Source of the DNA: Macrotrachela quadricornifera
Taxonomy: Eukaryota > Rotifera > Eurotatoria > Philodinida > Philodinidae
NCBI GenBank assembly: GCA_022393335.1
Contig: JAJEKB010020675.1
Location: forward strand, 193,194-257,193
DNA: 64,000 bases
Direction: 5' to 3'
Made by a program: the position numbers and the translations under genes. Below are positions 1-64,000 of this stretch, in pieces (positions within the stretch are counted from its first letter, which is position 1; each line of letters begins with the position of its first letter). The notes under the pieces are model-generated. The model did no database searches, had not been told where the DNA came from, and saw only the letters and a list, made by a program, of their open reading frames with translations.

Positions 1-1437
1 AAATATCATTAACAATTTATCCTCAGTTATTATGAAACACCCTTTATTTTTTTTTCGTAAAGTTACTAAATAATATCGACATTTTGTTTATAAAAATCTG
101 ACGCATCGTTTATGCCATTTTTTGAAATACTGATCTTCAAAAAATATATTTTAAAAATATTCGGAGAAAATTCAAATCTACATTGTTGTAGAAAGAAATG
201 TACTGCATCTTTTAACATATTATTCAATTCAATTGATTTGATAGTAAGGAAATAAATAATTAAATACTGACAAGAGAAAAAAACATAATAATTTTTTAAA
301 GCCTGAGTTGGTCATGTTGAAGAGTGTCACATATTTATTCAAAGATTGTTCAGCAAATGCTAAAGTTTTGAATCTATTAGACCAATTTTATATACTTTTT
401 CGTTTCTATTGACCAATAAGATTTGTCAAAATTTTTCATAATTATTTCGCGAGATTTTAATTGAGTCATGAGTTATTTCTTAACGCATTTCAATCGTGTA
501 AATGGCAATATTCAACTTTGATTGAAAAACAACAAATGAAAAAGGATGCTCAAGTTTGAAATTAAGATGTTATTGTTAGTTTAGAAAAATTGTCTGTAGA
601 TTTTACGCATGAAATATTCTTCGAAAAGGAATGACAATTAACCAGACGACAATCACTATTTTATACAACTAACATTACTATACAATATAATATTTTTATT
701 TTGATCAATAAGCTTTACCATTTGTCAATCAATCGTACTAAAACTCCAGCACGAATTGATTTCAAAGAACATCAGCAATAAATTTAATACCAACTTAACA
801 CCTATCAAAACGAAGTTTAGAAGTAATAAATAGTGAGAGTTATGACGACATCTGGATATAGAAAATGTATTTTCATAAGTTCGTTCGAACTGAATCTGAT
901 TTAAAATAAATATAATCAGTAATTAATATGACAATCATTAATAATTTTCAGAATTTCGAGAAGATGCGTGCAGCTTTGAAATTCTAGAAATTTCCTCAAT
1001 TCGACATCAACAAGCCGTCATGAGTCGTATCTGAAATTATTGTTTCACCTCTCAATAAAAATATTTTTGCCATCCTTTGTATATAAAACTGATGATGTAT
1101 AGTTCTTTTTGTGGTAGATGATTTTGAAGACATTTTATATATTAATAACTCACTCTCAAGAAAAAAATATGTCATATGTCATTTCATAAAATATCATATT
1201 AAAATGCACACACCATCCATATAAAAAAATAATAATTATCATGTAGATAATTACTCATGCATGATCTTTTAATTATTAGTGAAATTAAATAGAGCTTCAA
1301 AAGTGGAGTAAAAATTCTTTTCTTTATCCCTCTTTGCATTCATACTTATTCAAAGTTATTTTCTTCTTCTGCTCGTAAGTCTTTAGTAAAATTAGAATTT
1401 TTAACAAAAACAAAACTTGTTCATTAATTATTCCAAG
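1..1437. other. AT-rich intergenic region
   Basis: No open frame of convincing length or family resemblance was found on either strand. The stretch around 800-860 (AATAAATAGTGAGAGTTATG) resembles the repeat arms at 18277 and 26990, so a decayed copy of that inverted-repeat family may lie here. Confidence 0.5.
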
Positions 1438-2353
1438 ATGGTATCTAATACAGCACTATTTTGGTTATATCTTAGTTTTCTTATTCCATTCCTTATTTAT
1501 TCTTTATAATCTTCTATTTCAACAAAATTTACATCAACCACTTCATAATCATCCTATTATTCTACAACTTTTCATTGTTCTAATTACTCAAGTAACAATA
1601 TATCCATGAATCTTGTATTGGTTGAAATATGAAGGTATATGGCAAAGATCACCTATATTTTGTGAAATTTGGACATTTATTGATTGGGGACTTTATATAA
1701 TATGTACAATACATGTAGCCTGGACATCAATTGAAAGACATATTCTTATATTTTATGATAAATGGGTACAAACAAAGAAAAAGACGTTTTTTTTTATTCA
1801 TTATCTTCCTCTAATTATACTTCCTTCTTATTTGTCTTCTTTTCTATAGTGTCTTCTATTTCTTTCCACCTTCTCAAAATTTTATTTATCAATCTCGAGT
1901 TGCATGTGCTTCGCCATGTTTATTGTCAGTTTATGCAGTACGTATGTATACAAATATAGTTCATAATATATCATCCGTTCTAATAATTGTTGTTTTTAGT
2001 ATTGTTTTACTTGTTCGCACATTGTGGCAAAGATTTAGTATTTATCAACCAGCTCAATGGAGAAAATTACCGAAAAATGACAATACAATTATTATCTATT
2101 CCATTTCTTTATCTTATATTCTATTTTCCATTTACATTAGTGAATATTTTTATTTTATGTGATATACCAAGTGAAATATTTTATGATTTTTATGTACGTA
2201 TATACCTCATATCTTACCTATTTCATTTATCTTCTATTTCCTTTTGTTTGTGCATTTTCATTACCTGAACTGCGAACTAAAATTCTTCAGATTTTTCATT
2301 TGCGTCGACCAGCAAGACGTATTGGTATTAGAATATTGACGAGAGACGCTTGA
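1438..2353 (+). pseudogene. Decayed rhodopsin-like GPCR pseudogene
   Basis: The fragments are spread over all three plus frames but read in order as one seven-helix receptor. They run from an ATG at 1438 with a first hydrophobic helix, through a TM3-like segment (TSIERHILIFYDKW, a degenerate DRY-type border, near 1735) and TM5-like and TM6/7-like hydrophobic stretches, to a basic tail (LRTKILQIFHLRRPARR, near 2270-2320). A TGA at 1607-1609 sits where the frame otherwise reads through, and at least four frameshifts separate the pieces. The number of lesions argues for an old inactive paralogue rather than introns. It is not a close copy of the intact receptor at 24491. The receptor class is clear from the pattern; the ligand is unknown. 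Confidence 0.7.
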
Positions 2354-3119
2354 AATAAACCACTTTATGTTGTATATACAATATTGTTTGATGTTTATTT
2401 TTATGTTTTACTATCATTCTATAATATTATATAAACTGAAAGTTTGTAGTCAAAAAAGTTTTGTGACGAAAATAATTTAAATAGTTGTTTTTTTTCCTAT
2501 GCGAAATATGATCGATTAGAAAATATTTTTCATGATATTTGCATCTAAATCGATACGACTTTTGTACGAAGTCTCTAAAAGATAAAGAACCGATCCAAAT
2601 AAAGCAATGGATACTTTTTAGTTAAAAATACAAAGTCTTTGATGAGGTTCGACCAGTAGAATTATATAATGAATAGGGTTTATTTAAAGCTTTTTACATT
2701 AAATTATGACATCAAATAAAAAAAACTAATTAGTTCAGCTATGTATGTTCAAAAGAAGTCTATTTCGAGATGCAGAATAAGATAGCCAAACATTTGAGAC
2801 TAAATTTAATTCATTTGAAAAATGATATAATAATTCTTGACATAGACTGTTAGACTATATTAATAATTAATTTTTAGAGCTGTATTTTGACAATAAGTTA
2901 ATCAAAATCTTTGTTTCTTTGATTTTGAATAGTTTCATTCAAAAAAGCGATGACTATGGCATCAATTTACATATGAAACATCTAGAAATAATAAGTATAA
3001 ACTGAAATTATGATAAACAAATAATAGTTTCATCAATTTGTTGAAGTATATGTCATGAATCCTCGAGTTTCTCAAAAGATTAGATGATAAAGTTTTCTGT
3101 TACGGGTTCAATGCACTAG
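2354..3119. other. AT-rich intergenic region
   Basis: No gene, RNA or structured repeat could be supported here. Confidence 0.5.
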
Positions 3120-3121
3120 TA

Positions 3122-3330
3122 GCCACAACTCGCCGTGCAACCGCAGAGGGGCAAAGGCAGTAATTGTTGTTATCACCTACCCATATCCTTGGTTTGTTGG
3201 TTCGAGGGTGAGGGCGAGAACGAAATGAACTAACGAACAGAGGAACCACTCAATGAGCTGGTGAAATTATCTTGAGGAATTCCTGATCTCCATGGGGATG
3301 AGTCTCTGCGGTTGCGCGGCGAGTTGTGGC
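3122..3330. mobile_element. MITE with TA target duplication (Tc1/mariner-like)
   Basis: A 27-bp inverted repeat starts GCCACAACTCGCC at 3122 and ends GGCGAGTTGTGGC at 3330, with a TA dinucleotide directly outside each end (3120-3121 and 3331-3332). The element is 209 bp, much more GC-rich than its surroundings, and has no coding capacity. TA duplication plus short TIRs is the hallmark of Tc1/mariner-type non-autonomous elements. The assignment is by structure only. Confidence 0.8.
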
Positions 3331-4994
3331 TAACACTCGAAATTGTTCTTATTTTTATTCGATTTTATCTAAAATATTACAGTGGTAAAGTGTAGAAGTC
3401 GCACTTTAACACTTAAACTTCAAAAAAAAAATTAAAGTTAAAGTACTTCTACAATCGCTAAAAAACAACCATGTTCAAAACTTAAGTCATAATTCAGCCA
3501 CCAAACTGAGGGCGTTTGAGTACCCGCTTGGCTATCCTTGAAAGGGTACTTGGATCCTCGTTTGCTTGAGAAAATTGTGTTACTTTTCGAAACTCAAGTT
3601 GCTATATTTTTCAGGTGCTGATGAAACAGTCTTATCTCTTGCATCTCATCTATCACAGATAGATATGTACCAAAACCAAAACTTTTGGTTTTGGTAGTAT
3701 TGCTTTTGAGATATTGGTAAAGAAGCTGATTTTGAAACAATATTCCTAAAACGCCTTCCTACAATTATTCTTATATTTGTTACCTTGAAATGAGCTTCTC
3801 ACATAATAGTATATAACGATGAAAAGCAGATGTGTTCTAAAAATTATATGTTTATAATGATGAAAATGTTATGTGAAGAACGAACTACATCTTAATCTTG
3901 ACAATGCAGCCTAAAAATATAATATTTGGATAGATCAATATGGTGTTAACATTCTGAATGAAGAAAGAGAAAGATTTTCTTCGGAATAGTCTTTCAAAGA
4001 TGCCGGAGTAGAAATTAAGACTCAGAGAATGTTAGAATTTTAATGAGTTTTATAGAATTTTTTTGTAAAAAAACATTTCATTTTTCATAGATAATGTCAC
4101 CATATAGATCTGTTCATCTATGAAAGAATGAGATCAATCAAACTCATCACATTGAAGTCGATTAATGAAAAAAAAATAGTTTGTATATATGTGGAAGTTC
4201 GTGCACTGATCCAAAGTCGATAAAAATCAATCAAACGAAATTTGACAATATAGTTTCAAACTGAAAACAATCTTTCAATGCTTCTTGTTTAGTATGACTT
4301 ATTAAAAATATGGAATTTTTAGTTTTTCTGAAAAATATTGTCAATAGCGCATATAAAAAAATTTCTTTACGATAAAAACGTATCTGAAAAAGAAATCGTA
4401 CCAAAGTCGTATCTTCAAAAGTGCTTGCTTCAATTTTTTGTAGACTTAAGGTACCTCACTCAAAAATGAAATTTCCTTTTTCATCATCCAATCTCGATAA
4501 AATTTTAAGCTGAAGCATATCTTGAACCAGGCATATTATGCTAAAAAATTCAGCTCAAGACATTGAGACTGTTGAAAATTAACTTAACCTTAAACATCAA
4601 GATATAGATTTTTATGCATCATAAATTTCTCCATCATTGTAGATGCCAAAAACCTCAGACTGGTTTTAAAACGTATAAATAATAGTTGGACTAGAACTCA
4701 TTCGAGACAGATTTTTCAATTTTTAACAGTTTGTTTTAACAGAAAGCTTTTCTGGTGAAATATCAAAAAAACGAGTAGTACATTTAAAAACACTTAGTTT
4801 TTGCCAAACCTTAAATTAAAAATTTGATTATTAGATTCTCTTAAGTTGTAAAGTTAAGTATTTCTGTCATCTTAAGATCACGTTCATCTTGTTAGTTTTC
4901 TAAACATTGCGTTCGAAAATGGTAAAGAAATCCAGAAAGAATTGAATATCGAAACCAGAGATAAAACCAATTCTGGCAGCTAGTTGCGTGTACA
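3331..4994. other. Intergenic region with small palindromes
   Basis: No coding sequence was recognised. There is a loose inverted repeat at about 3386-3460 (GTAGAAGT...ACTTCTAC) and a perfect palindrome at 3668-3696. The rest is AT-rich with homopolymer runs. Confidence 0.5.
3668..3696. repeat. Perfect 14-bp inverted repeat with 1-nt loop
   Basis: TACCAAAACCAAAA is followed by one C and then its exact reverse complement. No element ends or target duplication are visible around it. Confidence 0.85.
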
Positions 4995-5023
4995 GGATTT
5001 ACTGCCGTGGGATTTACTGCCGT
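4995..5023 (+). repeat. Left candidate terminal repeat of the 16.7-kb block
   Basis: A 14-bp unit (GGATTTACTGCCGT) occurs twice with one G between the copies. The reverse complement of the same doubled unit lies at 21684-21711. The two sites match at about 27 of 29 positions and point inward like terminal inverted repeats around the transposase, DUF3987, RPA1-like and PrimPol-like genes. No convincing target-site duplication was found outside them. Confidence 0.55.
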
Positions 5024-6019
5024 AAATAATTTTTATAACGCGCCTTGTTTCAAAAAACAATTAATTAAAATCCTTGTTTCAAAAAAGAGTTAATTAAAAT
5101 AATTCGCTTCCCACCCCCCCCCCTCTGCTCTCTTTAAAGATGTAAGAGATTTACAAAAAGGAGAAATATATTGAATAGTTGTTGAATTCTTATTTTAGAG
5201 CGGCACCGTATATTTTATAATAGAAAAAAAAAATTGAATTTTATTGTTTTATACGATACAGTATTCTTGTAAAGAATGAATTTTTATATTTGAGTGATGA
5301 ATTGCGTTTTTAACGTTAATCGATAAAAAGAATGCAATAAATTGACTCTTATTATGTGGATATATGCATGCTTATTGTATGAATTTTACTGTACTAGATG
5401 AATGAAATCGTTTTATAAATCTATCAAATTTAATACTTTATGATAAATCTTATCTTTCGAAATGCAACGCAAAAAAATAGATATAGTGAATCTATTTTGT
5501 GATCGATTCTCAATTCAAAAATATAGTATTTGTTATAAAAACAATGTCGTATTTGAAATTACATAAATCAATATTTGTTGTTTATATGAATAAAAAAAAA
5601 TCCCAATTATAAAGAAAAAGAATTGGATTGATATAAAATGAGTTTTCACAAATTGATTTATCAATTTTATGGAAGATTATGCTGCAATATGTTAATCAAT
5701 ATAATTTGAGAAATGAATGCATGTATTATGTTAAATAAAATTATTTTAAAAAAAGCGATATGTTAGAAGAAAAAAATGTCAAGTAAAATCTATACAAATT
5801 ATAGGAGTTTATATTTATGCAAAACAGATTAGATAGGATATTCATTTTCTTGAAACAAATTCTTTAATAAAAATAATTGTATATCATAAAATAGTAAGAA
5901 AAAAAATATTAATATGAATGCTGAATTATTTGTTTCAGTTTGAAATTGCTCAATTATTAATACGATGTTCTTATATCTTTTAAACAAAAAAATGTATATT
6001 CGATCTTAGCGTTTGTTTA
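5024..6019. other. AT-rich non-coding region
   Basis: It contains a short tandem repeat of about 28 bp near 5042-5100 (TTGTTTCAAAAAA...AATTAAAAT, two copies) followed by a C-run at 5108-5116. No gene was recognised. Confidence 0.5.
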
Positions 6020-6910
6020 CATATATCCCATGTGCTCAACTGCGGTCAAACTGCGGCGCAGTTGCGTCGCAACTGCGATCGCACTGTGACCCGTAATTGC
6101 GAAAAACTGCGGCGCAGTTTTAGCATTTTCCGCAGTTACGCGCAACTGCGTCGCAGTTGCGGTGCAGTTGCGACGCAGTTTTGCGTAACTGCGATCGCAC
6201 TGTGACCCGTAATTGCGAAAAACTGCGGCGCAGTTACGCGCAACTGCGCCGTATTTTCAGCATTTTCCGCAGTTATGCCGCAATTGCGATAAAAAAATCG
6301 CATTTGTAACAGAAGACGCCCAGTCAATATCAGCATTTTCATAATAAATAAAAAATAAATAAAATTTAATAAATTAATAAAACTAAATAAAATCTAATAA
6401 AAATAATAAAATATAATAAAATTAATAAATTTTAACAAAATTAATAAAACTAAATAAAATTTAATAAAACTAATAAAATGTAATAATTTAATAATTAATT
6501 AATTAAATATAATAATTTAATGATTAATTAATTAAATTTAATAAATTAATAACCATTAATTAATTCATAATCATTAAATAATTATTAATTCATCACTTAA
6601 TACACCATTGCATTGATTTCTTTTTTAGAAAAAAGAATGATGCATCTTTCTCATTGTAAAAAGTTGAAATGAGATAGAATGCTTGTGACAGTTCCTTTTA
6701 TACCCCCATGCGTCAATCGAAACTACGACGACTGCGTCGCAGATGCGAACGCAACTACGCCGCAGTCAAGCGCACTGCGGACACTGTGTCGCAGTTGCGT
6801 GCAACTGCGGAGACTGCGTCGCAGTTACGCGCAACTGCGCCGCAGAATCGCGACTGCGCGCAACTGCGACGCAGTTGTCAAAAAAGTGGTGACATGGGAT
6901 GCCTTTGCAT
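6020..6910. mobile_element. Foldback element with GC-rich palindromic repeats
   Basis: The ends are inverted: ATCCCATGT near 6026 and ACATGGGAT near 6892. Inside each end lie 160-230 bp packed with short palindromes of the type AACTGCGNNGCAGTT. The left arm holds a tandem duplication of period about 116 bp (copies starting at 6071 and 6187). The middle (6330-6600) is almost pure A/T built from AATAAAATTAATAAAA units. The local composition jump and mirrored arms suggest a non-autonomous DNA element with minisatellite arms. The open frames inside are translations of repeat and are not genes. The target duplication is unclear: AT flanks both ends. Confidence 0.65.
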
Positions 6911-9835
6911 ATGTATTGTATCATGCATTTATTAATTTGTTTCTCGCTTTTTTCTTTTTAAATTAATGGATAAATATACTTTTAATGTTTCTACTTCACT
7001 ATAGAATTATAGAAATCTATGGCTAATTCCTAATAAAATGAAAACTGATATATTTACTGATTAATAAAAAAAATTAAATATATAAAAAGAGAATATTGTG
7101 TTACAGATGATGTTCATCAAGAAATTGGTTATTTTCAGAAATTTGAGATGATATTGAAAATTTTTGTTATGTTTAGAAATTTTTCTCTACAAAATGAAAA
7201 AATTATATTTGTATTCTTTTCTGTTTTTTTTTAAAGCTTTTAGTATTACTGTATTAACATCTTTGTTTCTTATAAATAAAATAATTTTACGCATTTGAGA
7301 CAACTTAATATTCCACTATTAAGTTATTAATCGGTAAATACTATACAATTTATAATAGTGTTTAATGATTATTCTGTGTATTTTGTAAGCTGGTTTTAAG
7401 AATAAAAAAACCTAGCGATAAAAATAAAATATACATTAATATTTAAAAAGAAAAGAATCTATTTTATATAACTAATATTAATATAAAAGAAGTCTATATC
7501 TATTTTTCGTATGTAAAATATACTAGTTTTATTAGTAATATTCGATCCTACTAAAGTCTTTCAGATGTAGAAGTATGCATTTTGCGCGATTTCGAAATTT
7601 CAACAGAACTAAAAAATAATAAAAATATGATGTCAAGAAGACTTATAGGTCAACCAGGATAAGGTTCATATTGCAATGACGTCATGGAATAGTCAAGTGA
7701 ATCAGTATAGAACAATATTATACATACTTTTTTTAACAAGCTCGTATAATTGATCAAAGCACTGCTAGCCTTAAAGTAAGAATAAACTACGTTAAGGTTT
7801 CATGGTTTGTTGGTATATTTATTGAAATGATATTTATGTAAATAGCTTAATAAAATAGAGCATTATTTATTTAAAATGAATTTATTCTCTGTTTCAGCTA
7901 GTCAAGCATTTATTACAATAGCTAGTAGACGATTTGCTATCGTTCTATGACAGCACTATAATATATGTTAATATTGAACAATCGACATATACGTATAAAA
8001 ATATACATGTATGGTTCTTGATAAAATCAGTAAAAAGTAATAAAATCTGAATATATCATTAGAGAGATAAAGATTAATAACTTAAATAAATACTAATTCA
8101 TTCAATAGCAGCTTTCCTCCTTGATGCTACATTAATAAAAACACTGAGGAAAATACTTAACATCAACTGTATAATTACTTATTTTTTTTTCAATAATTGT
8201 AATCCTCATATTATAAATAAGATAGTGACGACTTTTCCAAACGATTATTCACTAGTCTATTAATACTATATTTTTGTTTTGTTTATCTTTCATGTAGAAA
8301 ATTTCTTTGTTTCTTTTTTACATATACTTTATCTATTTTTTATAATTTTTATTATTATTCTTATAACCAGCATGATACTCGCATTCAAACTCTATAATAA
8401 ACAATTAAAATTTCTCCAATTTCTTAGGATAAGATTGAAAATCATTTAAACCAATCAAGTATTATTGAATATACGTTTATAGATATCAATATTGGTTTCA
8501 AGAAATATATCACATTGTTTCGCAACAGCATTTTAAAAGAAAAATATTCCCTAATAAGCATTTGGAAAAGATATTAATATTAGTAGAACACATAATATTA
8601 TATGAATGTTCAAAAAATGAAACATACTGAGTTTAATTTTGATATCATGTGTTTTACAAAAAAAATCCATTTAAAGACAATAAGATTTTACATCAACTTT
8701 TTTTTTTAGTCCTTGTAACTAATAATAGATGATAGATTATCAAACAACATTGAGAATTATTATAATTCAAATATTCTATTATGACAAACTGAATTTATAA
8801 ATAACCATTGAATAAATAAATAATTACTTCTTCTTTTCAAATTTAATATGAGCTGCACAAAATAAATGATGACAGTAGCAGATTAATAATTATTGTTTTT
8901 TAATATTTATATAGATATATATAACTATTATATGTATCATATTATAAATCAGTTCTGTCAAACATTACATATTAACTTTGAAATTCAATAATATTATAGC
9001 TGCCAATCGCCTGAAAATCTCGTAATTATACATAGTAAGCGACTCCTCTATATTAGTATTAAATATAGAATCACATTTTCTGTTTACATGAAACAATCAA
9101 TCAACAACACTAAAATAAAAAGTTTACTATATACATATAATAAATAAAAAACATAGATTACGATTATCGCAGACCATACTATCATCCTCAAATTACAATA
9201 CGTATTATTATTTCAATCAAAAATATATCAAATTTTATACAACATCATATGCTGAAAGAAATGTATATTATTTTAGTAATGAAAAAGATTCGTATAGAAA
9301 ATCATTTTTTTAGAAGAGCAAATTCACAAAAGTATTCAGTTATATTCTGTTATAATAATCTCAAGTACTATACTGCTTTATAAAAAAAGGCACTAAATTA
9401 TTAATTTATTCAACAAATAGCCATATTCATAATACTATTTTTTAATGAATATACATTTGTATATACATAATATAATATAATACTTAAATTAAAAAAATCG
9501 TTTCAATGTCCAGTACATTCCATTCTCGAATAGAACACATGTATATATATTTGCTGTGAATAATCGTATCTAGATCAATTCTCTCATCAAATAATTTAAA
9601 CAATTTCAATATAATAAAAATATTTAAAACATTATTAAAATCAATCAATATTTTTTTGCTATTTTAAATAATATGAACAAAAACTAAAAATAAAGCAAAA
9701 CATTATTTAGATTAATCTTATGTATAAAATCAATAAACTTCCTCTATAAACTTCTGTACCATACCATTTCAATTAGTTTGAATGTATATTTAATTTATAT
9801 TCAGAAAAAATAAATAGATTTATCAGTTTATTACT
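6911..9835. other. AT-rich non-coding region
   Basis: About 2.9 kb with no open frame over about 60 codons and no recognised RNA gene or repeat structure. Confidence 0.5.
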
Positions 9836-11731
9836 TTATTCAATTTTCAAATATTGAAAATAACGAAGTCCTGCACCTTTCAAAAATTTTTCTCGACTAA
9901 TCTGATTTTTTTCTAATTTATCCCATAAACGACATAATGATTCTTCAGCTATTCGAATCTTTTTTCGTCGTTTTGGTGCAGCTGCTCCTGCTTCATGTCT
10001 TTGTCTTTCATCTGATGCTAACAATTGTTCATGTTTGAACATATCAATGCACATGTAAATATCATTATGAGGTTTCGTAGATCTTTTTTTCCATCTATTA
10101 TGACGTCCTTCAAGATAATTAATTGTACGAGGATTAAGATTTCGATAGTGATTATACATTGTTGATGGAAATCTACTATTAATACCATATGTTTTATTAT
10201 GATATTCTAAAAATAAATCAATTTCTTTTTCATATAACAATGGTTTCATTGAACGTAGATATTCAATTGCTTCGGCCATATCGATTTCTGGTAATAGTGC
10301 AATTGCTGCAAAACTTCTGAACCAAATACGTAGAGATTCATCCTCTTGAAAAGCTGTTTTTAAATTCAAATTCATGAAGTTCCGAAAAAGTGCTTTTCCA
10401 TAATGAAAAAGACACCCTTTAACCTACATAAATATTAAAAAAACAATAATGTTAAACTATTACAAAATTATAAAATTTTGCTTTTTAATTCACTCTATTT
10501 TTATGGATTATATTTACAAAAATCGTATTTTATTTATAAATACTTATTTTATCTGTTTTTCTTAAATAAGTTGATATCAATTTTTTCTAAAATTTGGTTA
10601 ATGAAATAGTTTTAGAAAAGAAATAATTGAAAATGATATTCTTATATAAATAAACTTTAAATAATTGAATTTTTATCTTACTTTAACATGTGGATAATGT
10701 TTATCAAATACATTTTTTACAGCAACTTCGAAGTCAATAGTAATACATTCAAGTTGAATCATATTTGATGTTTCTTTTATTTTATTTATTAATATTGAAA
10801 ATAAATCATGATAAGTTGCTTCAAATTTATCAGCTAACAATGCAAAAACACAAGGTGTTGATAATCCTACATCAAATGCATGTATGCTGTATATTTGATA
10901 AAATATGGATGGTGAAGTATAAAACGTCCCATCTGCATACCAGAATTTTTGGAATGCTAAATATTGAATATCTTCTTGAGAGCAAAATATTAAACCTCGT
11001 TTTTCACCTAAAAGTCCATCAAATAAAAGAAATTTATCATTATTTTTAGTTAATGTGTATAATAGTGGAAGTGGAAAAGGTAAATCATCAAGTAATTTTG
11101 GTAATCGTGGTCTAATTCGTCGACGTTGTTTACTAACCGTATTTTTTAATGTCTTTATTGTAGGTAATTTTACGATTGAATCTGTTATTTTTTCTTTTGT
11201 AATCATATTTGAATAAGAGAATTCGACTATTTTATCAATTGGTTCGGAACTTGTTTGTGCTTCATGCTTTAATTTATGGCGAAGCTCCAAGAGTTTAATA
11301 TCATTTAAATCAATAAGATGATTATGGTTTTCATTTACTTTTAGTATAGTGTCATTATTTGAAATTGAAACACTTGCAGGACAATTTCCTTTGGTACATC
11401 TCCATAAAGTCGAATTTAAATTATTTTGTTTTACACAAAATCTTGCACCATGAAACACTAATTGACGTTTTCCATGCGTTGATTTAATATAACTAATATC
11501 TTTATTTGTTGATTGTGAAGCTTAATAAAAGGACAAATGTATATATATATTAAACCTCATTAGAAAATGAAAACTACAATATCTCAATATTTTTTTTAAA
11601 TAAAACGTGATTGTTTAATACATGAAACTTATTCAATACGACATATAGGATATTTATTTTGACGAATATATAAGAATAAAAATTTATAAAAATAATCACT
11701 TAATTGATTAAAGAGAAAAAAACATACCCAT
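9836..11731 (-). CDS. MULE-type transposase with FLYWCH-like zinc finger
   Basis: Three exons on the minus strand: 11731-11728, 11520-10682 and 10423-9836, with introns 11521-11727 and 10424-10681 that have GT-AG borders. The exons sum to 1431 nt, exactly 476 codons plus stop. The N-terminal part has a FLYWCH-like finger (WRCTKGNCPASV, then NENHNH). The MULE core follows with a probable DDE triad: Asp in WYADGTFY, Asp in ITIDFEVA, and Glu in NYLEGRHNRW. A GCLFHYGKALFR motif spans the second splice junction, which supports the intron. The tail is basic (PKRRKKIR). The four-base first exon (ATG plus one base) is the weakest part. MULE transposases cut and paste DNA at terminal inverted repeats; FLYWCH fingers bind DNA or protein. 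It diverges from the DUF3987 gene. An intact triad and frame mean it is either active or domesticated. Confidence 0.85.
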
Positions 11732-12541
11732 TTCATTTGTAGTGGTAAACGATATATTGTATTAATTTCTTAAATAAAAAAAAAGATTAAGCATAAACAT
11801 AGAGTATATTAAATAGATCTAATCTCTACCTTTTTTTTAAATTCTTAATTAATAAATAAATTGTAATTTATAAAACTGTTTTTCTTATAATGAATGACTT
11901 TTTTTTTTGAAATACAACATATTATATATATAATAATTTGATATCCATTGAAATATATGATCTCAATCAATTATCGGATAGAAATGATGAGGAAGTAATA
12001 CTAAAAATAAATCGATTCAGTGATATACTATAAAGTAATCAATGTAATCGTGAATATAACTTTTTGAAGATTCTTCTTTTACATATGGAATAATATAATT
12101 ATTCATTAGTAATAAATTTTAGTTCTGTCATTAAGAAAAAAATGAATTATGCTCAATTTTTTTATGATATATTAGTTTTATTTTTATAATAAATTCTTTT
12201 TTATTATCTCTTTCATCTACTCTATTATTTAACAATACATGAAATTAACTGTTCTTATGATATCACTATATATGATTTATAGAGACAAATAATTTTCATA
12301 TTTACCTAAATAAATATATATATTTATCTATAGATTTAATAAATTATTGTGCTCATCTTTTTTCCCTCCTATTTACTATTTGAGTTAATGTTAATTACAT
12401 AAGCACTTGGCGCCGTCTTTTATTCAAAAAAAAAAGATTCACTTTTAATCATTTCACGTCCACTGTTGATCGTTTGGTTGGAGTAAGAGTTGATTTATCA
12501 TTTTCATTAATGCTTATTTATATTATTGATAATAGAAAAAT
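11732..12541. promoter_or_regulatory. Divergent intergenic region
   Basis: About 810 bp separates the start codons of the minus-strand transposase and the plus-strand DUF3987 gene, so both promoters should lie here. It is very AT-rich with long T and A runs. No specific promoter element can be assigned from sequence alone, and a small upstream DUF3987 exon cannot be excluded. Confidence 0.4.
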
Positions 12542-14889
12542 ATGGAAAAGTGTGAAAGAATTAGACGGATGAAGAAATGTTTTAACGAAAAATTGGATTT
12601 AAAACTTATCTTGGATGAATATTCTTTTTTAATAATAAATGGAGTTGCTGAAACAACCAGTATTCCAATACATTATATTTTTTTAACTACATTGATTGCT
12701 ATTTGTCATTGGTCAATGGGAGCTACATTAAAAGGTGCACAGGCTTATAATATACCATTAATTCTCTTTGGTATTTTATGTGGTGGTAGTGGTATGTTGT
12801 TTATTCTTCAAAATAATTAAAAGAAAAAAAGTTGTCCACAAAATCGTTTATAAAGAAAAAAAATCAAATCTAAATATATTTTTTTGACTTATAGTATAAG
12901 AATAAATTCAGAAGACACTTAAAAATAATTTTTTTATTTTTAAAAAATATGAAATGATTTTTCTTATTATTAAAAAGCAGCTAAAACCAATAAAATATCA
13001 TTAACAGTTCTGACAATTTTTATTAATAATTCATTATTTTTTTTTTAAAGGTTCCAAAAAGAGTGCATCCATTAGGATTGTAAAAGAAGCATGTGAAGCT
13101 GTGGAAGCATTAGACACTATTCCTGTGCAGAAATCGTCCATCAATGCTTCAGCCAATATGGAATCATTATGTTGTGAATTGGAGAAGCAGCCAAATTTAA
13201 TACAGGTCTCATATAATTTTATTAATTAAATATCATAAATAAAGTTATTATAGCTTTGGGATGAATTCTCCGTCTTTCTTGGTCTTTTTGGTAGTACAAG
13301 AATTGATAGAACGGCATATGATCGTGGACTGATGTGCGAACTTTACAGTCCAACCGGTATTGTGCGTCGACAATTAGTTAGTCGGCAAAATGTCATGATA
13401 ATACCACGTCTGAATGTTATTGCTGGTGGTCATCCAAAAAAAACGATTGAATGTCTAACAGGTAATATATACCGGAAAAGAACAATAAATATCTTAAACT
13501 GATTTTTTAATATTTATACAATGTCATATACACTTTCAATAATTGCAATTCAAGTGAATTGTTGACATATGTTTTTATAATTCCATATATTAGGATTTGG
13601 TTTGAAAGACCAAGACCAAAATGATGATGGTCTTTTTAATAGATTTTTAATTGCCGTAGCTTATAAAAATCGTCCTAATCGTGATATAGTTGAACCGAAC
13701 AACAAAATTCCGAGCTTAAGTCACCTATTTTATCTTACTAAAAAATTACATCGTAACATCGAAGAATATATATATANNNNNNNNNNATATATATATAATG
13801 AAGAAGGTACTTTCGTTATTACTATAAATATTGACTTATCTATTTTTAATTTATTTAGCAAAAAAGTTTGTTAACGAAGTAATTTATAACTATGATGTCC
13901 TTTCGTCCGATAAATCTAACGATGATGATTTTATTGCAAGGTAATTCATTTGTATATCTATTTCTTAAGTAAATTCATTGACGTTCTAAATTATAGTCTT
14001 TATCAAAAGTCTATTGAACGTGTCGAAAGACTATCACTTGCTTTGCACATTCTTAAAAATAGTGCTCGTCGTCTATTCAACGTTGTTGAAAATATTGAAT
14101 CATTTCCTATGTTTGATGATCACTTTAAATCAATTTGTACAGAGCAGCAATTAACTGAATCTGATCATTTAATTGACTATGATACCACGTTCCGAGCATC
14201 CTTACTCACGAAATTTTATCTTAATCAAACAAAAATACTTGCTGGTTATGATCCTACAACAGATAATGTTATAGGAAAAAATAAATGTAAGTAAATACAT
14301 TGTTTTTATTTTACGGTTAATCGATATATTTTATTTATTTATTTATATAAATTTTAAAAAACAAAATAAAATTAAAAGAGAGAACTAATTATCTTATAAT
14401 TCATTTTCTATATGAATTATGAATTTGAATGATAAATAATAATTAAAAATATAGAAAAAAAATAAATAAAAATATAAAATATTTTGATAGGAAAAAAATG
14501 TTAATCTAGCGCGTATAGCACTTCTATAGTCTTATTTTTTAGATACAATTGATATACCTCCAGAGGAGGTGAATCACATAAAAAAATATATTGAGAATCA
14601 TCCATGTGATCGTCTTCTCTTATCATCATTACCTGCAAATCTTAAAAGAAAAATTAGTAAAGATCAATATTTAAATGTATTACCAGAAATGGAAGAAGAA
14701 GGGAAGGGAAAAATTGAAGAAACAAATAATCTCACAGGTCCAAAAGGAATTGCTTTTATGAAGAAGAAAAACGTTAAGCAACTAACAACTGCATTTTCAT
14801 CATTATCTGAACCATTGACAACTGAAGTTTTATCAATAGATTATGAACTAGGAAATGTACCATCATCAACAAATCATTTTTCTAATTGA
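12542..14889 (+). CDS. DUF3987-type P-loop protein
   Basis: Exon model: 12542-12791, 13051-13205, 13254-13461, 13594 to about 13776 (running into the gap), 13859-13940, 13997-14286 and 14543-14889. All visible junctions are GT-AG and keep frame. The first junction rebuilds a Walker-A-like loop, GGSGSKKSAS, after the segment IPLILFGILC. Further on come LWDEFSVFLGLFGS (Walker-B-like DE), DRGLMCELY and a DGLFNRFLIA motif, in the order seen in DUF3987/YfjI-type proteins. In bacteria and phages these sit beside or are fused to primases and resemble replicative helicase ATPases. The C-terminus after about residue 350 is charged and not recognised. The Walker A has Lys where Gly usually precedes the catalytic Lys. 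The exon border near the gap is unresolved. The family call is from motif pattern; helicase activity is inference. Confidence 0.75.
13777..13786. other. Assembly gap (10 N)
   Basis: Ten Ns lie inside an AT microsatellite near the exon 4/intron 4 border of the DUF3987 gene. The gap hides the donor site. Confidence 0.99.
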
Positions 14890-15005
14890 ACTTGAATATG
14901 TAATAAATATGACGTTTTTTATTTTTACTTAAATTAATTTCGGTTGCAAATGTTTCAAATGATATTCAATAGTTTAGCAATATATAATTTTTTTTTCAGA
15001 TTAAA

Positions 15006-16798
15006 ATGGATGTCCATCAATCTGTAATTGCTATGTACGAAGAATTGATAAATAATATTTCAAATGAAGTGTAAGATATTTAACTTATTATAAATATATA
15101 TATACATTTTTTTTTTTTTCTTTAAATTAGTATTCATTCAACATCAGCTGTATCAATCGAACAAGATTTAACAAATAATATACAAGATCGTGGTAGTCAT
15201 AATGAAGCTAATATTAATAGTAATGATAATGGTGATATTAATCATAATAATAATCCTAATAATAATGATAATGTTGTTGTAAATCATAATATTAATAATA
15301 ATATAAATGGGGCAACTGATCATAATTTTAATCGTAATATCAATAGTAATACAATTGGTACTGATAATGGTAATATTAATCCAAATGATAATAGTAATAC
15401 AAATAACACAATTAATCAATACGATCAAAATCATGGAATAGTAGAAAATTCTATTGAAGTCATCAATATACAAAATAGTATGTTTTATATAAAGATAAAA
15501 ATAAAAATAGTAAAATACAATAATAATAGAAATTGGAGTATTTTTGATAAAAAAAAAGTATTTCGAATGCGCTAGAACTATTTTTATTTCATTCGCTTAA
15601 TATTAGATAATCGATAATTTTTATCTATAACATAAGAATATTATTTTAACATTCATTGAAGATAATGAAACAAAGTTATTAAAAATTACCGAAATTAATA
15701 TTGATATCGATTTTCCGTAAGTTCTTCATTTTCTAACTAACATATTTCTTTTTAAATATATTTTCTGAGCTTATTTTTAATTTATGTAAACTAATTTATG
15801 CATTATTTTATTTATATATATAATAAACAATTTTGCATGATATTACAAAATAATAATTTAGATATGCTATCATTTAAATGTCATCATAAATTATATATAT
15901 TTTTTTCTTTATGTCCTCTTATACATATAATATAGATGGACATTAAGAGCAATTGTTACATTTAAACATCCAAAGAGAACATACTTTAACTCGAATGGTG
16001 AAGGTGAAATCTTTACCTGTGATTTAGCCGATGAAACAAGCGAAATAAATTTAATAGCTTTTAATTTATATTCATACATGATTGCGAACGAACTAATTGA
16101 AGGCAAAGTAATAAAATTTTAGGAAAGAGCTAATCTATTATATATATATATATGTATATACATATCTATTAATAGTCATATGAATTCAATAACTTATCAA
16201 TTCGTACAGTTGATACTGCTTATAAAAAATTACCAAATGATTATCAATTGATAGTTAATAAAACCACTAAAGTACGAGAAGTGATTGTTCTGTACAAATA
16301 TCAATTAATATATAATTTCATTCACTTGCGTGATCTTGAAATATTACCATTAAATTCAATAATTGGTTTGTATTTATTAATAATAACCAATTTTAAAAAT
16401 ATTAATAATTTATTTTATGAAAACTATAATATAGATGTTCAGGTGAAAGTTTTACGAGACTATGGAACAACCATAGGAAATACGAACTCGAATACATGGA
16501 CTAGACGTGAACTTCACGTTAGTCAGGATGAATTTCATATCAGATTAATATTATGGAACGAACAGGTTTTTTTTATATCAATGATTGTTTTTTTTTTATT
16601 TTATTACTGGTAGGCAAAAAAAATTTCAGTAACAATTATAAATAAATATTTAAATTTAAAGTATGTTAAAATTAATTGGTTTAATGGTAAATTGCTTTTT
16701 ATACATTCTTTTTTTCTAAACAATTTTTAATCTTTTTTAAATATTTAGGTTCACGAACACTCATTAGTATGTCTAATACTCGTTTAACTGTTGTTTAA
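15006..16798 (+). CDS. RPA1-like single-strand DNA-binding protein (two OB folds)
   Basis: Eight exons: 15006-15070, 15131-15477, 15662-15716, 15936-16107, 16176-16365, 16435-16565, 16614-16686 and 16749-16798. They total 1083 nt, exactly 360 codons plus stop. The N-terminal third is a low-complexity Asn-rich linker (exon 2). Exon 4 opens with WTLRAIVTFKHPKRTYF, followed by NGEGEIFTCDLADET, the signature of RPA70 DNA-binding domain A. The spacing from EGK to the PNDYQL motif matches the RPA70 pattern only if the fourth intron is removed. Exons 6-8 match domain B (RRELHVSQDEFHIRLILWNEQ split across strands of the fold). The N-terminal protein-interaction OB fold and the zinc-containing domain C of RPA70 are absent, so this is a compact A+B version. 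It lies 116 bp downstream of the DUF3987 stop on the same strand. It likely coats ssDNA for the neighbouring primase. Confidence 0.85.
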
Positions 16799-17304
16799 AT
16801 GATTCTAATACATGAAGCTTGCTAATCGTCACCTCTTCTCTAACTCTAAAAAACGCACAATATATCTAATCATGTCTTAATAATTAATTTTTTAGTTTGA
16901 CATTATTTTAATCAAAACAAAATCTACAAACTGTTTTTCATTTCTTTCAAAAGTGTTTAAATTAGTATATCAATTATATTTCAATATCATAAATAAAACT
17001 AATCTGAAATGTATTTTTAAAACAAAAAGAAAATAAAATTCCTTTAAAAAATCATCTAAACTAACGATAAAATCCTAAATATTTTTTTTTGAATCAATAT
17101 AAATTTAAATGCAAACTCTCTTAATTATAGCATCACAAAACTTCCCAAATACAATTCATATTGATATTCTTTAAATGACTAACTAATCAATACTTTGTTT
17201 TACCTTAAAAAATAATGAATCTATATGAAAAATGAATTGAATATGGCGAACAATTGTATAAACGATATAAAATTGAAACAAAACAGCTAGATTAGTTAAA
17301 ACAC
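16799..17304. other. Intergenic region
   Basis: AT-rich, without a recognised gene or structured repeat. Confidence 0.5.
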
Positions 17305-17585
17305 CACGTGATATTTCAAGATCTATTACACAGATATCATCATCAGATGAAACTATAGACCTTGCACATACATAAAAACCAGTAACTATTAGAAACTAAT
17401 ATAATGTATGATCAAAGAAATGTATAACACATTTAAAATATGAATCAATTTTATTAAATCAGTGAATAATCAGATAGAATTAATTATTAACTTAAGATGT
17501 CTATTTCTATGTACAGCGTCTGGGGTTTCGTCTGATGATGATATCTATGTAATATATATCGAAATGTCACCTCCTGCATTAACTA
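17305..17585. repeat. Imperfect inverted repeat (MITE-like)
   Basis: The left arm (about 17305-17365, containing AGATATCATCATCAGATGAAA) is mirrored at about 17505-17580 (TTTCGTCTGATGATGATATCT). Arms are about 60 bp with scattered mismatches around a central spacer. No target duplication was identified. It lies just upstream of the PrimPol-like gene and might serve as part of its promoter. Confidence 0.6.
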
Positions 17586-17730
17586 ATCTATCTGTTTTAT
17601 TTCAAGTTTATATGAAAAACAAAGCTTCATATATATATATATATGTATATATATTTATTTATTTAAGCGCCTAATAATATTTTCATTTCAAAATAATATC
17701 TAATGACTATATAATGATAACAAGTACATC

Positions 17731-20197
17731 ATGACATTTATTCAAAATTTAATCAAAACGCTTTTTCCACATAAAATTATAACTCATCATTTATCTGACT
17801 TAAAAAATCAATCATTAGATCAACATAATGAAACAAATGATATTTGCATAAGTATAGAAAAAGAAAATAAGTCTCGACAGTATTGTTATCTTACGATTGA
17901 AGAACTAATAACATTATTTCAACATTGTCCTATGTCATATCGAACTTTATATGAGTCCATTCCTCCACACAAGCATGTTAAAACATATATTGATTACGAA
18001 TACTTCATTAACAAAAATCTTGATATAGAAAATCATTATATTGGTCCTATATCTTGTCTTAAAATACTTTATTATTTTCTAAATATTCCAAATAATACTA
18101 TTGATACATTGAAAACTTATACTAATAAGGTTTTAAAACAATTTTTAGTTTTACAAGCGTAAGTGATCATGTTTATTTTTCAAAAAACATAGCATACAAT
18201 CTTTTTTATCACTCGCTCTCTTCAAAATAGAATTTTATTCATTAAATTTCATCTGCTAGATTGGAAATAATAGTGTGATAGGAAGGTATCGCTAAAATTT
18301 CAAAAAGAGTAGATAATGAATTTTATATCAAATGAAAGACCATCAAAAATGGAGTTTATTGATAAATAAATAGTAAGGATTATGAAAACTTTCAGAAATT
18401 CCATACTTTTTATGCATTGAAAAAATAAAATGTCATTAATTCAAAAATAGAGTAAAATCTTTTTCGTAGATATTTTAAAGTGATTTGATAAAGCTCGACG
18501 AATTCTACAAAACAGTATACATGAAAAAAATTTTAGTTAGAGCTGTCGTATAAGAAGTTCCTGAAAACTATTTAGATGATAAACTGAAAAAACGAGCATT
18601 TTTTACATTTGTTATAGGAAAAAAAAAGTATTTTTTATGATAAATTCAGCTGGTTTCAATTAGTATCCTTCTGTAAGATACTTGAAGATATACTCATTCG
18701 ATAGAGTTTTTTACTCTGTATTTAGTGAGTATACTTTGAAACATCAACAACAGTAAAACTAATCAGAAAAGCCTAATTTCATTGAAATTTCGAGTATTCT
18801 CCTTCCATATCAAAAATATAACCTTTTTAAACATTTTTTATGTTCCAAATATTTCTTTGAATTTTTTATCACAAAAAAGGGACTCAGAAAAGTTTTCATA
18901 AATACAGTTTATAGAGGTCGTCTAGCTTTATTGAATCATATAAAAATACCTAAGAAAAAAATTTTACTCTATTTTTGAATGACTGACATTTTATTTTTCC
19001 AACGCATAAAAAGTATAAAACTTCTGAAAGTTTTCATGATTCTTAATATTTATTCATCAATAAACTCTATTTTTGACGAACTTTCAATTGATATGAAATT
19101 CATTGTTTACTCTATTCAAAAATTTAGCAATACTATCCTATAAAATATTATTTTTAATCTAAAATTTTTTTTATTTCTAAATTAATCGATTAAATCTTTT
19201 TGCTAGATCAACAAATGAAAAGATATCCTATCATTTTATACACTCGAAACCGTCAGTTTTATTTGAAAATACATCAACTCTTGGCATTTTTCTGAAAACT
19301 ATTATTCATTTTCTACTATTATCAATTATTCAACATAAATGTACGATGTTTAATATCAATCCACCAATAGAACCATATACAACATCAAATTTAATTCAAA
19401 TCTTAGGTCCCTATGTTAATATATTACGGAAACATTGTACTTCATGTATATCACCAATTATTTATGTTTCAATTGCTGATATTTCATATTTACTTGTGCG
19501 AAGTACAACAAATAAATGGACTACAGCTATTGATATAAATGTTTACTCAAAAAACCAACAATTTCGTTTATTTAATAGTGTAAAATATGGAAAAAACAAT
19601 CCTCTTATTCCTTCAATTATGTTTCCTTTCGATACTCCACTACAATATTCATGTAATGATATTCTTAGAAAATCCTTAATTACTTTAATTGAAAATCATC
19701 AAATACCACAAATTTATTTTCAAAATAAAAAATTTATTATTTCTTTTCCACCCATTTCTATTTCAACAGCTACAATATCACAAAATTTAATAAATATTAA
19801 ATTAATTAATGAGCACATAGAGCATTCATCTTTTCTTAATCTAGATACAAATACTAGTACAAATCAAAATGTCTCTTCTTCATTACATGTAAACAATATT
19901 AATAAACTAGATTTATCTATACCTGACATTCAAATATTTAATACTTTTGTCGAACACATAATTACATCTGATCCAACTCATCAAGGCTATATACAATCAT
20001 GCATCAGAGGAACTTACAATAAAAATGTATTATTTTTTAATATAGCAGGTCATTATAAATACCGTCCAAAGAAAAAAGATCATCATCGACATAACAATGT
20101 AGCTATCATGATAAATACTAAAAACTATACATATAGTATTCGATGTAAAGATGCTGAATGTAATAATACTATCTTGTCTTGGAAAAAAATAAAATAA
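17731..20197 (+). CDS. PrimPol-like archaeo-eukaryotic primase-polymerase
   Basis: Two exons, 17731-18158 and 19207-20197, joined across a 1048-bp intron with a GTAAGT donor and CTAG acceptor. The sum is 1419 nt, exactly 472 codons plus stop. The AEP catalytic motifs appear in order. Motif I DxE is in TYIDYEYF (about residue 90), preceded by LYESIPPHKHVK as in PrimPol. Motif II SxH is in NEKISYHFIH, right after the junction, which validates the intron. Motif III is Asp in WTTAIDINVY, followed by SKNQQFRLFNSVKYGKNNP, a very PrimPol-like run. The C-terminal zinc knuckle has Cys (QSCIRG), His (HRHNNV) and CKDAEC, the order seen in PrimPol/UL52-type primases. At 472 aa it is shorter than vertebrate PrimPol (about 560) and lacks an obvious C-terminal RPA-binding tail. 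Family function: makes DNA or RNA primers and extends them. It may be a host PrimPol paralogue or a mobile-element primase; its context favours the second. Confidence 0.88.
18277..19143. mobile_element. Foldback MITE inside the PrimPol intron
   Basis: The left arm 18277-18540 and right arm about 18885-19143 are imperfect reverse complements over some 260 bp. Matching landmarks include GATAGGAAGGTATCGC against the 3' end, GAGTTTATTGAT, and AAAATAAAATGTCA. The centre (18541-18884) is unique AT-rich sequence. The element fills most of the PrimPol intron and has no open frame. A related arm lies at 26990-27260. The target duplication was not resolved. Confidence 0.75.
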
Positions 20198-20639
20198 ACT
20201 ATTTTCTTTTCATTCAAATAATATATATTCTATTTATGAATATACAAATCTTTTATTCGTTAAAAAATAATAAACTCCTAATTTATTTCTTACAATCTTT
20301 AATCATAAAGCACACTTATCTTTTATGCTTTTCTTTTATTCGCTTCAATCATTTCCTTTTTCTTGCTCTTCTATTTATACTTTTTAATGTATATTTATAC
20401 ATTTTTTTTGTAAAGTTAAAGAGTTCAATATATTAGATCATCAGTATTATGAATTTTCTAATTAGCAATAACAAATCAATTTCATCAATGGCGCGCTTGT
20501 CTTTCGTCTCGTAAACATAACTATCGATCTTCATATCAATAGTTTGTATATAAAAAAATATATTAAAAATTTAAAATGCAAAACTCGCATGTATACAATT
20601 GATGATTATCAATGAAAATTAGTAAGTTACATGATTTAT

Positions 20640-21640
20640 AGTTAAGATAAGTTAATGATCACAAAATACCATTAAGACAAAGGAGTAATATAATACAGTA
20701 CTAATATTCCATTTACTGAAATTACGTACCTTGTAAATTGCTTGATTCAATATATTGAATAACAAAACATCTGAGAAACATTAGAAATAAAAATTCCATT
20801 ATTAAGCAAAACTAAAAAAAATACATAAACTATAGTTACACTTCAACGCACTTTTACAAACGTTTGACATGAAAACTAAACTTTTGACATAGATTAAGTG
20901 TTTTCTTCATTCATAAAGCTCATTACGAACTATAGTTAAAATTCAATACACTTTTACAAACATTTGATATAGAAAATAAATCTTTGACATAGAATAGATA
21001 TTTTTTGTTTACAGCATTCATTACGAACTATACTTAGAAACCAAACGACTTTTACAAACGTTTGACATGGAAAGTAAATCTTTGACATAGAATAAGTGTT
21101 TTTCTATTTATAAAGCTGATTACGAACAGTAGTTACATTCTAATAGATTTCTACGAACGTTTGGCACGAGAAATAAACCTTTGACATAAAATAAATTTTT
21201 TATTCAAATTTATAAAATTCATTACGAACTATAGTTAAAATTCAATGCACTTTTACAAACATTTGATATAGAAAATAAATCTTTGACATACAATAGATAT
21301 TTTTTGTTTACAACGTTCATTACGAACTATAGTTATAAATCAAGCTTACTTTTACAAACGTTTGATATGAAAACTAAATTTTTGACATAGATTAAGTGTT
21401 TTTTTTATTCATATAGCTTATCACGAACTATAGTTAGAAATGAAGCCACTTTTACAAACCTTTGAGAAGGAAAGTAAACCTTTGTCATAGAATAACTATT
21501 TTTGATTTTAACGTTCATTACGAACTACAGTTAATTTTTAATAGATTTTCACGAACCTTTGAGATGAAAAATAAACTTTTGACATAGTAAATAAAAAAAA
21601 AATTCTATTGTGATCATTACATTTATCTAACTTAATCATA
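20640..21640. repeat. Element with about 8 tandem 99-bp repeats
   Basis: Tandem units of about 99 bp run from about 20830 to 21590. The marker CATTACGAAC recurs at 20921, 21019, 21118 (GATTACGAAC), 21220, 21318, about 21419 (degenerate) and 21516, giving a period of 97-102 bp. Each unit carries CTTTTACAAACRTTTGA and YTTTGACATAGAAT. Loosely inverted ends enclose the array: GTTAAGATAAGTTAATGATCAC at 20641 and GTGATCATTACATTTATCTAAC near 21610. The array is probably carried by a MITE-like element. It sits just inside the right candidate terminal repeat of the 16.7-kb block. Confidence 0.8.
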
Positions 21641-21683
21641 TAATTTATTATAACAGAAAATCTATTTGTAAATAAATGTTTAC

Positions 21684-21711
21684 ACGGCAGTAAATCCTAC
21701 GGCAGTAAATC
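21684..21711 (-). repeat. Right candidate terminal repeat of the 16.7-kb block
   Basis: ACGGCAGTAAATCC followed by T and ACGGCAGTAAATC is the reverse complement of the doubled unit at 4995-5023. See the left copy for the comparison. The flank outside it (ATGTAAACC) does not match the left flank well enough to call a target duplication. Confidence 0.55.
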
Positions 21712-24490
21712 ATGTAAACCTCTTAAATGATCAAAATGAGTTCAATTTTGTTCCCTGTTTTTATCAGAAAACATTTCTCAAGACAGCTTAAACAAATACT
21801 GGAACTCATAAGGAAAAATTCTGTCAGAGCGAATCTACACCAAAGATAAAACCTGCATTGATAAAATGTCTGTCATTTATTGGTAACAAATGTTATTATT
21901 TGTCAGAGAAATCTGCGTACGGTAAAAGTTTTAAACGCTGCCGAACTGAGGATTTTGGCTGGACAGAAGTAATCTATGAGTAGAAATCTCTTAGCCGAGG
22001 ATGATCATACAGATCTGGTAATAACCCACTGAAAAAAACGAAAATTTTGCTTCTCAGATAGAGATGACCGCCCGAACATTCCACGGTAGATGCACTCCTA
22101 GTTTCCATCCATTTTGTCGTTCGAACTACACTTGATTTTGATCTTCACAGCAAACAAAAAGAGTAAAGATAATAAAATGTCCATTAGTTTATGGTTGATT
22201 TACTTTATCACCTTTGATACTATTCTGGTAGATACCAAAGTGTAGTGAAGCATTATATTGTTTTCGTCAGATACCAAGCCCGACTGATTCATAGAATAAC
22301 AGTTACAAGTACTGTGAATGCGATCGTATATCGTTGTGCTTGTTTGATCTAAGCATACAGCGAGTCCGATACGAGAATGCGGTTCAGGTTTAAGTCTGAT
22401 TAGAATCGTTAATATATGATTAATTTCTTTTTGATTCATGAATCAAATTAGCATAAAAATACAAATAAGATAAAAATAATCTATCACGTAGATAAATTAA
22501 TAAACGTAATAAATAATTATATCATATTCACTATGGTACGCAAAAAATGAATATTCGTCCTTTAAGTATTTTTTTGACATGTATCTATATATATGATAAT
22601 TAATTTTGCCTTAGCTAAATATAATAAAGTACGATATTGCATTTTTTATATAATATCATGTATTTCTCTTTAGATTTTCTGCTATAATGATTAATATTTT
22701 AGTTTTCATTAATAGTTCATAAAACTTTTTTATGAATTATCCTTTATTTATGATATTTACATATTTTCCATAGTAAAATAGTCTGTGTAAGTTACAGGAC
22801 GATGTTTCACGGTTTTTCACTCTTACTTTATATAATAATCGAAGTTAAAGGTTAAAGGATACGTTTTTAGAAGAATCACATCTATAGATCAGTAATTCAA
22901 ATACTTCTATATTTGTATCAACACTAGAAGAGGCTTCTCCTTATATATCTAAGTAAGTCAGAGTTCAAAGTTTATATTTTCTAGTTTATAAAAAAGATAC
23001 CAATTTTTCATTTAATCTGCTATGATATTGCGTTGGTGAATTCAACTTAATGAAATAAAGTTCTTTTTTTGAGAAAATATTCTTCCGCAAATCATCACTT
23101 TTTCTGTAGGACAAATAGCGATATTTAGATGATAATGATGCATATAAATATGAGTTGTATTTCTAATTAATTTTTTGTGACTTCTGGCCAATCATCTTAA
23201 TTTTTAATAACAAAAAATAAATAACGTAATTTCAAATATTTTATTTAGAGTAAGATGACGACATTATTTATCGTAGAAAATTAGTTTTATTCAGCAAAAA
23301 AAGAATTAAGAACTTAAGGTGAAAATAAATATCATATTTGATGCTATATAACAAGAAGAAACAATCTGATCTCTTTCCTTATTGTAACAAGTAGGTGGAT
23401 TTTTATTGAACATTTTACAGTTTTTCAAAGACAAACTTTAGTTACAGATCAAGATAAATCGTTTTGAATTTTATGAAATATTTTCTAAGCAAACACATCG
23501 GATGATAGATCGATTGATTGATTGTATCGACAAGACTAAAATTGTGATATAATCTAATAAACTTAAAGAATAAAAGATTAATTATAAAGTAACCTTCTTT
23601 TCAACCTGTTTTTGGTCATAAGATTCATTAAATTATCTTGTCTAAGTGTACTGATATTCAAAATTGGTACAATCATGACTTTAATACTATATGTAAATCA
23701 ACATTTCCATTATTCCATGTACTAGATAATATAAGGGATATACAGGATGTAATCTAGTTACGAAAGTCACAACTAATTTTTTAATTTCAAAACTGGTATA
23801 ATCACATCTGTGGCATAGCTCACACACTTGCTGCTTTTAAAAGTTGTACTTTTTAATATGTTTTAGCATAGGAAAAAAATACGAATCTTTGTTTGATATA
23901 TTGCGTTGTTGTAATTGTGCCTCTAAGGAAAATACTTTTTTCATAGCAAGTGTAAATAATCAGAAGAGGTAAAACATAAGGATATTGTAAGTAATAAATA
24001 AATTTTAGCATACAAAAAGGAAAGATTAATAACTGTCATAATGTTTTAGCGAAGAGAAATTTGGACATTAATGGAATATGTGTTACAATCTTAGTTTTTT
24101 TCTTTCATTAAGAGTCATAAGATTATTTTTCAGTTGTTTCATTACTGTGCATATCTGAAACTTATTTTGACATGTAAGATATATTATTACTTCTTTGTTC
24201 TTGATACACTAATTGCGTTAGTGAAATGATTAACTAATACATCTATTGAGGAGATGTACTTGATGAAAGATATCTTTCAATACTATATAGGTATTTTTAT
24301 CTATCGAATTGAATAGAAATTAGTTGATAATTTACATCAATACATGCTTTGTGTGACAAAATTGTTTCACACACATAAATCTAAATTTTACTGTAATTTT
24401 ATTTAATAGAAGAGAAGAAATTACTAATCCACTGTTATATTTATAGCTCTTTTCTTTTTATATTATTTGTATCCATTTTACTTTAGTGCG
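21712..24490. other. Intergenic region
   Basis: No gene recognised. A minus-strand open frame at 22200-22439 has no family resemblance and ordinary AT-rich composition, so it is not annotated. Confidence 0.5.
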
Positions 24491-25591
24491 ATGTCAAATC
24501 AAACATCTGATACAGTTACAAATTTGAAATCAGCAACATATTGGATCAATTTTATAAGCCCAGTACTTCATGCTATTTTTGGAACAATTGGGAATTTATT
24601 GAATTTGATTATATTCAGTCGTCGTTCTTTATGTATCAATCCTTGTTCATTATATTTTTTGATCGGTTCGATAAACAACTTGGTTGTTATTTATGTGTTC
24701 GGATTAGCACGTTATCTTCCAAGTATCTGGAATTTGGATCCATCAGGTGCAAATGCTGTTTGGTGTAAACTACGTATGTATTTGGGATATGTTTCTTTTA
24801 GTCTTGTTTTGTGGTTTCTGGCACTTGCTAGTGTCGACCGATTTCTTTCGAGTTCACAGAATGCGGGACATCGACGATTAAGTAGTTTATCAAATGTTCG
24901 AAAGATTATTATATTTATTACCATAGTCGCTTTACTATTGTATGTGCATATATTAATTTTATTTGCACCTTATCCGAACGGTAATGTGACTGTTTGCACA
25001 TCCATTTACAATGAATATACTGTTTTTCTGAGTTTATTTTTTCTTCTTCTTTCGGTTTTTTTACCACTCATATTAATGAGCATCTTTAGTATATTGACAA
25101 TTATTAACGTTCGTAAAATTCGTACTCGTATTGTTCCTCAAAATAATAACTCACGAAATGACCGACTGCAGTCACATGATCGTCAACTGGTCATAATGCT
25201 TTTAGTTCAAGTGTTGATTACTACTCTACTCGCGACTCCCTTTGCTATTCTTAGTACATGGAGTACATTTGCTTTAAGTATCTTTAAATATAACCTTACA
25301 ACATTTCAACAGGCACTTTATAACTTTTGGTTTGAATTCGCTCGATTACTTTCCTTCAGCAATCCTGTTATTGGATTTTATATTTACAGTTTGACTGGTT
25401 CTAAATTTCGTACTGAAATGAAACAATGTATTAAATATGGATTGAAATTTATTTTGAACTCAATTGGTCTAATGAGATATATGCCATTGAGAGTTCAACA
25501 AGCATTACACAATGTAAATCAAATGGATTCTAACCATGATACTGCAACACAAAATAGAAGAGGAAATGCTATTCAACGTCAAAAACAATAA
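24491..25591 (+). CDS. Rhodopsin-like G protein-coupled receptor
   Basis: A single-exon gene of 366 codons. I chose the ATG at 24491 because the frame upstream has no ATG. Seven hydrophobic segments are visible. TM1 carries the GN pair (GTIGNLLNLIIFSRR) and TM2 follows NPCSLYF. A Cys precedes TM3 (VWCKLRMYLGY), which ends SVDRFLSS, a DRF version of DRY. TM4 follows VRKIIIF, and an extracellular Cys (TVCTSIYNEY) can pair with the TM3 Cys. TM5 ends in a basic loop (NVRKIRTRI). TM6 lacks the usual CWxP. TM7 has SNPVIGFYIYSLTGSKFR, an NPxxxFY-type end. A polar 40-residue tail follows. It resembles the orphan, peptide-receptor-like families expanded in rotifers. It signals at the plasma membrane through G proteins; the ligand cannot be predicted. 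Confidence 0.9.
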   Translation: MSNQTSDTVTNLKSATYWINFISPVLHAIFGTIGNLLNLIIFSRRSLCINPCSLYFLIGSINNLVVIYVFGLARYLPSIWNLDPSGANAVWCKLRMYLGYVSFSLVLWFLALASVDRFLSSSQNAGHRRLSSLSNVRKIIIFITIVALLLYVHILILFAPYPNGNVTVCTSIYNEYTVFLSLFFLLLSVFLPLILMSIFSILTIINVRKIRTRIVPQNNNSRNDRLQSHDRQLVIMLLVQVLITTLLATPFAILSTWSTFALSIFKYNLTTFQQALYNFWFEFARLLSFSNPVIGFYIYSLTGSKFRTEMKQCIKYGLKFILNSIGLMRYMPLRVQQALHNVNQMDSNHDTATQNRRGNAIQRQKQ

Positions 25592-27837
25592 TTCTAAGTA
25601 CTGCTTTATAGACTTAAGCAATGAATTTCTTTCTTTCACATATTTATTAATAATTATTGTTGTTGTCATCCTACTATTAATAAACAAAATCTTTATTAAT
25701 CAACTTGAATGCTGTGTATGGTCAAATAACATTTTATTGTCTACTATATAATATTGTATGTTCGTAAAGATTCTATCTGCTTTTTTCTTGATTAATTAAA
25801 TAATAAAAGTAATAATCGATGTTTATTTATCAGTATGAAATCGAGAAGAAACATGACTATTAAACTCTATTATTACTAGTTCTTTACTGAGCTCAATCTT
25901 ACGCAAATCGGATAATCATATTGTATTTGAAAGTACAAATCTGTACAAAAGACTATCGCGCTAGTCAATTGTCTATAAATTTAAATTGATTTCTTTACTT
26001 CGCTCTTGTTGCTATTTTAGATGATGAAACTCGTATCTTAACAGCTTTTTTCATATTCGAATCATTTACAAAAATTTGATCGTATACTTTTTATAAAAAT
26101 GTGTTTTCTGAGCGATTTACTGCTTACTCTCGTCTTCTAAATATTCTACAAAGAGCTATGAATACCTCCGTTTCATAGTCGATGAGATTGATGACTTCTG
26201 CAAAGTTACTAAAATCTTACACGTTGTTTTTTTAACTCTATATAATCTAAAATTGGCTAAATATTATATTTGTCAGCATAAAACATACATTAATTATACG
26301 TAATGATTATAAACATTGGGTAATAAAATCGAGTTGATGTTACTTCATGTTATTTCAAATTTTTAGTAAAAAGTGATATAGGTAAAAATTTTTTGATATT
26401 AAGTACTTTATGTATAACAACTTTCATTGCTAGTAACACGTACAGCTCAAACAATAATAAAGCACTAACATTATGCATATATTGTAACTGTTGCTGATGT
26501 TCAAATAATGTTCCACAAATATGAAAAAAGGTTCCGTATAATTTCAAAAATTACGAATAGTTTTTATTTTTAAAGAGAAATTACATTATGTGTTTTATTA
26601 ATTTGAAATATACACTTGTTTTCATCGTACCTAAAAAAAAAACGAATCGAAAGAAAACGTTATTGAAGTTATCAATATGATGCTTTGTTTCACGAAGTAA
26701 GATAAAATATTTGATAGATTATATTCTTATTTTGGACAACTATTTTCAGGTTTGAGCTTTTAGAAATTCTTTGATAAACTCTATAGTATTCATCTCTGGA
26801 TCAAAAGTAAGAAAATAGAATTAAAGCAAAAATAAAATATTTTGATACAATTAAAATACATTGTATATTTCCTATAAATTTCAAAACAAAAGAAATTCTC
26901 TATAATTACGCATCTAAACATATAATTTGATCAACAAAATTGCCAGAAATGTTCTTCCAGGGGATAACGTAATAATTTCAAATAGATTAGGTTATAAATG
27001 TTATACCAAATGAAAGCTTGTCGAAAATGAGATTTATTGGCACTAAATAGTAAGAGTTATCAAAACTTCTTCATGTCGAACTTAATAACTCCTCAGAAAT
27101 TTAGTCTTTCTTGTCATAAAAAAAGAAGACACTATTAATTCAAAAATGAATTCAACATATTTTCCTTGCATATGTTTTACATGGTTTGATAGAGCTCATC
27201 GAGCTCTGCAAAACTGTATATATTAAAATTTTTAAAGCCATTTTCTATGATAAACAATTCAAAAACTGACCTAAAAAAATCTAAAAACTTGCTAACAAAT
27301 TCGTTTTTTTTTTCATTATTTTTACAACAGCAAACTCTCGGAAATATACTTATTCGAGGCAGTTTGAAAAGCTAGGTCTAATGTACTGCATCTTTTTATC
27401 ATATGGCCAAATTTTTAAGTATGTGTTTTAATATAAAAAAATTAATTCTACGAATCGAGTCAGACCTTCTGGAGCACCCTTTATTCAGGAATTTGAAAAT
27501 TGACTTGGTTTAAAATTTTTGTACATTTTGATTTCAATTGAAGTTTCCATTCCATCGTCACAATTATTTCATTTTTGTTTTGTTTTTCCTCGTAAAGATA
27601 CAAATATTTAAGAAAAAAGTTTATCTTAACTGGTTGAAAATGATCGTTTTTAAGATTGAAAATTTCCGAATTTCTTTAAAAAATGAAGTTGTTGTAACCA
27701 TTCAATGAGATCCAGTGGAAATACTTATACACACTTCTGTCTTCATTCATCCCTTACTGATATGAGTCGAATGAAGGTGATGCAGCAGACGATTTCTGGA
27801 ACATGTTAGAACACTCGTATGATATCATCATATAAGA
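25592..27837. other. Intergenic region with repeat debris
   Basis: No gene is supported. The stretch 26990-27260 resembles the arm of the foldback element in the PrimPol intron and is listed separately. Confidence 0.5.
26990..27260. repeat. Diverged arm related to the 18277 foldback family
   Basis: It shares ordered short blocks with 18310-18540: ACCAAATGAAAG, GAGATTTATTGG, AAATAGTAAGAGTTAT, ATTAATTCAAAAATGAA and TTTGATAGAGCTCATCGA. No mirrored second arm was located nearby, so it is a solo or truncated copy. Confidence 0.5.
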
Positions 27838-28299
27838 CATCCATGCAGGGGCGGCGGAACGATTTCAATTTAGGGGAGGCTCAAAACTTTTTTTCCGAAC
27901 AAAAATGTAAAAACAATACTGAACGAGGTAGAGAGGTTTTTAAATTGCTCCATCACAACTTTTAAAGACATATTACTGCATCCACCCATTTACATGCTTG
28001 GAAAATGATCAAAAGTTCTATTGCACTAGCAAAATTTATTAATTAATCATCAACATAAGCGAAAAAGACGTAAACCTTGACTAAAGAAAACAAAAAAAAT
28101 CATATATAGGTGTCAGTGAAAGTTGATCTTTTAGGTAAAATAAAATTTAGTGTTTTAACTTTCATTTTATTAAAAAAAATTTAAAATATTTCGATTATTT
28201 ATGAATTGAAAATTTGATTTTAGTTTGTATCATAATGCACTCTTCATATCGAAATTTAGATTTCGCTAACGATGTATATTGATTTCAGTTAAACTAAAG

Positions 28300-29090
28300 G
28301 AAGTTCTAGAGTTCCCCAATGTTTAGTATTCGTATCGATTAGATATTGAGAAAATGTAGAGTATAGTAGTATAGTCTATACAAAGTTGAGTAAGTTATAG
28401 GTAGATATAGAGTTCGCCAGTATTCTTCTATTGAAATCTTATCTGATTTGGGAAGATGAAGAGTTCCTTAATGTTCTCCTATTCAAATATAATCTAGTTT
28501 AAGAAATTGTAGAGTGCGCAAGTTTATTTGATAGAATTTTTTTAAATTTAAGAATTTATAGTTTTCTGTCTCGATCAAAAAAGAGTAAAAGACTTTTTTA
28601 AGATTGCGATTGTGTTTGTTCTAAAGGAAATATTGATAGTTTTGATCATCTGATCGAAACACATTCATCTTACTTACATTTATAGAAATTACTCTTCCGA
28701 CTAAAAAAAGAAGGAAGGATTTAATGGTTAAGATTTTAAATTTATTCTTATAGTCTGTTTCATAACAGTTTCTATGATAACCTTGTTCTTATAACTTTTT
28801 TAGAGCAAATGGTTGCAAGACGGGCAGAGATTGTGAAGAGTGTTATTAATCTGTTTCAAACTAACTATTATTACTGAATATCTATCATATATATAGAGCA
28901 GAGAGTAGGAAAATGTGGAGAATGTAGAATTATTTCGAACCTAGAGATCGTTAGTACTCTCTATTAAAATCTATTCAAGTTTAGGAAGTTGTAGAGTTAG
29001 CCCGTGTTTTCTATTAAAATCTATTGAAGCCTAGGATGATGTAGAGTTCATCAGTGATCTCAACTAAAATCTATTCACCGACCAAAAAAA
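28300..29090. repeat. Degenerate tandem array of about 55-60 bp units
   Basis: Units share the pattern GTAGAGTT followed by a CAGTRTTCT-like block and CTATTNAAATCTA, then an AGTTTAGGAAG-like block. They cluster at about 28300-28570 and 28900-29090 and lie inside the 2.6-kb hAT-like element. Copies differ at many positions, so the array is old. Confidence 0.6.
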
Positions 29091-29132
29091 CGAAAAGTGA
29101 ATAGAACTGTAAGTTAAAGTTTAACTTTATAC

Positions 29133-29548
29133 CAGATGTCCAAACAGGCCTTGTCTTGAAGGCCTGTGCGGCCTGTCAAAGCCTGTCCGCTTTTTCAAGC
29201 AAATAAAATAAAGATTATACATCAGAAATCAGGTGTTCAGATAGGGCACTAAGACTACCATACTACCGAAACCTGATCTGCCTGTAATAGGGACAGGCTG
29301 CGATTCTCAGGCCAGTGCAAGTGACAGGCCGACAAGCCAATAATCTTCTTAAGCGTCTGAATGACGCTGCTCTAAAAATCGTAGTCTGTGCTATGACCGA
29401 CAGATCATGCTTGGGTAGGATAGTAGCCTCAGTGCCCTAGCTGAATCTCTAGTTTATAGTCAGTCATCTTTATTTTATCTGCTCGAAAAAGTGGACAGAC
29501 CTTGACAGGCCGCACAGACTTTCAAAACGAGGCTTGTTTGGACCTCTA
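29133..29548. mobile_element. Nested hAT-like MITE, 416 bp
   Basis: The long palindrome begins CAGATGTCCAAAC and ends GTTTGGACCTCTA. The arms, about 150 bp each, are GC-richer than the surroundings (repeated GGCCTGT/ACAGGCC words). The 8-bp duplication CTTTATAC lies at 29125-29132 and 29549-29556. TIR form and duplication length fit hAT. It inserted into the larger element, so it is the younger of the two. Confidence 0.88.
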
Positions 29549-30689
29549 CTTTATACTTACCAAGAGGCACTAGTTCGACTGAAATAATGAATGACTGCTT
29601 GTTAATAAAAATTTTTTCTAATATCGTTTTACGATGTCGATGCACTCCAAATGTGTGTTACAAAAATCACATTTATTAATATACAAATCATTTCGTAGTT
29701 TCATGCCTTATTACAAGCAAATTTTGCCTGTGACATATGTGTATATACTTGTTCTTTTTCTTTCTTCTTTTATCTTTTTCTATAATAACGGGATGAATGA
29801 ATAAACAAGACGGTCAATTTGGCGAGATAGGTTATAGTTCATCTCCTGCACCAGTATTGTAAGAAAAGATAAAAAAAGATATGTACATAAAAAATTGTGC
29901 ACTTGTAATTTTTATTGTTCTGTTTTGAATTCAACACACTGAAGAAAGCTGATGCTTTCGAAACGTATGTGAATGAAATTGTTCTAAATATATATATTTA
30001 ATAATAATAACAGTAAGAAGAAGAATATTCGAATTACTGTGAAAAAGTAACAGAAAACGGAATTCGTTGCAATGTCCTTCCCATAAAATACAAAGCAAAG
30101 ATAACTGATTATCAGTTCAAAATCTTAAAACAATGAAGTGAGGACGGTAATAAAAGTTTTAGTGATAGATAAAAATACGCCGAGCACCATCAATGTGTCC
30201 AACGCGTTGAATATCCTCTTCATCGAGAAATCGGTAGTAGTAATATGTGAAAATGAGTCGAAATTAATACAGTTATAAATGTTTGTCGTCTAACATCGAA
30301 CTGAACATAAGCTTGTTCTAAAAATCAAGTAATACCTGTTCAAATAGTTACCATTGCTGAAAAATAAAGCCAGAATGCGATCTGTAAAAATTTTTCAAAT
30401 ATCTGAGCCTCTCCAAGCCTCCCTAACTCTTTTTTAAGGGAGGCTTGAGCCTCTCCAAGCCTAAGGGCTCCGCCGCCCCTGCATCCATGTAAAGTATTAA
30501 TAGAAGGTTCATCATAAATTCTAAAATCAGATTGTAAATGTTCAAGATATTATGATTACCAACCTGACAAAATATAATAATAAATTTGTAGATGAAGCTG
30601 ATCTTTTCGAATAGCTCAAGCAATATTGAAGCACACAGAGATAATTGATTTTGATATTATTATTGAATCGACGCAACAAGACGAATTTC

Positions 30690-31890
30690 ATCAAAACCTT
30701 GTTTGTCAAAAGATTTCATCGAGTCCAATCGGTAGACGAGTAAGACCGGCAGCTTGTCCAAAACGATTTGTTGGACAATATTTGATATTGTAGATATAAT
30801 TCATAAGACGATTAGCTGATGTTATTAAATTACCTTTCTTTGAGCTAAAAAATGTAATTAATGATTTATGACTAGTAAAAAGTGTAAACGTTCAATCTCC
30901 TAAAAATTGATAAAATCGTCTTAAATTATAAATAAGCACTAGAGCTATTTTTCCAATATGTGCATATCTCTGTTTGTAAATACATTTTTGATGCATTCGC
31001 TGATAAAACTAATAGAAGCGAAGAATCATAGTGTGTTAATACCAATGGAGAAGTACAAAATTGTTCAGTATTTTCAAACGCTCTATCACAATTTAAAAAC
31101 CATGCCCATTAAATAATCAGCTAACTTTGGAACAAATCTTGCATAATCCTTGACTATTCCTAAAAATGAATGTAATTGCAATACATTAGACGGCTGTGAT
31201 ATATTATTGATCGCTTTGGTTTTTCATAAAAATGTGTTCAACTTCAGGTTTTTCTAATTTAAAAGGTAAGTTTTCTAGAGAATCTTTGTAGGCATGTGCA
31301 TCTAATCTTTTTTAATAAGAAATCTATAATCCGAAATTCTTTTAAATATCTTATTTAACCTATTTAAATAATCAATTTTGTTCTTATCTATAACTATAAT
31401 ATCATTCAAATAATACGTTGTGCCTTTCAAGTACAATAGCAGTTGATCTATAATTTTCTGAAAAATACGTGGTGCACAGACCACATCCAATGTTGGTTGG
31501 TTGGAACGAAAAATGACTTTATCAATATTGATGATTGATAATTTCTTATTATCATCATCTAATTCTACTTGAACATAACTTTCTGAAAAACCTATTTTAT
31601 GAAACTGTGTCTTGTACTACAATCTACACAGATCCGTGTTTTATCACCAGTACTGTCCATGCCACCCATCTGGCTACATTCATGGTTCCAGTACACCTTC
31701 ACTAACAAGTTGGTTTAGATCGCATTCGACAGCGTATCGATACGCTAAAGGTTTGGATATTAGATTGCAGAACTTGGATATAGTATTTGGTTTAATATCG
31801 AGATGCGATTTTACCTTACAATATTCTAATTCCTTCGTAAAAATATTTTTGTAATAATTCATATATGGTTTTTTAGAACAGAACAAATTC
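30690..31890 (-). pseudogene. Ty3/gypsy retrotransposon pol relic
   Basis: Reading the minus strand from 31890 down, fragments in several frames follow the order of a Ty3/gypsy polymerase. First comes the pre-RT segment ending in VECDLNQLVSEGVLEP, then an RT piece (VCAPRIFQKIIDQLL, then a degenerate catalytic box NDIIV where YxDD is expected). The RT/RNase H linker follows (LHSFLGIVKDYARFVPKL near 31150). RNase H pieces come last (FTSHKSLI, and near 30750 the CPTNRFGQA...LTRLP word typical of the RNase H end). Many frameshifts and stops break it. No LTRs, gag or integrase were found. Inactive and old. Confidence 0.8.
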
Positions 31891-33179
31891 AGCTAAATCA
31901 TTTTAAATCTTTGCTCTCTAAATCAAAACCGATCCAATTGTCTTTACAGTGTTTAGTGTTCACTTGGACCATTCTCGATCCCTAAGCATCAAATGTTCAT
32001 GAATATGTTCATTGTGTAAATTACCAACGAATGCTGTAATTAAAGCTACTTCTTACAAATTACTTGAAAGTTTACATGTCTACAGTTCTGAATCGAAGAC
32101 AATTTGCTAAATCAGTTAGAATTTATAATACTTCTTAAAGTATAGAAAAGAACATGATTCATTTAGTTGATGAAAACCTAATACATATATGCTTTGAACG
32201 AGGCTTTTGAACTCTCTCTCGATATGAACATTCAGTTGGTTTCTTTAGTTTACAAATAGAAATAAGGATTTTGAATGCTTATACATCAAGAGATAGGAAA
32301 ACATCCATAAATTTCTGGAGTATTTTAAATAACAAGAAGTAAAACATTTTATTTTCATCAAGATGCTAGACAATGTTTTTGTTTTGCATATATATTTTCT
32401 CATCTCACATGGTTATTTCCCGTCTTTTCCTCCCGCTTCTCGAGACACAACAACTGATACGGCAAATATCCCATAATGATCTCCAGCTAGCGCATTGATA
32501 CTCTTTCGTTTCAATGTTTAACTATTACACTATGGCTAACGAACATGCATTAGATATTTATGTAAAACACTACATTCAAAGTAAAGTAAAATCTATACAC
32601 ACAGCGAACTTTTGTTGTTCAATGTTTTTTAATGATATTTTTTATCGAGTTAGTCTTTATAAAAGAAAGAATGATTACTTTAATTAGTAAGTTTTTTGTG
32701 GTAATCATATAAAACAATTAATAGAAGAATATACATTGATTCTCTTAAAATGAATATTATCTATTGAAACAGAGTTGTTATATACAAAGAAAAAGAACAC
32801 CGTGGCTTTTCTTGTTTTCCTGTTTCTCCATCTTATTTTACTTCTTTTCCTTTTCTATCTTCCATTTTCTCTTCAATCTCTCCTTTTTAAATGTCTGGAA
32901 GAGTTATTGTATTTATTTTCCTTCTCTTTCCTTTTCGTATACGGTGAGTTTATATTATCCTTTTGCGTCTTTCATTTCTTTCGCTTCCCTATTTTTGATG
33001 TAAGCATCCCAAGTATTATGTGTAAAATACATAATGAAAAAATCTTGTGTTTCATTGATAACCAAAAAACTTGATAGCAATTTCTGTTCTAGAAAATTCA
33101 CTAGCATAGAATGCTTTAAACTTATATTATCGATTGTCAAATGATCATTATCGTTAACTTATGAAGATTAAACTGTATT
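31891..33179. other. Intergenic region
   Basis: No recognised gene. The hydrophobic plus-strand frames at 32764-33074 come from a T-rich tract and show no motif. Confidence 0.45.
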
Positions 33180-34017
33180 TTATGTTTTTAATTTTATAAG
33201 ATGATAATGACTTGGGTCAAGAACATGAGGATTAATCAGATGATGTTGTAGAAGTAGACCAACTGTAGTTAAAGCTAGTTTTTCTTCCGCAGCTGGTTCT
33301 CGGTTTTGCCAATATCCTCCAAATACACCATGTGAATCAGTAGGATTCAATTCAGAAACAATGAAACCTCGACGAGCAATAGTTACAGTTAATCGATGCA
33401 TATCTTGATCAGCAATTAATACAGGAATATCACCTTTGTAATTGCTTTCAAATTCATTAACAAAAGCTTGATAAGGATCTTGTCCTTGACCATTTTGAAT
33501 GTCTACATCAAAAACAGGTAGAGCAAATACAATACCACGAATGCTTTTATAACTTGATCCATCCTCTTCAAGTACTATTCGAATGGCTCGAGCAGAAAAT
33601 GCTCGTACTTTTTTATCAATTCCAATTGCTTTGCCAGCAAATACACCAAGTCCAATACTTGTTTCTACTACAATTTGAACTTTTTCTTCATCACAAGCTC
33701 GTAATCGAAGTCTTGCCATACGAATCAAATCCTTTAGAAGGCGTTCTTCGTCTAATATTCCTCGTGGGCCATTAGTCTTTCGACGGAAATCTTTTCCATT
33801 ATAGACTAATAGTAAGTGTGAACTTGGATCAATTTCATAAACATCTTTCCAGTTCATTATATACGTAGTAATATCATTAATATCATGTATTCGACCAGCA
33901 AAATCGATACCAGTTACTGAAACGAGTTTAATTTGATGTGGCCATCCTTCTTGAGGTTCGCGAGGTATTGTCTGAGCATCAAATTCCATTAAGATAGGAC
34001 ATGTTGATATTCGAACA
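33180..34017 (-). CDS. Unrecognised protein with possible macro-like ADP-ribose fold, 5' end in gap
   Basis: A long minus-strand frame of at least 269 residues continues open into the 400-N gap, so the true start may be missing; the first visible Met is at 33989. Codon use and amino-acid composition are those of a real gene. Visible blocks are SVTGIDFAGRIHDIND, LLLVYNGKDF, VVETSIGLGVFAGKAIG, VRAFSARAIRIVLEE, RGIVFALPVFD and IPVLIADQDMH. The GLGVFAGKAIG loop between a beta-like and a helix-like stretch, followed by a hydrophobic strand, recalls the phosphate-binding loop of macro or PARG-like ADP-ribose hydrolases (DUF4804/MavL-type proteins come to mind). That is a weak, unverified resemblance. 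It lies about 2.3 kb from an ADP-ribosyltransferase on the same strand. Confidence 0.6.
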
Positions 34018-34417
34018 NNNNNNNNNNNNNNNNNNNNNNNNNNNNNNNNNNNNNNNNNNNNNNNNNNNNNNNNNNNNNNNNNNNNNNNNNNNNNNNNNNN
34101 NNNNNNNNNNNNNNNNNNNNNNNNNNNNNNNNNNNNNNNNNNNNNNNNNNNNNNNNNNNNNNNNNNNNNNNNNNNNNNNNNNNNNNNNNNNNNNNNNNNN
34201 NNNNNNNNNNNNNNNNNNNNNNNNNNNNNNNNNNNNNNNNNNNNNNNNNNNNNNNNNNNNNNNNNNNNNNNNNNNNNNNNNNNNNNNNNNNNNNNNNNNN
34301 NNNNNNNNNNNNNNNNNNNNNNNNNNNNNNNNNNNNNNNNNNNNNNNNNNNNNNNNNNNNNNNNNNNNNNNNNNNNNNNNNNNNNNNNNNNNNNNNNNNN
34401 NNNNNNNNNNNNNNNNN
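34018..34417. other. Assembly gap (400 N)
   Basis: A run of exactly 400 Ns. It truncates the gene at 33180. Confidence 0.99.
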
Positions 34418-36316
34418 CTTTCCTCTAAATTTGAAATCGATCTGTCGAACTTTCACTGATTTATGAAGTACACAATGGGATAGATCGATTTTGTCATATA
34501 TCGATATTTATAGTAAAATAGTTCTAGTTCTACAACCACTCATTGAATTTCAATGAAAGTTTTATCATAGATAGCTGAATGGCAGAGCTACAGAATGAAA
34601 CCAATCCCCACTCTTAAGGTCTTTCTGTTTCTGAGTTATGAAGTCCACAGTGGAAATATATCGCATACATTATAATTGTCTTATACTTCAGACAGTCGAG
34701 CTGCGGATCGTGTCACTGATCAGTATTTATCGAGAACCATGTGTACACTAATTTTCAGATCTACAGGTCATATTGTGACTGAGATCCAGGGGGGGGGGGG
34801 ATACTTTTGGCCAGTACTGTAAGTAGATTCTTTTGAAATGTCGTGTATCAATTTCTATTAGAAACAAGAATATTCATCATTGAATTCAAACCATTCTATA
34901 TTCGTCTAAGCAAAACATTTTTTTCAAATCTTTGCGATACTAATTGTGAGATTTGTATGAACGCTTTCTTCGTTATCATTAATAAAAGTCGGAGTCATCT
35001 ACGCCCATGAAAATGAAAGACTTGTCGTTCGACCACACGTCAATTTCTGTTTGTTTTGAATCGTCTAGCTTTTTTTTAATTTCCTTTTACCTACAAATTT
35101 CCTACAGATACGTTGTTTTGGGCAAAGCATTTTCATCTAATGGCAAATTCGTTATCAGTAAGACATACCATTATTTAAAGTACAATTTTTATTCAAAGAT
35201 TTTTGTTTAAGTTACGCTCTGTTATAAAATTGAGATTTTATAAATGGGAATATTTTTAGTTGATTGATTTATTAGCTGTAAGTTACTAGACAAATTTTAG
35301 TGAAAACATCGTAAACCCGGCATTTTCGTCATCGCAGAATAATTCAAAACTCGAATTTAAAAAGATATTCTATGCTGTCTATTTCTAATTTTTTGCACCT
35401 CTTGTCTGAATCAAAGCAGGTGACGATACGATATTACAAGATACTAGTCGCTGCTATTTTTAAGGCATTTCCATAAAATTACTCAACAGTATAAATAGGC
35501 CCTATGACGATAAGAAGTATCGATATACTAGCACAGTTCTTGCTCAAGAATTTCTCCCTCTTGCCATATGTTTCTACAAGATATAGTATAGAAAACGGAA
35601 GTAGAACTAAATTATTTGCATTCTAATCTTAAGTAATAGAAAGATTAAAGCAGTTTCTCAGAAGAATATAACAATATGATCACTCTCTTTACAAAACAAA
35701 ATGGCTTAACTTTGTACTTGACATGGTATGTCCACAAGTTTATAAAAAAAAACGTACTCTTTTATATTCGCAAACATTTTCTACACGCCTTTTCTGTACA
35801 TATAATTTCATCTCCTAAGAAAGAGCAATTCATTAAAAAAATATTTTTTTTTATCTCAAACGAACTGAATGTGAAAGAATGATAGAACTTTCTATATGTT
35901 CTCTGGATTGCAATAGAGCTATTAACTCAATATGATAGCAAGATCAATAAAGTTGTACAGAAATCAACGTGTTTGATGGACAAAAGAATACATTTTAGTC
36001 ACAAGAGAACTAAAACGGGTCTCATGGAGTCTTGTATGACTCGTAGATAAATTTAGAGAATCTGTGATAGTGATACACACTGTCAAAGTCATACAGTATT
36101 TGCAACAGATATTGAAATGACAATGCGAAAAAAAATAATTACTGAAGGCATATAATCATGGCCATAATCTCGACTCTATACATGGAATCTATTTAAACAT
36201 GAATGAAAGCTCTTTAAACTATCCTACAGTTGATTTCAGCTAATCGACAGTGTTCTCTGAAAATGGTAACATAGCTTCAATTTCGATTTGAATATAAAAC
36301 TTTTTAGTTAGACAAA
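34418..36316. other. Intergenic region
   Basis: No gene supported. A poly-G tract lies at about 34790-34800. Short frames here lack motifs. Confidence 0.45.
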
Positions 36317-37126
36317 CTAGAATATGTAAAAAACGAAACTGTTTTGTCCAGTTACTCTCTTACCAGAAATGGACTTGTTTGAATCAGCGGTTATAGCTAT
36401 TGGCTGTAAAAGAGGAAATTTTGGACGAATTTCTTTGAGTTGAATCATATGAAGACCATGTCCTTGATCTAAAGAGGCGATAACTCTGAATTGAGTAGCA
36501 GCGAGAAGTAAAACTTCTTTTTCTTTTGGAAAATAAGAATGTTGACTGATATCTTTGCCTGAATCGCATTCGATGGTAAACATTGTTCTTGTACCTGTTT
36601 TGCCTAAAAAAAGTTCCGATTGTAAAACGTCAATTTCAATAGTGCAGGAGGAAAAGCCCCACCAGACAATGGTCTTATCCTTTGGATAATCTTTGTGTAA
36701 ATCTGATTTGACTCCACGAAAAACAAACTGATGAATGGATGGAAGACGAGCAAGGGCAGTGAGTAGAAGTTTGAGATAGAGAAACCATGGTTCGAGCTTG
36801 TTCCTGTCTTCGAATCGGAGAGTTGTGTTGAGAGCGAAATAAAGACATTTATCACGTGGTTGCCATTCCATCGAGTACAGCATGATAGAAGCTGACTCGT
36901 CAATTGTCAATCCGTCGGCTGGTGGGTTCTTGCATCGTTCTTTAGCAGCATAGGCAAAGCTCTGAACAGCAGGTAAAAGAGACACAAGTGGCTCGACAGC
37001 TGCCATGAGTGAAACAATCGGCGAGTTCTCATAGCCAAATATCGGCATTAACATCTGAAGTGGCTCTTGAGCAACGTCCGAGATACGTTTGAATTGGTGT
37101 GTGGGTTCCTGTGCATCTGTAGCCAT
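36317..37126 (-). CDS. Mono-ADP-ribosyltransferase, R-S-E clade
   Basis: The frame begins at the Met in MATDAQEPTHQFKRISD (37126). The extra upstream residues contain a likely intron acceptor (TTTTCAG near 37175), so a 5' exon or untranslated exon is possible. The ART fold signature is clear: first-strand Arg in FVFRGVKSDL, the S-x-S-type element WWGFSSCT, then TGTRTMFTIECDSGKDIS, and the ExE acidic pair in FPKEKEVLLLAA. This is the R-S-E arrangement of arginine-specific ARTs. They transfer ADP-ribose from NAD+ to protein side chains. No signal peptide is visible in this model. A GTAAGAG donor at 36363 suggests splicing to a further 3' exon instead of the stop at 36317. The family is expanded in bdelloid rotifers. 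Target unknown. Confidence 0.88.
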   Translation of the reverse strand: MATDAQEPTHQFKRISDVAQEPLQMLMPIFGYENSPIVSLMAAVEPLVSLLPAVQSFAYAAKERCKNPPADGLTIDESASIMLYSMEWQPRDKCLYFALNTTLRFEDRNKLEPWFLYLKLLLTALARLPSIHQFVFRGVKSDLHKDYPKDKTIVWWGFSSCTIEIDVLQSELFLGKTGTRTMFTIECDSGKDISQHSYFPKEKEVLLLAATQFRVIASLDQGHGLHMIQLKEIRPKFPLLQPIAITADSNKSISGKRVTGQNSFVFYIF

Positions 37127-37794
37127 GTCGATTAGTGAGAAATCTTCAAAAATTATTATAAAATCTAATACCTGAAAAACAAAACAAAGATATTTGTAAA
37201 TATTATTGTTTTCGGTATTGAAGTAAATTCTTTGATCCATTTTGTCACGTTCATAATGATGAAATCTTAACAGCCTGAAATAGTTCAGAATTTCCGTGTC
37301 TTAATACATAGATATAAAGATATGGAAGGAAAATTTCTCAGAAGTCAAAAAAGAATAAATGCTTCTCATAGATAGGTAGCTCCACTATTTTATTTTTAAA
37401 GTAAAACCTTTCAAGAAAAGTACTCCAGCTAGTGACTCATAGCTTTTGAGTATCGAGTTAGTTATTATGAATAAATGTTTAACTGAACCTATGTTTCTAT
37501 CCGTTCATGAAACGAATCTTTTCAACTTAGTTTCATAGAGAAAAACAGCCATGGGCTGATTTGTGGTCTTATACGCCCCCGTCCTTTCATTTTAATATGT
37601 ATTAGAAAATATGTTGTGCTCGATTTTCCCCAAATATCATAGTGTTTATACCGTATCAGAAAAGTGTAGCTTGGACAAGTGTGTGCATATGATTTCCACT
37701 AGATATCTTTGTTCGATTTTGTTGAAATAGACGCTGACACGCTGTAATCAAATCATGCAGGAAGAGCGTCATTCATTTTGACTCTCCTATTGTA
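37127..37794. other. Intergenic region upstream of the ADP-ribosyltransferase
   Basis: It includes a possible 5' exon (Met codon at 37240). Nothing else was recognised. Confidence 0.4.
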
Positions 37795-39086
37795 CAGGGG
37801 CGGCGGAATCTTTCCAAATCAGGTAAGGCTCAGTATAAGGTAGTTGATTACTCTACAAAACTCTTACATATTACCTTGAAATAGACTAGAATAAGTTTAG
37901 GTAATACGTCGTTTTTGATTATTTAATTACTTTTGTATCGTGAAAAATACTGTACTGGTTCGCTCTATTCTTGATGACAAGAACTTGTGAATTTTTACTC
38001 AGTATAAAAATTTCATAGCAAAAAAAATCATTTATTTCAAATTAAACTATTAATCAAAAAAAGCTTGTCTTCTATCATTCGAAGCTATAAACGTTCACAT
38101 TATTTAATGTGGACCGATTTCATCAAGCTTTTTTTTTATACATATGTGATAATAAATAATGATCAAGTCATGATTGTGTCATAGAATTTGAAAGCGTGTT
38201 CTTCGATCGATTTAATGCTCTAAATGCGAGTTTAACAGTTGCTGTAGTGACAGGAGGGGTTAAGTAAAGTTTAATCAATTTATCAAATTCTATGAGCGTT
38301 TATTTACCAACATCGTATGAATTTAAAATTTTGCAAATGGTCGAAATCTTTGTAATTTGTTTTATTCTCATCTGATTCGTGTTAACCCATGTGAAAAAAA
38401 CCAAAAAAAAAACAGGATTTTAACCAGATTTCTTATCTTTTGATTGATTATTTTTGATTTTTAGCAGTTTTAATCGAATATAACTGATTGTTCTTATCTT
38501 AATCGATTTTAATTGATTATTTAATTTTTAATCGTTTTTAATCACAATAATCAAAGAATGCGTAAGCACAGATCGTTATTATCTTGTGAACTCAGGCATG
38601 TAAGTTTGAGGGTGGTTTAGTGTTGCACCTACTATTTGTCGACAGGAAGAGTCCGAAAAAACAATAAAAAACTATGATTTATGGATTAAAACTCGACGAA
38701 AACCCATTTTTTTCGTCAACACGATTATAATTGATCAAAAATCACGAAATCTGATTAAAATTGCTTTATTTTAATCGATTTTTAATCACCAAACAATCGA
38801 TTAAGATTTGATTTTTTTCTGTGTTTCTTTTTACATGGGTTAGGATAATGACGATATTACAAATGTTTGCCATTTTCGTCGCATTTCTTGTTTTTTTATC
38901 ACAATATAGAAAAAAAAATCACCCAAAAAAGTTCTACTGCCAGCACTAAAATAAAGTTTGCTTGATCGAACAGATTCAAATTCGACAGGAAATAAATTTC
39001 AGAGCCTGAATTCAAGTAAGGGTGAGCCTAATAGTGTCCAATTCAAGTGAGGCTTAACCCTTATGAGCCTACAGGCTCCACTGCCT
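37795..39086. mobile_element. Second copy of the CAGGGGCGGCGGA hAT-like family
   Basis: The left end CAGGGGCGGCGGAATC at 37795 matches the TIR at 27846. The right side (39000-39086) carries the same GAGCCT...AGGCTCC words as the end of the 27846 element, but its terminal bases are degraded (CTCCACTGCC). No 8-bp duplication could be matched. The inverted-repeat element starting at about 39087 may have removed the right end. No coding capacity. Confidence 0.6.
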
Positions 39087-39500
39087 ATACTTACCATATT
39101 TCCAATATATCTGTTTCCAAAAGATCCCTGTGGAAGACTACAGGGACGAAAAATCGTATTTTTGATTTTTGATCTAAAACCCCGGCCATACAAAAATCTT
39201 AACTTAACTAGCTTGTGTAAAAAAATTTAAAAGTTTTGAACAAAGTCTCATCGAGATATAGAACTTTCAAATTTTAAATCCTTCTCTATCGATACTGTAT
39301 ATAAGATACATTTTTTGAAAGCTTCGTATCACAGCCAGACTTTGTTCAAAACTTCTAAATTTTTTTACACAAGCTAGTCTAGTTGAGATCTTTGTATGCC
39401 CAGAGGTTTAGATCAAAATTCAGAGATATAATTTTTTCGTCCTTTGGGTCCCCCACAGGGATCTTTTGGAAATAGACATATTGGAAATCTGGTAAGTTCG
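39087..39500. mobile_element. Foldback MITE, about 410 bp
   Basis: The left arm from about 39087 (ACTTACCATATTTCCAAT, then CTGTTTCCAAAAGATCCCTG, and the block ending AACAAAGTCTC near 39250) is mirrored by 39342-39500 (GACTTTGTTCAAAACTTC, CAGGGATCTTTTGGAAA, ATTGGAAATCTGGTAAGT). Arms are about 160 bp with roughly 85 percent identity by eye. No open frame; target duplication unresolved. Confidence 0.75.
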
Positions 39501-42195
39501 CCATATCTCAATAGAAACTAGAACTCTTTTAGGGTTTTGACTAGGACACTATGGATTATCTGTGGACATAAATTCATTGAAATCGGAGAGGCGCACCTGG
39601 TGATGTTTCCTCGTTAGAAAAACAAGTGCTTTGCACATTACTAAAATATACGCTGTAAAAACTTCCTAATGCAGCTGTGACGGAAAAGGCTGATCTTCTA
39701 TTATTTTTCGATTTTCTCTGGTACGTTTCATACTATATTTCTGCTCTTGATTTTGTTAGCTTTGCCATTTAATTCTTTACCAACTTTGGAGAAAATAATA
39801 CGGTATAGCTTTAGGTAATATAATGAAAACTGAAAACAACGCTCCACGAAATAACATACAAAAATGAATGTGAAAACGGTGACTGACCGATAAGACTTTT
39901 TTTAGACTTGGCTAGTGTAATTCCTAATAGGAAAAAATAAAATGTTGACTACAAACGGTTCGAGATATTTATACTATAAATATGTCAGAGTCCTTGTGTC
40001 GCCAACACACAGTAATGACAAACGCAAACATTGAGTAAAACAAAATGAATAGCAACCTGACAAATGGTAAGAATTCCAAAGCTAATTTTTCTTATATTAT
40101 TTCAAAAAACTCTGTAATATTTTTCAGATCAATTGTTGAGAATAGAACGCCCAACCTCGTAGATAAAGAATCAACGTATTCCGATGAAAAGAACAGATGT
40201 AAATCACAAAATACTAAGGAATCGGCCATTTTTGTGGTGGATATGGATATTCCGAAGTGCTTTTCTTTAAAGCATCCATTTCAGTAATGTTTAAAGGTGT
40301 GTTGCTTATTTCAAGTCGATCCATGATAGAGCTTTTTTGATTATAGAGTGAGAAAGCGCGTTCGAACTAGATCTCTAACAGTTATTTTTAATTTTTTAAG
40401 AAGATGTTTTCTCCGATGAAAAATGGAGCGCCATTTGTACAGGGACTTTTGCATCACCCGTTACTATCAATGTATAATACTCGAACAACTCATATTAATC
40501 AAACAATGAAATTGACCTTTATCAGTTTTGTAGATTTTGATACTAATATGAAATACTTCATTTATTTTATAAAAAATGCTTTCTTACGAATAATACAACA
40601 GCGGAATAATATAAAAAAACGTGTATAAAAACTTACTTGTTATTGATAAATGTCTTTTCGCTTATTCGTTTTTTTGTTTATTTATGGTCACGCTTCGTCA
40701 ATCAAACAATTTTTTTCTAACAATTGTATATAAAAAAAAAACATGCATGTACATCTACGATACAAGATAACACACGCACATTTTGAGTCACTTTCTTTCT
40801 ATCGACAGCGAGACACACTAATGCACGCATCAGCAGACGATACACTACGTTGATTCACCTGTAAATAATTTTTTGTTCGTTCTACTGTCATTAGAAACAA
40901 AAAAGTGTGAAGAGAAGTAATTGGTCTTTATCATGTATCGAATATATATTACACAAATCGAATTTGGACTTCTGGCTCATTCTTGCTATATTAGTCGTAT
41001 ACTTCTCAAAATCATTGATCTCATAAAAGATTAGATATATGAGCATTTACTTGTCTTAATGTATTATAGGAGTAGAATTTCAAAGGAGTATCGTCTTGTA
41101 TATGAAAACATTTGATGAAAGTCTGTTCGGCGAAGTTTAGTGTGAAATTTAGTAAAATCTAACTCGAGTTCGATCGGATTTTTATGGGATATAGCCAATT
41201 TCAATCGAATTTATTGACTGAATTGAATTAGTTGAGATGAAATAAGTAAATATTTTAAGATCAAAAATAATACATAAAGAAATTAATACTCTATATTATA
41301 TTATTTTAGATTATGAAAGAAATAATTCTCGATAAAAAAAAGAAATTTCTTGAATATGAGTTAACTTTATCCATGAAAATTATTGAAGATATTTTAATAG
41401 AAATAATAAAAATGATGAAAAAAAAATTGAATCAAGCATTCATTATACGAATCTTATGAAAATTTACAGTAAAAAAAATAAGAATTTTAATTTATTTTAA
41501 TGTCAAAAATATTTATTCTAACATGATACGATAAACTTTAGTATTTGAATTTATTTCTAGTTTGGAAAAAAACCAAACTTTTTAAAAGGTAGTTTTTATA
41601 TTAATTGGAACTGAAATTTTTTCAGAGGTTTCAATAAATATCGATATTGTTGAATCAAACTTATTAATTTAAGATACAAAAACTGTACGTCTTTTTTTCT
41701 CTTTCATCAGGGTCTCGTTGATTTCTTTGTCATCATAGTGGATGTCCCATACTAACGGAGAATAGATTATCAATGATATTTTTCATGCTTTTTGTTGACA
41801 GAGAGTGTTGCAATTTTTCTTACATATCTATTTAATCAAGATCTTTTGCCACCGAAAATTTCGGCAGTCTAACTGTAACTAATGGTGAAATATATGTACC
41901 AGATTGAAATGTATCAATTTCCTTCTACGTTTTTTGCATTATTTTCACTATGTAGACAATTGTGAGAGTGTTGTAATGCAAAATTGTATTTCGATTTTAT
42001 CGATAGATTTCACCTTCAGTTTTAGTTAGAGAGTTAACAACCTATCAACAGTTAGAGTATGACACCCTTTATATGTGTAGGGATGATTGATACCATTAAT
42101 AGTAATGTCTATGAAGATGCATGATACATCATTTTTCACATCTTTATATAGTATGAAAAGGAAGTAGCATATTTTTCTTATAAGTAAACGTAAAT
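39501..42195. other. Intergenic region
   Basis: No gene with family resemblance. A short plus-strand frame at 40045-40287 contains a textbook intron (GTAAGA donor at about 40066, TTTTTCAG acceptor at about 40127), but the spliced product would be only about 18 residues, so no gene is called. Confidence 0.4.
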
Positions 42196-44255
42196 ATGTC
42201 ATCGTTTTTTCAACATATAGTAAGTGCACGGTAATTTCTTAAGATTGTAAGTTTAAAATATGATTTTATAAAATAGTTGATCCTGTTCGTTATAATAATC
42301 AGTTGTTGTACCATCAATATTCAATCAACAACAATCGAATCAAAACATCAAAAAGATATAAAAAATATCGATGTTATTCAACTTAATGTTGGTGGTGAAA
42401 TAATGATGACAACTCGTGAAACACTTACTCGCATTCAAAAATCAATTCTTTCAATAATGTTTAATGGAAGATGGGAACATAAATTACAGGTTGATAAAAA
42501 AGGAACTATCTTTTTAGATTTTAATCCAATTCTTTTTCGTCATTTACTTGATCAATTACAAATATTAGATACAAATAAGCTAATTCACTTTTATCCACCT
42601 TTGGAACCATCACTTGTTCAACCATTTAAAAAGATGCTTATAAAATTAGGTCTTAATCAATTATTATCATTAGAAAAGAATATTATTAGTATTAATGTTG
42701 GTGGACAGATTATTACACATCGACATACAACATACACTAATGTGTATAATTCTACTTTTAACATTAGTCTTTTATCATCTTCTAAAAATACAAAAATTAA
42801 TAATAGTACAAATATATTTCTTGATTATGATCCAAAACTATTTCGAAATCTTATCAATCAGTTACGAGAAAAAGATTCATTGAAAAATATAAGCAAGTTT
42901 AATGCATCATCATATGATGAAAAGAATTCTTTCAAACCGATAACCAATGATTTAAATAGGCATCGTAAGTAAAATACATGTCATGTTAGAATAGTGTATT
43001 ATTATGCTTTTAGTTTAATTTCATTTTAACATAATTTGTAAGGTGTCAAAAATGCGAATTTGGAGTAAAATTTTGTTTTACCGTTATTTACATCATTTGA
43101 TAGAGGAAGAGTTGCTGATTACGAAGATCTACTTTTTAGCCTTAGCAATTTCACAACTTTAGAAATTATTTTGTGTACGAAATATTTTTATTTTAAAAAA
43201 ATATTTTCAAATAGTTTAAATAAGATATTGGATATGAATTAAACTCTGAACAATGAATGAAAAGCATCATTTGAATTATTTAGTTTTATCAATCAAATTT
43301 AAAGAAAAGATTTTATTTTTCATTAAATATGTTTCTTTATTATCTTTTAGAACAAATACATCCTTTTACTAACAATAAAAAATGGAAACAAAATGGAATT
43401 ACTATTGCTGGAGGAAATGGAGCAGGACAACAATTAAATCAACTTCATAATCCTGCAGCTATCTATGTTGATGATGATAATCAACGGATTTATATTGCTG
43501 ACTCTAACAATCATCGTATTGTTGAATGGAAATTTGGTGCAAACAGTGGTAAAGTTGTTGCTGGTGGAAATGGAGCAGGAGATGACAGTGATCAATTTAG
43601 ATTTCCAATCGATGTGATTGTTGATAAAAAGAATGACTCGCTTATCATTTGCGATTCTTCGAACAGACGAGTGGTACGATGGCCTCATGGAAATATTACA
43701 GATGGGCAGATTATTATGTCTAATATTAGCTGTTCTAGGGTAATAATGGATAATAATGGAGATCTTTATGTTTTTGAGTTTAGAATGTATGAATTGAAAC
43801 GATGGAAAATAGGAGAGACAAATTACACAGTGGTAGCACGTATTAGATATCCTCAATATAGTCCTCATTCTATCTTTGTCGATCAAGATCAGTCAGTCTG
43901 TATATCAGATACTAATTGCCATTGTGTGCAGAAATGGATAAAAGATGCAAAAGAAGGAATTATTGTTGCTGCCCGGCAAGGTGTAGGGAAAAGTCTTAGA
44001 CACTTGTTTTATCCTGCTGGACTGATTGTCGATAATTTGGGTATTGTCTATGTGGCTGACTCATCAAATAATCGAATAGTTCGTTGGTCACAAGGATCTC
44101 GAGAAGGTAGTATTGTTGTTGGTGGCAATGGTCTAGGAAATCAACCTAATCAATTCTATAGTCCCAAAAGTTTATTATTTGATCAACAAGGTAATCTCTA
44201 TGTTGTCGATTATTACAATCAACGAGTTCAAAAATTCGAAGTTGATTTAAATTGA
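42196..44255 (+). CDS. Secreted-type protein with two BTB/T1 domains and NHL repeats
   Basis: Three exons: 42196-42219, 42277-42964 and 43351-44255. The introns have GTAAGT donors and the total is 1617 nt, exactly 538 codons plus stop. Joining exon 1 to exon 2 gives a hydrophobic N-terminus (MSSFFQHILILFVIIISCC) that looks like a signal peptide or anchor. Two KCTD-type BTB/T1 units follow. The first is IDVIQLNVGGEIMMTTRETL to about residue 120. The second is IISINVGGQIITHRHTTY to IFLDYDPKLFRNLINQL. From about residue 240 come NHL beta-propeller repeats (IYIADSNNHRIVEW, SLIICDSSNRRVVRW, VYVADSSNNRIVRW, LYVVDYYNQRVQKF) with AGGNGAG loops. BTB/T1 domains usually oligomerise in the cytosol and rotifer NHL proteins are usually extracellular, so the combination is odd. 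The start exon is the least certain part. Confidence 0.8.
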
Positions 44256-46575
44256 TGTTAACAGTGATATTACATCATTATCTGAACTCTCAATATTCAA
44301 TCCCTTTCTGTTTTATTCTCTTTACTTATTTTCATTTTTTAGTTTTTCTTAGTTTTCCTTTGCCGTATATATGTGTGTATAAACATGTAGAAATACAGTC
44401 ATATTGATTTTACTTCAGTAAAATAAAAGTTACATTCGCCATTATCGAGATAATAATTGAAATAATTTTATTTTGTACAATGGATTTTGACAGACACAAG
44501 TGTTTTTGTGAAAGAATACATAAATTGAAGAAGAAAAAAACAAATTAATTAGATAAAAGTCATTTGTTTTTAATAATAAAATATTTTTTTATCGAATTTT
44601 TTATGCTGGTTAGACGAAGGGAGTGGACAGAAAATAGCGTTGGTCGAAAACAATTTGTGGCTTATATTTGCAATACTGGAGATACAGGCTGTTTTCTAGG
44701 AACGTCTAAGAAACAGAAGGATCACTCAGATTGTTACAATGTTTAAAGCTCATATTTTGCCAAAAGATAAGAGCTCATTAGACAGGAAACTGACGCTTCG
44801 TCACATCTTTTTCTTATGATCTCCGGTAAAATGATCTGAACCAATATAATACACACAGAAAGTAAGGTGTTCGTAGTGAAGTTTGTCCAGGAGTTCATTA
44901 AGAGGGTGAAGATGTGAGTCGAGCCATTGCTATCATGATTTCATCTTTGCTAAGGAATTCCTCATACGGCTCTGGCATAATGTATACATATCTGCCCAGA
45001 TGATCAGAAGAATGATCACAAACAACATACATAAATGTATAACTTACTGTCATTCAAATAATTCACAAGGAATTACTGAATGGATAGGTACATGTGAAAC
45101 AGTAGCGAGTTATACTACCTTTATCATGATTTCATTCTCGGTAAGGCACTCTTTAGACAGCTTTAGAGACAATATCTGTTCAAATAATTTGAAAATCATA
45201 AAGAATGTTCTTCCTGTTAAAGGAAAGAAATAACGTGTATGTGGATTTAGTGTTTTGGTTTTATTTCCTCGACTGAAAGAAGGGTTATATGGAAAAAAAA
45301 GGTTTGTATGTGTGTGACTGGCTGTCAAAGTCAAAAGAACATCCGCTTAAAGAAATTTTGAAGATGTAAGCTTTCGACCAGTCAGGAATAGGATACTTTA
45401 TAGCGATATCCGGAAAACTGAAAACTATATGTCCATTATAGCAGTCAAATCTAAAATCTGCTGTACTCTTTCCTACAGTTGTCGTAAAAGTGAATTTCCC
45501 GGAAAACACTATAACGCATCAATCAGATGTAGAGAGAGAAGGGAAAAGACAAACGTATATGATAAACAGAAATGAAAAACTGATCACATAAATCGTAGCC
45601 ATTTATTAATATAATATGAAGAAAAAGTTAAATCAAAGTAAAATTGAATAAGGAATGGAGCATACATGTATAAGGCTTATTTTTGAATCTTCCTTAGTTT
45701 CGATTGGCTCATGATTTACTAGAGGTAGAATTTCATGAAGAATCGTTTAATATCAAAATTAAATCATTTTGAATGAATCTAATTGAAGTTTTATTCAAAA
45801 TACTGAGATACACTTGCGTATATCAAATGAAGGATTCATACGTAGAACGATTAGACAAGTATGTTCTCTTTAAATGAGATATTTCGAATCAAAAAAATCC
45901 TATCAAACAATTATTCATCTTATAGTCTATGTATGGTAAAAATTTCAACCTGAATAGTTGAAGTATTGTTAAATAATGATAAAAACCATATAATTTTCTT
46001 ATTATACTGAGAATGAAAAAAAACGATACCATGAAATTTTGAAAGACGAGCTAAAAAATCTGATACTTTTCAATTGTAGTGGAGGTAGTCTTTACTAATA
46101 TAAAATGACTCGAACTTTATTTCGACATGATTTTCTTAGAATTTAAACCATTTTCGGAAGATATTGCACCGATCATGGACCAACTAAAACTAAGGAATAT
46201 TCAATAATAATCATTATACATTCAATTCCTTATTCATTTTTATTCTGATCTATCTTTCAATTAATATTATATTAATAAATGATTAAAATAATGATTAAAA
46301 ACTTTAAATATAGTAGTACTACAAAACAAAATAAGGAAGAATAAAAATTTATATTTTAACAAATTTTACAATGTGTAGTATGAGAAAAATAAATAAATAT
46401 TTGTGAATGAATCATATGTATTTTGAACAATTTCATCAATAAAACTCGGCAAAAGAATTATCCATCATAGAATCTTTCTTTATCATGTTAATTACCATCA
46501 ATCAATCATAGTAATTGCACAATCACTAGAGATCTATGTCATAAGACAAACATAAATTTATTCCAATAGTAATAA
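44256..46575. other. Intergenic region with possible exon debris
   Basis: Two related minus-strand snippets share an LSK-[DE]-x-EIMI-like word (near 44925-44985 and 45110-45170). A minus frame at 45285-45509 (GKFTFTTTVGKSTADFRFDC) looks protein-like. None could be assembled into a gene or assigned to a family. Confidence 0.35.
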
Positions 46576-46710
46576 ATGCCGAACAAATTTCGTACATCAC
46601 TTTTAACATTACCGATAGAACTAATCTATCGTATACTCGATCATCATGATGAAGTTAATATTCTGTTGTCAATGCAAAATATTTGTGTAAACACATTAAT
46701 TCGATCATAA
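46576..46710 (+). pseudogene. F-box domain relic
   Basis: A 44-codon frame reads LLTLPIELIYRILDHHDEVN followed by ILLSMQNICVN, which fits the first two helices of an F-box as found in large rotifer F-box families. It stops where the domain should continue, and no matching downstream exon is evident. Probably a truncated copy. F-box proteins normally recruit substrates to SCF ubiquitin ligases. Confidence 0.6.
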
Positions 46711-47370
46711 GCACTTATTCACTATACTAGGTAAATTTCTTCTTTAGTAAAAACTTCTATTATTATCATTTTTTCAGACATCATTTATTTTTTGGAATAT
46801 AATACTTTTGGATTGATCGCAACTTTTCAGAATAAATAGGTAAGATTCTATATCTCTTTTAAAATCTACGATGTACGTATTAACAAAAAGTAATGATATT
46901 ATTATAGAAGAGAAAATTAAAATGAAAAAGATTAAATTTGATCAAAGATAATAGCAATGAAAAACTTCCATCCATAAATTTGTTTTTTAATATGAGACAA
47001 ATTTTACTTAATTCGAAAAATGCGAAATCATATTTTTCTATTTTACAGAAATTGAAACAATTGCGAATATACATTAGCTACTTTCTAGATGATACACTAT
47101 CAGATTTTTATTCTAAATGTTGAATATTTTTTTCTGGATTTATATCATTAGAGTGTCAAGGAAGCCATTCTTAAATTTCTAGCCTCCACATTAGTGTTTT
47201 ATGATGGCAAATTTTGTAATTGGTTAATGTACAGTGAATGAAATGTTTTCTTGCATCGTGCTTGTTTCTCATTGATCTTTTAATAAATATTGGATTGTGG
47301 ATTTTTATCAAACAGTAACACACGAACAGAACAAGAACAAACCGCGATAAAAGTGCCTGCATCATAGACA
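46711..47370. other. Intergenic region upstream of the beta-lactamase-like gene
   Basis: No recognised gene. It would contain the promoter of the gene at 47371. Confidence 0.4.
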
Positions 47371-49182
47371 ATGTCTACAAGAGTCAATAATAACAATGTG
47401 CATGGTATAGTAGCGCCTGGTTGGGAGAATGTACGTGCAATTTTCGAACAAAATTTAGTCGATGGAGTGGATCTTGGTGCCAGTTTGTGTATTTATCATC
47501 GAGGCCAATGTGTCGTAGACTTGACTGGTGGTTGGAAAGATGTAGAGAAGACAAAACCTTATACACCAGAAACACTACAGGTGGTTTTCTCAACATCGAA
47601 AGGAGTCATGGCTGCGGCTATGGCTTTGTGTGTCGACAGAGGCTGGCTTGACTACGATGCACCAGTGGCAAAATATTGGCCAGAGTTCGCTAATAATGGA
47701 AAAGAAGTATGTAAGAGCAGTTACCCTAAACTGTCCACATAATTATTGAATTACCAATAGTTCAATAATTACGTGGGCAGTTTAGGGATTGCATGTTGAT
47801 GAAGACTTTTGTCGGCTACTGTATTTGATGCTTAATGATGTATGCATTTTTTTTAAGGACATCACTGTAGCAGAAATGCTTTCTCATCGAGCTGGCTTGC
47901 CCTATGTCAGTGAACAATTGACAGTAGATGATGTATACAATTGGTCTCGGATCACTTCTTTGTTAGCTGCCGAAAAACCACATTGGGTACCTGGATCAGC
48001 TCATGCATATCATGCGCATACGCTTGGATTTTTAGCTGGCGAATTAGTGCATCGAGTTGATCCGAAGAAACGTTCATATAGTCAATTTATTCATGATGAA
48101 CTAGATGACGGTTTCTATATCGGTATATCTGATGACCAGATCGAAGCACGTGTTGCTCCTCTCATCGAAAAACCGGTAAACAAAGAAGCAGATGTATACT
48201 AACTCGATAGAGAAAAAGGGCTATTTTTCTTCACTTATGGTGATCAGTATATAAAACTCATTTTCATATGCTAAAGATAATTACTAAACTATGAGTAACT
48301 TATGATTTATTCAGAACTTCAGCAGAATAATCTTTTCTCATTTATATCCCTGTTTAAAGTGCAATGTTCTCAGCAAATCAAATTTGAATGATAAGAAAAA
48401 AATTATGCTGAAGTTCTGAATCGATAACTTTGAAATGTAAAAAGATTCAGACGTGTGACTCTCATTATAAAACACAGATGTGGTGTTTTGATGTTAGTTT
48501 CTTGCTTAAGGCTAATACTAATATTGTCGCTGCACCGTCAATGTCTTCATCAGTTGAAAAAACCTTTACACTCAGCGGTGCTATTCTTTTTAATCAACCC
48601 GACGGTGAAATCCTTTTTAACTCGCCTCGAATACATCAAGCTGAAATGCCAGGTACTAATGGCATTACTAATGCTCGTTCACTGGCTCGCATTTATGCAT
48701 TGCTCATTGGAGATGTTAACGAGAATGGAGTAATAAAAAAGCGCCTTGTAGATAAGGAAACATTGGCACGAGCAACAACCAACGTGACACCTGTGGGTGA
48801 GCCCGAGAAAAACTCGTATGCACTAAAAACATCATTTGCCAAAGGTGGTTTTCAAGTATATGGAGAAATTTTCAATGTATGGGGTGAAGGTGTCTTTGGT
48901 CATTCAGGTAAGCTGTTGACAAACACTGCTTAATTTTCTCTTGTTCAAAAAATAAACAGCCTCTATCTATATCTCTGAAATAATCAATGAAAATATCATG
49001 TATATGAAGAATTTTTCTATCTAGGTCTGGGTGGCAGCTGCGTTTTTGGATATCTTCCAGATGAATTGGCCTATGCACATGTATGCAATCTACTTGATAA
49101 TACTGTAGTTGATATTGATCCACGTACTCTTCGTCTTGTTGAAGCAATCAAAGATGTCATTATTGATTTGAACACATCATAA
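47371..49182 (+). CDS. Serine beta-lactamase-like hydrolase (LACTB/class C esterase family)
   Basis: Four exons: 47371-47706, 47858-48175, 48511-48907 and 49025-49182, with GT-AG borders. The total is 1209 nt, exactly 402 codons plus stop. The nucleophile motif SxxK is FSTSKG (Ser about residue 72), preceded by the GASLCIYHRGQCVVDLTGGW block. The middle motif is YHAHTLGFLAG, the Tyr-containing element of class C enzymes and esterases such as EstB. The third motif is HSGLGGS, rebuilt by the last junction, in place of KTG. SHRAGLPY and the MPGTNGITNARSLARIY stretch are also typical. No signal peptide or mitochondrial presequence is obvious. Animal members act as proteases or esterases; the substrate here is unknown. 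Two introns carry palindromic elements. The family occurs widely in bacteria and in some animals, so bacterial ancestry is possible but unproven. Confidence 0.88.
47724..47787. repeat. Palindromic mini-element in intron 1
   Basis: CCCTAAACTGTCCAC at 47724 is mirrored by GTGGGCAGTTTAGGG ending at 47787. AATTATTGAA and TTCAATAATT are inside, and about 9 nt form the loop. It makes up nearly half of intron 1 of the beta-lactamase-like gene. Confidence 0.8.
48308..48424. repeat. Palindromic mini-element in intron 2
   Basis: TTCAGAACTTCAGCAGAATAA near 48310 is mirrored by TTATGCTGAAGTTCTGAA ending at about 48420. The arms are about 38 bp with small mismatches. It lies within intron 2 of the beta-lactamase-like gene. 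Confidence 0.75.
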
Positions 49183-50198
49183 TACTATTTTTTTCGAACA
49201 GAAGATAGAATAGAATGAAAAATCTGCTTATTATTAATGTAATCTGCTGCTCATTTTAGAATCAGAATTGTTGTCATACGATTAATTTAAAGAAAATGAT
49301 AGTTAAGTTTTTATATGTAGTTAGATATCATTCCACTATAAATTCGAATTTGATTCTTCTCAATATTATACTCATGAGAACGCATCTTTTATTGAAACAA
49401 TTAAAGTGATCAACTCCTGAAAAACAACAAACCATAAATATCTCATTTATTTCTTAAAGTGTTATAAAAAGAACGAATAATAAAACTATTTATCCATAGA
49501 GATCAGACAAAGTTGGATTAAAATAAGTAGAGACTGAGTTTTTACTTGATAAATTCAGTGCATTACAAAACGTAGCTTTCTATCTTTCTTAATTAATGAA
49601 TTTGCTTCACTTTACATCGTAGTTGAATATTTTCGAAATAATAATTTTCATCAGGTTCTGTAAAAGTGATTTTCTTTCGCAAAAATTTTGAGAAATACAA
49701 TTCTAAAACTGCGACTTCATTCATTTTTTTCTACAGTGCAAAATTTTTCAAAGAATTTCCTCGTGACTTGACACGCTTATGAAGATAATAGAAATTGCTC
49801 TAATTTCTTTTTTGAAGAAATCTAAATATCTTCCGTAGCTCAAACATGACACCTGCATCATATGCAACTTTTCCTTCATTTCACTAAATTGACGATTCAT
49901 TAAATAACATTTATCGGAAAAAAGGAAAAATCTAATAAAATATTCATTTTAAATATAATGTCGATATTTACTTATATATTATAATCAAGATAAAAACAAA
50001 CGGTAATATTTTAAAAAAGTATTAGATGTGATCTATTACAAAACTGATGATAGAACATTCACATATATCGATACATTTTCTGGTATAAAAATAATAAAAT
50101 ATTTAACACAGATAATTATAGTATCCAATGAGAAAAGAAAAAAACATACTTAAAATAATAAATAATAAAAATAGAAGTATTGTCTTTATTGTTTTAGT
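49183..50198. other. Convergent intergenic region
   Basis: Lies between the 3' ends of the beta-lactamase-like gene (plus) and the acetyl-CoA carboxylase gene (minus). AT-rich, nothing recognised beyond expected 3' UTR sequence. Confidence 0.5.
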
Positions 50199-53100
50199 TT
50201 AAAATTCGAATTCAGTTTGTTGTTCATTATTTATATTTTTCCGTAGATCTAATAAAAGATCAGGATAAGTTTGAAGTAACCTTTAAATAAACAAAGACAA
50301 AAAAAAAGCATTTTAATAAATATTCAAAATAATAAAATTAACTGATGAATATTTTTTAGAGCATTTTGTTTTTCTAGTTGTTTTATACGATTATTCATTG
50401 ATAATGATGCATCAAATTGTTCAAGCCATTCCGCAACAATTTTATCTTTTGTCCATTGTGAAATCTAAATAATTTGTGTTTTTTTTTTCTTCTAAATTGT
50501 AATAATAATAAAAACAAAATAAAACATTCTCACATCATTATTTTTATCTTCATTAAACCATTGTTGAAGATAATTTAATGCTATTTGATAATTAATTGTT
50601 GGTTCAGCAGTAAGAATTACTTTAATTGCATGATTTTCACCTAAACGACGTTTTAATCTCCAATAAAAATATTCACGACTTGTTTTCCAATCAAGTATAT
50701 CCTTTAAATAAACAAAAAATTAATTTAAGGTCCCATCCTCTCTCAAAAATCGATCTTAGTTTCGATACATTCAAACAGATTGAAGTAACAAGGCTATAGT
50801 AAAATTTTCAACTTACTCGAATAACACCTTTTTCTAACATTCGACCTGGTGTATCATGTAAATCACAAAACATAATAGCAGCTTGTTGATAAATAGGTGA
50901 TAAAATTTTTTCTCTTTCATTTAATTGTTTTTCAAGATCTATTTTAATATTATTTGTTGTACATCTAGCTATTTCTTCAATTAATTCTCGACAAATATTA
51001 TCAAGTTGATGTATTGTACGTATTAATTCTTTTTTACGATATTTTATTTCAACTGTACCTTCTGGTTCAAGTATACCACCACGACTCATTCGATCAGCAT
51101 ACATTTCCATATAACGTAAATTAATTGTTGGATCAATAACAACCCATGCACCACCACGTAATTCACCATGTGGAGGTATATAAGTAAATACAGGTTGTTC
51201 ATATTTACGTAAAGCATCAACAATATAAGCACCAAATTTAATTATTTCATCATACATATCTTTCATTCCACCACTAAAACCACGCCAATTAGCAAATATA
51301 ATTAATGGTAAATTTTCACGTTTAAAATCATTTATTGCTTGAGCTGTTTTAAATGCTGAATCAGGAAACCATACTTGACCAGCTTGTTGAATTTTATGAG
51401 CATCAAAATCAAAACTAGCTGGATCAATTGGTTGTTCTAATTCAACTGTACGAGTTTCAACAGCAATAACACCCATAGCTAAAAAACCAAAAAATAATAT
51501 TATAGAAATTACTTTTTTTTAATTATTAAAAATACATACGAATTCCACCAAGACGAGCACGACCACATACAACAGTTTTAGCCCAACCTTTCATTATTTC
51601 AATAAATGAATCTCGATCAAAAAAACCTGATTGAAATATTGTTGATGTACTTTCATCATTAGGATTTATATATTGTTCTCGTCCTTGAATCATATGTCTT
51701 GGATCATATGGTGTTAATGTTGGAATAAAATCAATTGAACGATTAATTGGATCATGAATTATTGGTAATATTGGTGGTAAATGTAATATTGTTTCAGGCA
51801 TATAAGAAAGCCATTGAAGTATAAGTAAACATCCTTCAAAATCATCTTTAACAACATCATGTGTAATACCATTATTAAACATAATTTGTGTACCACCTAA
51901 TTGATTATTATTATTATAAATTTCTCGCCCAAGAAGTTTATTAAGTGCATTTGCACCAGTTAATATAATATGAGAATTTTCAACTTGTATTACACGAGAA
52001 CCAAGTCGAACAAGATAAGCACCAATACCAACAGATCGACATGTTACTAAACTAATTGTTGGCTAGAAAAAAAAATAAAATGAAATTATCTATTCTATAT
52101 AGAATAAAATAAAAAACAAATATTTACAATAACATTATATGCATGTGATGTTTCACCAGCAATCATTCCTGATCCACGTAAATTTTCTATACTTATACAA
52201 TTTTCATTTCCAATAATATCAGTTATTTTATGTCTTAATTCTCCATCTTCATTTATTATTTCTGTTCGTACACAATTCATATTTGATATACGTGAATAAT
52301 CTTCTAATGTTAAATATAAATAATGTATACCTTTATCAATATCTTTTGAATTATTCCATGCAATACGATAAAGAGATTTTATTTCTTCAGCAAGACCAAT
52401 ACGTGCACCACTATTTGCTGATATATATATACGTGGTATACCTTCTAAACGTGATAATTTTGATGCACGTTGAAATAGTAAACCTTCTTCTATACTAAAT
52501 GAACCCATTTTATATGTTATATCATTAGCAATAACAATTATTGTACGACCATGTGGACATTCAGGTGTTTTCATATGAATACGCCATGCAACAATACCAC
52601 AATCATTTTCTGCTGGTGAACGTCTATATGTTATAAGACCACATTGTTGAAGTTTATCATTTGTTTCATCGGGAAAGAATTGTAATGATTTTGCTGTTGG
52701 ACTTAATGAAGCAGAAGTTAAAGAATTATTATTATTCATAACAGGTGTTGATGCTGCTCTTGGTAATGATGTATCTAGTAATTGAATAGAAACTAGCGAT
52801 AGTAAAGATAGTCCTCTTCCCTCAAAAATAAAGAACTAATAGTCAAATCCTATAGTTCCTGAAAAATCGTTTTCATTATTCTAGAACTATTTGAACAATA
52901 TATTTCAATTAAATTTACTCATAATAATAATTCTTTCTATTTTACCTTGATATGTATCATCAAGTATAAGTTCTTGATAAGTAAAATGATCATTTGGTAT
53001 TGATTGATCTTTAAGTTTATTTAATTCAAAATATTGTTCCCATGTTAATATTAAAGCTCGTCGAAACATTTCAGGAAAATCATAAACATATGTTGTATTA

Positions 53101-56100
53101 TTTGATTGAGCAGTAAAACGTTTATATTGTAATTGATCTTTTGTTAAATATGCTTCATGTAATGTTTGACCATCTAATGGACCTATTTTACTAATATCAT
53201 ATGTTTGAAATATAGTTTCTCCTGTAGATGGATTTGTTACTTCACGATAAAGTGATATATCAAGTTGATAAACATTTTCATATGTTACAAACATTCGAAA
53301 TGGTAATGGTTCAGAATCTGGTGTTAATCGTATTGTTATTTTTAATTCTGCTTGAAGAATACGAAGTTTCCATAAACGATTACCTTGAAATTGAGAAGAA
53401 AAAAAAACCTGTTAATTCAATCCTTATAAGATTAAAATATGAAATACAATAGCACGACTTATATTCTTAAACATACCATAACTAATTATCATTTTGCGAA
53501 CAGTTTCTTCAAGTTTACTTGGTTCAATACAAACAGTTGGTACAAAACACATAAATATATGATTACAATCTGTTTTACTTGCTAATGGATGTAAACTTGC
53601 TATTTCTAATTCATGCATAGCTTCAAGTAATATACGTTCAGCTTCATTTTGTAAATAATTATAATTAGCTTCTTTATTTACAAAATCTGAATGACGTATA
53701 ATTGAACGTGCAAATAAACGATAATCAGTTGTATTATGTTGTGTATTATAATTTTTTCCTTTGCCTAAATAAACATGTACTTTATTATTTGATGATGGAA
53801 TAAATTCTAAATCAAATGAACGTAAACGATAAAGTTCAAGTTGATAAGCAAGTCCTGGTTCAAGATTTCGATAGATTTTATCTTCTTCAAACTAAAAACG
53901 AAAAGAATGAACGAATAAAATCAAATTTTTTTATTTTCTATTACATCTAATCGTTTTCGATATGTATAATAAATTGGAAATTGACGCTAGAAAAATTGAG
54001 AAAATTTTAATAAAAATATTATTTTATTTTATTTCATTTTACCTTTGCTGCAAGAAAAAATGTAACACGACGAATATTTTTTGCAATACAAACTTCTCGC
54101 TAAAATATTAGAAATTAATTTTTCTTTCATACGTATATATGTATACACATACTTTTGATTGTATAAAATCAAAAAATATATCGTCAAGTCTAGAATTTTT
54201 TTGAAGATTAGTATCATCTTTAATAAATACATAAACAAGATTTGTTGCATCATCAACCTAATAATAATCATAGAAAGTATTTTTATTGAAAAATGAATCA
54301 ATTTTTTTTTTACTTTGATATTAGTTCTTCGTGCAGCTAATCTGTCTAATGAAGATTGTCGATTATATATTGGTACTGATCTAAAATCAACAATTCATCA
54401 ATGAATATTCGAATATTTCAAGAAGAAAAGCATGAATTCCTGATTTCTAAAGATTATCTAAGATTTCATGTTTTTTCTTTTGGACATACTTTGAAGAAAA
54501 CGGTATTATTAATTCATCAAAATAACTAAAATATAAAATATTATTAATTTTATTTTATTTATAATATCCCATCAATAAACTAACTTTTTTGCTTGTTCTA
54601 AATTATCAAAAGCAGCTATTATACCCGTACGTTGAAATATATTTGAATGATCATCTTTAACTATCATATCATCATTAGAATGACCATTTTGAACCATATA
54701 TTCACGTTGAAATATTCTATAAATAATTATATATGTATATTTTAAAAAACTAAATATTTTATACCGATTTGGATGATTAATTGGTAAATATAATGAAAAT
54801 TGAACTACACATGTGCCATCTGAAAGGTAACTATGTTGAATACTATTAAGTTCATAGGATATATAAGATCGACGAATATAAACCTAAGAAATTTTATCAT
54901 GATATTAATAGAAATATAATTCTTGAAATATTTACTTCAAGTGCAGATTGACGCACTTGTATATTTGAATGAAAATAAAAACTATGTAAAACATCAAGAA
55001 TACTTGTTTCTGATAAAACTAATTTCTAAAAACAAAAAAAAAAATTTTTTTTTTTAAATAAAAAATAAAACGAATTCTTTTTTTTCCTTTTACTTGTAAT
55101 TCTTCTTGACATAATTCATCTCCATACATATCAATAGCACTTAAAAATATTGATTCCATTTGATTATGTCGTAATTCATATGATGGTTGTTGAAATGTAA
55201 TTAATATTTGTCGTGATTTTAATGCAACTTGTGAATTATTTCTATGTGTTAATAATGTTAATTTTCTTAATAATTCTGGTAATTCATCTGTTAATGTTTG
55301 ATCATATTCAAATAATAAATCAATTAACATAATAATAAGAGCATTTTTAGAACTATAATTTGCATGTGAAAAAACAATTTCAACAACTTTATGTATATCA
55401 ATTTTATGTTTATCACGTATTTGTGCTAAACATTTATCATAATGTTCATATTGAAATAATATTTCAATATCTAAATATTTTTTTATTAAATCTGTTATAA
55501 CTGTTTTCATATGTCCTTTAATTCCAATACGATAGCGTTCTGCTAATTCTTTAAGACTTTGTAATGTTGTAAAAAATGTATCTTTTTCTGTATGATTTTC
55601 TAATTTATTACCATAATTATCGATAATTGATATAATTGATTGTGATGGAAATTGTGTTAATATAGATGTTAAATTACAACGATAATTTTTCATTAATTTT
55701 TTTATTTCTATTACAATTTCTTTTGGTATACGTTCAGATATATTTGATAAAATATCTTCAATTTCAAGTAATGGTAATGATGGATCACGTAAAACAGAAA
55801 ATAATTTTTCAACATTTAATTTAAGTCTTTCATGAAAATATGGTTCGGGATATGTATAACCAATAAGAATATTTTCTAATATTTGTTTTACTGTTTGAAA
55901 TATTTGATTTAATTTTGTACTTATTGAATAATTTTTTATTTCAAAATTAAATTTACCATCATATAATTTTGGTTTTTGAATTTCATGTGGATCATCAAAA
56001 ATTATATAAGCAAGAATAGATGATGCATCAATCGTAGTACTAGGACGTTTATTCCATTGAAGACTGAAAACAATATATAAATAAATAAATATGTTATATT

Positions 56101-59100
56101 TCTTGTAAATTTTAAACTTACCGTCCTTTAGATGGACATCGAAGATGAGTAACCATTTTCATAACTTCCATTTCTGCATAAATTTCTCCTGCTTCAATTC
56201 TATCACCATCTTGTACTGTATAATAAAGAAGTTTACCAGTTGATGGTGATCTAAATAAAAATATAAAAATAAAAATATTTTAATTTAAAATAAAAATTTA
56301 ACCTTAATATAGATGGATCATTTTCTTTTTGAAAAACACATGATTTATTATTGATAATAATTCGATAACTATCAATTTCTTCTTTTATAAATGTTAAATA
56401 ACTTGTTCCATCTAAATTAATTAATATACCACCATCTTTCATGCTAAGTATTAAAAACAAAAATGAAAAAAAATCAAAATCATTAGTTTTATTTTTTTAT
56501 CTACCGATTAGCTTCAACTTCAACATATGAATCATTCATAACAATAAAAAAACAACTTGAACCACATTGTGTTACCTAAAAAAATGAAAAATATATACGT
56601 TTTGAATTTTTTCTAATTAATTACTTGTAATTTATATTTAATATGTTCATAAATAAGTTCAACATATGTTGAAATTAAAAGTGTATTCATTGGCAATATC
56701 TGACCACTACAAAATAAAAAATTATTTAAATTAAAAAAAAAATGTTTTTTTTTTACCGTTCAAATGATGATTGAAAATTTTGAAATTTATCTCGAAATTT
56801 TTCATCAGCAATATGTATGGCACTACATACAATTGATATTATAATATTAGGTTTTTCTGTTTGAAAATCTTTAGCAATTAAATTATCAAGCCAACTTGTT
56901 TTAATTGTATTATTTATATAATCATCCGTTTCAAGTAAACGTATTAAAATTTCCACTAAAAAAAAAGAAAACAAATAATTTTAATATTCTTGTTTATTTC
57001 ATTTTTAACCTGTCGAATGAAAATCTCCACGAATTGATAATTCTTTTAATGCAATAACAAGATTTCTGAAAAACAAACTCAAGAAAAATGAATAATTATT
57101 TATTTAACATACTCTCGTGCTTCTTTTCGAGTATCACCATGAGAAAAAATATGTCCAAATTGTGAATCAGCAAATTCATGTAAATCACCAGATGATAATA
57201 TACTAAAATAACCCCAAACATTTTGTTGACTTCGAAAATTTAATTCTTCAATAGTTCCTGAACTTGATTTAAAACCCTAATTAATATATCAAAGAATTTT
57301 TTAGTTTTTTTGTTTTCAAAAATGTTCACTTTATCCGGATTTTCACTTGTAATACGTGCAGCAATAACATGACCATGTGGTTTAGGTTTTCTTATAGGTT
57401 CATCAAAATCAATTGGAGAAATATTAAATGGTTCTTCATCATATAATAATCTTATATCTTTTATTCGATGTAATGATATACCCATAGCAATCTTAATTAA
57501 ATAGAATTATTATAATTTAAAAAATTTTTTTTTTTAGAATAAATGAATATACTTGTAATTGACATGCAGGTAAATTAACATCAGTTATCATTTCTGTACA
57601 AGGATGTTCAATTTGTAATTGAGGATTAAGTTCAAGAAAGAAAAATGTTTGATCATGTGGATTATATAAATATTCAATTGTACCAGCACTAAATATTTTA
57701 AAAAAGAAAAAAAAATTAAATTAAAAAAAAAAGAATAAACTAACCTAATATAACCAACCATTTTAGCTAAATGTACAGCGGCTTTTTCCATTTGTTCAAG
57801 AATATGAGATGGTGCAATAATAGCTGGTGCTTCTTCAATTATTTTTTTATGACGTCGTTGAATTGTACAATCACGACTAAATAATGATATAGATTGTCCA
57901 CTTTGATCAGAAAGTATTTGTACTTCTAAATGTCGACAATTATCTGCATATTTCATTAAAAATATAGGTGAACCAGGTATTTCATTTTGTACCTATATTT
58001 ATATAAAATATTTCTTGTTTTTTTTGTTTACTTTCTTTCTTTTTCTTACTTCGAGAAATAAATTTTCAAAATCATCTATATTCATTGATTTTCGTATTCC
58101 TTTTCCACTACCACCTTTTGATGCTTTAATCATAACTGGAAAACCAATTTGACTTGCAATCTAATATTAATTAAGAATTATATTATTTAAATTATAATTA
58201 ATTATCTTACTTCTACACCTTGTTTAGCATCAGTAATACATGCTTTTTCATATATATCCATTGGAACATTAATACATTCACGATCTACTTCATTCAATGC
58301 AATTTTAAGATCTAATATAAATATTAAAATATTTTAAAAGAAAGAAAAAAAAAATTTCTTTTGTTAAATTTATATACTTACGAGATCCACTCCATGGTAA
58401 TGTTGGTATATTAGCACTTTGTACAATAATACTTGAAGATATTTTATCTCCTATGTAATAAAAATTAAAAATAAATAAATATTTAATCAAAACTTTTTAC
58501 CAAGTGCCCACATGACATGTTCTGATGGTCCTAATAAATAAAATTTTATTTTAAATTAAAAAAAAAAGTAAAAATAACTAATTATTTACCAATAAATATA
58601 ATACCATTACGATGAAGTAATTCTGGTAATTTAGGATTTTCTGATGCATGACCGCATCCTGCCCAAACAGCTAAAAATTTATTTTTATTTAATTTAAAAA
58701 ATAAAAATTCAAACAAACCTTGTACATCAAAACGTTTAGCAATATCGAGTATAAGTTCACAATTTGAATAATTCATATTTGATGGACCACCTTGGACATT
58801 TATATAATGATCTGCATATCGAATATATTCTATAATAAAAAACAAAATAAGATAGAAATTAATAAATTAAAAGAAAAATTAAATAAACCTGCATTTGCTC
58901 GCATATCTTCTGGTGTTACCATAACAACAAATTTTATTGCATTTTGTTGTCGAAACATTTCATAAGACCATCGTCGAATTGAACGCATACATTTAACAGC
59001 TGCAATACCATTATTTGCTATAAGAACCTGAAAGAAAAACATGTTTTTTTAAATTGAATATATTAAAAACCAAAAAAAAAAATTTTACTTTATTAATAAC

Positions 59101-59196
59101 ACATTCACCATCTAATAAATCACACAATTCTTTAGGTGTTGTTACTTCAGATAATTGTCGAGGTGTTGTTGAGGATCCATTATGAAAACTAGACAT
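50199..59196 (-). CDS. ACACA: Acetyl-CoA carboxylase, multifunctional, complete
   Basis: A many-exon minus-strand gene. The start is MSSFHNGSS at 59196 and the stop is at 50199 after [10 protein letters not shown]. Introns are mostly about 50-60 bp. It carboxylates acetyl-CoA to malonyl-CoA, the committed step of fatty-acid synthesis. The biotin carboxylase domain spans about 59100-57100: [25 protein letters not shown], a [14 protein letters not shown] loop near 58110, and [10 protein letters not shown] near 57605. The biotin carrier has MEVMKM, with the biotinyl-Lys codon at 56157-56159. A long central region follows (55.9-52.9 kb). The carboxyltransferase domain spans 52.7-50.3 kb ([58 protein letters not shown]). 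Oddities: Gln replaces the usual Arg in the NPRLQVEHP box (codon 57619-57621), Cys replaces Trp in VWAGWGH (58654-58656), and the long N-terminal regulatory stretch of vertebrate enzymes is absent. Exon borders are approximate. Confidence 0.93.
56157..56159 (-). other. Biotin attachment lysine codon of acetyl-CoA carboxylase
   Basis: AAA within the MEVMKM box, the canonical biotinylation site of the carrier domain. Confidence 0.9.
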
Positions 59197-62100
59197 TTTT
59201 CTAAATAAGAGAAAATAAATTAAACGCATTATGCAGGTTAACAATCATCATTGAATGATTAGTGATCTGTATTTTATTAATGTAAATAATATTTTATTTC
59301 TTTTTTTTTTCTTCATTCTGCATTCGTGTCCTTGCTCTATTGAAAATATGATACGCATTCACCTTAAATAAGGTTTTAGTATTATGAAATTTTTTCATTA
59401 TTTATTTGCCTATTTATTGATAAATAAAATGATAAAATTGATAGAAGATTTGAAAAAGTCGAATATTCAAGATATTCATTAATTTCATCTGAAGATACAT
59501 TTAAATCATCAATATGTTAAGATTCTTCAAGATCAAATTTAATATTACCATTATATTTAGTAAAACTGTCTTATATTTATCTAGGAACTTGTTTCAAATA
59601 CAATTTCATGAGTTTTATACAATGTGTTAGCTCAAATATACGAACTAAAAATAATCTTGTTTAATTGCGCTCTACGTACACACACATATAAATATATATA
59701 TATACAGGAGCAACAAAGAGAAAAAATCATCGATGCATAACAATAGTAAACGATAGAAAAAGAAATGAAAGGCAGTAAAGGTGACGGCTTGTGAAGTGAA
59801 CTTGAAAAAGAGATTGAATGATAATGATGTAATATAATATCACTGCAAACAGTCCTTTCTTTTCCTATAGTTGACGAAGAAATTAAAAAAATTATACATA
59901 ATCATTACTCTAATAAGATAAAGGATTTAAATGTTTTTTTCGAATGTAGATAATATAATTGATATTTCTATTATTTAATCATGATCAATTTAGTTCATTA
60001 AGATATTTTCAATAATATCTTGAATAATTAATTTTTTTCTTATTGCTTGAAATTTTTTTATTGAATTCATATAACCAATAAAAGTAATTGTTGAATTTAT
60101 TAATGGATGTTGACGTGCTATTAAATACATCTGAATATTATTCAATCAATGAAAAATAATTATTTCATAATAAATTTACATAATCTTTTTCAAATGATTT
60201 AATAACTATTTTTTTAATGTGTTCTATTTTATTAGAAAACTTTCATCATCAATTTTATATCTTAATCGTAATAAATCAAGAAAGAAATTTTTATATAATT
60301 TGTTCACTGGTAATTAATATTGGTATAATAGATAGTATCTATTACAACTATGGAATGTAATTCTTGTTTTTGTATAAACATATCTAGCATAGTGTGGTAT
60401 TTAGTGTAATTTTTCATGACATATCATTCTTGATCAATATGAATGCAAAAGTCTTGGTAAAATATGTTTTTGTGTCCAATGGACAGATAAGGTATGCAGA
60501 ATCTACTGGAGCTTTTTGGTAGCACAGCACACAAACTGAAAAAATCCCACAGATGTTGGACATGTATACATTAGGATATATCAGAATTTCCCTGAAAGAT
60601 CCGTTTTTTCAGCAGTATCACGGCAACTTAGAGATAGGTAGTTAAAAAAGTGGGTGAGAGCTGTAACAATTGTATATTTTAATATACTGAAAATTAGTAC
60701 AAACGTTTCGAAGATATAGTTGTAATTCTAAACTATGTATGTTTGACTATTATAGTTTCGACGAAAGCGATGGCAATTTCAGATATTTGTCAAAGATCTC
60801 AATATAGAAAAATTTCTTGTTGTTATTCAATAAAAAAATCAATTATCTCATTACCACACAACATATAAATAGAAAAAAGCGACGTTTATAAATAAATACT
60901 ATGTTGAGCAAAAAGCTCGCGGTCACTTGCAAACTTAAAAAAATGTTTGTAAGTGACCGTGAATGTTTTCCTCAACATAGTGCATCACTGTTTACAATTG
61001 CTCCACTCTTTCTGTATGATTATGTAGTTACTTCAAGTGAAATAAATTCATAAAATTTTACTGGATTTTTAATTTACTATTTTAATTGCTGTTTTAACGA
61101 CTTGATGACTTTTTACAGTAAAATTCTCATCAATTAAAGAGATTCATTAGTACTATCTAATGATGAAAAAGTGACTAGTCAATCGCATGAAGTTAACAAG
61201 AAACCGATTTCTAGTGATCCCATGTAAAATTACTGGAAATCTTCAACTAACCTATCATACACAACTGTTATATGCAATTACCCCATGCAAAATAAGTGCA
61301 GATAAGTTCTAGAAGCAACTAGCAGAACTGCGATTGAACGAATTTTAGCAATTATTTCTCGATAATTTTGTAGAACTAACATTCTCCTAGATGCCTAAAA
61401 AAGAAGTGGAAAAAATCCCAAAAAATGACCGCGAGTCATAAGAAGTATAAATGAAAAGAATGAATTTTTGTTTGCAATTATCTAACTTTACTCGTGTTGA
61501 TTCTGTAACAAATATGTTTACTTTTATTGAGGAACAATCTCGTTCAATTCACTAATTATCGGCAATATTTGAAGCTATTGTCAAAACTCTCTATAGAACG
61601 TGACGTTCCCTGATTATTTCATCATCTTTGTTTGGTTTATTAATTGCCTTTAACATATTATTTGTGGGAATGATGGCAATACTAAAACACATTTTGATTT
61701 TTATACTTACTCTTTAATTTAATTTTCTGATTTTTACATATATTAATAACTGATCATCTAAATAATTTACTAATCGTTGATTTTTTACTAACGAATTATT
61801 TTACCAATCATATATTATATTTTCAAAAATCGGTTTTTATTTTCTTTTTTATTTGCTTAAAAAGATTCTACAACCGTGCTGGTCGTTTAGAGACAAATGA
61901 ACATTAAAATAAACCGCAAGATATGTTCTAAGAGTGAGGGAACGGAAGAAAAAGAAAAGTAAAATGTGGAAGGTATATTGGATATGTTATGAAAAAGAAA
62001 CAGAATGAAGATAGAAAATTAAAATAGATCGTGTGTGTTAGCATTAGTATAACAGGGCAAGAAAAAGAGAGCGATATTGTAGAGTACGGCCAAGTATTAA

Positions 62101-63473
62101 CTGAGTAAGACCAGTAGATAATAAAACAAAACGAATAAAAAAAACAAAGAACGATCAGATCAAGAGTATCAAGTATGAGTAACAATGAGTGAAAAATGAA
62201 TAAGACCAGTAAGCGGTATTAAAAACGAGTACCACGAAAATTTATTGCTGTTGATGAACTTAATTTTCTTTTTTCTGTTCCTCTTGTTTTCCTTGTTTGA
62301 GTTGCACTAAAAACAAAATTACATGAGTCGTATAATTCGAGTTCAAATATAAATGAAGTTTGCAAACAGCACCAATCTTCTGAAAGTCGGTTAATGTGAA
62401 CAGAAATTTGATTAATATGTCGAGAATTGAAAGACACTAAACTCGTTACATTTATAGCAGATAAACTCACAACTCAGGCTTAATTGCATATGAACTTGAA
62501 ATTCTATATAATTTACGAGGTTGAGAAAAATCTTTGTAAGAAAAATTATCGATACACACCATAAGTTACTTTGTATAGTATTCCATGGTAGATATTATTA
62601 AACGATACTCGATTTCCCACAAAACAACAGGTAAAATGAAATAAATTTTTGTTACACAAATTGTAATAACCGAGAATTCCACGAAAACGTAAACACATAT
62701 GGGTATTTCTGTTATTGAGAGTACGAGTAGAAGCACACACAAGATTGTAACAAGCTGAGAATGGGGTAAAAACATGCAGAGGGCATCGTGCTAATAACGA
62801 AACATCTGGAGTTTCTAAAGAGCTCTCTTGACTGTGGATATGGCGATTAAATAGGGTATAACTATGAATGAAATACACTAGCTTGGTTTGAGTCCAATTT
62901 ATTTCTAAGAAGAATTATGAAGTTTTTAAGTTATTAGCAAATATACGAATTTCACTACTGAATGAATTTCAGCTTCCTCAGACGAAAACAGACGTATTAC
63001 TGTGAAAATTTTTACTATGAATATTCGAACCAGTTGTCCTGGTCATTTCAAAGTTTTAATTTAAAAGGGTAAGAATGTAAGCAGAAAGCGCAGTCTGAAA
63101 ATTTTCTTTTTAACTTTCTAAGTCGATAACTTTTCTTATTTCGCTGTTTAATAAACTACTTGGTAGCTCGTTTTACATTCTTGTGCATGATTTTTTTCCA
63201 GATTCTCTCCTTTTTTTTCTTCTATGTTCACTGACGCATACAGCAGACTTACATGACGGCACAATATCAATTCGAATTAATAATTGAGAAAAGATATCTT
63301 TTCTATTTCATTAGTTACTAGAGTCCTAATGTGCTTTTATATTTTTTCATTTATATTCTTACTTAAAATAGGCAGCTACGCAAAAAATAATGTTAGAACG
63401 CTTTGATTCAAGATATTTCATACCTAATTCAAGATGACATCGTTGACTGACTCGTTCATAATCCCGTTTTTGT
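59197..63473. other. Intergenic region upstream of acetyl-CoA carboxylase
   Basis: About 4.3 kb containing the carboxylase 5' region. No gene is supported: minus-strand frames at 61928-62878 show no motif or family pattern. A compact hairpin element lies at 60899-60980. Confidence 0.45.
60899..60980. repeat. 82-bp hairpin element
   Basis: CTATGTTGAG at 60899 is mirrored by CTCAACATAG ending at 60980. Inside, GGTCACTTGCAAAC is mirrored by GTTTGTAAGTGACC, with a short A-rich loop. It looks like a minimal MITE. Flanking bases do not give a clean target duplication. Confidence 0.75.
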
Positions 63474-63696
63474 CTATCTTAATTTTGAATATTGTTGTTC
63501 GATTTCTCGTCTATCAGCATCACTAAGTTGGCGATTAAGTAGTTTGCTTTGTTGTTCTGCCATTTCGTTTTTCAAGCTAGCAATTAAATCATTGTTTCTT
63601 TCTGTCTAAAGGAAAGAAGTCAGTTTTTGATACGATATTTTTCTAGCATACTCCATCGCTTCGAACTTGTTCAATATCACTGCTGATGCTGGACAT
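63474..63696 (-). CDS. Small coiled-coil protein
   Basis: Two minus-strand exons, 63696-63652 and 63605-63474, joined at a GTATGC donor and a TTTAG acceptor. They give 58 codons plus stop in phase 0. The product starts MSSISSDIEQVRSDG, and the second exon is a charged helix (SLKNEMAEQQSKLLNRQL, then DADRREIEQQYSKLR) with heptad-like hydrophobic spacing. No family was recognised. Composition contrasts with the AT-rich background, which favours a real gene or the start of a longer alternatively spliced one. Confidence 0.55.
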
Positions 63697-64000
63697 TTTT
63701 TCTAAAAAGAAAAATTTTATAAAAGAGGTAAATTATAACTAAGAATTGTTAAATGAGCGAACAATTAATAATCAGATGAAACAATCAAATAAACAAAAAA
63801 GAGACTTATCACAAAAAAATTTATTAAATAATTCGATTACATCGGTGAGTCAATTATCTATATCTCAAAAGAGAACATCCAAAGAAAATAAAGAATCTAA
63901 CAAGCAAAATAATATTATCTAATACAAATAGTCCTAGTCAACCGAATCATGATGATTTGGTTTTGTATAGGTCATCAAAATATTGAAAAATGCCAAGAAA
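63697..64000. other. Window edge, no gene recognised
   Basis: AT-rich sequence upstream of the small coiled-coil gene, presumably its promoter and 5' untranslated region. Confidence 0.4.

Follow-up and report, generated by a model that had tools for sequence, protein, structure and literature searches.

MULE transposons generate target site duplications (TSDs) of 8-11 bp, mostly 9 bp, and their terminal inverted repeats (TIRs) are variable, being absent from some MULEs. Polintons (Mavericks) encode a family-B DNA polymerase and a retroviral-type integrase and produce a 6-bp TSD, and Helitrons encode a Rep/helicase protein and have neither TIRs nor TSDs. For the animal MULEs of the Phantom group, a MULE survey gives TSDs of 8-10 bp or none indicated, TIRs of 18-613 bp or none, and one or two ORFs; its main text names neither primase nor helicase, and rotifers are absent from it (PMC6446971). 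Pack-MULEs carry gene fragments, and none of those first reported was longer than 7 kb (PMC6431247). In its passages on Pack-MULEs, Helitrons with RPA, Polintons and Teratorn (which has about 90 other genes, including capsid genes), the same review of giant transposons mentions no MULE with a primase (PMC6431247). The words MULE, Mutator, MuDR and primase do not occur in the main text of a study of bdelloid transposable elements (PMC7943196). Among the matches listed in our full-text literature searches, run on a collection without Repbase and most subscription papers, none describes such an element in its title or abstract.

The window analysed here is a 64,000-nt stretch of the rotifer Macrotrachela quadricornifera (C4275:193194-257193 of a 450,031,034-bp genome in 5695 contigs). 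It contains an element that is a MULE by its transposase, TSD and TIR, and that encloses a DUF3987 protein, an RPA1-like protein and a PrimPol as well as the transposase (Table 1). The four genes claimed for this block in a first-pass annotation are all present and all read as open frames using GT-AG introns; no fifth gene of at least 120 codons occurs in the block except for frames overlapping the RPA region. At a probability of roughly 0.7, we interpret the block as a large autonomous MULE-superfamily transposon of bdelloids whose replication cassette may act on the element's own DNA.

Table 1. Features of the window copy (positions in the window).
Feature	Position	Strand	Remarks
Whole element	4987..21720	+	16,734 bp
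Left TIR	4987..5023	+	doubled 14-bp motif (+) at 4995-5008 and 5010-5023; outer border common to 19/21 places
Fold-back insert	6027..6898		872 bp; secondary insertion, outside the family
FLYWCH-MULE transposase	9836..11521	-	exons 10682-11521 and 9836-10423; first exon absent from model
DUF3987 P-loop-like protein	12542..14889	+	7 exons
Assembly gap	13777..13786		10 Ns, in DUF3987 exon 4
RPA1-like protein	15006..16798	+	two OB-type domains
PrimPol	17731..20197	+	exons 17731-18158 and 19207-20197
Degenerate tandem repeats	20804..21587		~100 bp, n=8; adjoining right end
Right TIR	21684..21720	-	doubled 14-bp motif (-) at 21684-21697 and, with a single mismatch, 21699-21712; border at 7/11 other PrimPol loci

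The element shares with the MULE/Phantom-type animal elements the MULE transposase, the FLYWCH finger, TIRs and a 9-bp TSD, but is 16 kb long and has four genes, including PrimPol, RPA-like and DUF3987 genes; the likeness is one of features. Like Pack-MULEs, it places MULE ends around extra genes, although these are whole, spliced genes accompanied by the element's own transposase. Polintons are also transposons with replication genes, whereas Pfam detects no domain of a family-B polymerase, an integrase or a capsid protein in the four gene models here, and the TSD is 9 bp rather than 6 bp. Helitrons with RPA also set an RPA-like protein beside a transposition enzyme, and the window protein resembles DUF223; unlike Helitrons, however, the rotifer element has TIRs and TSDs, and its gene models include no Rep/helicase (Pfam). 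Teratorn, a piggyBac-herpesvirus fusion, likewise pairs a DDE transposase with replication functions that include a primase, but the rotifer element has four genes only.

The window transposase matches the Pfam MULE (PF10551; 40.8 bits, cut-off 27.6, E 3.1e-10) and FLYWCH (31 bits, cut-off 23.6, E 2.8e-7) profiles. It contains the motifs YADGTF, ITIDFE and INYLEGRHN, which we take to hold the DDE catalytic residues of MULEs, and an alignment of 10 relatives shows little or no variation in the D, D and E columns. The DUF3987 domain was detected in the window protein (43.9 bits, cut-off 27, E 2.4e-11; Pfam) and in 16/16 relatives. By eye, the window protein has an atypical Walker A motif (GGSGSKKS), and its AlphaFold model reached a pLDDT of 39 and was dropped; both points count against our interpretation. 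No solved structure related to DUF3987 was found.

The RPA-like window protein matches DUF223 at 23.1 bits, under the cut-off of 24.6 (E 9.3e-5; Pfam), and its gene appears by eye to have a further in-frame intron at ~16366-16434. Its tandem DBD-A/B OB folds are recognized through a relative, the rotifer RPA-like/PrimPol gene model P0053, which matches RPA70 structures (E 8.6e-10) as well as human PrimPol structures; P0053 also matches TIGR00617 (2.7e-15), a partial match whose 55.9 bits lie far below the full-length cut-off of 334.2. Pfam gives no domain for the PrimPol window protein, which matches human PrimPol by sequence (E 9e-6), as does a profile of 36 PrimPol relatives (3e-10). In a PDB fold search with a predicted model (mean pLDDT 73), human PrimPol chains took ranks 1-10 (7e-11 to 2e-9), followed by poxvirus and herpesvirus primases; 14/36 PrimPol relatives weakly match Herpes_UL52 (best 0.0012). 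The DxE, SxH and hD motifs and the C/H/C/C finger, presumably the catalytic motifs and finger of PrimPol, are kept in the alignment where rows reach (by eye), and this protein thus combines the fold and the catalytic motifs of a PrimPol (AEP superfamily).

The first-pass annotation described a doubled 14-bp motif that returns inverted at the other end of the block; this was borne out, the repeat being longer than noted (36 nt, 92%) and matching at 33/37 positions in 5/5 other copies. With up to two mismatches, the motif matches four times in 64 kb against 0.14 expected, a count reached in 0/100 shuffles; the end motif is not a product of chance. The window holds 12 inverted 36-mers matching at 33/36 or better, four of them of fair complexity and in two clusters: the element ends form the only long-range pair, and the other cluster is a short fold-back at ~39.1-39.5 kb.

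Across the genome the doubled motif has 24 exact matches (a reversed control had none), which correspond to 21 places when one tandem run is counted once. At 19 of these the sequence continues outward as CGTGTACA and then diverges. The motif had been expected to lie at many places unrelated to the four genes if the transposon reading were wrong; instead the same left end recurs at 19/21 places, although only 8 of the 19 share a contig with a PrimPol locus of the family. The other 11, whose surroundings are contig ends, gaps, stubs or unread interiors, count against our interpretation. Comparison of 18 left ends inward with a full copy (its own end excluded) gave matches of more than 1 kb for 14, including C4062, C4170, C4388 and C4521, which match over 1.5 kb at 92-95% and have no PrimPol match on the contig; of the remainder, one has 47 readable bases and three stop early. 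The latter (C3169, C4465 and C4569) cease to match after 114-151 bp, in or near a poly-C tract located 114-157 bp from the end, and no right end was found within 9.8, 4.9 and 4.9 kb, respectively. We considered whether they might be the same ends around other cargo and rejected this on the early stop and the missing right end, classing them as terminal stubs; their source may be breakage, a replication stop at a G-rich strand or assembly error. One left end (L006, C3756:17234-17307) has a tandem run of five 14-bp motifs in place of the usual pair; the count of end sites can thus vary. At L015 (C4453:325960) and L023 (C5005:416562) the doubled motif stands in another context, without the CGTGTACA border, and perhaps belongs to a related element.

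A search of the genome with PrimPol yielded 81 matches, including 12 loci at which the second exon is 87-99% identical; 11 of these, the window's own and ten others, were read. Co-occurrence of the four genes elsewhere, proposed as a check on the transposon reading, was found: nine of the 11 have MULE(-), DUF3987(+), RPA1-like(+) and PrimPol(+) in that order, and the other two (C4512 and C4106), which carry internal deletions, have lost DUF3987 and RPA but retain PrimPol and the 3' end of the MULE gene. Each of the 10 loci that match DUF3987 at E<1e-20 is one of the 12 PrimPol loci, and weaker matches lie outside them on C4360, C4635, C4653, C4781, C442 and C443. The loci align to the base at both ends, giving the common borders that were sought. 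Five other copies with both ends measure 15,851-16,436 bp, against 16,734 bp in the window. The window's 872-bp insert is absent from C4223, C3294, C5139 and C4582, and C4678 has a different insert nearby. This insert is G+C-richer, has CCCATGT...ACATGGG ends and by eye is flanked by a duplicated AT. The PrimPol intron holds an inverted repeat (18278-19141, 234-nt arms, 84%) that belongs to the family, since the intron is of about the same size in other copies. C2910 has ~7 kb extra between MULE and DUF3987. The contigs C5239, C2058 and C2910 lack one or both element ends, and the right end is absent at 4/11 other PrimPol loci because the contigs stop before it. C5239 and C5240, near-equal in size and coordinates, may be one copy assembled twice.

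Target duplications of the length anticipated (8-11 bp) are present outside the window. A perfect 9-bp TSD (9/9) flanks five of the six copies with both flanks readable (C4223, C4678, C3294, C5139 and C4582), the identical 9-mers being TCTAGATAT, TATTTAAGC, ATTTTACTC, AGAGCACGC and GTTTTTTTT; C4512 has Ns at its right flank. The window copy is the exception, as had been observed from its sequence: its flanks, AGCTAGTTG and TCTTAAATG, differ, and sliding the ends produced one near-match against 2.12 in shuffles, which counts against our interpretation. Empty sites were also looked for and did not materialize at the two sites searched with joined flanks: C4678 returned its own two sides and nine partial matches, none across the junction, and C5139 only its own two sides, a further point against our interpretation. 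The joined flank of C5139 forms one open frame with a CxC...CxH pattern by eye and has no Pfam match.

Ten Ns between two AT runs break the window's DUF3987 exon 4, where 8/8 other copies have one shorter AT run. On the simplest view, two insertions were fused during scaffolding, one contributing the left half and the other the right half, in which case the window's flanks may not be neighbours in the animal; alternatively, recombination between copies may explain the missing TSD. On C4677, 2,855 bp of element and ten Ns are followed by ATGCA, the last five bases of the left flank CATTATGCA, a similar case that is suggestive only.

The element, a MULE that carries a replication cassette, has been mobile in recent times. 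Identity among full copies is 97.8-98.4% (summed BLAST blocks, including some overlapping repeat blocks), and all four frames are open in five of nine copies (the window's own, C4223, C3294, C5139 and C4582); with exons placed by the window model, the other four have stops or frameshifts. Ratios of pN/pS, with intervals from a codon bootstrap that are too narrow because pairs of copies are not independent, were 0.29 for MULE (0.16-0.55; 8 copies), 0.19 for DUF3987 with intron codons removed (0.10-0.36; 8 copies), 0.52 for PrimPol (0.28-1.01; 9 copies, two with one stop) and 0.73 for RPA (0.20-2.82; 7 copies). These ratios show that the transposase and DUF3987 are under purifying selection and were kept working while the element spread. 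The values for PrimPol and RPA are compatible with neutrality and count against our interpretation.

Protein searches yielded at least 62 PrimPol, at least 19 DUF3987 and 52 MULE relatives; for PrimPol and DUF3987, scoring covered the 7996 candidates with the most words in common. Named relatives are from bdelloids (Rotaria, Adineta and Didymodactylos) except for 3/52 MULEs (wasp, nematode and fungus), and many further relatives are metagenome proteins. Eight of 133 relatives each hit a pair of the four window proteins: six are RPA-like/PrimPol models (P0052-P0054 being versions of one gene model), one is MULE/PrimPol (P0031) and one MULE/DUF3987 (P0081). A gene predictor that reads past the boundary between adjacent genes yields models of this kind, which thus reveal gene neighbours. 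The length of the longest contig is moreover identical, within one species, for P0064 and P0083 (DUF3987, MULE; 75,385), P0071 and P0091 (DUF3987, MULE; 13,236) and P0067 and P0035 (DUF3987, PrimPol; 19,436). Among 2,292 pairs with contigs >5 kb, 12 others fell within 100 bp and were unequal, so chance alone would give ~0.06 exact matches.

P0031 and P0081 represent a distant MULE type, 38% identical to each other and each 30% identical to the window transposase. In the genome under study, this distant MULE lies within 12 kb of divergent PrimPol matches at four loci (C4653 and C4127, both within 400 bp, and C2501 and C3585). Even placement of 35 x 50 loci would give 0.09, although this null is crude given the clustering of repeats. 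At 4/4 of these loci the MULE is upstream of PrimPol and on the same strand, unlike in the window element, and C4653 also has a weak match to DUF3987 (E 2e-4) on the MULE strand, still farther upstream. Judged by these matches, the Rotaria and Adineta relatives and the divergent lineage appear again to join a MULE with PrimPol.

Together, the shared ends, the fixed gene order and the 9-bp TSDs at other copies uphold the transposon interpretation of the first-pass annotation. By analogy with its family, the FLYWCH-MULE transposase would bind the doubled 14-bp sites at both ends, excise the element and insert it with 9-bp staggered cuts. With less support, PrimPol may prime and extend DNA on strands of the element that the RPA-like protein covers, and the putative DUF3987 ATPase may unwind or load during this synthesis. 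The gene models include no family-B polymerase, so PrimPol would either synthesize the DNA or hand over to host polymerases. The cassette could copy an excised or nicked intermediate, or fill gaps left by moving 16 kb, in place of reliance on host repair alone; the element may in this way help to copy itself. More tentatively, and at slightly less than even odds, it might be a MULE with a minimal replisome, an independently evolved self-replicating class, parallel to Polintons without PolB or capsid, in at least two bdelloid lineages.

The same ends and 9-bp TSDs require the transposase alone, and an ordinary cut-and-paste MULE could have captured three replication genes that are idle in transposition and help otherwise, in damage tolerance or silencing evasion. 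The weak evidence of constraint on PrimPol and RPA and the deletion forms C4512 and C4106, which lack DUF3987 and RPA, fit such cargo. We nevertheless consider this unlikely: the three genes are whole, spliced, co-ordered, of one function and kept in several rotifer species, the set is joined again to a distant MULE, and DUF3987 is under the strongest constraint of the four.

A MULE together with an integrated viral or plasmid replicon, lying between or beside the MULE ends, is very improbable. It would suit the resemblance of the PrimPol fold to giant-virus primases: pithovirus primases top a viral structure library (best Pithovirus LCPAC101, E 3.9e-12). However, at five loci all four genes lie inside a single pair of ends flanked by 9-bp TSDs, the block has no fifth gene of the size given above apart from the frames overlapping the RPA region, and scans of viral_contigs with PrimPol, the PrimPol and DUF3987 alignments and the end motif produced no relative. 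The predicted PrimPol fold does not itself settle origin, as human PrimPol leads the PDB and giant-virus primases the viral library. PHROGs gave only matches of E>0.06. Two scans of genome_contigs likewise produced no relative, and we rejected a virus or prokaryote origin on the results from these two collections, which may omit near records of the window's genome. Lastly, the idea that dead elements and host genes came to lie together by chance within an accidental repeat, favoured only by the window copy's missing TSD, is refuted by the shared ends, gene order, TSDs and DUF3987/PrimPol co-location of the other copies.

The element, which we continue to read as an autonomous MULE with a replication cassette, unites a DDE transposase and a compact set of replication genes as a single mobile entity; replication, if shown, would justify placing it in a separate class. 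Since nearly identical copies whose frames are open exist in animals that can be cultured, copy gain by a eukaryotic cut-and-paste element through its own DNA synthesis becomes directly testable.

Elsewhere in the window, seven-helix receptor-like frames flank the element on both sides (24428-25591 and ~1379-2265), beta-lactamase-like frames (+) occur at 47368-48930, and an acetyl-CoA-carboxylase-like multi-exon gene (-) spans ~50500-59250, all by eye.
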